NCBI GenBank assembly: GCA_020080175.1
Contig: JAGHQL010000074.1
Location: 53,662 to 117,661, forward strand
Direction: 5' to 3'
Source of the DNA: Glutinoglossum americanum
Lineage: Eukaryota > Ascomycota > Geoglossomycetes > Geoglossales > Geoglossaceae
Length of the DNA: 64,000 nucleotides
Made by a program: the position numbers and the translations under genes. The stretch's first letter is position 1. Each line of letters starts with the position of its first letter. The notes under the pieces are model-generated. The model worked only from the letters and a program-made list of their open reading frames with translations, was not told where the DNA came from and did not search any database. Shown piece after piece: positions 1 to 64,000 of the stretch.

Positions 1-1626
1 TGCAATGCTGGTGTGGTTGGCGAGCATTAGTCCGCTGACGCGATGCGACATCGGAATATATGGCGACTTCTTTGTCAGAGCAACCTGTATGCTGGCAGGA
101 CCCCATGGAATAAATGTAGCAAGCCGTCGTTCCCTAATTCGGAGCAGCGATTTATGGACCTGTCCTCTATTAGTGTCGGCTCCATCGATAATGTAATCAA
201 ACTGGGGGTGGGTGTTACATCGGTTGGATCTGCCTCTCCTTGGATGATATTTAGAATTGAAATGTAGCAGCTTTTCTTGCCTGGGTTGGTAGACACCATT
301 CTATTTTTAGGTTGTAGCAGTCGCCGCATGACGTCCAAAACTGTAGTTTTGCGAACGGTCTTGGCTTGTTCGACATTATCGCCCGTGAAAGGCGTGTAAG
401 ATGTCATGAGGAAATGGCTGCGCGGTGTGGGGATGAGGGAGGCGATGATCCCGACGAGATCATTGTGCATATATCCGGGGTACCGCAGGGTTGTGGTGCT
501 AGCGGACATTACAGTTGAGACCTTAAAGTAGTCAGCGGATCTTATGGAAATCAAAGGAAATTAGGTGAAATTAGAATCCCCGCAGGAGGGCACCAGAGGT
601 GCCAATAGTCATGGTAGAGATTGGAACAGATAGGGAGGGCTTACCAATTGATTTGTCTGGGCAAATGAAGGCTCTTGGACATGTAATCGGTCCGCGGCAA
701 TTCGTGACAATGCACCATTGTCCAGGACCACCTGCAGGACAATGAGTGTCAGACACTAGCCAGACGAGAGCTACATACCACTGAGTCCGCATTTTGGGTC
801 AACCTCCGCATGGCTAACAAGCTGTTGTAGGGATGTACCACCACATCGCCTCCACTTTGCGTGTCCGGGAAGACAGAGTATGTCTGGATTAGTTTCTTCG
901 GAAATCGGTCGTTGAGCCTCTCCAGCATGAATGATCCGAGTCCAGAACCAGTACCACCCGCAATCGAATGAAGGAGCATGAACCCCTACGTGCGGGCTAT
1001 TAGCACTAGCATATGTATGTGGGCCTCTAGCCGATGTATCATCTCTGTCAACTCACCTCCAGGGAGTCACTTCCGTCTGCCTCTCGATCGATCATCTCCA
1101 TCACCTCCTCGTGTACGGTTTCGCCGGTTGCATATCCCGCAGCCCAATTATTCCCCGCACCAATGCCATCTTTCCCAACGTAGAAGTTCTCAGGGTTGTA
1201 GATGTTCTTGTATGCGCCAGTTTGGATGCTGTTTATAACTCTGGGCTCTAGATCTAGAAGGATTGCCCTTGGTATGTATCTTGTGTCGTCCGACTGGGAG
1301 GTTCGTCAGTTTTCCGTCCTGTAAATTGCTCAAGTCTTTCGATCAGACGTGCGTACCTGATAGAAGAATACGTCCTTTCGATCTCCCCCCTCTGTCGCAA
1401 AGTCCTCCAGGTTCCCATCCTGGCTAATTCCGTGCTCCTGGCAAAGTTGTTGCCAAAACTGGCTGCCGACTAAGGTGTTGAGCCAAGAGTTAGTTTTGAC
1501 ACAATTGACCCACAAAACATACATACCACTATTGCCGCATTGTCCAGCTTGGATGGTAATGATTTCTCTGGGCCTTCATTAGCATAGCCTAACAGCCAAA
1601 AGCCACTTAAACTGTTACCTAGGCAT
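1..1626 (-). CDS. mipA: gamma-tubulin (3' end outside window)
   Basis: Gamma-tubulin nucleates microtubules at spindle pole bodies as part of the gamma-tubulin complex. Eight exons can be joined on the minus strand: 1619-1626, 1527-1567, 1357-1469, 1057-1293, 779-985, 645-731, 219-521 and <1-159. They encode about 385 residues before the left edge; the family is usually near 450-480. The tubulin GTP-binding signature GGTGSG falls near residues 142-147, and the stretch [11 protein letters not shown] and the [14 protein letters not shown] segment are typical of gamma rather than alpha or beta tubulin. All introns have GT-AG ends. The first exon is only 8 nt (Met-Pro and two bases of Arg). The start is fixed by the MPREI beginning shared by fungal gamma-tubulins. 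Nothing looks broken. Confidence 0.96.
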
Positions 1627-3126
1627 TGCTATCGTAGCATAGCATAGGCATGGGACGACGCGTTGTGATATTTTCAAGTGACGCGATGTCTAGAATTTAC
1701 GCGTTGGCAGGGAGTAGATGCCAAGACTTTGAGCGGAGCACGCTATGAGGTTTCCAAACCTGCGGCCTCTCCTCTACTGGGACCCCCTTGGCCGCATGAA
1801 TTCTTGAACCAGCACGATGGAACGGCTCGGTCTCGCTATCTACAAGCTCGGCAACGCCTTTCTACGCCGATTGTTGTCGATAGCATCCAATTCCCGATCG
1901 AGCGGCGAGAGTCTCGGGATTGGATGCATGAAAGAATGACCGGACTACCAAAAGCAGGTGGTCCACCTATACTTTATTCCTCCCGAGAGGGCCTCACATC
2001 TGTCACACGTCTCAAATCACCGAATTTGGCACATGCAATTCCTACTCACTGGAGGCCACTGGTTTGAGAGAATAAAATTCTGCTATATTGCATGCATGTT
2101 GCTCATTGACTGACCATACGGTCTAGATCTCCGCGCCGCGGACATACCCAACCATAGGAAGCCTTAAGAATCTGTGAAAATGCCAACCACATCCCCTACC
2201 CGACCCTCCATCCGGTCTAGATTCCGCAGTCACCACGCCAACCACGCCTAAAGCGTCACGCATAAATCTCGGTTCCTCTCACCGGGCGGGTAGCCAATAG
2301 AGAGTCTAGTTGCCATTAATAACCACACTTGTGTCACCTGCATACTCGAGGTTCAGGGCTCTATAAGGCTGCGTTCTTCGCGCTCAACACTCTTGCATGA
2401 ACTCCACAATACTGAGTGTATATGGGCACACCCCTATCCCGCTAAGAGAATACGTGAGTCTCCTTATCCTAAACGCTAGGCATTGGGTCGGCCTATCGGA
2501 AAACTGAAACCGAGCGAATTCTTTAAGCTTCTGAGAAGCTTGTGAAGAGCGGGCGGGTCGGGATGCAGGCCACCTCCTGGGTTTCAAATTGTTGTTTTAA
2601 TCGAATTTCGGGACTCGGAGGAGTAAACAAGACCTTACAAAGTTTTTTGTCCGACTGTAGGTATGTGAATAGGGAGTAGCTCCATCACGGAATCTTGAAT
2701 CAAATGTTTCTTATTTGTTAACTTCACAACCACTATTTCCACATACACGTGTGCCTTATTCCTCCCCCAAGAGGGGAAATTACAGGTTCAACTACCGTCT
2801 TCCTCCATGGCCAACAGCATCAGAGCCCCCTCTAGATATGTAAGAATGCCGCAAAAGCTAATCACAGGTATTGCTAGAGGAAAATAGTTCGGTCAATTTT
2901 TAAAGGAACAGCTTGTTGTAATCAAGGGATTTGCGAGGAGAGGAATTATGCAACTAAAGGCTAGCAATCAAGCAACCCGAAACTCAGTCCCCACCCCCAA
3001 CCATCCCAGTGAAAGATAAAAGTAAAATCGTTGGTGTATGCTTTGGCGAAAGGAACGGAGAATTGAAGATACAAGGGAGCTTCGAGAAGCTGCGGAGGTT
3101 GTGCTTGAGGGTAGGCCGTAGGGGAC
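1627..3126. other. intergenic region
   Basis: No supportable gene. An open frame of 129 codons at 1678-2067 lies next to the gamma-tubulin promoter and has no recognisable protein features. An imperfect hairpin is present at 1884-1926 (arms CATCCAATTCCCGA and TCTCGGGATTGGATG). The stretch up to 3126 is probably the 3' UTR of the next gene. Confidence 0.5.
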
Positions 3127-3795
3127 TCATAGAACAAAAATCCCAACTATGACACCTCCCACTATTCCCCCCATAGGCGCAATCCCCTTTCTGATGGCAG
3201 CGCCCGTCTGCAGCGATGGGGTGCCGTTCCTTGTTTTTGAAGCTTGCGCGCCGGGTGTCTCGATCGGAGCGCCGACAACTGTGAACTCGGTGACGGTGCT
3301 CCGCGAGCCATCTGGCGCCGTCGAAGTCCTCACAATCTGCGAGGTGATAAACGTTGATAGTATTTGGGAAGTGGCTGCGTTCTTTGGCGTGTCGCTCGCC
3401 TTCCCCCCAGCTGTTGTTGCGGCAGCAGTGGGAGACTCAGCGGGAGGAGTGGGAGTCTTGTTCGGGCTCTCCAATGGCGTGTCGCTCGCCTTTGAAGAAG
3501 ATGTGCTGTTGGACTGTCGCTTTGCGAGGTGGATCAGTTTTGTGGCCATGGCGGCGTCGTCTCGGTGGACAGCCTCCATTGCAGTTCGGTCTTCCTGGAA
3601 GACGCCGTGTTTGAACTTGGTCGGATCGTAGTCGTGTAGAACGGCATGCAGTCGGTCTTCTGAGACTGAATTGAGAAGTATCTGGAAGTTCTCTGCATTT
3701 TCGTCGTCCAACGATTCGTTCGCTAGTACGTGAGTTGTGAGGACCGTGAAGAGCAGAGCGAGGAGGAACAGGTAACGGAAGCGTAGCGACGTCAT
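3127..3795 (-). CDS. secreted Ser/Thr-rich protein, possibly GPI-anchored
   Basis: This 222-residue protein is not recognised as a named family. The ORF is open further upstream, but the Met at 3795 is chosen because it is followed directly by a signal peptide (MTSLRFRYLFLLALLFTVL, cleavage likely near VLA-NES). An acidic region follows, then a Lys-Arg site (LAKRQSN) near residue 100 that could be cut by a Kex2-type protease. After it comes a low-complexity Ser/Thr/Pro-rich segment with two SDTP motifs. The C-terminus is short and hydrophobic (GGIVGGVIVGIFVL) after a small-residue region, which suits a GPI-attachment signal. It is likely a cell-surface or secreted protein. No intron is needed. 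Confidence 0.65.
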   Translation of the reverse strand: MTSLRFRYLFLLALLFTVLTTHVLANESLDDENAENFQILLNSVSEDRLHAVLHDYDPTKFKHGVFQEDRTAMEAVHRDDAAMATKLIHLAKRQSNSTSSSKASDTPLESPNKTPTPPAESPTAAATTAGGKASDTPKNAATSQILSTFITSQIVRTSTAPDGSRSTVTEFTVVGAPIETPGAQASKTRNGTPSLQTGAAIRKGIAPMGGIVGGVIVGIFVL

Positions 3796-5746
3796 GTTGA
3801 ACTCTTTTCTTGCTTTTTTGAAGAGCAGCTCTTCAGGTGAAGAGAGAAGAGGATGGAATAAAAGACTTTGCAGCAGGAGAGAAGATCGGCCACTACAACA
3901 GGAGCCTTCTGTTCCTTCAGCCCTGTACCTGCTGTTGCCGCCGAATTTGAGGCAGTGCAGTTGTGTGGGACGACTACATAGAGGGTGTGGTTGTACCGGG
4001 CTAAAGAACCCCTGCTGGGACTTCCTCAGCTGCCGGAGGCGTGAGGAAGCAACCACCAATGGTGGGAGACGAATGGGAGCTGGTGGCTTGCAAACCTTGC
4101 CCCCTCGCTAAGAAATGGGCGAACACGAGCCTGTCCACAAGATTCAATGAGGAAAAGTCGAAGAGACAACAGAGAAGAAAAAGGAATTATCAGACAAGCG
4201 ATGGTCTTGGTCGCATAGACTTTGTGCTTGGCGGATGGGGATACGAGGGAACGCAAACAACATCCAAGGGACAAATGATGCCGAGAGGATGGATACGGGG
4301 TTGGAAAACGATTTCGCATACCTTCCAGAAGCCAACCCTATCCCACGATACCAAGTTTCTAACCTGCGCCCGGGAGCTCCCAGGGAGCACGGCAAACCAA
4401 GCCGTATTATTCCAGATCTGCAATGATATGTCGTCCACCCCAGCAGAAAAACGAATAACAGACCCGCATACAACCGCACCATCACAGCGGCATCCCGGCC
4501 CCACACTTTTCCGAGAATCCGGGACTAGGCACCTGTCAACGCGTAGGATACATTATTATCGCATGCGGTTTTTTTAAACATTTTTCGTCTCAATGGGGAT
4601 TTGTCTATCTCTCTGCTTCCAAAGGGAATATATATATGTGAGGCCTGCGGATGGATGCCAGCTTACTCTCTGTTTCCGCCTGGAATGAGGCGCGCATGAA
4701 CTTTTGTCTATCTTTGTCTTCGTCCGCTCTCGCACGATATTATTCGCTTTGCGTATAGGATTGTCTCGCTAAGGCATGACTCGAGGGATGCCGGTTGAAA
4801 CCTCCGCCTGCCGCCTCAAGCATGTCAAGTATCACGAGGAAAAATCTATTATTTTTTATCTTGTTTTGAATGGCTAGTTGATGATCTGGCGGGAAAATGA
4901 GTAAAGCAAAGACTAATCTTCTACATTTCCTGGTTTTTTGGTGCTAGCACTTTCGATCGAGATGCAGCGATTCGGCTCTGTACGGGATATTGGTCACATT
5001 GGTCTGACGGACTAAGGGATGCCTTGCCACGAGCGACTTGGAACAATTTATACCATGGAAAGGCTCAGAGCATTCGTCAGGTTAAAATTGAATCTTGCGA
5101 TTCGATTGGCCATTCTGGATACATTATAATGAGCCGCGAGGCTGTCCTTCCATTTTCAAGGTTTGAAAGTCTCCCATTCCACCGCAAAGGAGACATTATT
5201 AGGAAACGAGAATGGGGAAAGAAAATTTAGAATAGAAAGGGAAAGGGGATGGAAGGTGTATAAAAAGAGGCGCATGCCGAAACCCAGTGGTCTAGGGTAA
5301 CAGTTTCAGATGACGACGCATCATAAATGGTGAGCCCACCTACACCGCCCAGTGAATCTTCGAATACAACCTGCGCCAAGAAAAGTTCTGGCTATCTGCC
5401 GCACCCAGAGCGCCAAATAAGTCAGGAGCTGTGTTATGTATCTCCAGGGCCCTCCAAAAAAGAGATAAGCACCAGGGCAAAAGCAAGCGTATCCGCTGAC
5501 GCATGCACAGCAGGTGATGTTTGACCGTTGCAGCGAACGGTAAATTCCAGTGTTACTCCAGGAAAGTGAAAAGAAACGTGCTAAAGACACCGCATTTTGA
5601 TGTTAACATGATGTGCATGATGGAACAGAGGAGATTGATGGAGAGATATCCGGCAACAGACATGGGTCTGAAATATCTTTTTGATCATCCGCAGCTCCTC
5701 TCGGAAACTCCGTTGTTCCAAAAATAGACTTCAAATTCAACATCCG
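3796..5746. other. intergenic region
   Basis: This holds the 5' region of the secreted-protein gene and the 3' side of the RhoGAP gene. Open frames at 4041-4577 (plus) and 4144-4506 (minus) overlap each other and show no domain, signal or conserved motif. I see no gene here. Confidence 0.45.
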
Positions 5747-8713
5747 TCAAGTTAAGCCGGCCTGGCTTGGGTTCGCTTTTTCACCAGCGTGATCAGCTTT
5801 GCTACCGCTCTCGGCTTCCCTCATCAATTCCACAGACCGCCCTCTGCTGTGGAATGCTTCTCTGGAGGCTTGCAAACTCTTCCTTAGCCCAAATGCCTCT
5901 GTACTAGGCGGAGGGCTTTTGGCTCTTCCCTTTTCTGCCTCCTTCTCCTTTTTCTCTTCTTTGCGGTCATTCATTTTTGCCTTGAGCCAACCCAGCGGAC
6001 CCCGCTTCTCGGCCTGGATGGAACTTCCAGCTGCGTCGGACTCGCTATTTTGTATGGAGGATGGAGGGTCCACCGGGGGGTCCGTAGTGATTTGCTGAGA
6101 ATCATGGGTTAGGTTCTTCTTGGGGCGGCCACCGCTACCGATGGACGTAGCGCTTGCCCCAGCCACTGCATTTGACACAAGCGCAGAGCTACTTGTGTCA
6201 GACCCAAGTTGTTGCTGAGGAAGCTTTTGCGATAGTCGCCAGCGAGACCGCCTTTTCTTCTCTACTTTAGGTGCGGGATCTCCGCGATCGAGATCAGATT
6301 GTGAAGTAATCGAAGAGTGCGAGCGGTTAGATGGGGTGGGGGATAAATTAGGCTTAAGCGTTGCTCCTGACGATTGCTGAGGTGTTGACTTTTGGGTCTG
6401 AGTTGTAGTAGGATTCTGAACGGGGCGTGGGGTTTGTGGTGGCACTTCGGTAGTAGGTGTGGCTTGAGTGTTAGAGAGTTCTGGAGGGGGTGCAGTGGTG
6501 TTTAGTTGCGGTTGATCCTGGTGTTGGGATAGTGGGACCGCTGATGCTGGCTGCGATGACTCGGCTGGCGCCCGTGGAGACGTTGGAGAATCGCCTGACT
6601 GACCAGCAAGCGAAGTATTGGAGCTCTGTGCGCTTTCACCAGCGCTTTCCTGCGCTCTCCTTTTCCTAAGCTTGTTGGGCGATCTTCCATCTTTCTTTTC
6701 GTTTTCACCCATAGGCGTTCTGGAAAAAAGAGCTGAAAGGTTCCTCTCCTTGCTTGGTGTAATTAAAACCTTTTGTTCTTTACGGGTAGCCGAAGATGGA
6801 GTTTGAGGAAGCAACCCCCCCTGGGGCATATCTGCAACAGGGGTCGGCTCTGGATGTTGAAGTAACTCTGCGGATGTTGGGTCGTCCGGGGGTGGCGTAG
6901 TGGTTTCGGCTGCTGGCTCATCATTCGCTTTCACAGCTGGGGGTATAGATTCTGTTGTATACACAAAAGGTGATACATTTGGCAAGCCCAGCGGGGACAA
7001 TCCGGTTGATGTCGGCGTTGGAGGGTCGGAGGGCTTACTAAACCGTGCTGTTCCTAGAGCGGGAGACTTTTTGGAGGGAACGGTATTGCTTCTGTGAACG
7101 CCCATAGTTGGGGTAGATGCTGTATGTGGCGTGGCATAAGGCGAACCAGCAGAGCTAGGGGCACCGTTGGAGTGCCTGGAGTGCTTCGACGAAACGGAGA
7201 CATTTCTCCGGATCCCACCGTGTTTGCGCACATCTTCTGCTGCCGCACTTCCACTGGATGATGAACGAACAATATTTGATTTTGTGCGTCCGTGTAATGG
7301 TGTTGTTGGTGTCGAAGGCTGTGGTGAACCTGCCTCAACTTCCCGCATTGTCTTATCGTCAGCGGCCGTTCCTGTCATGCCAATCAAGAAGTGATCCTGG
7401 TTTTCAATCAAAAATATTAGCACATCTTGACTGAGCCTGTACTCTGCTGGCGACATGTCATGTGTTGGGTGCGAGAGCAACCCTGGCTGGAAAATAGCAG
7501 ATAGATTTGCCGATGTCATTCGATTGAGGTCCGACTTGGATGCAAAGACTGCAAGCAGATCCAAGATGTAAAGGAGCAACTGCCTGTTCAGAGGTGGAAG
7601 TTGGGTAATAAGTTGCTGATAGATTTTGATAGCAGCCTCATTATCGAAATCTCCAACGTCGTCCGCTTGGGCCTCTGTGTCTCCAACGGCCTGCATGGCG
7701 TGGTTACGGATTGGATCCCGGAACCGGTCATAGAACTCGAGGGGAATAATTGGTTCAGGTAGCTGGTTTAAATATCGACGTAGGATGTTAGCAGCATCAT
7801 GCACAGTATAGCCTGTCCAGTCTAAGCCTTTGCCATAGCGGTCCGGCGAGTTGAAGATAGCCTGCAGGTCCTTGATACGTTTTGCAGATCCACTCAGACG
7901 AAAGATCCCTTCAATATCAGTGGCTATTATAGAAGGGACGAGTTAGAAGCTTCGTCCACACCCTCGGTTCTCCAAATAAGATAAGGATGGTGTAGTCCCA
8001 CCTTTTTCCTTGAGGAATACCCCACACTTCGCCACCACAATCGGCACATAACCATAGATGAAACTCTTCCCGTCTGAGTCCGTGAGGGAAATCGCGACGT
8101 TTGCATACTTGATGCTGACCTGCAGCGGCACACCAAATATACCGGTGGGTGCTTCTATAGCTTGATTCTGCTTGTAAGTAATTGATCCTGATGATGAATC
8201 AAACTGTGGCTTGTGAAAAACGCTCAAGCATGCAAGAGCAGGCCTGGCGGTTTGGGAGGTATGGGAGCGTTCTCGCATCTGATGGGGTTCAGCCGGTGAT
8301 GTCACAGAGCGACCTCTATGCTTAGGGAAGTAGCATCGAGGTGAATCTCCATCACGGCTCTCCCAATCTAAGATAAAATGGTCTTGCTCAGAAATGAATG
8401 AGTGAAGATTAGGAGGAACGCAGTCTCCATGATCTCTGGCAAATTCAGTAATTTCCTGAGACGCAAGGCTATCTGTATCGATCTCCTTGAACCGGCTGAA
8501 AAATGGAAGTAATTTATATCTCGAAACTCTGGTAAAACGGGATGGTTTGGGGATAATGTTACCCTTCTCTTCCTCCTTTTTAGCCGTTTTCTTGAACTTA
8601 TACCACCAGGAGGCCAGATCGCGTCTGCTCGGAGGAGATTGGGCTTGCGACGGATGCGGTGCGTGAGGATGTGTTTGAACTATGGAGGACGCTGGATAGT
8701 TTCCGGTCGCCAT
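5747..8713 (-). CDS. sac7: Rho GTPase-activating protein, Sac7/Bag7 type
   Basis: RhoGAPs switch Rho GTPases off; the yeast Sac7/Bag7 group acts on Rho1 in cell-wall and actin control. Exons 8002-8713 and 5747-7923 join at LKEK|ATDIEG and give 962 residues. The N-terminus has an ASWWYKFKK block. The RhoGAP domain begins near residue 191 (GIFGVPLQ) and contains the IEGIFRLSGS motif with the arginine finger near residue 246, then LRRYLNQLPEPIIP and the KSDLNRMTSANL helix. The C-terminal half is long, Ser/Pro-rich and probably disordered, with basic KKKRRSRWR-like patches. A 402-nt part of exon 1 (8161-8562) is open but has GT/AG ends (GTAACATT...AATCAAG) and a length divisible by three. It may be an intron, in which case the protein is 828 residues. 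Confidence 0.9.
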
Positions 8714-9736
8714 CGTAGGGGCGACGGAAGGGAGGCTGACAGCCCTCTATCTGATGTGGTGTGAAGTCCGCTTGCAGGAGAAGATTTTGAGACCTGTTTG
8801 CGGGATGGACTCGTCCGAAAATAGCAGGGCGCGGAGCAGTCGACCTGGACCGCAGACTACCAAAATTGACGAGGGAACGCTCAGGCCCTAGGTTTGACGA
8901 GGAGGTCCCACAATGAGCTATATGCTTTCAGAGCGCGTTGATGTGCAAGGAGGCAGTGAAGTGTTGGCGCGATAGCGTGAAGGAAGCGATGATCCGGTCG
9001 GACTCGCAGGCTAGACGCGACCGCACGCAAAGCACACCAAGATTGTGAAGCTGCAGCCTGGATTAACGGCGCTGCAGGTGACAAGTCGGGATAACACTCG
9101 ACGGATGCAAGGTTGACAAGAAATACCGTGCGCACGTCGATGGGCAGGGAGATGGTAGGAGGAGAGGAAGTCGAATCAGAATCAAGAGGCTCTGAGGTTG
9201 ACAGCGAATGTTGGGCGAGCGAGAAGGTAACCAACCAACCCTGAAGCTCTGCTTCGCGCTAAACCTATGTGAGTACAACTGCGCGAAGAGAATTGCTGGG
9301 CAGTGATGACGATAATAAGTAGTCTTAGGAGCCGTGATAACGATTGCGCGCCCGAATAGAGTATGGGGTAGCTGAGAGCGCCTCCTCTTGCGACACTGGG
9401 ATCTTGGCTGTAAAGTACCCGTTGCTTGGTGCTGTACCTTACGGAGTATACACAGCCGCAAAGTTTGCAGCGAAACAGCTGATTTGGTTTAGCGCAAGTT
9501 CACAGACTTATCTTCACATCATTGGCTCGAACTCGCCTGGAGCCTGTCGTCTAATTCGCGTGACCGAAAATAAACCCCCTCTGGAAAAACCTGAAAACAG
9601 GGTCGGTGTCAACGAAGCTCCAAATAGCATCCCAAAGCGAATACTCTACATCTACATCCAACAGGATTTTTTGCCAAACACTCCAATAACACTGTGAGTC
9701 ATTCTTGTCGAGCTTGATACGGTAGAGTTTTTCGAT
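8714..9736. other. intergenic region between divergent RhoGAP and tim9
   Basis: Shared upstream region of two divergent genes. Open frames at 8881-9234 and 9063-9461 on the minus strand overlap in different frames and have no conserved features, so they are taken as chance frames or upstream ORFs in the RhoGAP leader. Confidence 0.45.
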
Positions 9737-10209
9737 ATGGACAAGTGAGTTGCCTGTTGCGTCTAGATTTTCGCTTTGTCTCATGCTGACGATGAGACCC
9801 ACATCAGCCTCAACGCCAATGAGCAGCGTGAATTGCAAAACCGTGTGGAGAGGAAGCAGATGAAGGAGTTTATGAACGTGAGTTTTATCGAAAACTAGGA
9901 CCGCATACCGTTCTGATGACCTCTTGTCTCTTTTGTCCGTTACCCTTTCACACGTCATATCTGCCAGTCTTACTAGGTCTTTCGACTAACCACCCACACT
10001 ACCAACAGATGTATTCGAATCTCGTGCAAAAGTGCTTCGAGGACTGTGTGAATGACTTCACAACAAAATCTCTCCACTCAAAGGAGGAGGGCTGCGTGAT
10101 GCGCTGCGTCGACAAGTTCCTCAAGACCTCTGAGCGGGTTGGCCAGCGATTTGCGGAGCAGAATGCCACGATGATGTCGAATGCTGGAGCTGGCCCACTG
10201 GGGCGATAA
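9737..10209 (+). CDS. tim9: mitochondrial import chaperone Tim9
   Basis: Tim9 works with Tim10 in the intermembrane space, escorting hydrophobic precursors to the TIM22 and SAM complexes. Three exons (9737-9744, 9808-9877, 10009-10209) give a 92-residue protein, the usual size. The twin CX3C motifs are visible as CFEDC and CVMRC, spaced as in small Tims. The first exon encodes only Met-Asp and part of Asn. The start is supported because the exon 2 frame ([18 protein letters not shown]) continues the family's N-terminal helix. Introns begin GTGAGT and end CAG. The gene is divergent from the RhoGAP gene and looks intact. Confidence 0.95.
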
Positions 10210-10913
10210 GGTTATATTAATCGTACTGTCGCTAGCGGTATAGGGGATGACCAGAGGATGCTGTATAACGAGATATATCCCACGGCAGCCGCTCCTGGTG
10301 TTTGGGTCATGACATCTCCGTTTGGAGATTGTATATTTACAAGAGAAAGAGCCCTTTCTGTCGTCAGCGAGCTCCTTTCAATATTTCCATCCACTCTTCA
10401 ACAGGCTATCATCCATATATATAAGGTCGCGTGCCATAGAGACCTATTGTTCTTCTTGAAATTACTTAGAAACACAGTGGAATTTGTGATAGCATTAGTC
10501 TTAGACCTTGTGGGAGTCTATCCATATTCCATTACATGGTAGACTTGGCAGTATCATTTGACCTTGTAGATTTGGCTAGGAGAATTCACCATTATTTCGG
10601 TGAGACTCAGATTTAAGTCACCTGCAGCGCTGTGCTCGAGCTCCGAGCGCGGAAAATCAACCCTAATCTCGTTGACCCCTTGTGATCGAACAGCACACGT
10701 TGAAGACTCGAACTTTTCGGCATTGCCTGTGGAGTAGAAGCGAGCGAGCGAAACCCCTCCTTCGGAAATGGGCACTCTACCTTATTCCCCACACAAACAC
10801 GCCTGCTCGTCTGACGAGTATAATCTTCGCGCGGCAACTGCGATATCTATTTCTTGTTTGTCTGTGGAGTTTATTACAACATAATAACTACTATCCCTAC
10901 TTCTTACAAGGCG
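10210..10913. other. intergenic region
   Basis: Contains the tim9 3' end and the promoter of the formaldehyde dehydrogenase gene. No gene, RNA or repeat is recognised. Confidence 0.5.
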
Positions 10914-12367
<1,454 letters not shown>

Positions 12368-13993
12368 CATGCAACAGGGGGATTCGTTTTTAGAGGTCCA
12401 ATCGCTTTGCTTGTCTATCTGGTGGAAAATTTCCAGGAGGCAATATACCTGAGCGACGCGGCGTGGGGTGGGGCTTTGCTTGTATGTACACCTACTGCCA
12501 CCTGTTCGTCCTATCTTGTTGTTGGGATGGAGTGGAGATATCGTGGGAATGCTTGCTTTTCTCCTCATTCGCAGAGCTACGGATCAATGGGAGTGGATCA
12601 GTCGCAAAATTTTGTATCTTGGTTGTGAGGCAGGTCTGTGCTGTGCTTCACAGTCTTGACTCACCGCCGATTCCCAGAAACCTATTCAGGTCGATATCAT
12701 GGCCCTGAACGGGACACCTTATCCATGGGCAAGGAGATGTCAGTTTTCGTCGTGCATATCCTATGTAGTCCCCGTTCTCGTTGCCGTCTAGAATTGGCCT
12801 ATCTAGCTTCTAGCCGAAATTGATCGACACGAGAACCACTCCATCGGAAAATCCCCCTTTGACCTTTCATGGTGACAAATATCTTGCCTCGCAGATGGCT
12901 ATTCCGGTGGCGGTAAGAGCTTGACGTCCCAGAACAGCTATTCGAGAAACTATACAAAAAGCATAGAGGTTGTTCGTTTGCTTCCCTGGATTTCCTTGGT
13001 GAAAGACGCCATGCGCACGGTAGGCGTGGGGTTGTTGTGTAAGCAGCCAATTACGGAAATCCGCTTTTCCTTTTTGCGTGACAATGGATGAAAGCAGGAA
13101 TGCCGTCCCACCCGCGCGCTCCCCGATCGGGACTACAGATACACAAAAGGGTGTTGTGCAGTAGAGGCGCGGACGGCATAGATCCTTCATCGCCGAATGC
13201 GCAACCCACAGGGGCTTGATGAGCTATTTAACAGGTTTAGTTGCTTCCTATTCGTGTATTAGCGCTACCAGAAGTGGTCTGCCGTCCCGCGTTTAGACCG
13301 AATGAGAAATGCAAGAAACGGACCATGCACCTTGCATCTATATATTTGGTCATGCACCATCATGCATAACTCTGGATCGATGAAATTGATGTCTCATCGG
13401 GAAGGTGGATCAGAACAGTTTTAAGCTTTCTCTTCTTTCTTTTTTCGAGGGTCACCAGCCTTCCACCAGGCCTTCTCCCTTACTCTTCTTCTCCGTTGGC
13501 GTGTTGCGATTTCAAACATCTGATTCGACGGAGACGAACTTTTGGATCGACGGGACAGCGTTCGCTACTGTTAGAGACTACTTTGGTATGCACAAATATG
13601 CTTTGCTCGGACGAACCAGGGAACGGAGCGAGGCCAGACCGTTTGTGGGTTCCATGGACGAAACGCATTGAGCTTCGGATCGTCATATCCCGGCAACCAG
13701 GGTTTGGCCATCATGGGTGCGGCGCAAGCCCGTTGCCCCAATTCACTTCTCAACCGCCAACTACACGCACCACACATACGCGGCGTATGTCTTCTTTCTT
13801 CCCTCGTCTACGTCTACATATTCTAGCTTCTTTGGCCCCCTTCGAATACCCTGTGGGTCTGAGGGACTGCTGATATCTGCCTTAACTTGCTTTGACCAGC
13901 TTCTGGAAAGCGTTTTTACTCTCTGGATCCTTGTGCCTGTTTCTCCTGCGGGGAAATTTCACAATACTATTTGTTATAAGCAAGGCTTCTGCC
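12368..13993. other. intergenic region
   Basis: About 1.6 kb between two genes on the same strand. Several short frames on both strands overlap one another without domains. A pyrimidine-rich stretch near 13,430-13,490 may belong to the next promoter. No gene is supported. Confidence 0.45.
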
Positions 13994-15374
13994 ATGACTA
14001 CTTCGGAGCATGCTCCGTTGCTCGAGGCGAAGCTTCCTCATTGTAAGGACACATCGCTCCTGTCCATGTCCCAAAATCCGAGACTAATTAGAGACGCCCT
14101 TTGGGAGATGCAGCAGCAGCATTCACCCGAGCTCGACATGGCAAGACTGGACGGCAGCTACCGCAAGCCATCGCGCACCGGGGCTACAGGGCCAAATACC
14201 CCGAGAACACGATGACTGCCTTCACAGAGGCAGTCAGAGTCGGCGCGCATGCTATCGAAACAGATGTCCACCTATCAAAGGACGGCGTCGTTGTGTTATC
14301 TCATGTAAGAACTTCGATTCCACCAACCCCAGCGGGCTGTAGGAATTGCTGACGACCCGACCCCACGGTTAGGATGCGACGCTCAAACGGTGTTTTGGCC
14401 GGGAGGGAAAGATATTAGATTTTGACTGGAGCTATCTGAGCAGCCTACGGACACTACAGGAGCCGCATGAACACATGCCGAGATTATTTGATCTTTTGGA
14501 ATACCTTGCGTCCCCGGGTTTAGAGAATATTTGGTTAATATTGGATATTAAGGTACGGCCTCTACTATCGCATTCTTGTCAGTGTGGGGATGGTGTAGTG
14601 TTCATTTTAATCCCTATGTCTCAACCCAAGCTAACAGGTTATTGGGTTCGTTGAAGGTCGATAATGATGCCGACGATGTTATGAGGCTAATAGCGAATAC
14701 GATACGGCAAGTACCACCGGGTATGAAGAGACCATGGCCGGAGCGAATAAATCTTGGTTGCTGGACGGTAAAACTTCAGATCAGGAATGAGGGGACGGAT
14801 TCACCATGACTAACCTCTGAAATAGGCCAAATACCTTCCTCTCTGCGAAACGTACCTACCCAATTTCCCCATCTCGCACATCGGCTTCAACATATACTAT
14901 GCGCGACGATTCCTTAAGTCGCCCTCTGTCTCCTCCTTCAATCTCCTCCAAAGGGTCATGGTAGGACCCTTGGGCCACCGCTTCCTTTGTGATGCCCATG
15001 CGGCCGGCCGCTCGGTCTTTGTCTGGACCGTCAACGACGTGGGCACAATGCGGTGGAGCATTCGCCGCGGTGTCGACGGCGTGTTAACAGACGACCCAAA
15101 GAAGTTCCTCGATGTGTGTCGTGAGTTTCGGGAGGATATATATCTTGAGGAGGATCGGTTGACTGTGAGGCAGTACCTGGGTCTTGTGGGATTTAATATC
15201 GTGGCAGCGGTGCTTAATTTGTTATTTCGGTGGCGACATGAGTTGCGGGATCACATGAAGAAAGTGACGGCGAAGAGGAAGACTATGGGGACCGGAAATG
15301 GGAATGGTGCAGCGGCATGCCCTGGTGATAGGAAACAGGGGGGGGAACAGGTAGATGAGGATAACGATGGGTAG
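13994..15374 (+). CDS. pgc1: GDPD-family phospholipase, Pgc1-like (phosphatidylglycerol phospholipase C)
   Basis: Yeast Pgc1 degrades phosphatidylglycerol to diacylglycerol at lipid droplets and mitochondria. Exons 13994-14042, 14114-14304, 14373-14552, 14657-14767 and 14826-15374 give 359 residues. The glycerophosphodiester phosphodiesterase signature is clear: [13 protein letters not shown] with His38, [10 protein letters not shown] with Glu65 and Asp67, and LSHD with His80. [24 protein letters not shown] and GVLTDDPKK follow the Pgc1 branch. A hydrophobic segment near residues 294-311 ([18 protein letters not shown]) is probably a tail membrane anchor, and a basic then Asp-rich tail follows. 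The exon 2 acceptor lies in a CAG triplet run, so alternative use by 3 nt is possible. The family is certain; Pgc1 substrate specificity is inferred. Confidence 0.9.
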
Positions 15375-15837
15375 TGGGTAGCATATAGAACAGACGGGCG
15401 GCTAAAAACTCATACTCATTTGGTTGGTTCTCTATTTCATGGAGTTGGAAAGCGTTTTGGGGTTGGTCTACTACATGATGAGCTCACGACTATTCCTGTC
15501 CTAGCTCCCGTGGAGGTTTGGTTTGTCTTGTGGTGGCTCATGTGCGACCTCTGCTGTAGCCGATGGGCCGATAAGTGGATACATGAAATTAGCCATGCTT
15601 CAGGCGGGAATCCTTGTATTACTTTGCAACTACGATGACAGATGACTCTCCTACGACTATAAGGTTATCGAGCTGTCCCCTATCTTCATCATACTTGGCA
15701 TCAGACCCCTTGTTAGTCCAAGCGTGAAAGCCTGTCATGGTGTCGTGTGTGGCTGAGTAGTTGTCGAGTGGCTTATTCGGCCAGCCTATCAGGAGTTCAT
15801 ATTTTTTTTTTTTAGGCAGACTCTCAAGACCACCGCT
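15375..15837. other. intergenic region at edge of conserved block
   Basis: Holds the 3' end of the GDPD gene and a run of T near 15,800-15,812. No gene seen. From here rightward the content turns from conserved single-copy genes to accessory genes and repeats. Confidence 0.45.
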
Positions 15838-16777
15838 GTGCCAGAGGGACGCGTAAAGTGGCGTTCAAAATACATTCGCTGGGGTCGTTTTCCTGACGGG
15901 TCGGAGCAAGACGACAAAGCACCTGCATATGCCTACAAACAGGATATGATCGACTTGAATTTCGAGCTCCGGATAATATCGAAGCCTTCCCTGTGCAAGC
16001 ACCCGAATATTACTCAACTCCTTGCTGTCTGCTTCGGTGCTCCATCTGAGAAATCCGAACGACTCAGGGGATTTGCAGAACCAGGCCTCATCGTAGAACT
16101 TGCGCACGAGCGGTTCCCGGATTTGGCCTCATTCTTCGATAGCAATAGCATCCGGGGCGGCCTCACCGGCTGCCTTATGAGACTAGTGCATCCCTGATCG
16201 CAGACATCACCGATGGGGTTCAGATCTTGCATGACCATGGCCTCATTCATGCGGATCTCAGGCTGGGAAATATACTTCTCCCGAACAGTGCTTCACAGTG
16301 TGGGTTAGTCGCCAAGATCGCTGACTCCGGTTTCGTTGGTATGGTTACCTACACTCATAACGGCAAACGGGCCCCTCTACCGGACGCGCGACCTGAGGCG
16401 GCACGCCAGAATGGAACGCGCCCGAACGTTTAAAAAAGAGTGATCGGTGGAATCCACATATAACTCTCTCGATTATCCCCAATGCAAGCCCTTGCGAGAC
16501 ATCTGCTCCTTCGGTCTTCTTGCAACTTACATTGCGCTTGACGACCAACCACCAAAGCAATATGCTCCAAGTCCCGCCCATGTCAAGCTTTCTAACAAGA
16601 TGCTTGAAACAACTATATTTCAGATTGAGCAATACTACAGGTCAGACGAAGTCCCCCAGGTCACTCAAGAGCGCAGCCATGGTCATTGCTCGCAAAACTC
16701 TGGTGCTTGATCCGCAAGCACGTACAGAATCCCTAAGATCTTTGGAGATCAGGGAAATGCTATTTAATGACGCGTGA
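15838..16777 (+). pseudogene. decayed protein kinase gene
   Basis: Pieces of a eukaryotic protein kinase lie in order but in different frames. They are an N-lobe piece ending near 16,190, a catalytic loop with HADLRLGNILL near 16,245-16,280 followed by ADSGF where DFG is expected, GTPEWNAPER (the APE region) near 16,400-16,430, DICSFGLL near 16,497-16,520, and a C-lobe piece to 16,777. Frame changes occur near 16,175, 16,390, 16,485 and 16,665, and no plausible introns bridge all of them. The Gly-rich loop is not evident at the 5' end. It resembles the small kinases at 17.4 and 35.8 kb and is probably a dead paralogue. Confidence 0.7.
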
Positions 16778-17376
16778 GCTTCCCATGTCAGAGTGGAAAT
16801 TCGAAATGGTGATAACAATTACCTAGGGTTTGCCCTTCACGCTGGCGCACTGAAATGTTCGTTCTGAATTTCAATCTGTTTCCCCAGTCAGCACATGAAT
16901 TTCGATGCAGTAGGCTACACAATGCGTATTGGAAATCTCCACCTCCATTTCGAGCGAGGGTATACGATTCATTTCGAAAGCTTGCAGAGGGCCCGCCGGG
17001 TGTGTCTGGTCTGTACGCTGATCCTGAGATTTGGGCTCTGCTCGAAGCTCCAGGAAGCTGATTGAGGGCCCCCTATGGCCCCTTTATTCAACTGCTTCTC
17101 TCTTAGGGCCGAACGAAGGCGAGGTTGCAGTTATTGGAGGGCGGAGAAGGTGCAAGCTGGTAGGAGAGTGGTGAGAGGACTAGGCAGGACGCCTTACCGG
17201 ATGTAGAAGCTTTCACACTTCCTACTTATTAACGATTCGGCAACGTTAACACACTTAATACTTAATACCTGATCTCTGGCTTCAGTCTTCAACTCTCTTC
17301 CATTGTCAACCCAGCTCCATTCTACTTTCTACTCTGCATATCCTCTTGGAGGTCCAACACCGGCGCCTTCGATATA
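16778..17376. other. intergenic region
   Basis: A 68-codon frame at 16855-17061 has no recognisable feature. The rest is the upstream region of the next kinase-like gene. No repeat identified. Confidence 0.4.
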
Positions 17377-18235
17377 ATGGCTGCGAATCACCCGAAAATG
17401 GATATCGGCGAATTGAAATGCGATCACACGTGGGTGAGGGCTGGAATTCATGGGGTTATTAAGAAAACAATTGACGACAAACTGGTTGTCAAGTATGCGG
17501 CTACGTATCAAGATGAAAAACATCGATCTCTTCAACAATATTCTGCGGTTTCCTATGCAAAAGAGAAGGAAATATACGAGCACCTTGGCGATCACCCCTT
17601 CATCTTAAAATACTATGGTGAAACGAAAGTGGTACTTGATAATGGGGAGAAGATGGCACTGGTGTTCCAATATCACCCAGCGGAATCGCTCATGAGAGCG
17701 ATATATGAAAATTTAATGGATAACTACGCAGAAAAGAAGATGGAGTAAGTAACTAATCTTCTTAATCCCACATCGAGAGCTAATCGTCGATAGGTGGTTT
17801 ATACAGATCGCAGAGGCTGTCAGATACATCCATTCCAAGGATGTCCTCCATGGCCTCATCGAAATTGACAACTTTCTTATCCAAAGTGATGGCGCTCTAG
17901 TATTGGCCGACTTTGGAGAATCGATTATTCATGGGAAAAGAGAGAGAATGGGCTGGAGTTTCAAGTTTGGAATGAACTACACAAAGGAATGCGAAATTTA
18001 TTCGATCGGTACACTCATGTACCAGATCAGCACTAATCAGCAGCTTTATCCAACGGAATCACAGGAGGAAATTGCCGAGCTCTATCGTGCTGGGGTCATT
18101 CCTGATCTAACAGCTGTGACTATACCGGGTATAGCCGATATCATTGAGAAGTGCATGACAAAAAAATACAACAACGTTGAAGAGCTTCTACAAGATCTAC
18201 GTGAGTTTCCCCATTTGGTTAACCCCTCAAGGTAG
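17377..18235 (+). CDS. small kinase-fold protein, predicted pseudokinase
   Basis: Two exons, 17377-17744 and 17794-18235, join at M-E|W and give 269 residues. The intron is GTAAGT...GATAG with CTAAT. Kinase landmarks are VVKYA (lysine), EIYEHLGDHPFILKYYG (helix C region), and the catalytic-loop position HGLIEIDNFLI near residues 142-152. There the HRD aspartate is replaced by Leu144. ADFGES keeps the DFG motif near residue 161. The activation segment is short with no APE motif, and ECEIYSIGTLMYQI stands where DxWSxG is expected. The missing catalytic Asp suggests a binding or scaffold role, or early decay. The frame is open, so purifying selection may still act. Closest in-window relative is the kinase at 35.8 kb. 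Confidence 0.75.
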
Positions 18236-18855
18236 TTCGATGTTCAGCTAGTATTAGTAGAGCGAGAAACAGCTAACGCTACTGGCACGCACTTAGGCCC
18301 TGTCGTTGCTGCAAACAAGTCGATCCCTACCTCTGCCTTAACGACGTCGTAAGACTATGACCACCAACCTTAATACTCTGGTCATGCTCAGGAGTTAGCG
18401 TTAGCCTATCTACTCTACTCTCTCCTCTCCTGTATTCTAGTTAATCAATCAAGCTCACCCGCTTACCACTCTAAGGCTTACAGTCCTAGGCTGGAAGTTT
18501 GCGTACACTTCGGTAATAATTTGACCCGTGTTCCTTAATAGTGTATACAAACTCCCGAACCCTGACTGTATAACCAAGAGTCATTTATCAATTCGGCCCT
18601 TAGACATCTCACAACGGTGGACTACTGGACGGCATCAACTTGGCTTGAATTCCAGACAGCAATAGCATTTCTATCAAAAACAAAAACAGTCACTACCCCT
18701 GGCATCTCCACCCCAGCGACATAATTCTTTCCAAGCCACCACACATTCGGTCCCCAACATAAATGAGCCAAAAGTACTACTACCGGGTCCTCAGCCATCC
18801 TGTCTCGCGTCGGGCATTTAACCAGTACCGGATGTCTATGGGCATGGGTGTGATA
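18236..18855. other. intergenic region
   Basis: No gene, repeat or RNA recognised. The plus-strand frame at 18763-19062 overlaps the better supported minus-strand small gene and is rejected. Confidence 0.4.
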
Positions 18856-19152
18856 TTAGCGTTGATGTCTAGTAACGTGGGCAAACAACAGAAAGCATAC
18901 CGATCCCTCAGCCGCAGTACTGCACATTGGGCATGGTCCCCTTATTGTGGTTACCCCGAAGGTACCCCACTCAATATACTCATCGCACACATTATTACCG
19001 CTTTCCTTCTCGCAGTTGATTTGGCTCTTTGTGTACTCGTCCATACCTGGATTCGCGACTAGATATTTGGTGATCTTGTTCTCGATGTGGGATTCGTCCT
19101 TGGGCAGGCGGCATTGCGAATACTTAAAGGGAAATTTTGAGATAACACACAT
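18856..19152 (-). CDS. small Cys-containing protein (YIEWGT/CPMC type)
   Basis: A 98-residue protein starting at the Met at 19152 (MCVISKFPFKYSQCRLPKD). It carries spaced cysteines and the segment DEYIEWGT...GPCPMC. This resembles short fungal proteins that begin MC, have a few Cys/His residues and end with a WGT...CPxC motif, so a metal-binding fold is plausible. The frame is open upstream of this Met, but that part is low in quality and includes the A/T run at 19,180-19,190, so the later start is chosen. A short intron before the CPMC part cannot be excluded. Function is unknown. Confidence 0.5.
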   Translation of the reverse strand: MCVISKFPFKYSQCRLPKDESHIENKITKYLVANPGMDEYTKSQINCEKESGNNVCDEYIEWGTFGVTTIRGPCPMCSTAAEGSVCFLLFAHVTRHQR

Positions 19153-20499
19153 GGTGGTTTTCGACTGGAAAGGGGTAAAAAAAAAATATTGATTTTGGGG
19201 GTAGAAGATGTCGATTTTTGGGTGGGCTCGATAGTGAATGAAGTCGAGAGTATCCTTCAAAATTGAGCTATGGAAAAGGAGCTTATATATCCCTCTGAAG
19301 GGGTACGTTGGTCGACTCATGGCGTCAAAGGTCATCGGCCTATGGCGGTCCGCAGATTCAGTATTGGATATCGACAAACAACCCCTTAGGTCATGGCATC
19401 ACCGCCGGCTAGAACACACGATTGTCCAAACACGATTGAGGTCGCCCAAGTTGATTAGGCGTTTGTACCTTCTTAGAAAGGCCGAAGGGCAACGGCGATA
19501 GCAAATATGCTGGTGGGAGGATGGACGAAGGCGATGAGGAAGAGCCAGCAACGTCAGGTTTCATGTTTGTCTTTTCCCGGAATAACATCCATACCATTGA
19601 CCCTGAATTCCCCGATAGCTGGCATTGGCGCAGTAAAGGCGAGCCCGACGAATTGGCTAATCTTCTCATGACTCCACCGCTTCTCTAGCCAAACACAGTC
19701 ATCGATAGCAGTGGTGTGGACCTAAGAGGCGCATCGGCTCGTTTATCTGGTGGAAACCCATTGGCGAATTTGTATCTGAGACCTCATATCAGAGTGGAAC
19801 TTAGTTTGTCGTATCCGCTTTGCGATGAGTTCCTTGTTTGTTTTGAATGCATCGCAGTTTGCGCCTTTGCGCCGGTGATGTAGTTGCTGTCGTCAATCAT
19901 CACTCCAAGCATCTGTTGGCCATGACACCTCGGTGGAGTTCCTGGTCCCTCCTGTTGCCATCAATCCTTGAGATCACCCTATTCATCCTGGGACTACCGT
20001 TGGACCCGGTTTGGTTTATGCAAGTGAGCAGGAAGCCGACACACCAAGCGATACTAGAATGCTAGTAAAAAATCAAGAAAAGGGGTATCAACCTAACCAA
20101 AAATATGGTGCATGACTGTCTGGTACATTCAAGCATTCGTAAAATGGTATATGCAGGTATTGCGGATGAAGATTGACTAAAAGTATTGAAAACTTGTAAC
20201 TAGTGAGGATGGAATATCAAACAAGCCTGTCACCCATTAACATTGCGGTACTGTGGAGGTTATTTCTATGCCACGGAAGTGGTAATTTTATTAGCTAGTT
20301 GTTAGTCATTCTCTTAGCAAGAGTAGCTTACCTACCACACCCGCGACCTGCTTAATCCAACCATCCTTCTACCTACCGGTTGAGCTTATGCCTCCACAGT
20401 TCCACAGTACTCAATATTACACGGTACTCAACAGCACACGGCACACGACTACATACCGTAACCCTTTTACAGAGAGGCTATGGAAGGAGCAATGGTGGG
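19153..20499. other. intergenic region
   Basis: No supportable gene. Short frames at 19409-19669 and 19847-20065 lack features. The stretch 20,330-20,460 is rich in CCACAC/GTACTC-like short words but forms no clear tandem repeat. Confidence 0.4.
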
Positions 20500-20620
20500 C
20501 ATGTAATTAAGATATAATCAATTAATTGTTACAGTTATCTGGTTATATGGTTGAGTTAAGGTATTTTTTATAGATGCCTGGTGTGATATTGCCATCATGG
20601 TGGGTATGTTGATGTCAGCA
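20500..20620. repeat. dispersed repeat, RIP-like copy (mate at 37805-37925)
   Basis: Shares the start GCATGTAATTAAG and continuing similarity with 37805-37925. Differences are largely C-to-T and G-to-A (for example CAATTGCTAC against TAATTGTTAC), and this copy is the more AT-rich. This fits RIP of one member of a small repeat family. No coding content. Confidence 0.6.
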
Positions 20621-21439
20621 TGCGAATCTCTGCGAAGGTTCGCCATTTCAAGTGACTTGAAAAAACAAGAGGGACTTGTAACACGACGAGGCATCGCGTC
20701 CGGAAGCAGCCCTTTCCTGTTATCACGCCCCGAGAGACCAACGGTGAGAAAGGGGAAAAGGATAGTCGAGAAGGCAAAGGGCAAAGGACGGCGCGGGTAT
20801 ACAACGGTGGCCGGTCCCTTCTCACTGCCATTTTTTCAAAAAAATTTTTGGATGCTGTGGCGGCTAGCGACCGAGGTAGAGACGAACGAAGGCAGGCTGT
20901 AGAATCTTCAGTAATAGAATGTCGATTAGACCTTGTACGCATTTCTAGAGGAGTAGGGGTAGATAGGAGAGGGATTGGGGTCTTTCATAAGTAGCTAGTG
21001 AGGCCGGTGAGGATGTCGTGGGCCGGCTAAGGTGCTTGGACATCCCAACACATTGGTAGTGGCCTCGCGACTCCGCTTACGACTCATTTACCGTCCGAGG
21101 GCGTTGCGCAGTGGCGTTACGTGACCACAGAAACCCACAGAAACCGGATAGAAGAGGAAGTTGCATTCTAGGTAATTCTCGACGGGTGTTAGCGTAGCCA
21201 CCAGACATTTTTGCGCGGGCACCGCTTTGCGCGGCCATCAACCCCATACCCTATCCCCACACCATACCCCCCACCCCATCCTGCATCACATTATACCCTA
21301 TCCTGGATCTTTCAAATTCCAGCTTGGTGGTTGACCAAATCACACTCTGCTATAAATGAATAGGAAGTACTATTCTTCTCTCAGCGTGTGTCTTTAACCT
21401 TCATGTAGAACGCCGAGCATGTTGTTATGATATACCTAG
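20621..21439. other. intergenic region
   Basis: Overlapping short frames at 20595-20942 on both strands have no features. A CCATACCC-like low-complexity stretch is present near 21,240-21,280. No gene recognised. Confidence 0.4.
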
Positions 21440-21652
21440 CTACCAGAGTTCGGAGCCAGTTTCAAAGTCCACCGCATATGGAATGCCGACGGATTCCGCC
21501 AGTATTTTTGGCATGGTAGCGCTCTCTCCGGGAACCTTGCGGCTATCCCTTCGGGCCAAAATGAGTGCCCAGTGATAGACTGCGCCATCTGACCAGCTGC
21601 CGCCGCATGCGTAAAGGGCAACGTAGAGCCTACGCTTATCTGAAGTGGGCAT
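21440..21652 (-). pseudogene. frameshifted DUF6914-like gene
   Basis: The minus-strand frame starts with MPTSDKRRLYVALYACGG and continues to YHWALILARR. This is the opening of a fungal family of unknown function with motifs RLYVALY and YHWAL followed by RYHAK. The expected ERYHAKN is present just downstream but in another frame (near 21,525-21,545), and the continuing frame hits a stop at 21440. This points to a frameshift that truncates the protein at 70 residues. The family name is from memory and should be checked. Low confidence for any function. Confidence 0.5.
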
Positions 21653-22869
21653 CCTGTGATAGAGAGTGTCAATAGATGTTCTGAAGAGAAGGTAGTCGTT
21701 AGAAAGGTTATACTTAGAGGCGCAGCGCTATTGCAAATAAGAGAGCTTTTGTATATATTGCGGAGACCCCGTAACGGGATGGGAGCCATTTCAATACGAA
21801 TGTTGTTGCAATGGGGAGTATTCCTTAAATGCAGCCGAATGCGCAGTTCTGGTTGGATTTCACTTGGCTAGAGCTTTGGGCGGCCTAGCGTCCTTAGCAT
21901 CCTAGAACGCGTGGGGAAAGTTTGAGATAAGGTCCTGCTGCCTATCAGTGCCTGCTATCTTGCCCAGATGACATCAGGGCTAGGCCAGTCGGTTTTCTCT
22001 TACCTGATTGTGGCCATTCGGCACCTGAACCGAAGGAGGTTATCATCAGCGATCTGTATTTACGGCTGTCTCCATATACGCGTCCGTCCAGCCTAAAATT
22101 ATGCTGCAAGACCCCTCTCCTGAGGCAAACGGCCCCATTGGTAATCGGAGACTGGCATTCTAGCTACCTCAGTGCGGCGATCAAATTTTATTTCTAGAAG
22201 CGGGGTAATATAGAACCGCTCCAAACGGGACATAGATGTTAGAACGTTGGTTGATCAACCGCGTCTTTCATTTTCCGACCGATTACTTTTACGCTTAAAC
22301 GAGCCAATAGCGATATTTACATGGGTTACATAGGTGCCAAGTAGCCAATCCTACATTCCCATTTAAAAGATCTCCTGTATTTCCAGCGAAAGTATCACCA
22401 CGTTGGATTCAGCCATCTGGTTCACTAGTCCTATTTTCTAATACCAAAGCCACAACGAAGGGCATCACCACCCTCAGTACCTACACTTCGCGGCTCTGAT
22501 ATCGCCTTGCTTACAAACTCGAATAACGCTAGGTTTTCCTTGCCGAGACCAACTATCGAAGCCTCGCTGGAGCCGGTGGAAGTTGCTTCTACGTCTGATC
22601 CGCGGCAGTTCACAGCCATTCGTTGCCGCATAGTTTTTAATATGGATACCCCGCTCGGGAATTTGTATTCGAAGATCTCTCCCTATCAAACATTAAATAT
22701 CTTGACTAATAGATAAACAAAGCAAGTATTGATCTTGCAGACTCCCCCGTTGGTGAAGATATTTCGCCCATTGTGGCAGACGGTGAATGCAAAACAGGAC
22801 TGTAGAAATGCAATGCGAACGCGACCAAAGAAACACGACTGCAAAAATGCGAGAAACGCCACCGAAACA
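21653..22869. other. intergenic region
   Basis: No supportable gene. Frames at 22431-22689 (minus) and 22507-22716 (plus) overlap and are featureless. Confidence 0.4.
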
Positions 22870-23270
22870 AGGTCGTAGAAAGCGACCAGAGAAATAAAAG
22901 CAAAAAAACATCCCGATATCCCAGACAGGCAGAGATAAAACTAATGAAAATGGTTTGTTCGCAGCAGCTGGAAACGGTGCACCACAGTGATCAACTCCAT
23001 GCACAAGCATGGAGGGAGTCGATCAAAAGGCAAAATAAGTATAATCGCGGTCTGACTCCTTAGAGCCGTTTCAGAGATTAAACTATTGAAGAGTCAGCAA
23101 TACATGGGAAGAGGCGAAGTGCGCGGGAAAAGTCGAGTACTAGAGGTAAAGAGGTAAGAGAGATAAAGAGAAGCGAGAAATACCTGGAAAGAACAGATAC
23201 TACACTTGAATCTAGCGATTTCTCAGAATGACTTGCCTAATACGAAATGTGGTTTTGGTCGGGGCCTAAG
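22870..23270. repeat. dispersed repeat family A, copy 1 (left part)
   Basis: Matches 33421-33820 (copy 2) over nearly its whole length. Shared blocks include TCATCAACTCCATGCACAAGC-like sequence near 23,000, GAGAAATACCTGGAAAGAAC near 23,180, and GATACTACACTTGAATCTA. Its right end (GGTTTTGGTCGGGGC) also matches the start of copy 3 at 37191. Differences between copies are mostly transitions. The minus-strand frame 22693-23010 lies in this repeat and is not taken as a gene. Confidence 0.75.
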
Positions 23271-24215
23271 ATGGTTGAGGTGTTCGTGACGTCCAATCCT
23301 TCTATCACACCGCGAGCTTACCTTAATACATGTAGGAAGGTGGTTGCTGAGCCCCGCGTTTGGCAGAGCGCCTATATCTTCTTACCTGGCTCTACTTTCT
23401 CTGGGAGTCGAAACACCATGCTTCGGTGTTCAACAGCTAAGTGCCCGAGAAGCCTTCTGGCATGTTTTTGGCACTAGTAGCATGTGGCAGCCTTCTCTTG
23501 TCGATGCTTCGGCCGCCATAGCTAGTTTCATTCTACTCTGGGGCATATAAGCTCCTTGATATCCCCTAGTTTGTATGCCAGCTAGTGAGCAATTCGATGT
23601 GTGCAATTTAACCTATTTACATGCTTCGTGCCTCGTAACTTGCTTCTAATAAATATAAGATTAGTCTCGATATTAAAGCCACGCTAGATCATGGGGTAAG
23701 CGAGCTTCATTTTTCTAATTATTTTAGTTTGTAGGTGTATTAGGGCAGGCTGGTTCGGCGAACTACTCGGCTACTCGCCGTGTCAACACGCAACGGGGAT
23801 TCATGCACGAAGTGCTTGAAGTACCCCGGAAGTTTGCGGCTGAGCATACAGTTGAAAAACTCAAATGATGACCAAACGGAAATACACCTAGTTTGAGGAG
23901 CGAGCGATAGTGATCACACTCGAAAGACAAGGAGCCTCGTGAGAAGCCTCGGGTAGCAAGTCGCCTTTACTCACAATGCGGGTGAGCTGAGGCGCAGGGG
24001 ACTAGTAGCAGGGTCTGGTTTATTAGGTCCCTTTTCTTTTGATTTCACCGCCGATCGGCCTAGAATGGTGCCGATCAAAGCCACGTGACTATGCATCGTT
24101 GGGCCTTCACCAACGAGTGCAACAAACCCCTCCATGTCCATCCTCAACGCTAGGAGCTGTACCTGTACCTACTTCGATACGCGTTTTTGGCTGGCATTAA
24201 CTGCTCGGAAATATC
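23271..24215. other. intergenic region upstream of the SNF2 gene
   Basis: Contains a stretch at about 23415-23495 similar to 51893-51975 (shared words include CTTCGGTGTTC, GAGAAGCCT and GTGTGGCAG or close variants), the direct repeat 23551-23650, and about 560 bp of upstream sequence. No complete gene recognised. Confidence 0.45.
23551..23650 (+). repeat. about 95-bp direct repeat, left copy (right copy 28547-28639)
   Basis: Begins GCTCCTTGATATCCCCT and ends near CTTGCTTCTAAT. The copy at 28547-28639 has the same order of blocks, including AACCTATTTACATGCTTC, with small gaps and transitions. The two copies are in the same orientation and bracket the SNF2 helicase gene. Confidence 0.75.
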
Positions 24216-27200
24216 ATGGACGAGTATACGGACAACTCACTCTCATGTCTTATAGACAACAAACGAGACTGGGATCTGTTCAACGATCACATAGACTATT
24301 ATCAATCAGATCAATCAGTGGCAGAGAACAAGAAGCCATGCATAGAGTTGTCGCTTAGCTCACCGGAATGGTCTGACAGGCAAGGCTTCTCTAGCCCTTC
24401 TACAGCATATTGGTGCAATAATCCAGAGGAAACAGGTTGGATCGGCCCACCGGCGTCATGTGTTGCTGATCCCTCTTGGTCTGCTTCAAACACCATTACT
24501 TATGGGGATGTATTAGACCAGAGCTCTGGCAATGCCATCGCCGCCGTGTATCCAGCAGCGTTCGAATATTCTGCCAACCAGGAGCAACTTGGAGTTCCTT
24601 CTGGTACTTCTCTAGGTGCAGATTTGTCTGAATACGAAGCCCAAATAGCCACTCAGCCGACAATAACACAGCATGATCAGAACAAGACGACGTTTCCCTC
24701 CGAAACATTGATATATCCACCAATAAGCATTCAAAACTCTCCGGCATATCCATTTTCAGCGTCGGAATCTTCCCTGATCCCATCCACTTGGGTTTCACAA
24801 ACTAGCTCGGGCTCGACATCACCAACTCAACTTGTTGAGTACCAGGACAAAATTACACTTCATGGGTTATCCGGAAATGAGCCAGATATTCGAGAGTTTT
24901 TCGATGAATCCAATGGCAGTTATACTTCCTCCGATATGCAGGGTGGTTCTCGACAATTCACGAGCCCACAAGACGCACCCAGGATTAGGTCTTTTAGCTT
25001 GGCGCTAGACGACACGGAAAGCTCGGATCTTATGGACTGCTTGCATACGGGTACTAAGCCGGAGCAACTCTCTTCTCGGGCAGCACTTGTTAGTGGGTTC
25101 TCCGAGAAACCGTACGACACTTGCTTTGGAATGGTAAGTGACTAGATTATTGTGGAAAGCAAAAACTGACCCCTTTAGGTTATTTTGAAAGTCTCTTGCT
25201 CCACTGAACTAGAGGGAACCACAAGTCGTATACCCCTGAGCACTCAGATGTGCGGAAGCTTGTTAAAGTTTTATTACGAGGTCTCCAACAAATATGCCGG
25301 CCTTGTAGACTCACCAACATTAAGCAGACTTAATCAGGATTTCTTAGTCACACTTGCAGCAACACTCATCGCGCCAAAGAGAGAAAAGGAACAGAAGCAG
25401 CGACTGAGGCCGAGAGAAATCGCCGTCGAGATCGTCATCTACGGGTTTCATGAAGATATGGATGCTGTTGGGAACTCTCTGTCCGAGGGCTGTCTCTATC
25501 TCCAGCATCCAAAGGAATGGGACACCCGTGTGGTTTATGTTAACCCCCAGTACTGGATACGTCCGGGCTCTCAGATGCCGAAGGTTGAAGGCATGTCCTT
25601 TGTGGCTGCTTCGAGTTTTGCTCCGTGCAGAGAGTCGCTGGATGAAACACGCACAAATCAGCTGCTTCGACTTTTTGATTGCGCTAATGGCCCGACCATA
25701 TATTCTGAAGTGAGGCCAAGCCATCGTCTACGAACTCATCTGCAAGAGTGGGTAATAGCTTCCGGGTAGTGTAACTTATGCTAACGCGAGTACAGTCATC
25801 AAATGAAGGCGCTTGCTATGATGGCAGAAAAAGAACAGGGCGCTGTTGAGGGTGCCAATTTCAAAACTTTGTGGGAAGTTTCAACTGACCTCTGTGGGCA
25901 AACCAGGTACGGTAGCTCTTCTGAGAAATTCCTTCAATTGATTGCATCGAACTTAACGGGTCTGGCCATATCAGCTATCGCCACGTTATTACGGGGAGGG
26001 CTCAGAGCACTCCTACCTTTTTTTATGGCGGATTACTAGCTGATGTGTGTTAATATTCCGGTATTATTATCTATATTTATCTAATCTGTATCAGGAGATG
26101 GGCCTGGGTAAGACACTGAGCATCCTGGCTCTCATTTCCTGGTTCCTTGACATACTAGGAAACGAGTCACCATCGACACAGGAGTCTGTTCCTCGTGCGA
26201 CCCTGGTTGTAGCACCAAAATCGAGTATGATGCATAAGACCTGAACTCCCTATTTATTTTCTAACATTTCTTAGCAATCCCCGGATGGCAACAGCAAATC
26301 CAAAGGTATCGCTTCTTTCCATCGACATTAGTGCAAATCATTTAACCATTAATTTAGGCATATTCACTCTGGGAAGGTACGCATGGCCTTATATCATGGC
26401 TCTAATCGGCATGCACTTTCCACCAACTTGCTTAGCTATGACATTGTCCTTACAAATTATGAAACATTGAGGTCTGAGTTCACTGGTAGAGGTCAAGACA
26501 GCCTCCTTTACTCGGGGGAATGGGCTCGAATTGTCCTTGACGAAGGTGAGCCCGACTATCCACTTTAACTAAGGGGTCCCTTGTATATATCCTAATAGAT
26601 AATCATCAACTCTAGCACACCATATTCGTAACCGCTCGTCGAAAACATTTGAGGCTGCTTCTGCAGTCCGCGCCAGGCGTCGGTGGTGCTTAACCGGAAC
26701 GCCTATCCACAACCGACTGGATGATTATGGAGCATTACTAAGCTTTATTAAGGTTCCTCCATTTACGAGCAAAGCCTTGTTCGACCATTGGTTGGCCAGT
26801 CCAATAAGTAACAACAAACCCGAAGGTCTCCGGAGACTAAAGGAGCTTGTTGCTGCTACTTGCCTTCGAAGAACCAAAGATACTGTCAAGGACCAACTGA
26901 AGCTTCCTCAGCGTATAGACAGGGAGGAAACGATCGAGTTGGATAGGAGTGAGCAAGAGTTGTATGATTTCTTCAAAGTTCGAACATCTGGCCTGGTTGC
27001 CGGGATGTTCTCCAAGGAGAAGTGGGCCGGCCAACAGCACCAGGGCAATATCTTGCCCTTAATTAATTTCCTAAGACTAATATGCAATCACGGGGAACAG
27101 CTCCTCCCTCTTCCTGCTCTGGAAGTGTGGCTTAGCCGGGACGCCTCTCCATTGGACTGGAATATTATGTGTAGCAACGACAGACGCTGTGCGCTCTGTA

Positions 27201-28153
27201 AAGTCGACATCAGCAGGGCGCAGTGTACAGATACCCTCCGGTGCGAATTCTGTCTCCATGTAGTTTGTTCGAAGTGTGCAGCAACAGATGACGAAGAAAA
27301 CTCCATGGACGAAGATTGGTGCCCATTATGCAGCAGGGAATCTGCAAATTCTAGGAGCCAGCAGTTTGCAAGCTCGTTTTCAAGAGACAGTGACTTGATA
27401 GCAGTGGACTACCGGCCTTCCACGAAAGTCAAAGCCCTGATAAATAACCTCCAACAGGAGCAGCGCCTCAATAATGCTGATTTGGAAGAAGCTCCTACTA
27501 AGAGGCACGCATCAACCCATATGTAGCAGTATGGGTGGATTTATTGACAATATGTTAGTGTCGTTTTTAGCTTCTGGACTAAGATGCTTGACAGGATCGA
27601 GCCTGCTTTGAGAGTGAACGGCTTTTTATTCCAACGGATAGACGGCCAGAAGTCTCTTGAACAGAGGATTAGTGCGCTCGATGCATTCAACAACGACCCA
27701 GCTTTTACGGTGATGCTTGCTAGTATTGGGAGCATCGCGGAAGGGTATGACCACACCTTCATACGATAAAAGATGATTTTGTGCTCACTTCTTCATGTGA
27801 TCACTTAGGGTCGATCTCACAGCTGCGAACTATGTGCACCTCATTGAGCCTCAATGGAATCCTATGATGGAAGAGCAAGCTCTTGATCGGGTTCACCGAA
27901 TAGGACAAAAGCGAGATGTAATAACAACCCGCTATATTGTAACCAGCTCCATCGAAACAGTGCGTTTTTTTCCCCAGAGCTCCCAGATCTTGTCTTCAAT
28001 TTGTCTTGCTGGGTCGAGGCTCACACACATGTAATTTAGTATGTTCAAGAGACCCAACGGCAGAAATTGAACCTGGTCGAACAATGTCTTGGGGATGTGG
28101 CGCTAACTGAGAGAGCGGTTGGTGAATATCGGTGGAAGGTTAGTACTTTCTGA
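24216..28153 (+). CDS. SNF2-family DNA-dependent ATPase with internal RING finger (Rad5/Rad16/HLTF-like)
   Basis: Eleven exons: 24216-25133, 25179-25747, 25796-25906, 25975-26044, 26095-26224, 26275-26305, 26358-26545, 26616-27522, 27559-27744, 27809-27959 and 28040-28153. They total 3,375 nt, or 1,124 residues with phases closing. The first 300 residues are low-complexity and probably disordered. Helicase motifs are GLLADEMGLGKT (about 553-563), LDEAHHIRNR (about 670), WCLTGTPIHNR, and the C-lobe DRVHRIGQKRD (about 1064). A C-rich RING-like finger (CALC...CEFC...CSKC...CPLC) sits between the lobes near 863-910, as in Rad5-type enzymes. Members remodel chromatin or act in DNA-damage tolerance, and the RING suggests ubiquitin-ligase activity. 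One required intron (27523-27558) is only 36 nt. A direct repeat lies on each side of the gene. Confidence 0.88.
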
Positions 28154-28702
28154 GGATTTGTATGGGCACCATTATGGAGCTAATGTGCCAAGCAGAGGCT
28201 GTTGGCGACTTTGGAGTAGATTACATAACATTGTGCCAACCGTCGCTTCAGTATCTGCGAGAATGCACGGGATGTCTCTAGGCGGTCTATTCATGACATC
28301 GAGCCCGAGGGGTCGAATTCGACTGCCCTCCACCAAGTTCTGATACTAGAGAGATATTAGTGTAAAGTAGATAGCGAGTAGTAAGTAAATTCGGAATCAC
28401 TATATCCCAGCCCATAGTCAATCCCCGACTGCTTGCAAGTGGACTCATGGCCTATACTATCGGCTTGCCTCTGAGGGAGCTACAGTAAAACTCTACTAGC
28501 AAGTGATTAGAGCCTAGCGGTGTGCATGGCGTGATACCTAACTACTGCTCCTTGATATCCCCTCGTTTGTACGCAATCCAATATATGCAATCTAACCTAT
28601 TTACATGCTTCCTCTGTGCCTCGTAACCTGCTTCCAATTACCAGATCGTGCCTCCATTTGCTCAGCTTGATCACATCCCGATGATGACGGTTTCGGTAGA
28701 AT
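28154..28702. other. intergenic region between convergent genes
   Basis: Holds the 3' ends of the SNF2 gene and of the NLR on the opposite strand, plus the right direct repeat. No other gene. Confidence 0.5.
28547..28639 (+). repeat. about 95-bp direct repeat, right copy (left copy 23551-23650)
   Basis: Same block order as the left copy, starting GCTCCTTGATATCCCCT and ending GCTTCCAAT. Changes such as TGTATG against TGTACG and AACTTG against AACCTG are transitions. It lies just downstream of the NLR stop codon. Confidence 0.75.
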
Positions 28703-31700
28703 TTAGGAGCTTGGGTCATCTTGTGATTCCTTTCTTCTCTGCTCTTCTGCCCAGTTCACTAGCTGATCCCATGTCATTCCTAGCCATTTCGAGATGTTCC
28801 GGGCGCCCCGTTCCATAGACGGAGTTCTTGTCTCTTCACGCTGATACCTATGGTTCTCTTTGTCTCGTTTGGCCTGAACAGAGGCATTCGGATCCGCGCC
28901 GGACAAGAGGAGAAACCTCATCAACTCGGCGGCTGCTTCACTTGTTTTCGTTGCAGCTATATACAGTGGACTTCTTTTGTAGCGGTTGATCGTCTTTTCC
29001 AAGTTGACGTCGGCACCGCATTCAACCAGCGCTTTCGCTAACACAACAGAGCAAGTCGTCTCCGCTACTGCCTTTAATGCGGCTCCCAAGTCCACCAAGC
29101 TGAGTTTTCCAGAAGAAGCTCGCTCTTTCCAGAGGTTTGACAACCGTATCTGTTGCATAGGACCCTTTGTGGCCCTAATAAGGGGTGGACTCGTGATGCA
29201 CGGATCCCCATACCACCGGGATTTTGAGAAGTTCTTCTCCCAGATTTCAAATACTTCTGCAGTACTAAAGCTCATTGCAGCTTCATGAACTTCCATATCC
29301 CTATACGAGTTACAGGGTTTGGTTTGGATTTCGGCAAAAATCCAGCTCAGAACCTCTATATTATCGCCTTTCATAGATTCAGCGATGATGCTGTACCAGT
29401 GATAATCTGTGGGAGTAAGAGTCTTGAGTAGAAGCTGAACCATTGCCAAAGGTCCGGTGAATGCAGCCAATTTTCTCAGCTCATGTTTGACCTCGGGAGG
29501 CAGCTTGTGAAATTGCGGCAAGAGGCGGCCCACTTCATCTAGTTTGCCCAATGTAATCAAATCGAATAATAATGGTTGAATCTCGTTGTCATTGGGATTG
29601 TCAACTGGTTGATTCAGGTTTGGGGCACCATGTTGATGGCACCGAAGCCAGTGCTTCTGGAATTGGCTTTGTGACTTAAATCCCATAGTGGCAAAGGTAC
29701 ATGTCGGAACCGTACATTTAAATGGACGATCGTGACAATCGACGTGGCTATCGCGAAGTGATCTGGTTTCGAAAGCGATTCGCTGAGAATGACAGACTAG
29801 ATACTTGCATCTGAAAAGAAGTGCTCCATAGTGGCCCTGTAATCTTGAACAGTTACAGTTTGTAGAGTGTCCTGATCCGGGGCAGAGCATCGCTTCTAAC
29901 TGTTCGTAGATGCATGCTGAAGAGTATGACAAAGTAAATGGGTCGGAATCCATCCACGAATCGTCTGTGTTCCAGCACCTTTGTTAGTTCTAAACTAATA
30001 ATATCTCTCGTAGCTTCTACATGTAAATATTATGGGGAAAAGGATTTCACATACCTTCATCAAACCGCCAGTCACCCACGTCAAGCTGGCGGAATTTCGA
30101 AGCGTGACACAACATAGTATACAACTTTGGCCACTTTTCTTTAAAAGTCTCAAGTTCACTATACTCCGGAGTGTGTTTGCTTAGGTCCTTATATCCCATA
30201 TTCTCACGCTCAGTAATAAAATTTTCAAGCAATGTGATCAGCTCATCTGGCGGAGTTTGATTGCGAAGCATTCCCGCGCATTTTCGCACCAGTTCCACCC
30301 ATTGAGAAGCCGCAAAGGCATGTAGACGATATCCACCTGAAATTATATTCTCGGTTAAGTATCCCTTTTCTATTTCGGGGTTAAAGGGATCTAGGCAGAG
30401 ATAGGTTAGGCATGTTGTGGTGAGGTCAACGGTCGCCTGCATCAAGCTGAAGAGGCTGTCAGTTTGTCGACCGAAAAGATATCTTTCGACTCATTAGCTG
30501 TGAAGCCTCTATATATTGCGGCATAATGGCTTACTCCATTACTGTGAAGTGTACAAAATGCAGATGGTCGCCGAGGACCTCTACAATAGGACCGCAGAGT
30601 TGAGCAATATTGAGGGAGCCCTCAATGCGAGGCAGGTGGTCCAGCCGACCAGGCACAATGCATAATGCTTGTTCAACTTCGTTGCGTGTGAGCGGCACAG
30701 GAGAACATCCTATCCATCCCAAAACTCGTCTTGCTCGTTCTCGAAAATTTGGCTGTAAATTATCGAGTCGTCCGAGAACGCGAGCATACCTTCACCATGA
30801 AATGTTATGTTATAGCCCGTAATTGGTCAAGGGAAAAGTAACTCACGCTTCATCCAAGCTCTCTGGAAGTATACTGAGTTCGCTCCGGATTAAATCAAGG
30901 TTATGGCACATCGTTATGCCGTCCATCACGATCCTTGTATACAGGAACATACCTGTACATGCCAAGTTTAGGGGGGATGCTTCGAATAGACATGAAATCA
31001 GAGAGACTAATTTGTAGGACTTACCCTTAGCCTTTGCTGCTAGGGGTGCTAACAGAGCTTTTACCTCCGAGCATACCCGTGCGTCGAAATTGGAGTCACA
31101 CAGCCATTGCTGGGTTCTGCTTGTAATATATGCTTGAAGGCATCCAGCATTCTTGTGGTCCACTCGGATGGTTTGTACATTGTCTTTCAGAATACTAGCA
31201 ATATCATCTTCGAGTCTGCTACTTATTAGAAGTTTTGTTTTATTGCAGTGTTTTAAGATATCCAAGAGTGTACGGAGAGTTATTTGTCGCTCAAGCCGGG
31301 TGATCTCGTCCAGGCCATCCATGATAATGTATGTCGGTTCCGTACACTCCAATAATTTCGACAAGGTTTCTTGAACGAAGTTGGTGTTGTTTTTCAGATT
31401 TCTTCGGTCCGACTGAAACGCGTCGCAGAGGATACTTTGTAGGTTCCGATCCTCTGAGACAAGCTGAAAGATTAAAGAGTGGAAGATTGAGATGGTGGAT
31501 GTGCTATTGCTTTCCCTATAGCTTAAGAAAGCAAAAAGTGTACCAGTACGAGTTAACGCCCTTGCTTTTTCCACAATCTGAGATGATAGATATGTTTTTC
31601 CTAGCCAGGGCTAGTATTAGCGCAGTTGCAGTGAAGGATCACGGGAGGCAGACGAGCCCAGCGTCGATGTTAACCGTAAAATAAATTAACGTAAAAACAG

Positions 31701-32646
31701 TTTCAAAATACCTGCTCCGGGTATGCCTTGAAGCCATACAAGCCTCGTAGTTGCATCATCGGGATCTAGCCAACTGTTGAAGGTCTTTTCTTTCTGTAGC
31801 CAACGCCCAGCATCCTTGCAACATGTTCTACGGAACCGGTCTAGCTCGCCATCATACAACCTTGGACGTATGTAAGCGTCTACGGACTCAAAGTCTTGGC
31901 GCTCCTGAAACTCCCGGGTTCGCTCGTAATGGTCCAGAGCTGCATTTCGTGCGTCGTGCGCCTCTGTGATATGTTCTAGGTTGACTTCATTGGACATAAG
32001 AAGCCCGTGCCGCTCTATATTGGCCGCAACTAATTCAATTCTCGTCTTGTGTCTAGGCCACACTGATTCAAATAGAAGCTCCCAGCCTGATAAGTTATGA
32101 GTGTCTGAGCCTTCGTGACGGTTTTCTGTAACGATAAGGGACAAGCTACTTACGCTTGGCACCAAAAAAATTCAGGGCGGTGAGATAGAAGTCGAGAATG
32201 TCCTTGAAAAAGAGACACAGAATGTCGTTGATACGGTCATTGGAGCTGAAAAGTTGAGCATACTCTCCAAATAGAGGTAGTTTTTCACCAATATCAGCCA
32301 TAGCATTAACGACGGCATCGAAAGACACTATGAGGTTTTTGGTTGTCTGAAGAAGAAACCTTATTGGCCCCCATATCAGAGCAAGAATATCAGCTTTCGC
32401 CTGCACAAACGTATTGATCACTTCGCTATACTGTCTCAGTCGCTCGAGGTACGGCTCGATTCTGCGAAGATGTCGGAGATGGCCTCGCCTGGACTGTTCC
32501 TCTTGGAGCTTATCGGCAGCATCGTAGACCTCTTCTATACAGGTTGTTTTCTGGATCTCTGCAAACAGAGTTGGGTTCTTGAGGCTTCTCTGAAATTCGC
32601 ATTTTGCGCGTTCGAAGGCCTCTTGGATTCGGTGGTTAGCAGCCAT
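28703..32646 (-). CDS. NLR receptor: DUF7708-like, NACHT, C2H2 zinc finger, ankyrin
   Basis: Fungal NLRs are nucleotide-switched sensors, many linked to non-self recognition and programmed cell death. Seven exons (32154-32646, 31712-32086, 31025-31600, 30847-30952, 30535-30789, 30055-30482, 28703-29964) total 3,495 nt and encode 1,164 residues with correct phases. The helical N-terminus resembles the DUF7708 domain placed before many fungal NACHT domains. NACHT starts near residue 280: WLQGIPGAGKTYLSS has its P-loop Lys created across an intron, and YIIMDGLDEI (about 380) is Walker B. A winged-helix-like region with HFVHFTVMEYLF follows. The C-terminus has a Cys/His cluster, a C2H2 finger (FKCTVPTC...HWLRCHQ, about 823-853), and one or two degenerate ankyrin repeats (about 1056-1110). 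It appears intact. Confidence 0.88.
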
Positions 32647-33420
32647 GATCGCGAACTATATGGGTTGAAAGGAATGAATATGCCAACGGTGATGTTGAGA
32701 TATGACAAGCAGATCTCTGTAGCCTGCAATGCTGAATTGAGGCTGTGCCCATGTCCGCCTCGCCTCTGCCTTGGTCACTACTCAAGGCGAAGCTCCAAGT
32801 TTAAAGCTAGCCAATAGCGAAGAAGGGGCTCAGGATGCGCAACAAGCACGGCAGCACAATTGTAGCCAATCGCCTGTTAGATATCCAGCTTAAATTCTAG
32901 TACTATATGTTTTGATGTGAGACGATAGTCTAACAGGCCAAATTCACTACGACTCCCACCATGGCTTCTCAACCCCAAGTTTAGGGGGTATAACGTATTT
33001 TCACGGCGAATTCGCTTGACCCCATGAATATGCTTAGTAGTTTCTAGGGACGGTGCCGCGCAGCAAGGAAATAAGATGTGACCGGAGCTGAAAGCAAAGC
33101 ACACCACCCTTCTCGACAACCACCCCACCAGAGCCTGCGCCCTATTTGCAGGCTAAACTACACTATACCCCTGGTATTGCAGCTGCCGCGAACAAGATAT
33201 GTGGGTGCTAAGAAGTGCGATTGGGTGCTGTTGGGTTGTTGGGTTGAGAAGTGGAGAGGTTCTATTCCGTGAGTTGTGAGTTGTGTTGTGTTTTAAAACT
33301 AAAAACCAAGAATAAACTTTTGAGTGGGGTTCGCACGAGGGCTTGCCCTCAGCAACATTACTTTCCGACAGGTGCCTAGGAGGATGGGTGTGCCAAGGGG
33401 TGTCGAGAGTTTCGAGAACA
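32647..33420. other. intergenic region
   Basis: Upstream region of the NLR gene. Short frames at 32877-33128 and 33153-33458 on the minus strand have no features. No gene. Confidence 0.45.
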
Positions 33421-34307
33421 CCATCATAGAAAGCGACCAGTGAAACAATCAGAAGCACAAAAACATCTTCCCCAGTATCTCAGGCAAGCAGAGATAAAAC
33501 TGATGAAAATGATTTGTTCACAACAGCTGGAGACAGTGCAAATACCAGCACCACAGTGATCAACTCCATGCACAAGCATAGAGGGAGTCAATTGAGAGAC
33601 AAGAATAAGTATAATCACGATCTGACTCCTTAGAGCCATTTCAGAGATTAAACTATTGACGAGTCAGCGATGCATGGGAAAAATCGAAGAGCACGGTGAA
33701 AGTAGAGTAGTAGAGGTAAAGAGAAGCGAGAAATACCTGGAAAGAACAGATACTACACTTGAATCTATCGATTTCTTGGGATGGCTATCCTGATACAGAA
33801 TCCAGTTTTGGTCTTGGGTGCTTGAGGCGGTATTTGGGGGTGCTTAAGAGGGCGCTTGAGAGAGTTGAGAAATAGAGGCATAAGCACAAACAGGGAGGAT
33901 CTGTACGGTCTGCAATAAATGATGTTGTAGGTAAAAGGGCTCATGCTTAAGAGGGCGCTCAAAAGAGCACTCATGAGAGCAAATCATAAGGCCTCGAGAA
34001 AAATAGAGGTACGAGTAGAGAGTGGATCTGTTGCATAGCTCGCAAAGATATGTTGTTTTCTTTTGAATGGCTTGCCTAATGCCCCCCTCGGCCCGATGCA
34101 AAACACTCACTCCTTTTTGTCCACTAGGCGAATGGTAGACTAGCTTAAATATAGACCATGCCACACTATTCTTCCTGTTTTAGAGTTGCCTTCACAGTTG
34201 AAGATTGTTCTTTCAAAGTTGATTGCTTTATTACAGAGCAAGTAAAGCACTGGGAAACAGGTTCTACATGAAAAAGAAACATTGAAGTCTGTCCTAGAAG
34301 CAGATAG
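33421..34307. repeat. dispersed repeat family A, copy 2 (longest)
   Basis: The left half matches copy 1 (22870-23270) and the right half matches copy 3 (37191-37693), so this is the fullest example, near 890 bp. Shared blocks with copy 3 include TATAAGGCCTCGAGAAAAATA-like sequence near 33,990 and GAAACAGGTTCTACA near 34,255. Internal GCTTAAGAG words recur. Transitions dominate the differences (CATAGCTCGC here against CATAGCCCGC in copy 3). It has no identified protein and no proven terminal repeats. The frame 34166-34504 (minus) overlaps its end and is doubtful. Confidence 0.75.
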
Positions 34308-35792
34308 GTATCGTTTAACCCAATAACATCATTGTATGTGATATTGTCGAGCTGATGATCAGGATCCTGGAGAATAGCTGAGGGCAAATCCACTCCTGAA
34401 CACCTGTTGGCCACTTTTACTGTTCTCATGCTGCGCTGCTCTTTCTTATCTCTGTTTTGCAAAGAAGTAACTGTATATAATGGTAGGATTGTCACCTCTA
34501 GCAAAATGTAATGCCAGTTTGACCTCTATTGACATATAAACTATTCCCTAGAAGCTCACACTATTTTCAGGAGCTCTTGCTGCTACAAACCTCCGGTGCA
34601 CTCCATTATCGACTCAATTTCGGAGATCTTCCTACATGGCGATAAATGAGACCTCTGCGGTGTCACTCTCGTTGCAACCATAAACCCTTATCCCCACATG
34701 TTCCCTTGGTCTCTATTCCGATGTGACTCCGACACCTTAATTCTGTCTTTGGCGTCTACGGAATGCAGGAACTTGATAAAGTCACTTATGGCGAGACCAA
34801 CTACTCGGAATATGAAAGTTTGGGGAGCGATAACGTGTCGTTAACTACTTTGTTGATGACAGTAATTGTCACTTGACGGGTTTTGCCTGAAGAAAAGGTG
34901 GCACGGACCTCTGAGAACACTTTGGGCAAGTCCCCGAGACTGATGTTGAGCCGAACACCGCATCCCCGCTTGGTCGGGCGTCTGGACAGTAATGATAATT
35001 CGCCGGAACGGAGTCACAACGCGTGTAGTCTCTTGTAACCTGCTGGTGTTTGCGCTCCTTCTTGCACTGCCTATAAATTTTGATGATTTCGGTGTATGTG
35101 CACATAGTAATGAGATCCACAAGTGGTATGATGTACTTTGGGGAAGATGGGCTGCGAGGAAAAGGTGCTGTGGAGAAGTCGTTGGCATTCTGTCCTTTTG
35201 AACCTCCGTCCGCCTACTGTTACGGTTGCCTAAATGGAGGCTTGGCGGCTTCGGTGATTGCTGCATGCTAGGATGCAGTAGAAAAGGAATCGGCTAAGCA
35301 CAGAAGGGCAGGTTGGCAGAGTTGCGTGAAGGTGATTGTGGTTCGATTGGTCTGAGTGCGGGTTTTATCAATGGCTAAGGCGCTGGCAAATTACATATGT
35401 ACTTGGGGTTGAAGTCTCTGCCCACTCCCATTTTTTGTGGGGGGGCATGGACAGTGCAGGGATTATTTGACAGGCGAAAAATAAGTCTACCCCACCATTC
35501 CATTAGAGCAACACCCTGTCAGTCCACATCAACAAAAAGTCTCACGCTCATATTTTAAGCATGATACTCAATTTTTCATATTTGCCAATAAGTTGGAGGA
35601 TTTCGGTTGGCACCCACACCTTTCTTGCCCCACCCTCTAAGTTCTGTGCCCGCTCCCGCCAAGCAATATCACGTGTGAGCAGAGAACATCAACTGAGCCG
35701 CAAGACTTACTAAAGTCGTCGCCACGGAAGAGCCAACCAAACGAAACTCATACTAGCACTTCCCAACTTCCCGTTCTGGCAACTCTGCTGCA
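34308..35792. other. intergenic region
   Basis: No supportable gene. Frames at 34841-35266 (minus) and 34992-35271 (plus) overlap each other. A CACGTG motif lies at 35670-35675, about 120 bp before the kinase start, and may be regulatory. Confidence 0.4.
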
Positions 35793-36716
35793 ATGATGAC
35801 CAGGGACAACCGGATCCTCGGCATGGGAAGTTCCGGAACAGTGTCCTTGTATAAGGAGAACACTGTTCTAAAAGGCTATGTGGTCTGGTTGGACGGCCGA
35901 CAGTACTCCTTCAGAGATCCACCAGACGACTGCATATTATCCCTCGAGCGAGAACGCGAAGCATATGAAAGACTGGGCAATCATCCTCATATCTTACGGT
36001 ATCTCGGCATTGTCGAGGTAGAGCCAGGCGTACGATCCTTGCACTTTGAGCTAGCTTCGAAAGGCAACCTCCGATTATTCATACGTAATAACGAACTAGG
36101 TGCTGTCACCGACCAAAAACGGCTTTCTTGGATTACTGGGCTGGCATCCGCTCTCGAGCATGTTCACTCCCGAGAAGTTATCCATTGTGATCTTAGCTGT
36201 CGCAACATCCTCCTGACCAAAGATGATACTGCCAAATTAAGTGATTTTGGAGGGGCGAAACTGGGTGGGAAAGAGCCAAGTTACTCTGAGGAGCCTTGGT
36301 ATGAGTTGCCCCCTCGTGAGAGGACATGGGAGGCAAGGCCATATGTAAAAAGAGAAATTTTCGCGTTCGGTTGTCTTATGTACGAGATTATGGCCTGGGA
36401 GAAACCGTTCGGCGAATTAACCGCCGAACAGGTTGAGAAGAGCTATGCCCATGAAGAGTTTCCCGACCTTAGTGGTGTTCTCGGGGCAGATATAATCCGC
36501 AGGTGTTGGAATGAGGAATTTGAAACTGCTAAGGATGTCGAAATCGCTTTGCACACTCTTGCGGATCTTCCGGACAGCGTGCAAAACACGGAGGAAGCTG
36601 TCTCCGCAATGCAGAACGGGATGTCTGTAGCGTACATGATTCTCAGGTTTTGGCGCCGATGCTGGGCAGGCTGGTGGTCAGCATGGGAGACATGGGGAAA
36701 ATTGTCTAGAAAATAA
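35793..36716 (+). CDS. small protein kinase, catalytic motifs intact
   Basis: A single-exon protein of 307 residues. It shows the Gly-rich loop GMGSSGTV (10-17), a lysine at VLKGY (27), EREREAYERLGNHPHILRYLG, and the catalytic loop HCDLSCRNILL with Asp133. SDFGGAKL follows with the DFG Asp near 151, and EIFAFGCLMYEIM comes later. The LSCRN loop is of the type often seen in tyrosine-kinase-like sequences, but substrate specificity cannot be read from this. The activation segment is short (YELPPRER at the APE position). The tail is Trp/Arg-rich and hydrophobic and may associate with a membrane. It is a likely paralogue of the kinase-like genes at 15.8 and 17.4 kb and lies between two NLR genes. 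Confidence 0.85.
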   Translation: MMTRDNRILGMGSSGTVSLYKENTVLKGYVVWLDGRQYSFRDPPDDCILSLEREREAYERLGNHPHILRYLGIVEVEPGVRSLHFELASKGNLRLFIRNNELGAVTDQKRLSWITGLASALEHVHSREVIHCDLSCRNILLTKDDTAKLSDFGGAKLGGKEPSYSEEPWYELPPRERTWEARPYVKREIFAFGCLMYEIMAWEKPFGELTAEQVEKSYAHEEFPDLSGVLGADIIRRCWNEEFETAKDVEIALHTLADLPDSVQNTEEAVSAMQNGMSVAYMILRFWRRCWAGWWSAWETWGKLSRK

Positions 36717-37190
36717 AGATAGTGGGTGATATTGTGAAGAGGACTTATTGCCGTCTTCTATGACCCCCTGTGACAATTCGCTACTTCACCCATCTTTACT
36801 TTATCTGGTTGGCCGTTGCTGAGTCGTTATGTGGCTGATAAGGTGAAAGCTTTGAAGAAAGAGAAACACTGGTTTGGCACATATCAAGGAGGAAAATCGC
36901 CTCTCATTCAGGTTCATCGGTGACGAATGTCAGGAGCATGAACGCAAGACGAAGCATGAAAACAAAGAATCTTTGACCGTCAAGGAAGCCGCCTCGCGTT
37001 TGCTTCCGAGATCGGCCTTGGTGTTTCTTTTCCCGTGTATTGCCTGCCCTCCGCGAATTCTTCCTTGTTTTAGATCAGTCTTGTCTTATCGGCAACACCG
37101 AACAACCAATAATGATATTTACATTTATGGATTACATCAATGCTAAGCGACCCCACACCTGTCATACCCCGCCATACCCTAAAAAATAGT
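36717..37190. other. intergenic region
   Basis: The 90-codon frame at 36874-37146 is featureless. No gene recognised. Confidence 0.4.
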
Positions 37191-37693
37191 TAGATTCCTC
37201 AGAATGACTTACCTAATGCGGAGCGCGGTTTTGGTCGGGGCTTAAAAGGATATTTAAGAGGGTGCTTAAGAGGCGCTTAAGAGAGTGAGAAATAGAGGCA
37301 TAAGCGCAAACAGAGAGGTCCACGGCGGATGGTGTTGTAGGCAAATGGGCTCGTGCTTAAGAGGACGCTTAAAAGAGCGCTTAAGAGAGCGAATTATAAG
37401 GCCTCGAGAAAAATAGGGGTACGAGTAGAAATAGCAGAGCGGATCTGCCGCATAGCCCGCAAAGGCCAATGTTGTTTTCTCTTGAATGACCCCCTCTGTC
37501 TGATGCGAAACACTCACTCCCTTATATTCACCTGGCGGACAGTAGACCAGCTTAGATATAGACCATGCCACGCCATCCTCTCAGCCCTAGAGTTGCTCCC
37601 ATAGCCGAAGATTGCTCTGTCACAGAGCAAGTAGAGCACTAGAAAACAGGTTCTACACGAAAAAGAAACATTGAAGTCCACCCTAGAAGCAGA
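37191..37693. repeat. dispersed repeat family A, copy 3 (right part)
   Basis: Matches the right half of copy 2. This copy keeps more C and G at the variable sites (for example CCGCATAGCCCGC), so it looks less affected by RIP. GCTTAAGAG-type words recur four to six times in the first 200 bp. Confidence 0.75.
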
Positions 37694-37804
37694 GTGCGGG
37701 CGGCTGTCGCCGATGAATCTCTGTTCCCGTGCTTTATCTTAGTCTCGTGTATATATTTCGGACACCCGTCACCCTCTGTTGGACGGGGGCTGTGAAGAAG
37801 CGGA

Positions 37805-37925
37805 AGTGAGCATGTAATTAAGGTGTTAATTGATCAATTGCTACAACTACCCAGCTATGGAGTGGAGCTTGAGGCGGCTTTTATAGGCAGCCGGTGTGGC
37901 TGTGCCACCAAGGTGGCAATGTGGA
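37805..37925. repeat. dispersed repeat, GC-richer copy (mate at 20500-20620)
   Basis: Starts with GCATGTAATTAAGG. It is the less mutated partner of 20500-20620, since sites read C or G here and T or A there. No coding content recognised. Confidence 0.6.
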
Positions 37926-38418
37926 CTTGCCAGCCAATGAAGCTATCACGAAGGTTCTTAATGCTTCGAGAAATACTAGTTATTACGAAAGAGCATTGTA
38001 AGCAGAGCATTCTGGTCCCCTCCAGTTGCTTTTGTGGTTGCTCTAAGAGGTACGGCTACCCCTGAGTGCGTGCCACCTGGGATCTTGTCTCACAACAACC
38101 TCCAGGATAAAAGGCTAAGGGTGGGAGTTGATTCGCGTTGGAAAAGGTCAGGACGCGAGCCATCGGCAAGTAGTATTGAAGTGTTTGTGGGGCCAAAGTG
38201 ATCTCATGTGCGGTAATACAAATAGAGATCATCTGTAATATTCCTTGTCACCTGACAAATACATGATTGGTAAAGCTAGAAGGAGATCACTGTGAAGTGC
38301 TGTAGAAGGCAAAAACATATCATGGTTACGACGCTTTTAGAAACCAAAGAAAGGACAGATTGCATACAAAAGGGAGATGGCTATCACGGTGGCGGGTGGG
38401 GATGACGCGGATGTCTCA
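37926..38418. other. downstream region of the patatin NLR
   Basis: About 490 bp after the NLR stop codon. No gene seen. Confidence 0.45.
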
Positions 38419-41400
38419 TTAGGAGTTCGATATGAGCCGAGCCAGCAGCTGTGCCATCGTCTCGTGTCCTTCCTTGGCCGCCAGGTCCAGTGCCGTCCGT
38501 CCATCGCGAGTCTTCATATTCAAGTCGGCCCCTTTCTCGAGCAGCAGCCGTGCCGCAGTCTCGTGTCCCTTCTGGGCGGCCAGGTGCAGTGCCGTCCGTC
38601 CATCGTGAGTCTTCACATTCAAGTCGGCCCTTTTCTCGAGCAGCAGCCGTGCCACAGTCTCGTGTCCCTTCTCGGCGGCACGCAACAGCGGCGTCTAGTA
38701 CCATTTTTTAACATGGATTTAGTCGGTCAAAGTCAGGCTCGCTTACTCGCTGTAATGGCCGAGGACGTCGGTGTCAGTCGTCGATTCTTAACTGGAGGGG
38801 GGGAAGAGCTTCACTTACATTCTACAATGGCCGAGGACACAGGTGTCAGTCGTCGATCCTTAATCGGAGGGGAGGGGGAGGGGCTTCCACTTACAGACTG
38901 CAATGGCCGAGGACACCGGTGTCAGTCGTCGATTCTTAAGCGGGGAGGAGGGGGAGAAGGACTTCCACTTACAAGCTGCAATGGCCGAGGACGTCGGTGT
39001 CAGTCGTCGATTCTTAACAAGGGGGAGGGGGAGAAGGGCTTCCACTTACAAGCTGCAATGGCCGAGGACGCCGGTGTCAGTCGTCGATCCTTAACTGGAG
39101 NNNNNNNNNNTTACAAGCTGCAATGGCCGAGGACGCCGGTGTCAGTCGTCGATCCTTAACTGGAGAGGGGGAAGGGCTTCCACTTACAGGCTGCAATGGC
39201 CGAGGTCGCCGGTGTCAGTCGTGGATTCTTAACTGGAGGGGGGGAAGGGATTCCACTTACTTCCTGCAATGGCCGAGGGCGCCAGTGTCAGTCGTCGATT
39301 CTTAACTGGGGGGAGGGGGGAAGAGCTTCCACTTACTTCCTGCAGTGGCCAAGGATGTCAGTGTCAGACGTCAATTCTTAACAGGGGGGAGGGGGGGAAG
39401 GGCTTCCACTTACTTCCTGCAATGGCCGAGGACGCCAGTGTCAGTCGTCGATTCCTAACTGGAGAGAGGGAAGGGCTTCCACTTACATACTGCAATGGCC
39501 GAGGACGCCGGTGTCAGTCATCGATTCTTAACTGGAGGGGGAAGGGCTTCCACTTACAAGCTGCAATGGCCGAGGACGCTGGTATCAGTCGTCGATCCTT
39601 AACTGGAGGGGGGGAAGGGCTTCCACTTACAGGCTGCAATGGCCGAGGACGCCGGTGTCAGTCGTCGATTCTTAACTGGGGGGGGGGAAGGGCTTCCACT
39701 TACTTCCTGCAATGGCCGAGGACGTCGGTGTCAGTCGTCGATTCTTAACCGGAGGGAGGGGAGAAGAGCTTCCACTTACAAGCTGCAACGGCCAAGGAAG
39801 CCAGTGTCAGCCATTAATATGAAGGATCAGGGTGCAGATCACTCACATTGGGAACATAGTAGTAGTTTACCTTCGCACCCTCCGTGAGCAGGAGCTTGAT
39901 GACCGCTTCGCACCCATTTTCAATCGCACTGGCTAATGGTGTACCCCCCCCGTAGTCTTCCTTTTCGATGTCGGCTCCACTTTGGAGCAGCTGTTCCACG
40001 ACTGCCTCATGTCCGTTCCGGGCCGCGTGATGCAGCGCTGCCCTTTCCCAATCATCTGACTTGTTGACGTCAGCTCCGCAGTCAAGCAGCAGTTTGATAA
40101 GCCCCCTCTCGCCAATTTTAGAGGCTGAATGAAGGGCCCAGTCACTCTCGAAATCGAATTCAAGCTTCGTAAAAAAGTGTTCACTCTTTAGGCTTTCAAG
40201 GCAATGATGCATGACGGATGATAGCATCTCCTGAAGTTGACTGTTTTCAGAGCCTAGAGCCACTCTCGCTGACAGGGTTAGAGTGGGTCCATCGAACCCA
40301 ATCAGGAGTTTAGCCAGTTTCATAACAGGTGCTTCGTCCTTATCATAGCACAGCGCTGCTGCATGATATGGCCAATATTTGCATGCGTACAGAAGAAGAG
40401 GTAATTGCTCTGAGCCAGCCTCTTTAGAAGGTTGGTTGTCATAGTGGTGAATGTAGGCAAAACAGCTTTTGAGAATGAACCACTGGGCATCGCTCTCCAG
40501 CAATCGAAATCTCTTCGGTTCAACCCTGTCACATTCTAAATACTCCCTTACGGAGAAATGCGCAAAGGCTATGACTCCATCCTGGCCAATGTCGGGTTTC
40601 TCATAATCGAATTGGTATTGATCGAGGTTCAATACAGTAACAAGTCCAGATAAGATAGCTCGAATATCCTGCGGATCAAACCTATTAGTAGGATCAACTG
40701 ATACCGGATTACCTCCAGAGCTCCGGGATCGGTCACTCGCGAAGACAACAGCTTCGGCAGCTTCATTAAGCTTAAGAGGTCTGCTTGAAAATGCCAACCA
40801 TTGGAGAATAGTATACACTTCATCCTCGTATTTGCTTATGTCCGGTTGTGACAACATACGGCTGTATGTCTCATCCAAATCCTTTGGTAGCTGCTTCAAG
40901 GCCTCCTCGATGTCTTTCTCTCTTTTGGCCCGCCTAAGCTCGATAAGCTGGCACTCAGCATACCGAAATACGCCCTCTGCCTTTCTTGCAAGCTGCTCAA
41001 TCACCTCTTTCTTTAGTTTGTTAGACCATATATTAATCTTAAACTCTGCTATGCGGGTCTCAAGATGTTTTTTGATGTCAGCGTTAACACGCGGATCCTT
41101 GATCGGAACTCTGTGTGGATCGACGCCGTTCTTTTCCGATACCTCACTAATTGTGTCCTCGATATCCTTCTCTTGTCGGCTTGTAATCAAAATGTGCATA
41201 CTACTCCCCACGCCGTGAAGAAAATCTATCAAGAACTCAACGACACTCTCTCGATCTTCCGGCTTAGGACATTCGTCTAGGGCGTCAATGACGATGTACG
41301 TCTCTTCGGATTCCGCCAAGACACTTAGGAACGTTGCTTTCAAGTCCTCGACTTTTGGCTCAGATGCCGGCTGATATTGGCTGTATAACTCCCGAAAAGC

Positions 41401-43116
41401 TCGCGGAAGATGGTAGTGATTATGCCGCTGTGGATCACTACGGACAAGACCACGAACTAACTGAGTTAGAAGGGAATACAAAAGAAGTCGAACGTCTTGG
41501 GACTCCTTTCTTCGAAACGAGAAGTAGTAGAAGGCTAGAACCCCCAATTTTTGCTGCCTGATCTGATCGGCGATCTGATCGATGATAGTTGAACTCAAAA
41601 TCGTCTTGCCGCACCCAGCTGCGAACGTAGGAGAAATCAGCAAAGAATGAGCTTTTGTAAGGCAATACATACCGTTTCCATAAAGCCATAAAAATGACCT
41701 CGGTTGTTTCCTCCACTGTTCAAACTCCCCTTCAAGAAACCAATTTCCCGTTGACTTGGTACGAGCCTCGCGGGCAGGGTTATGATATTCATATGGGTCG
41801 ACATACTTCAGCCACTTGAGGTGTTTTTCTTTGGACGCCTCGTCGAGCGGTATTACTGGTCATAAAGAGGCGAAATGAGAATGGATACATTCAGATCTGA
41901 AACGAGAACATTTACGTACAGGTATTAGGAGCACGGACAGCTGTAAAGGCATCTATTGTCCCTTTTATTTGAGGGATTTGCAAGTAACGTTCTGTAGCCG
42001 CTTCAATCTGTGCAGCCTTCTTATGTTCGTCCAAGCCAATGTCCCCCAAGCCATGCTGAACGTTGTATCGGAAGTAACGGTCGCTGACGCCTAGAGTTTT
42101 ATGATATTTGAAGAATCGCTTCTCAGTCTCCTCAGTTTCTGTTGAGATGGCTTTGAGTGTGTCGACTACTTCCTTCAGATTATCCCCAAAGTCCTTCAGG
42201 TTGGGCATTCCTGTTCCGATGCTCACAATACACTGGATTCTGGAGATAGCATCTGGCCAGATAGACTTTGCCTCGTCAAGGACCACTTCCACAGGGTTGT
42301 TAAACCCCGTTGCTCCATCGATGAACCGCTGTCTGCCGATCTCAACGGGGTCAAAGAACGTAGCTGCCGCAGACGTGGCACGAGCTGCTTGCCAGATGGT
42401 ACACTCCGAGCTCGCCAGCGTATCGACTGCTTCATCGGTAGTGTAGGTGCGGAATAGAACAGGTGTATTCAGTGTTTTGGTAAAAGCACACACAAACCTA
42501 TAAGAAGAAGGGGTTAGCTCGAATATACAAGAAAGGCCCATGCAAGGTTACTAGATATGCTCGACCTACGTTTTGCAAGGAGAATCGGGATCCATCAACC
42601 TGGCCTGGTCATTGCCTTCCTGGGACGCAACAATAGCCTTTATCTCGGAGGCGAGACACTCTGAAGAATATGCTCCATCAACCTCCCAGATATCCTTTGC
42701 CCTCCCGAAAATATTCGGTTTTACCCTCTTCGGTTGGAACACCACTGAGGATAGCCTAACGTATGCATCGATGCAAGCATCAATATCCATTTGGAGTCGA
42801 CCCAGCATGATAGCGATGATCCTGGAATAGAATTAGTCGCTGACTTGTTCAAATATATCTGGATAGTGGGGATAAATAGCTTACCCCCCGGTACTCGTCC
42901 CGCCAATTAAATCAAAATACTCACATGGTTTTGGGGGGCTTTGCGGGTTTACTCTCTTCATCAGGTGTTTGAGAATGATGAGAGAAGAGAGCCCGCGTAT
43001 TCCGCCCCCATCTTTGGAGGTTAGCGGAAGTGATAATATCAATAACAACTGCCTAGCATACCTAATGAGAGTAATCTCAAGGGGGTAGGAGCCGAAGTAA
43101 GACTCGACGAAGCCAT
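38419..43116 (-). CDS. NLR receptor: patatin-like phospholipase, NACHT, ankyrin repeats, with tandem-intron cassette
   Basis: Main exons: 43062-43116, 42885-43011, 42570-42821, 41920-42497, 41673-41855, 39847-41618 and 38419-38694. The first six total 2,967 nt, exactly 989 codons. The start MASSSLTSAPTPLRLLSL leads into the patatin oxyanion loop DGGGIRG (19-25). The nucleophile motif GTSTG is near 56-60 and the catalytic Asp is in FIDGATG (205), so the lipase dyad is intact. NACHT has GNAGCGKT (P-loop, Lys403) and YIVIDALDE (about 505), and HFSVREYLE follows. Ankyrin repeats start near 890. Between 39846 and 38695 lies a tandem array of intron-like units separated by 3-nt micro-exons. The length is 1,080, 1,081 or 1,095 residues with none, one or all of them. 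The last exon holds further ankyrin repeats ending LLARLISNS. Patatin-NACHT-ankyrin proteins are linked to fungal non-self recognition. Confidence 0.9.
38434..38690 (-). repeat. near-identical 99-bp ankyrin-coding repeats
   Basis: In the last exon of the patatin NLR, ankyrin units repeat with a period of 99 bp (33 residues) and differ at only a few bases per unit. The unit GHETxARLLLEKxADLNxKT recurs. High nucleotide identity between adjacent repeats indicates recent duplication or gene conversion, unlike the older, divergent ankyrin repeats upstream of the intron array. Confidence 0.85.
38695..39846 (-). repeat. tandem array of intron-like units with 3-nt spacers
   Basis: Reading the minus strand, the upstream exon ends AAT|GTGAGT at 39847/39846. 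Units of 68-75 nt then follow, each running GTAAGTGGAAG, a C-rich tract, AGTTAAGAATCG, a CTGAC-type branch site, and CATTGCAG. The 3-nt spacers lie at 39780-39782, 39704-39706, 39631-39633, 39558-39560, 39487-39489, 39414-39416, 39337-39339, 39261-39263, 39188-39190, 39115-39117, 39050-39052, 38973-38975, 38895-38897, 38819-38821 and 38747-38749. In transcript order they read L, E, P, L, Y, E, E, E, P, L, L, L, S, N, R. The last intron (38695-38746) is unrelated in sequence, ending TACTAG before ACG CCG CTG. Most unit-length variation is in the homopolymeric C tract. Confidence 0.93.
39101..39110. other. run of 10 N (assembly gap) inside the intron array
   Basis: Ten N bases lie in the C-rich tract of the fifth unit counted from 38,750. 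The missing sequence could be a short C run or several collapsed units, so the true copy number is uncertain. Confidence 0.95.
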
Positions 43117-45309
43117 TACTGAAAGTCCAGAGAATGCCCAAATGTGCCGTGTGATGGCACGCCCCCCAGTTACCTCCCGCCCGCACACGTGGAGCCTCTC
43201 AGCTAGATGACTCAGTCTACATGATGGTGGGGTACCGTCCGTTGCTTCGGTTTCCCGGATATGCAAGACTATTGGACCAGTGACCAAGCAAACGAGCCAA
43301 CCCCGCGACGCCAAACCCGCGACTCCACGAGAGAAAGACTAAGATCCCGGCCTAACTGGCACTATTCGCCAAGCGGTCCCGCCTGTTTACCCTTTGCGCG
43401 CGTCCTTGCATAAGTGCCTTTGTGCAAGGAATAGTCAATATGATCAGTCGCGTGGATGAGCTAGTTCTCGGTTCCGACTTTTTTTTTTTCCCCGAGGCGT
43501 GTCCTCTGTGCGTAGCGTTCATTGAGCATTTAAGCTTATCCAGACTAGCACCTAATCGATCTTGACCCCTGTGTCCAAACAATTCAAGGTCGCTAACCGT
43601 CCACATCCATCGTCGGTTTTTTCCAATCGTGAGGTGTACGGAGGACGGCGACAAAAGTTATGGGGCTTCGCCACTCTCACTAATCTGCAGAGCACTTGAC
43701 TAAAATTTAGACACATTTACTTGCATGGCACGAAAATTTTTTTTTATTACTCACGTACCATCCTCCATTTCCCGCCTTACAGAGCTTTCTCACCTGGGGA
43801 AGAATGTTGCTGAACTAAAGTCAATGCGAGTAATCTCAATATGATGATATGACGTTGGTGAAGAGGGTGAAGAGGTGACGTTGGGTTGTGGCGGCTGAAA
43901 GGAATGTTGCTTTTGAACTTGACCCACAATCACACCATGTTTTTCTACTCGTGGGGTGAGCTCAGGCGAAAAAGGAACTTTTTGTGCGTCCATTCAACAG
44001 GTTGGCCGCTTTTGCGGGATGCGTTACGCGATATTAAAGCAGCCATGCGGAACCGCAACCGCAGGCTGAAGCTAAATCACACGTCAACCATATCCACCTA
44101 ATCATCGTGAAGCACCTCGCCTTGCTTTACTTGCTATCTCGCTCGCAACTCCCGAGCGCGCTCGTGGCAAAGAGAAAGGAAGCTCCTGTGCATCATCTCT
44201 TCCTACACCATCCGACTCGGCTGAGAAGTCGTCCCGCCGTCATCCTCCACTCGCTTGAGCTTATCCTGCCTGTCCACAGCGCGATTGATCATCAGGTCGG
44301 CTGAGCGCGGCCTAAGCTGCATCTGGAACGTGGTGATTTCTTACTGCTGAAGGGACAGCTTGGAGCCAAGGACAAGTTAGCCTTCATATTGAATATCGCG
44401 GGTTAAAGAGGGCAACAGTATCAGTGTGGGAATCTGATATGGGCTTAAAGGAGGATAGAACTCCATACCTTTGTGTGAAGAAGACTGTTGATGATGGGGC
44501 AAAGTTGCTGATTAAGACTTTCACCAGTATTAGAACCTTAAAATCAGATTTTTCTTTGCTCTAGCCCTTCCGGAATGACGATTCATCACCTACATCACCA
44601 AATGCTTCTCTCCATTTCTCTATACCTGCTTTCGTGGACCCAGAAACTGCACCTAAGCCCTTAACTCCAGACACTGCAGCCTCGGTTTCATATGTGACGC
44701 TCTATACCTTTCCCAAACACATTGAATATAGCCAGCAGAAAGTGAAAGGGCCCAACAGACTCGGCTACATGAGAAAGCTGCGGCGTGGACTAAATTGGTG
44801 AAGCGTCCGAGGACATCGGGAAAGTAGTTGGAGGATGGTGGCGAGGCATAATTTGCGGCGAGTGAGGATAAAGCTGAGAGGAAAGATTATGAGAAGGATT
44901 CCCCTAGAATAGATGCAATATCAGTTTGGTACTCTGACCAACGTTCCAGGTCTAGCATTTCTAAGACCTGCACGGGCAGTGCTCGAACGAGCGGCCATAG
45001 TACTTTCCCATTCTGTTCCACTATCTTATACAAAACATGTGCATAAAATGGTGTGTTCTCGACCCCTTCTCAGCTGGAAACATAGCCACGTACCTCGGTG
45101 TTTTCAAACTCATGGGGATCGTGGCGCGGGCGAAGAGGTGGGCAAGTGAAGTGTATTGGGGCGGTTTTGGCCAAGTCATAAAGGCAATCAATCGTCTTCA
45201 GTATCCAGCTAACCGACAGAGGTGAGCACAACTCTCCGGCAGAGTCACGACCAAAAAAGGGTCGCAAACTGTAGTTTACTAACCACTTCCTACCCACTTC
45301 CTACCTCCT
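43117..45309. other. gene-poor region with possible decayed exon
   Basis: No complete gene. An open stretch of about 90 codons starts after a CTCTAG acceptor-like site near 44,570 and includes SSPTSPNASLHFSIPAFVDPE. Another stretch near 44,110-44,260 reads Ser/Thr/Arg-rich (RLALLAISLATPERARGKEK). They may be remnants of one plus-strand gene, but stops separate them. The remaining short frames are featureless. Poly-pyrimidine runs occur near 43,480 and 43,740. Confidence 0.35.
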
Positions 45310-46368
45310 TTACGGATTCTCAGCCATCAACGCTCCTGGTGGCAACGTACCCACAACTCTGGCTGACCCGGCTTGTCTCCATCGCCCCTGACCTATCGCC
45401 TCCCATCCACCTATTCTCATATAAGATTCTTGCAAGCTATTATCCAACGCAGCTAAAAGATGAATGAACCACAACCCGAGATTGACCGTTAGAGACTGCG
45501 GTCCGTTCCGCGACCAGGGAATTGAGGCAATGTCAAGGGCCTGTTCATTAACATCTGGATTGCCGTCATCTGTATAACGAGACCCAGAGGTGGTCTCCAC
45601 GACGTCACTCCATGTAGCTGCGACTCCAGAGGCAGTAGATGACATGGATGGTTCACGGCCGTGCTGGTGTTGTTGTTTTTGCTGTCGGCGTGGCCGTGAA
45701 GCAGCAATCGACCCATCCGGATCCACTGCCTTTGTTCTTCGAAATACGAGCAACTCCTCATCTGAGATGATATAGCCATATCGGGAACCCACGACCCTTG
45801 AGTAATGCACTGCCTGTGCCAACACCTTATTGAATTCCCCAATCTCAAATTCATCAATCGAGTCTTTGTATCTGCTGTGGAACTTGCTGCCAATCTTTGT
45901 ATCACCAGGGATGAGGTTCTTGTGATATTGCTCAGAAGATCTAGGTTCAACAAGTATACCTGCCCAGTCAGGCCGAAAGCGTCTATCTTCCCGTACCAGT
46001 GACAAGGAGCCCCACGACCAGAGGATGGAATGGAATCCACGAGAAACAAGGAAGGTAAGTGCAATCTCTAGGGCACGATTGACTATGACATGGTTCCAAC
46101 GGAGTAGGATTCCATCTACAGAAATCTCATCCACAATTCTAAGAAAAGGTGTTTGAATGGGATGAGGGTGATGAAATTCAACGGCTGGAAGAGGTTGGTG
46201 TAGAATATCTCCAAAGCAACTGAGAATAGTGTCTAGCGTAAAGTCGAACCAGGGTCGGGTTCCTTCAATATCATCGAATGCGAGATTAAACGTGTTAGTT
46301 CCTTTGATGCGGGATAAACTATCTAGATCAGGATTAGGTAGTGCGAGGAATTCCAGTAGGGTAGGCAT
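45310..46368 (-). CDS. PD-(D/E)XK-nuclease-like fungal protein
   Basis: Intronless, 352 residues. The central region has an Asp in RPDWAGILVEP followed about 20 residues later by LIPGDTK, then an amphipathic stretch and SRYGYIISDEELLVFRRT. The D...xDTK spacing and order fit the core of PD-(D/E)XK-type folds seen in fungal accessory proteins, with D in place of the usual E. The segment after residue 215 is Gln/His/Arg-rich and low-complexity. No nuclease activity can be asserted. It is divergent from the kinase-like gene at 46645 with only 276 bp between start codons, suggesting co-regulation. The Met at 46368 is chosen as the first in frame, followed by an ordered N-terminus. Confidence 0.6.
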   Translation of the reverse strand: MPTLLEFLALPNPDLDSLSRIKGTNTFNLAFDDIEGTRPWFDFTLDTILSCFGDILHQPLPAVEFHHPHPIQTPFLRIVDEISVDGILLRWNHVIVNRALEIALTFLVSRGFHSILWSWGSLSLVREDRRFRPDWAGILVEPRSSEQYHKNLIPGDTKIGSKFHSRYKDSIDEFEIGEFNKVLAQAVHYSRVVGSRYGYIISDEELLVFRRTKAVDPDGSIAASRPRRQQKQQHQHGREPSMSSTASGVAATWSDVVETTSGSRYTDDGNPDVNEQALDIASIPWSRNGPQSLTVNLGLWFIHLLAALDNSLQESYMRIGGWEAIGQGRWRQAGSARVVGTLPPGALMAENP

Positions 46369-46644
46369 CTAAGTAATCTAATAAATTATATTGATACAGC
46401 ATTGGGATGTGAGTATTGCGATGGGTGGTGCGGATCTGACCGAGCACACCGTGGTTAACGTATATTCTACAGTTTAATGCAATAAAAAGTATTCATAATA
46501 TAATAATATAACTTGGTGAGTAATGCTAACTACACTCCCGCCCGGTGCGTATTCTCCAGCTTTCGTCGACCAGAGCGCAACCATCTATGCAGTAACATGG
46601 TGTTCCAAACCACGTGATTAAGCCTCACACTTCTCGCTTTTGCC
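46369..46644. promoter_or_regulatory. shared divergent promoter region
   Basis: The 276 bp between two divergent start codons must hold both promoters. It contains a CACGTG (E-box-type) site at 46611-46616 and an AT-rich stretch near 46,485-46,515. No other element can be named. Confidence 0.5.
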
Positions 46645-47687
46645 ATGCATGTAGAACCCAAACGCAACTCGCATGCTTCTTTAATGGGTGACTATTTGCC
46701 GCTCAAACCGTTCATACCTTCTCCATTAGATCCTCACCTCATTGAGGCCATCACCTACATTGGCTCTGGAGGTCATAGCAGAGTCTTTCGTGTGAATATT
46801 CAAGGCAACACATACGCGCTGAAGCTTGTGAGGGACACCAGATTAATAATGGCTTCCACTCTCTTGCAACTAACCCACGGCACTGGCGTTTCTAGTTTCT
46901 CTTCACGAACCCTCTTGCTTACAATACCGTAAGTCGGGGGCGACACAGCGAATCTACCCTCCGTGCCCACTACGATCCGTTCTATGCTGAATGTCGCGCT
47001 TACGCCTCCATCATCGCTAATGGCCTTAATGGCACATTCGCTCCCTCCTGTCACGGCTCTATCACGATCAATAGCGCTTTTGAGCTTATGCTCGGTCAGT
47101 TGAACCCTGAATACGGCGACTGGGAACGCCAACCGGGACAGGACAATGAGTACGTGAGGGGGATTTTGACTGATTTTTTCGATGGTGTGGAGTTGGCTGG
47201 GGTAAAGCTGACGAGAGAGATTGTGGATGGTGTAAGGGGTGGAATAGAAAAGATGAATAAGATAGGAATTGCGCACGGTGATGTGTTTTCGAAGAATATC
47301 CTGGTCTCGATAGACGGGAGAGTGGTGTGGATAGACTTCAGTGCATCATGGACGCTACCGCATATTGTTGGTGACGTCAAGTATCAGAACCTATTGAGGG
47401 CCAATCGAAGAAGTGTGGAGTGGATGTTCCACATCTTGTCACTTGTGGGTTTTATTGTTCCCATGTCGCAATCTCGGATCTTTCCTAAATGCCATCAGCT
47501 AATGCACGTCGAACATATTAGCTCCCCAACAACCAGCCCTGCTCCTTCGCTGATTACTCTATCCTACCACCACCGCCATACCCGGATGTTTACAATGGGC
47601 GGTACCAGTACCTTTTCCGCCGCGATATCTGGGGTCCTCCGCCTTACGAAAAATATTCCGCTTCAAACAAGGTCTTACAATGATTGA
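46645..47687 (+). CDS. kinase-like protein
   Basis: Two exons, 46645-46827 and 46896-47687, join in phase 0 at ALKL|FLFT and give up to 324 residues. The Gly-rich loop is YIGSGGHSRVFRV and the lysine is in YALKL. The catalytic region reads IAHGDVFSKNILV followed by VVWIDFSAS, so HGD-x4-N and the D of IDF are kept. The HGD and IDF style is closer to phosphotransferase or RIO-like kinases than to classical HRD/DFG kinases. The segment after about residue 240 does not resemble kinase sequence and may hide another intron, so the 3' end is uncertain. The partner gene is the divergent PD-(D/E)XK-like gene. Confidence 0.7.
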
Positions 47688-48088
47688 GTAGATACAAAAG
47701 ATGGTTCTAACGGGGAGGTATAAGTGGACCGCTGGACCATCGCGACATAGTCTGTCGCTGGTGGGGGGTATCGCTGAGAGCTCGGCACGCGACCGTGGCC
47801 CAAATATGCTTTTTGTTTTCCGGCTATTAAAGGGCATTCTATTAATATTGCTAGGAAATTCAGCGTTGTGCTCTCGTGCCTCATACATTTTGTGCGAGAT
47901 TTGTATTCAAGTCAGTCTACAAGCTCCAAAGAGGAAGATAAGTAAGACCTCGGGTGAATATTTATAATCTTGAGAGATTAAAGAGTACGTGACACCTGAT
48001 ACGATTTCTTTTTCCGCCACTTGAGTTATTGGGGGGGGGCCGCAATATTTGGGGATCACAACCCATAGCGCCACTTCCCGCATGATTA
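47688..48088. other. intergenic region
   Basis: Between the kinase-like gene and the 3' end of the neprosin-propeller gene. A run of 9 G lies near 48,031-48,040. No gene. Confidence 0.45.
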
Positions 48089-50580
48089 TCACGGACCCTC
48101 ATACTCCATCACGAACACCACCTCAAACTGATCCGCGGCTAGCACAGTCAATCCAAACACCTCCCTACTCGCAACCCCAATCCTGAACCCTGTCGGAGAC
48201 TTTTTCTGGTCACTAATCACTCCTCCGACATCGAAATCCCGATTTCCATTCGCTAGACCGCCCCACTGCCCCTTGGTATTATCCCACGCAATTCTGTAAA
48301 CCTTCCCGGACGTTCCCGTTATGATAACGTCCATGTTGGGCTTCGTATGGTTCCGACGCGTCAAGGCCACGATATCCGACTGTACCGCATCGAACACGGA
48401 ACTAGGCGTCCCGTCTGATATAGACCCCAACTGGTCCCAAAACTTGTTGTTCCCGTCGGCATCCCGTCCTACCCCAGACCAACCCTTCCCCTTCTCCCAG
48501 CTAGACGTCCATATCGCCCCCTTGTCCACAACGAGCAGATTCAATAGTTCCGGACTCCTCGATACACCCGCGACTTTGCTCCCAGCCGGGAAGCCTGTGG
48601 GAGCCGGGGGATCCCCCGACATGCCCGGCGGCCGCGTCCCGACACTCCTGAAGGCCGGTGGATTCGTGCTACCGGATAGGAACCCGTAGACGTACACCCG
48701 GCCGTTGTTCCCGACCATGGCGACTTCCATGGTATCGGAGTTTCTCGAGACGGCGAGGATCTCCGATCGGGCTTGGAAGCCTACCGGCGAGCCGATTTCC
48801 TGCCAGCCGGGTTTGACACTTGTCCAGTCCGGGTTCCCGTCGTTAGCCCAGAATGCCGTGCGGATCGTGCCGTTGTCGTTGACGAATATATCCAACTGCT
48901 TCTCCGCCCGCGAGACGACCGTCATGGGCGCGTTGGCGGGGAAAGTCCGACTCGACCCCGTGATATCCCGCCACCCGGTCCAATCTTGGCCTTCCACCCA
49001 CCACGCCGTGTACACCTTCCCGTCGTTGCCCACACCGAACAGATCCAGATTCTTCTCCATCCGCGCACACCCGGCGATTTTACCCCGGGTAAGAACCGCG
49101 GATCGGATCCCCCCATCCCGTCCAAGGCCCGCCATTCTGCGCTGCTGTTGAACCCGGACCAATCCCCGTCAGACCAGAAACCCCAATACACCCGCCCGTC
49201 CGCCCCGATGAGGAACAGATCCGTGACAGCCCCTGATCTCTGCACGGCGGTCACGCTACTCCCACCCACGAACTGGTTCCCACCCCCCGCAGAAGCCGCG
49301 GCGGAGACGTTATCCCACTCGGACCACTTCCCGGGTTCCAGTGCCTTGCCGGTACCGCCGATGTAGCAGAAGGAGCGGAACTTCGTCGGGGTAAGTGGGT
49401 TGAATTGTATGTCGTATTTGACCTTATCGAAGACGTCCCCCTTGGTCAACTTCCAATTATCCACCCGTGCGTCCTCCCAGCTGGATTGCCCCCACATGGG
49501 TTTAGGCAGCCTCATGATATTCCTGATGAACGCCGCCTTCCCGAATCCTTCTACGGGGAACTTCCCACTGCCCATATCCGTAGAGGTTGGAGTCCCCGGG
49601 TCACTCTTGCCCCGGTCGTAATCCGCGTCGTAGACTTCGCCGTAGACCTGTAACAACGTCGCGTGGTCGGCGAGGGTGTTGGACGGGTCGAGGGGATCCC
49701 AGGTCTTCCCCGTATCCGGGCCTTGGGTGACAGCGGGGGGAGTCGCGGTGAAGAGGCTGAGGGGGTAGTACCCGATCCAGGCGTCGTTCATGTAGAGGTA
49801 CCACCCGTCTACAAGGAACGGGGATTTCTTCACGAGCTGCCACTGCAGGGTCAGGTCCTCCTGCGGGCCGTCAATGTGGCTCGCCGGGAGGAATTTGAAT
49901 CCCACGCCGCGTGTAAACGAGTCGGGGATGAGAGGGATCCAGTCTGGGGAGTCTTGGGCGTAGTCCGTCTTCCCCGCGCCCCAGCTGTCGTATCCCGTGG
50001 TGGTGAAAAATACGAAGAGCTGCACGACTCCGCCGCCGTCGCGTTTCCAGCCTGCTTCGATAGTTTGGAGGGGGTGACTGGGGTGGTTGTTTGGGACGGC
50101 GGTTTGGATGAGGGAGAAGTCTCGCCGTTCGACCTTGGGGCGGAAGCGGGAGAGTATCGTGGAGAGGCCGCAGGAGGGGCCGTCGTTGTAATTGAGGCCG
50201 GCATACCAGCGTTTGTTATGCGCGGTGTCGGTGGCGGAGATGGAGAGGGATTTGAGAAGGGCGCGGTCGAGGGGTGGGGGGAATTTGAGACGGCGGGTTT
50301 GTATGGCTTCCGGGGAGGATGAGGCGGTGGTGGTTTCTTGGACGCTGTTGGGTTTGTGGTCTGTCTTGGTCTCCGCGGGAACAGAGTTCGGTGCGGAGTC
50401 GTGTGGTAGGGGCGATGTGTGCGGAACAACAGGAGCTTCAGAGATCTGCTCGGCATTCTCGTCGGAAGGCTTCGTTGTTGAAGACGGATTGCTTGCCCTG
50501 GCGGTGTCCACTGGGGCTGGGGCTGGTGCTGATGCCGGCATTGGAATCTCACCCGCTGGGTGGACACCCTGATCGGCCAT
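48089..50580 (-). CDS. neprosin-like domain plus lectin-type beta-propeller protein, one frame break
   Basis: Two overlapping minus-strand frames (50580 down to about 49110, then about 49110 down to 48089) make one protein of about 830 residues if joined. After a disordered N-terminus, a region near 90-350 matches neprosin: GWKRDGGGVVQLFVFFTTTGY, WQLVKKSPFLVDGWYLYM and IGYYPLSLF, then YGEVYD. Neprosins are secreted glutamic endopeptidases, but no signal peptide is visible here. The second part repeats D-L-F-x-V/I-x-x-D/N-G-x-V/I-Y units (DLFLIGADGRVYWGFW, NLDLFGVGNDGKVYTAWW and others), as in PLL/fucolectin-type propellers. The frame changes at a run of six G (C6 at 49110-49115 on plus), where one extra base would keep the frame. 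This is either a real mutation or a sequence error. Confidence 0.75.
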
Positions 50581-51838
50581 TGCGTGTCGCTGGATGAAGT
50601 GACAGTTCGTCCCTGAAGCTATTGAAACTCGGCGAGCTTGGTATTATCTAATCTAGGCAGTAAAGTATCGGCACCGCGTAGGGTCCCAACTCGCGAACTA
50701 ATGAGCAATTGCACGTCGCTCCAGAAACAAAAATCAAGGTCACCGGGTCCCTGCTCACCGGCTTTTCTTTCGCAGTGAAGACGCAGAGTCGGTGCCGTGC
50801 AGCCTCGCATCGTTGATCGTCGCCGCGATTGTTCTCGTGCGTGTCATATTTGGCTGCGGGGCCAGATAAGGCGAAAAATATCAACCTGGAAACGATAACA
50901 AGGTGGCCGAGGCCAAAAGAAAAAAGGGACGCGTAGGCCTTTGCCAGCCTAAGCAGCTATTTCAGGGCGTAGTGATCGACTCCGCGCGGTTTTCGAAGGC
51001 GCCACTTGTTGGAAGGCTCCCTGTATTGCAATACTCATACTTTGAGTCGGAGCGATGAGTTTGACCGGTTGGCGATGGAAAGGTGCACGATTACGCGGGA
51101 TGACATTCCAGGGCAGGAAACTCGGTACCGGAAACTCAGCCGGGATGGAAAGCGGGGAAGCGCCCGAGCGCTTGGGTCCCACTAGTCCATCGCTCGCATC
51201 GACCATGCATGTCTCGCGCCACACTACTCTGTACAAGGCTCACCTTCAATGAAACCGCGGCCATGCCCGGTCTTGCAGACTCGAGGTGCAAAACTGCACC
51301 GGTGTGGGTTGTGTGGTCTTATCCTGGATGCGGCGATTAGGCAGATTGTCCAAGACCGAGCTAAGCCCGACGCAAGGGAGATGCGGAGCCAGCCCACTTC
51401 CGTGACGTCTCCTCTTTGGCCGCCTTATGGCTCGCGTGAGGAAGCGTGGACTGCTGGGGTCCCATTTGTCAATTGGATTGATGGGTGGGCTGACTGGGGG
51501 CATGAAGGGAGGGGCTGGAGGCCGGAGCCTGCCGTTGATTGACGCTACGAGGAGCGATATTTCTCTCCGCATTAGGGACGTGGAAAGTGACATCCTCTCC
51601 GCATGGAAAATGGAAAGGGGGGAAAAAGGAAATACGACAGGACACCAAGGGACGGCTGATGCGTCTGGCATATACTCGAGCTGTGGAGCTGGTGTCGCGA
51701 TGACCAAGCTGGCTCAAGCTCTGCGCAGGACGCAAAGTGGTCAGGGTCTTGGGAATCATCCGCCTATCTAGCGATACCTCCCCTCCCGCTCCCACTCCCC
51801 TCGAGTAATTCTGTTTATGAGTTTTCCACCGAATTGAA
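50581..51838. other. intergenic region
   Basis: Frames at 51246-51707 (minus) and 51427-51771 (plus) overlap and have no domain features. No gene is supported. Confidence 0.4.
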
Positions 51839-52162
51839 CTAGTAATACTCGTCTTCTAAGAGCTTTATCAGTTTAATGAGAGGAGCACCACACTTCGGTG
51901 TTCCGTGGTATAGTGCCTGAGAAGCCTCATGGCATACTCTTGGTGTCAGAGGTGTGTGGCAGTCTTCTACTGCCAGTAATCGGAATGGGAGAAGTAATTG
52001 AGGACATCGCCAGCAGATACTAGGTGAAGAACCGGTCATATACTCAACCATCTTGGGAACAAGAGCAAAACAAAACCTATATACAGCGGAATTGGCAGCG
52101 ATAGTAATAGTGCTAAAATACCTTCTATCAAATACCTGAGGAAGACAGATTACCATATTCAC
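51839..52162 (-). other. open frame within a dispersed similarity block
   Basis: A 107-codon minus-strand frame ending at 51839. Its lower part (51893-51975) resembles 23415-23495 at the nucleotide level, and neither copy shows a known domain. It is more likely a repeat remnant than a gene. Confidence 0.35.
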
Positions 52163-52324
52163 TAGGTATCAGTCTGTATTATTTGCTGTGAGTCAGTCCA
52201 AATGTCAACTTAGTCAAATTAGTATTGGACATGTCTATAGCTCAGTTTATGTGTTGGGAGAAGGAAACAACCATATTCTCATATTATCAGTCCCAGCACA
52301 GGAAGAATTTGAATTTAGAAAGAA

Positions 52325-52971
52325 CAGTTATTTACTGAAATACCCTCATTTTCAATTTTAATTACTCAGTTACCTCAAAAACTTAACAAATTACTAAAAT
52401 ACCCTAGCCCCACTACCTACCCTTACTACTCACTATGCTGCTCTGCTGCCCACTCTGCTACCCATTTTGCTGCTCTTCTGTTCACTCTACTACCCATTCT
52501 GCTGCTCTTCTGTTTACTCTGCTGCCCGTTCTGCTGCTCACTCTGCTACTCGCTCTGTGTAACGACTGGGGGTGAGAGTTCCCACATGGCCCAACTGGTT
52601 CAAAAAGACCACAGTACTAGCCGATGGCTAGTATACTCTGACACTATACCTATATACCTGTGCCACTAGTAGCTAACCATTACTGTAGAGGTGGTTCTAG
52701 GTCTGCATGCATAGCCGGGCTGCTTGGCTTAGCAGAGGCACCCTACCTCGCTCCGGCCACCCTCTCTTCTCTCTATAAGACAGCACATATAGACTATCCT
52801 CACCAGCGGCGTGCTTCCCTTTACATTACATGCTGCCTAAACTTCAAAAGAGTGGTGCATAGAGTGGTGGGGTAGACATGAGGTAAAATTGAGGTATTTC
52901 AGTAATTTGTTAAGTTTTTGAGGTAGCCAAGTAATTAAAATTGAAAACGAGAGTATTTCAGTAAATAACTG
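52325..52971. mobile_element. non-autonomous Mutator-type element (MITE) with long TIRs
   Basis: A 647-bp element bounded by inverted repeats of about 80 bp. The left starts CAGTTATTTACTGAAATACC and the right ends with its inverse, ...CAGTAAATAACTG. The 9 bp on both sides are identical, TAGAAAGAA at 52316-52324 and 52972-52980, a target-site duplication of Mutator size. The interior has no transposase and includes a run of CTGCT/ACCCA-like tandem words (about 52,431-52,556). A related right end lies at 58216-58262. Confidence 0.85.
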
Positions 52972-52980
52972 TAGAAAGAA

Positions 52981-53892
52981 AGTAAAGACTGTAGCACAAC
53001 AGGTTACAATAAGGATACTCACTATTAAGTTTTAGAATAGTAATAAACTCAGTATAGGAAGCATAAATTTAATTGCCTTTTATCAATTAAATACATAAGG
53101 ATCTAGTCTCAATTGTTAAAATATATGACATTGCAGGTTGAATTGTTGACATACTGTATTATCTACTTAGGGCATATAGTATTTGGTTAGACCAATAGAA
53201 GGGTGGCAAGTTGCCTAACTCGCTTAGTACCTTACTCATTTTAGAAAGCTTATGTAGACTCAGCGATCAGGAGCTCACAAGTATAAGATTGAGCGAGACC
53301 CTAGTGTCATCTTATTATATATTTTTCTTAGAAGTGAAAAAAATAGGTCACGTACTACCCTATCAAAAAATTGAAAAATCTTGTAGTTTTCTGCATAACT
53401 TCAACTCATTGCTATTTACTTATATATATATTGTGTTTGCAATTCGTATCATTTTTTATTATTTATATTTCTTATTAAAATGTTGCAACAGTATTGTACA
53501 GGCTGTAAACAGTATTGAATGCTTAATTTCTTTATTATTAATCCTTACAGAGTATCGTATAAAACCTGTCAAACTTTACAGTACGAATTTCATCTATCTA
53601 TCTATAAATTTATTTGTAATAGAAAAAACATATTTATTAATATTATTTTATAAGCTAGAAGATGTCGACCTACTATGATAGAATAATTTGAACAAGTTAC
53701 GTAATAAATACAACGCTGAACGATTATGATAAGATTCGATCCAAGTGAAATTCATCTACAATAGCTAATACAACCTATCGTATTTAATTCTATATACTCT
53801 ACTTAGTAACTATTAGATATCAGACCTATAAATCTAATTTATGATACTTGTGATACTTTTTACTAGATCAACGAGCATATTACAAACAGTAC
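52981..53892. other. AT-rich, probably RIP-affected DNA
   Basis: Very AT-rich. The 155-codon frame at 53211-53678 is rich in Ile, Tyr, Leu and Phe, as AT-biased mutated DNA gives by chance. No real gene seen. Confidence 0.5.
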
Positions 53893-53897
53893 GATAC

Positions 53898-54239
53898 TGT
53901 CAGGTCCTAGGGGGGTGCTGCGGGTGCTTGAGGCTCGAGGGGGTTGTTCGGGAGGTCATCCGTGGGCTCGCGAATGAGTTTCCAAGCTCGAATGGGTGTC
54001 ACAGCTCGGCAGAATATCTGGCAGGATGTCAGAGGTGGGTAGGCTGAGTAGGTAGATGAATATGAGCCACCAGGTGGCTTCTATTAGATGAACTATATAC
54101 AAGAGGTGTGTTGACCAATAGAGGTTAAAGAATCAACTCTATCGGTTAGAAAAGGAGCTTGCGGGCTTGGCTCAAGCACAGGCCTTATGCTGATCTAAGC
54201 TTGTAAGCTTTGTCCCTTACGGCTCTGTGTGCCGTGACA
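53898..54239 (+). mobile_element. solo LTR, copy 1
   Basis: A 342-bp unit beginning TGTCAGGTCC and ending GCCGTGACA, with TG...CA ends. It is flanked by a perfect 5-bp duplication GATAC (53893-53897 and 54240-54244). No internal retroelement sequence follows, so it is a solo LTR. It is far less AT-rich than the DNA around it, so it inserted after the surrounding sequence had been mutated. Confidence 0.88.
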
Positions 54240-54984
54240 GATACAGAATTCAAAATTTAAAATCTGTTACAAGAAAGAAGATATTTGTTTACCTGATATA
54301 AAGTTTCTTTCTAACTATTTATGTCAATTATATGAGTCTAAGGAATCCTATACTAAAGATTTTTGTAAACAGATTTGTCAATATAATACTTTTTTGACTT
54401 TTATATCATTATGATATATTGTGAATAAGTATACTAAAAATAAATATAGTGGACCTACTTGTTTTCAAGTACATGGTGAACTTTATCATATTCAAGGTTT
54501 ATTATAGGAAGAAGCAGATAGTATACTATAATATGTATAGTTATTTTTTTACGATCCTACTTATATAGCACAAGTTCAATTTTAACAGAATCTGCAACTG
54601 GATCAATAACTTTTATATTATTTAATTATAATATTATATAATATCAATCCTTTTATCAAATATTACAAAACAGCTTGCAAACAACTTCAAGATGCAACAG
54701 TATGAAATGATAATATATAAATAATATTAAATCTACAAATGCATTTGATCATTGAAAGCACTTTAAATCAACATTATTATAATCTTCCTATAAGCAATAA
54801 AGTTGTACTAATAATTAATAATAAATATAATAAGCTATTCTATCGAAATATTTAACTTATAGATTGTAATAGAACAGAATATACATATATCAGCTCAACT
54901 CATACAGTATACATGTTACTTCACTATGTACTTTTTTTTCCACATGATGATTATGGTTGGTATCTTTATTATAGTAACCACCAG

Positions 54985-55975
54985 GTAAGGGCCCAGTGGG
55001 CCACCAAACAAGCTGAGAAGGAGAGCTAACCTTAAGGAAGGCCAGTAGAGCATAGGGGAAACTACCCTATATATAATACATGTCACAGCATACAGAGCCG
55101 CAAGAGGCAGAACTCGCAAGCTTGGACCAATATGTGGTCTATGCTCAAGCCAAGCTCTCAAGCCCTTTTTCTGACCAACGGAGTTGACCCTTCAACCTTC
55201 ATCGGTTAATATACCTCTTGTATATAGTTTATCTAATAGAAGCTACCCGGTGGCACATATTTATCCTCCTACTCAGCCTGTCTGCCTCTGACATCTCACC
55301 GGACCTCCTGTCGAGCTGTGACACCCATTTAAGCTCAAGAACTTATTCGCAAGCCCACGGATAACCTCCCAAACAATCCCCTCGAGCCTCAAGCGCCCGC
55401 GACACCCCCCTAGGATCTGACAATATACTAAGTCAGTGACATACGAATAAAGCTCACAAGACCCTATCAATGACGTCATGAAGGAACTTCACATGAGAGT
55501 ATAGCCAGTGATGAAGGAACTGCATAGGTATCATGGAAACTCCATATAAGAGTATGGCCGGTAGTGAAGGAACTACACAAGTATTATAGGAACTTCACAT
55601 AGGAGTACAGACAGTAGCAGAAGGTATGGTCAGTGGCAAGAGAACTACAGGAGCATCATAAGGACTTCCCAATGAAAGCATGGCCAGAAGTGAGGGGTCT
55701 GTATGCGTTCATGGAGGGAACTGGGCAGGTCCCTACCTGTGGGCCCCTCAGGGCCATTAGTATATATAGAAGGCTGAGGAGGGTTCAGAAGGAAACCTCA
55801 TCAGTCAATACCATAATCACATTAGATAGATTATTAAGAATCATTAGGCTTACTTTCCTGTCATGCTATATGGCTGACCTCGCTTGCTCTGTCATAATTG
55901 GCTCTTTAAGGCTAGCTCGGCCTTGACATCTACGGCACCCAACCTTTGCAGCCCAGCTTATATAAGTAGCTATCA
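54985..55975. mobile_element. inserted repeat C, copy 1, with 53-bp tandem units and nested LTR
   Basis: Interrupts the Helitron. The start (AACAAGCTGAGAAGGAGAGCTA) and the part after 55,430 match 58266-58765 in inverted orientation, with a solo LTR inserted between them. At 55,479-55,690 a unit of about 53 bp with the words GGAACTNCACA...GAGTATGGCCAGTG is repeated four to five times. The matching part ends near 55,770; the remainder to 55,975 is unassigned insert. Confidence 0.65.
55081..55422 (-). mobile_element. solo LTR, copy 2 (inverted)
   Basis: 342 bp, the same length as copy 1 but on the opposite strand, running TGTCACAGC...GATCTGACA. Flanks are ATACA and ATATA, a 5-bp duplication with one C-to-T change. 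It is inserted within repeat C. Confidence 0.82.
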
Positions 55976-56308
55976 TGTCACGGCACATAAAGACAGGGCT
56001 TGTAAGCTTAGATCAGTATAGAGTCTGTACTTAAGTCAAGCTCTCAAGCTCCTTTTCTGACCGACAGAGTTGATTCTTCAATCTTTATCGGTCAACACAT
56101 CTCTTGTATATAGTTCATCTAATAGAAGCTCCCTGGTAGCTCATATCCATCCTTCTACTCGGTCTATCTGTCTCTGACATCCCGCCGAACCTCCTGCCGA
56201 GCCGTGACACCCATTAGAACTCGAAAACTCTTTCGCAAGCCCACGGACGACCTTCCGAATGACCCCCTTGAACCTTGAGCGCCCGCAGCACCCCTCTAGG
56301 ACCTGACA
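55976..56308 (-). mobile_element. solo LTR, copy 3 (inverted)
   Basis: 333 bp, TGTCACGGC...GGACCTGACA. Flanks are TATCA and CATCA, a 5-bp duplication with one transition. Same orientation as copy 2. Helitron-derived sequence resumes just after it. Confidence 0.82.
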
Positions 56309-57829
56309 CATCACAATCTTAAATTAGAATTGCAAAATCAACAAAATAATCAAATATAAATAAGAATTACTGCACGAGCCTATTATCGCTATCGATTACA
56401 TATTCATAATAATTCACGGCCAATATTGTTTTACGCAAAACAGTTATTTTAATAATAGATTATTGATATATGAACTATTTGCAATCAGATAACCTTATAA
56501 TGATTTCGTATGCATCAATCTAATATTTATTTAAGTTTATACAATAGTTTAATTGATATTATAATTTGTTCAGATATTAATATAACTTCATTAGGTTATC
56601 ATATTATTTTACCATCCAGCTACACAAGTGATAATCAATATATGCAGCAGCTTTTTCAGGATTCTATAGTTATTGTTTATTATTATAGTCAATCTAGTCT
56701 TTTTATTACCTTTACTGCTAATTCAACTTGGGATGAAATAAAACAGGAGCTGTTACCAGGTCAAACAGTAATGGATCAATCTGATATAGTTGCAAGAGTT
56801 TTCCATATCAAGCCAAAAGAATTGTTATATGAATTATGATATAGAAATATTTTTGAACATTATATTAGATACTGCTATACAATTGAGTATCAAAAATGAA
56901 GTCTTTTACATATCCATTATCTTTTATTTTTATATCCAGATGATCGTTTTTTAGATGTATCATCTATTAATGAAATTATCTGTACTGAATTACCTGATTC
57001 AGTATTAGATCAAACAGGTAAACTCAAAGAATTGGTTTTATGATTTATAATTCATAAATTATATAAAATTATAGAATTAAATATACCTTGTATGATTCGT
57101 AAGTATATAGCAAAATATGGTTCTTGCTTGAAATAATATTCATGATCATTTCAATTAGAAACAATTGTTAAAGACAACAAATATCTACTTTATCAATATC
57201 GAAATAATAATCGAACTTGAAATATGAACTCCAGAACTTTTATTATAATAGATGACAGATAGATTATTTTATATAATTTTTATTTAATTAAGCATTATAA
57301 AGTATATATTAATGTAGAGATTTATGCTTCAATAAAAGTTATAAAGTATATTCATAAATATATTTACAAAGGTACTGATTATTTTATAGTTCATTTATAA
57401 AGTTAAGATGATAAGATCTTTAGATATTTACAAGAAAGATATATAGGTTCTACAGAGACTATATGGTGATTCATGGAGTTTCCAACATATGAGAAATACC
57501 TACCAGTAATGCATTTAGCAATACATTTTTCAGAAAATTAACCAATATATTTTACAGAGAATATTGGCTCTGAAAACTTGTAACAATATATTAATAATGC
57601 CCGTTCTATACTTATAGTATACTTTCAATATAATATGGAGTATGAAGATAGTCGACAATATCTGTACCAGAAGTTTCCAACTCATTACATTTATAAACAG
57701 AAGGAAAAGATTTAGTAAACATGAAAACAAGGTACTAGTATAGGTTACATGTATTATTATAGTCTATTTACTAGTGAGCAATATTATTTGTAAATGTTAC
57801 TGACTATTGTACAAGGTTCATAATTCTTT

Positions 57830-58215
57830 GAAAGCCTCCGCACTATCAATAATATTATCATAACCCATAGTCGGTTACCCGGTGAGGCCATTTAGGCCTC
57901 CACAGCTAGGTAACTAGCTCAGGTTATGCAAACATCAACTTGTCTATATAGCTATATAGATTCTGTAAATGTACATCTTTATTACTTTATGATGTCTGGT
58001 TCATTATTGAATATCTGTTGTATATATAAGCAGCTCGCTAGCCTTCCACTGAAGGTTACCGATGTGGAGATGGGATCCATGTCTAGATAAGGGCAATCTG
58101 TTGAGGTTGAGGTTACGTGAATTCGTAATTCTCTTGGCAGAGGCATGCATATAAGTAGCTAGCTAAACGTGTAGTTACGAACAAGCAGCTCACCCACCGA
58201 CACTGAAATTGCCTC
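57830..58215. other. second insertion in the Helitron, unclassified part
   Basis: GC content rises at about 57,860 and the Helitron reading is lost until about 58,770. No known element is recognised here, and the segment is followed by a Mutator-type TIR remnant. Confidence 0.45.
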
Positions 58216-58262
58216 CACACCAAGTAATTAAAATTAAAAATGAGGGTATTTTGGTAAATAAC
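58216..58262. mobile_element. remnant right end of the Mutator-type MITE
   Basis: CCAAGTAATTAAAATTAAAA...GTAAATAAC matches the right terminal repeat of 52325-52971 with a few transitions. The left end was not found. Confidence 0.6.
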
Positions 58263-58265
58263 CCT

Positions 58266-58765
58266 ATATACTAATAGCCTTGAGGGGCCTACAGGTAGAG
58301 ACCTGCCCGGTTCCCTCTATAGACATGTATGGACCCTCTGCCCCCGATCATGCTTCTATTGGAAAGTTCTTATGATGCCTATGTAGTTCTCTCACCACTG
58401 GCCATACCTTCCGCTGCTACTCATACTCCTATGTAGAGTTCTTATAATGCTCGTACAGTTTCTTTGCCGCTGGCCATGCTTCTATATGAAGTTCCTATAA
58501 TGCCTATGCAGTTCTTTCGCCACTGGCCATACTCCCATGTGGAGTTTCTATGATATCTGTGCAGTTTCTTCGTTGCCAGCCGTACTCTCATATAGAGTTC
58601 CTTCATGACGTTATTGGTGAGGCCTTGCAGGCCCTATTTTTATATCATCAACTTAATGTATTACATATAAAGTAGTCCCCCCTATGCTCCACTAGCCTTC
58701 CTCAGAGCTAGCTCTCCTTTTCAGCTTGTTTGATAGCCCACCAAGTCCTTTCCTGACAGCCATCA
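58266..58765. mobile_element. repeat C, copy 2 (inverted relative to copy 1)
   Basis: Inverted match to 54985-55080 plus 55430-55770. Contains about five tandem units of about 53 bp (58,351-58,612) with words such as GTAGAGTTCTTATAATGC and CACTGGCCATACT. It carries no LTR insertion and so shows the uninterrupted form. It ends at AGCTTGTTTGATAGCCCACC. Confidence 0.65.
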
Positions 58766-60560
58766 TAATATTGCTTTGTAAGAGGATTACTTAAAGATAA
58801 TCAAGAATAAATTAATTGTTTTACAGAAGTAGTACTTTTTTCAATAGGTTTTATATTTCATATATTATTTATTATGACGTTATTATATGGTAATATAATG
58901 AATCCTTTAAATATATGGTTATTATTTTTTATTAAATTATGTGATGATTTTTTACATATATTAAATCATTGAACAGATCTTCCAGCTGATTTAAATGGTA
59001 ATTATAGTTTATATTTAATTGTATAAATTTTTATGGAGCATAATAATTCTCTTGTAAACCTTCATTTATCTCTTTCAGTTTATAATTAGAGTCATATTTT
59101 AAATAATATAAATAATATTAATAAATCAAATTATAATATAGTTTATAAAATAGAGTAATAAGATTTACAATATGCACAACTTAATACAGATTAAAAATGA
59201 TGCTTCAACACTATTATTTCTTCTATATCAGAATCATTAAGTACATGCTTTTTTTTACAAAATCTAGCAAGTACAGGTAAAATATTTCTTTATCAAACAC
59301 TATATCATTATTATTGTACTTTAGGAAAAACAGTTCTATGTGTTATTTTATTAGGTATTGCAACGTTGTTATTACTAGATAAAAGAACATCATATTTCCA
59401 TTTTAAAATTTTGCTTTCTGTAAATAAAGCATCAATTTGTATAGTTTCTAAAACTTCTATGTTAGTTAATCTTCTACTGAAAACAGTACTTATCATCTGA
59501 GATAAAATACCAATGTAATATAAATATTGCTTTGAAGCAATATATCATATGTTGTGTGATATCCATAATGATTCATCTTTATTTGATAAAGTACCAATTA
59601 TATTAGAAGGCAATTTTAAATAGATATTACCAGTTGTTCAAAATAGTAATCATACTGATATTATTACTGTTTATATTCAACAATCTTTTATATAGTCAAA
59701 ATTACAGTTACTGACATTACAACAGAATATGCGAATTTATATGAATGAAGTAAATTAGTAATATGCTACTTAGATATAGAATTTATTATATAATTCTAAA
59801 CTTTATAATCATATTTTTTTTCCAGATTCTATACTTCAATTCCAATTATTTGCAGCCTATTGCAATCATGTTTATTTAGTACAAAAACTCGCACAAGCAT
59901 ATATTACTTTATTTTTCTTCCAGAATTAAGTTATTTTTTTTATGCATAATAATACTATTACTGAATTTAATAATTATCTTTTAGAATATCTTTCTGGAAC
60001 TATATGGAAGTTTAACTCTATTAATTTTACTAATACAGATAATACAGATTTGCAAAATAATTAACATCCAATTGAATTTTTACAGAGTTTATATTCAGCT
60101 AACTTACTCTTTTTATATCTTCAATTAAAAGTTAAAGTACTTATAATTTTTTTACAAAACCTATATTCTATATAAGGTTTATATAACAGTACCTGTATGG
60201 TTATTATATATTTTAGACAGTATTGTATTAAAGCTTGCATACTTGGTGGATACTTTTATGATCAGTTATGATTGATTCTACATATTAAATTATTTATAAC
60301 AGAAGGTGAGTATCCTTTTATATTAATTTGTAAACAGTTTCCAATTTGTTTATACTTTACAATGACTGTTAATAAAGTACAAGGTCAATCATTAAATGTT
60401 ACAAATGTTGATTTATGATCTTCAGCTTTTACATATAGTCAATTATATGATGTATTATTAAGAGTTACTAATATTAATAGTTTTAGTATTTTATTTTCTA
60501 AAAATAGTAATAATAAAACTAATAATATTATATATTTTGAAGTTTTACTTTTATTATAAA

Positions 60561-60887
60561 TAAATTATATTTTATTACAGTCTTTTACAAAACTTTACAG
60601 TACTTTATAATTACTATATTTCTTTATATTTCTTTATATTTCTTTATTTTTTTTTATAATTATATAATTAATCATTATTTAAATCAATTATCTTCTTTTC
60701 TTCATCTCCTAGCTTATTTACTATTTTCAATAAAGTTTCATACATCAATTTATGCAATTTTGCAAGTTTACAAAACCGTTTTTTGAGTTACAGCTTTGTT
60801 TTCTTAATTGTAGTTCTGCAAGAAACTGTATTTTATTTTTTGGGTTCATTTTTGTTCATATCAAATGTAAGTATATTTGAATATTAA
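60561..60887. other. AT-rich tail of the Helitron region
   Basis: Extremely AT-rich, with three tandem TTTCTTTATA words near 60,620-60,645. No gene. Confidence 0.5.
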
Positions 60888-61415
60888 TTAGTATATATAA
60901 ATTATACTAATAAGGTACTTACTAGAGTATAAATTGCATCTCCTTCCTCTACTACTATAGTAGTAATTAGTACAGGATCCTAACATATATCTTTCTAATA
61001 CTATGCATTTCTCAAAAGGCCCTGATTCCCTAATACAAGAATTGTATAGTGTGGTACTGCAGTTGCCTCTAGTATAAGTTAGAAGAGCTTCATAGTTAGG
61101 CATCTTCTTTCATACAATAATTGCTCTCTCATGAAGTTTAATTTCTCAGTGCAGAGAGAGAGCTAACATTGTAACTAGCACATTAGAAGCCTTCTCAGAT
61201 AACTGTTCTGCTTGCATCACTAAGATGTCATGTTTCTTCTGGTCAGCCTCCTGTAGCATAAGCAGACCAGCAGATGAGGTTGTGAAGGCAAGAGCTATTT
61301 TATTGATTGCAGCAAATGGACGGAGGGGATAAGAGGAGAAGGAAGAGGAGAAAGCCTCAGGAATAGCAGTAGAAGTGCTGCTAGAGGGCAGCAAGGAGGT
61401 TGCATGGTTTGGCAT
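60888..61415 (-). pseudogene. remnant of a small Ser-rich/Cys-rich fungal protein gene
   Basis: Two minus-strand frames in order, 61146-61415 (Ser/Ala-rich start MPNHATSLLPSSS, then a helical stretch LQEADQKKHDILVMQAEQL) and 60888-61103 (YTRGNCST, SCIRESGPFEKCIVL, GSCTNYYYSSRGRRC). A stop separates them. The second part resembles a Cys-spaced motif of short fungal proteins (C...PFxxC...GSCxNC) with some Cys replaced by Tyr, as G-to-A RIP on TGY codons would give. The first part is GC-normal. Function is unknown. Confidence 0.4.
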
Positions 61416-63068
61416 TGTATTGCAGTTACTTAGATAGTTATACCGAAAGATTTTGTATGGTCAAGAGTATGTTTTACGGTTGCAAGTGTGCTGCAAGCTG
61501 TGTTTTTCGGCCGACCGACCACTTCGCTGCTCACCACAGTCACGTGACCTCGCAACACCTCGCTATGGCGAGGTGGCCCAATGCTAGTAGCATGTAATAA
61601 CTAATTCTAATACTACGTTGTACAAGCTATAGAAGGCCTTTTTGTTGGTTATGAGCGTGCGGAGTAGAGTATATTGTATATAGTCTGCTTATTCAATTGT
61701 ATGCTTTGGTTCTAATGTACAAGAAGGAGCTACCTCTCGCAGCTTTGTGGTAACCCCTGAGCCGACCCCCGAGTCTGGTGGTGACTTATGCCTTTTCCAC
61801 TTTAGGCAACTTGGCTACCCAATCTGGCAATAAGCGAGATTGCCTGGGGTTGCTAATCTCACAATATGCCTCAAATAGGCAATCCATAATGTTAACAAAT
61901 AGATGCCGACCATTCAATTCCAACACTTTTCTCAATAGTCATTCCGCTGCAACTGCCCGCTCATACTCATAACCAACATCAATTTATAGATGAAAAGGAG
62001 AGACTAACAATAACAAGACTTCCGCAGCCAAGCTGCCAAGTTGCCACTCAGCTTCAAAGAGTGTTAAAGAGCTTAAAGATGTGTCAAACAGTTATGGAGT
62101 TGCTTCCTTGCTTAGCTCAAACATCGAGCAATAAAGATAACAAAGAAATCAAAGGAGTGCTGCTCACGGATCCAGACTCCGTTTTCGCAGTACGCCAACA
62201 CTAAGACAACCATACCTAGGTAAATCTACAACAACAAACATGGTATTGGCAAAGTAGTGGGGAAGAAAAACACTTCCGGAAGGAATAGGGAAGTACTCGA
62301 AGAATATAGATACCGTGCTACCTGGTACGCATACCCGTACACTCTATGATACTCTTAATCGGAAAGAGGCGAGTGTATTGGCACAGCTACGAACAGGAAT
62401 GGCAAGGCTCAATTAATATTTACATCGGATTGGAGCAGTGGAATCAGATCGATGCACTTGTGGACGTGCGAGAGAGAGAGTCGAACACTTCCCCTTTCGG
62501 TGTACAAAGTGGATAGCATATCGAGCACAAATGCTACAAACAGATTCAAGAAGAGGCCGCCTTTCCTTCTATCTGGGGGGGGGGGGGAGCACCGCCCGAT
62601 CCTAAGTAGTGGACACCAAACATGGATGCAGTCCGAGCGACCACAAAATATGCCATAGCCACTGGCCGACTCGATGCGGAAATGGAGCAAACAATTGACA
62701 ACTTGCAACTACAACTTTCCTAAGCCCTCACAACCTTCTAACTCACACCACGCACCCTCGTACCACTAGCTGATCTTGCTTCAACCGCCAAATTTAGGGC
62801 GCTGAACACTTGAAGGAACGACCTCTAAGTGTAATTGCTACTAACCACCCACGAGATCTCGTTGAATAAGTCAATATTGGAAGCAGAAAACATGGGAGCA
62901 GGTGCCCGTAAGGGCTTCGGGAGGTCGTGGAAGCACCGGAGGAAGTGTCATTCTGTGCTATAGTACTAGTGCCCTTTAGGCTCAGTGCCACGGGCGTAGT
63001 AAATTCTCTCTCTCTTCCCCCTGGATAGACGAAAACCAGTCATCCCAACCTTGTCGCTTTGCGCGACC
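61416..63068. other. gene-poor region
   Basis: No supportable gene. A CACGTG-containing AGTCACGTGACC site lies near 61,540, and a run of 12 or more G near 62,575-62,587 in the plus strand. Frames at 62409-62708 (minus) and 62966-63364 (minus) lack features; the latter overlaps the better frame below. Confidence 0.4.
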
Positions 63069-64000
63069 TTAAGCCGATGTCGTGCTTGGAGCCCGAGCCC
63101 GCCTGTCCATTGTGATTTGAAATAAATCATGCCAGTCCACGTCACTTGTTTGGGTTTGGGATCTGTTGAAATAGGTGGTTTCTCCACGGCTGGAATCATA
63201 AGACATGTGGCTGAGAGGATCGTGACCTCTCGCATCACCACTGTGGTGTGGAACATGCCCAGAACCGTGAGAAGGATAGCCAAATCCGTTGGGGTAGCCA
63301 TTTTGACTAACTTCACTTGTAGGAAACGCCGCAATGGAGGAATCCACCATTGACGACATGGCAACCACTATGCGCTCATGATCTGCAATGCCCATGCCTT
63401 GTCTATGCGATCCCGAAGGATCCGAGCCAGTAAAACTCCTGCTGTCCCCGGCTCCGTCGTCGCTACTTAACCTCCTAGCATTCTTTCCCCTGGACACAGA
63501 GTCCGAACTAGGCCTCTGACCATTGGCATGCTCGGTTGGGCTAGACGTCATTACGTTCCTCGAAGAGCCATTTTGCAAAATCTTCGAGTCGCCGATGGAA
63601 CTCTTCTCTGACCCTGGAGCAGTCACTTTGTGAGATCCAGGATGTGGTATTTTGTGATGTGCATGGGAATGCGAGAGGTGGCTTGCACCGGTCGGGTTAC
63701 CTCGGCGGAGAGAACATTTTTGAAAGTGGCGCTTAAGTATGTACATCACTTCGTGAAAAAGTATCCGTGCAAAGCACACACATATAAGGACGGCCCCCAG
63801 TGTCTTCCTGGTGTTAGCAAAACACACACCATCGGGACAGGGTAGTTTTGAACTCACGCCTCAAGAGGTGTCTCTTTGTGGGACCGGAGGTTATGTGTTG
63901 CGGTTGGGACGCCGATCAATATCCGGTGTTAACAAATAGGCGTGGCCTAAATTGCGTGGCCCCTATTCACTGACACAGGGTCGCTGGCGGGGACTTAACA
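63069..64000 (-). CDS. hypothetical protein with one membrane segment, 5' end unresolved
   Basis: Minus-strand exon 63069-63807 joins an upstream exon ending at 63858 across a 50-nt intron with GTGAGT, GCTAAC and CAG. The join reads THNLRSHKETPLEA|KTLGAVLICVCFARILF. A hydrophobic segment (TLGAVLICVCFARILF) follows, then a basic patch and a His/Ser-rich, Gly-rich, probably disordered tail (SHLSHSHAHHK) ending DLFQITMDRRARAPS. A second optional donor (GAG|GTAACC near 63,702) could remove part of the tail. No ATG for the upstream exon is found before an in-frame stop, so another 5' exon, perhaps beyond the window, is needed. Family not recognised. Confidence 0.5.

Follow-up and report, generated by a model that had tools for sequence, protein, structure and literature searches.

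The closest described system is the NACHT-ANK (nank) receptor family of the black truffle Tuber melanosporum. Four papers, in their passages on this family (PMC4986451, PMC3689799, PMC9815663, and PMC10197012), report 3-bp exons and alternative splicing, all citing Iotti et al. 2012 (Fungal Biol 116:261-275), and give the number of these exons as 'tens', 'dozens' or 'multiple' depending on the paper, with no number in the passage of PMC10197012. As portrayed in these citing descriptions, the family resembles the locus presented here in encoding a receptor of the NACHT-ANK type, in having codon-sized exons (candidates at this locus) that number from tens to dozens, and in placing variation in the C-terminal recognition domain.

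Other systems, as far as the cited accounts describe them, share single aspects of this arrangement. The highly conserved, hypervariable WD40, ANK, and TPR repeats of Podospora NLRs consist of near-identical units in tandem, in which a few codons at the binding surface evolve fast, but it is the coding unit itself that is repeated there, whereas an intron and one codon are repeated here (PMC4986451, PMC12222747). Schistosome micro-exon genes likewise diversify their proteins with very small exons (3-81 bp) and alternative splicing; they are, however, animal secreted-protein genes with introns of up to 5 kb and mixed exon sizes (PMC10526429). The alternatively spliced 3-bp exon of Drosophila homothorax is a working one-codon exon, but a single one and not an array (PMC7392893). 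Fungal introner-like elements and sister stwintrons are near-identical introns multiplied in one genome, although they are dispersed across genes (PMC4457414, PMC8469720). Finally, in intron gain by tandem genomic duplication, a tandem duplication likewise makes splice-site pairs, but the outcome is one new intron from exon sequence and not an array with single codons (PMC3443670).

The window, i.e. the whole stretch of 64,000 nucleotides of Glutinoglossum americanum that was analysed, carries on its minus strand a receptor gene interrupted by an array of intron-like segments, numbered u0 to u15 along that strand. Its features are as follows.

42881 to 43198, minus strand: ORF with the first piece of a patatin-like phospholipase domain, the N-terminal effector (Pfam PF01734, E 2.4e-06, 28.3 bits, cut-off 27.7).
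41912 to 42547, minus strand: ORF with the second patatin-like piece (Pfam PF01734, E 1e-09).
39847 to 41859, minus strand: NACHT (NPHP3_N) domain and first ankyrin repeats (Pfam), with at least one short intron placed by eye and with AAT as the last codon before the array.
39783 to 39846, minus strand: u0, the first intron-like segment, with a GTGAGT donor and a 3' half common to the repeat unit.
38750 to 39782, minus strand: u1 to u14, each with its preceding triplet, 14 copies of a unit of about 73 nt (triplet plus intron-like body of about 70 nt).
39101 to 39110, no strand: 10 Ns inside u10, a probable assembly gap and the only Ns in the window.
38747 to 38749, minus strand: last triplet, CGA (R); any one codon, CGA included, restores the 7-residue spacing of the ankyrin junctions.
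38695 to 38746, minus strand: u15, which closes the array (GTAAGC...TAG); intron-like, but no copy of the repeat unit.
38419 to 38694, minus strand: downstream exon with the last ankyrin repeats (Pfam Ank_4 E 3.8e-25, Ank E 6.5e-24) and the stop codon.

The ORF at 39814-41859 matches NPHP3_N (E 8.3e-30), NACHT (E 1.2e-07), and Ank_2 (E 2.2e-18), the ORF between the two patatin pieces (42566-42832) has no Pfam match, and the reading frame runs cleanly after the array to the gene end at 38419. This domain order is the layout of a fungal NLR, and the patatin, NPHP3_N/NACHT, and ankyrin matches around the array bear out the initial annotation, which had placed it inside an NLR gene. In the part of PMC12258605 that deals with them, 95% of the patatin NLRs of Sordariales are of the NB-ARC type, so that patatin plus NACHT would not be the usual pairing in that order. 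Two plus-strand ORFs run across the array (38341-39159 and 39233-39748); neither has a Pfam match and we take both as by-products of the repeat. The window also contains a second NLR-like gene on the minus strand (28703-31610), with NPHP3_N and NACHT matches and ankyrin matches near the cut-off, a GC-rich minus-strand ORF with a Neprosin domain match (48922-50643), and a plus-strand ORF with FTA2 and Kdo kinase-like matches (46896-47687). The region 52001-62000 is AT-rich, with a GC content of 0.29-0.38 per 2 kb (0.45-0.60 elsewhere in the window), and is possibly repeat-derived.

The locus thus combines NACHT and ankyrin repeats (Pfam NPHP3_N, NACHT, and Ank) with 15 candidate exons of 3 bp, the latter read as sequence. 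Because domain type, exon size, and exon number closely match the Tuber melanosporum family as its citing papers present it, we class the arrangement as known, and the array is very probably a member of the nank-type system by this analogy. It had been regarded as undescribed, with dispersed introners as the nearest comparison; the four citing papers do describe 3-bp exons in a NACHT-ANK family, and that family is the closer comparison. We are therefore probably dealing with an example of a known oddity from the black truffle receptors rather than with a new one.

Read from the sequence, positions 39846 to 38695 of the minus strand hold 16 intron-like segments separated by 15 triplets, in the order CTT GAA CCT CTT TAT GAA GAA GAA CCT CTT CTT CTT TCT AAT CGA. 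In all 15 cases, exactly 3 nt lie between an acceptor and the next donor, none of the triplets is a stop codon, and the flanks (AAT|GTGAGT and TAG|ACG) put both outer junctions in phase 0, all as previously proposed. The segments measure 64 nt (u0), 62-75 nt (u1 to u14, the 62 nt being u10 with its Ns), and 52 nt (u15). As assembled, the array is 1152 nt long, a multiple of three, and read-through reaches a stop at codon 11; both the copy number and the exact length are uncertain because the 10 Ns interrupt u10. Tandem Repeats Finder reports a 73-nt period with 9.5 copies (39111-39810) and also a higher period of 443 nt (38742-39810). The initial annotation spoke of about 15 units that each carry full splice signals; the units are indeed intron-like, but only u1 to u14 are full copies of one unit, u0 resembling it mainly in its 3' half and u15 not being a copy.

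Such a clean tandem repeat might also be a minisatellite within one 1152-nt intron, in which the splice-like signals are incidental and splicing takes place from the outermost donor to the outermost acceptor alone. Direct joining of the outer sites would preserve the frame, and one ancestral copy would account for the regular spacing: as the copies descend from one another, the 3-nt gaps do not represent 15 independent coincidences. Nevertheless, an intron of 1.1 kb would be exceptional in the receptor gene, in which four other introns, placed by eye, measure 54-72 nt and have ordinary signals.

The splice signals are largely, but not uniformly, those announced for the array. The GTAAGT donor is present in 13 of the segments u1 to u14, whereas u0 has GTGAGT, u15 has GTAAGC, and the donor of u10 is cut by the Ns after GTAA. 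A suitably placed CTGAC branch motif occurs in 14 of the 15 segments u0 to u14, with CTGAT in u3, but the sole CTGAC of u15 is separated from the donor by about 12 nt, a distance too short for it to function, and a CTAAA beyond it offers a poorer alternative. Of the 16 segments, 14 end in CAG and the other two (u13 and u15) in TAG, the acceptors claimed. In u0 to u14, the donor lies 37-55 nt from the branch A and the branch A 18-24 nt from the AG, which is a suitable spacing for spliceosomal introns (the values for u6 are from its second CTGA match, those for u10 include the N gap, and u15 was unscored). A strict intron pattern (GTRAGT, CTRAY, and YAG at fungal spacing) matches 14 of the 16 segments, all but u10 and u15, and only two other places in the remaining window, both strands searched; it is absent from the second NLR-like gene on that gene's strand. 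Since u0 to u14 each have their own donor, branch motif, and acceptor, 3 nt apart (the donor of u10 being partly hidden by Ns), we rejected a stwintron.

No further convincing copy of the array unit was found in the 64-kb window, where all matches were short and weak, the best array match being 19 nt (E 0.75), and the exact unit pattern had no match in viral and prokaryote contigs.

The substitution pattern among the copies is more independent evidence than the regular spacing. We aligned u1 to u14, dropping u0 and u15, and compared column classes on a tree; the counts in the column table leave out u0 and u10, and the allele and haplotype counts leave out u10. Over the 14 copies, the splice signals have a relative rate of 0.17, the other body columns one of 0.76, the pyrimidine tract one of 1.09, and the triplets one of 7.6; evolution is thus slowest in the signal columns, and the triplet columns outpace the unit body by a factor of about 10. 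With a separate triplet rate, the log-likelihood was -383.80 instead of -394.13 (likelihood ratio 20.7, p 5e-6), and splitting the remaining column classes raised it further to -378.63 (likelihood ratio 10.3, p 0.006). With signals and tract excluded, the rate of the triplet still exceeded that of the body (likelihood ratio 14.4, p 1.5e-4). These p values are optimistic, because the copies are related and may recombine while the test assumes a tree, and they should be read as strong hints. The triplet also ranks first among 76 three-column windows, which overlap one another and leave out the leading triplet columns. None of the 194 signal cells of u1 to u14 deviates from GTAAGT/CTRAY/YAG, two of them being minority cells that are both permitted, against 34 minority cells among 568 in the other body columns; on variability alone, the difference between signal and other body columns is borderline (Fisher p 0.059).

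Fast triplets and slow signals are what would be expected if the units were spliced and the codons translated, and favour this reading, at the level of the DNA, over a silent minisatellite, which predicts neither and fits poorly. Taking this together with the points above, we regard the single large intron as very unlikely.

The triplets might instead be a mutation hotspot, for example at junctions left by the copying of units, with a diversity that is silent on translation. Among the seven distinct triplets, some pairs (CTT and GAA, for example) share no base at any position, as a hotspot could produce, and their encoding seven different residues is uninformative, because seven random sense codons do so by chance 32% of the time. 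The fast region, on the other hand, is exactly one codon, in phase, which a hotspot does not readily account for, and we consider this explanation improbable. The block GAA-CCT-CTT is present twice, before u2-u4 and before u8-u10, so the triplets of these blocks were inherited with the DNA and not remade.

The position of the array in the ankyrin domain was compared with the other junctions between repeats. Five ankyrin junctions were found by script, and in all four others the spacer is 7 residues. At the array junction, skipping every codon would leave a spacer of 6, inclusion of R or of any other single codon one of 7, and inclusion of all 15 one of 21. Full skipping, as in the minisatellite reading, thus departs from the other four junctions. 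The last triplet, CGA, encodes R, which also occupies this position at three of the four other junctions; the last two triplets are AAT, identical to the codon before the array, and CGA, which gives the residue expected after it. These identities are compatible with an origin by tandem duplication of an intron together with a codon.

Pfam scores of the predicted isoforms were rejected as a judge between them, since they are contradictory: Ank_4 favours R (100.8 bits) or NR (108.0 bits) over none and all 15 (86.5 bits each), whereas Ank_2 favours all 15 (134.6 bits) over none (107.1 bits) and R (98.3 bits). The top Ank_2 score would suit a constitutive arrangement, in which the 16 introns are always removed and the 15 codons always kept, so that splicing does not vary and a single protein with a long hairpin loop results. 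Every unit is a good short intron, and intron definition in fungi would presumably remove each of them. Such a protein would, however, have a spacer of 21 instead of 7, its Ank_4 score is no better than that of full skipping, and the passages on the truffle family speak of alternative splicing. We consider constitutive inclusion rather unlikely. A further variant, in which mostly one codon is used per transcript, would keep the spacer at 7 and change only the tip residue, with diversifying selection on the single-codon exons and the introns between them kept uniform; we consider it unlikely and put it forward tentatively.

Overall, we regard it as highly probable that these are real one-codon exons of the Tuber nank kind, whether their use varies or is constant. 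We propose that short spliceosomal introns, arrayed in tandem with 3-nt exons between them, interrupt the ankyrin sensor domain of a patatin-NACHT-ANK receptor gene. At one ankyrin junction, an intron next to the R|T position would have been tandemly duplicated with one flanking codon, and unequal recombination would then have added copies. Human introns have reportedly come from tandem arrays, in work ascribed to Zhuo in 2007. Each unit would be spliced out as an ordinary fungal intron of about 70 nt and the codons included in varying sets, thereby altering the hairpin. Because every exon is one phase-0 codon, any set of included and skipped exons stays in frame, which upholds the frame-safe character attributed to the array; with 15 codons, 32768 inclusion patterns are possible, and the distinct peptides number 6976 if the empty one is counted. 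From the ankyrin consensus, we take the array to lie in a hairpin, so that 0 to 15 variable residues would be placed between two ankyrin repeats, in a region of ligand contact. In a Podospora NLR, all positively selected ankyrin sites but one fall in inner helices and in the hairpin/loop region, according to the relevant section of PMC4986451.

No signal of Dscam-like competing RNA pairing, which would impose a single choice, was seen in duplex energies against one unit relative to mononucleotide shuffles (z -0.6 for u0, 1.5 for u15, -1.7 for the 100-nt upstream flank, and 0.9 for the downstream flank). In the folding of the units themselves against mononucleotide shuffles, u10 being excluded for its Ns, 13 of 15 segments have z of at least 0 and u12 has z -0.15. 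Unlike the repeat copies, u0 (39783-39846, minus strand) folds better than its mononucleotide shuffles (z -3.8).

Exons of such a size are easily overlooked in annotation and read mapping, as stated for other organisms in published accounts, and the rate pattern offers a simple, RNA-free sequence test for translation and selection of such arrays. Fungal NLRs need varied sensor surfaces, and a run of one-codon exons would give many sensor variants per DNA copy.
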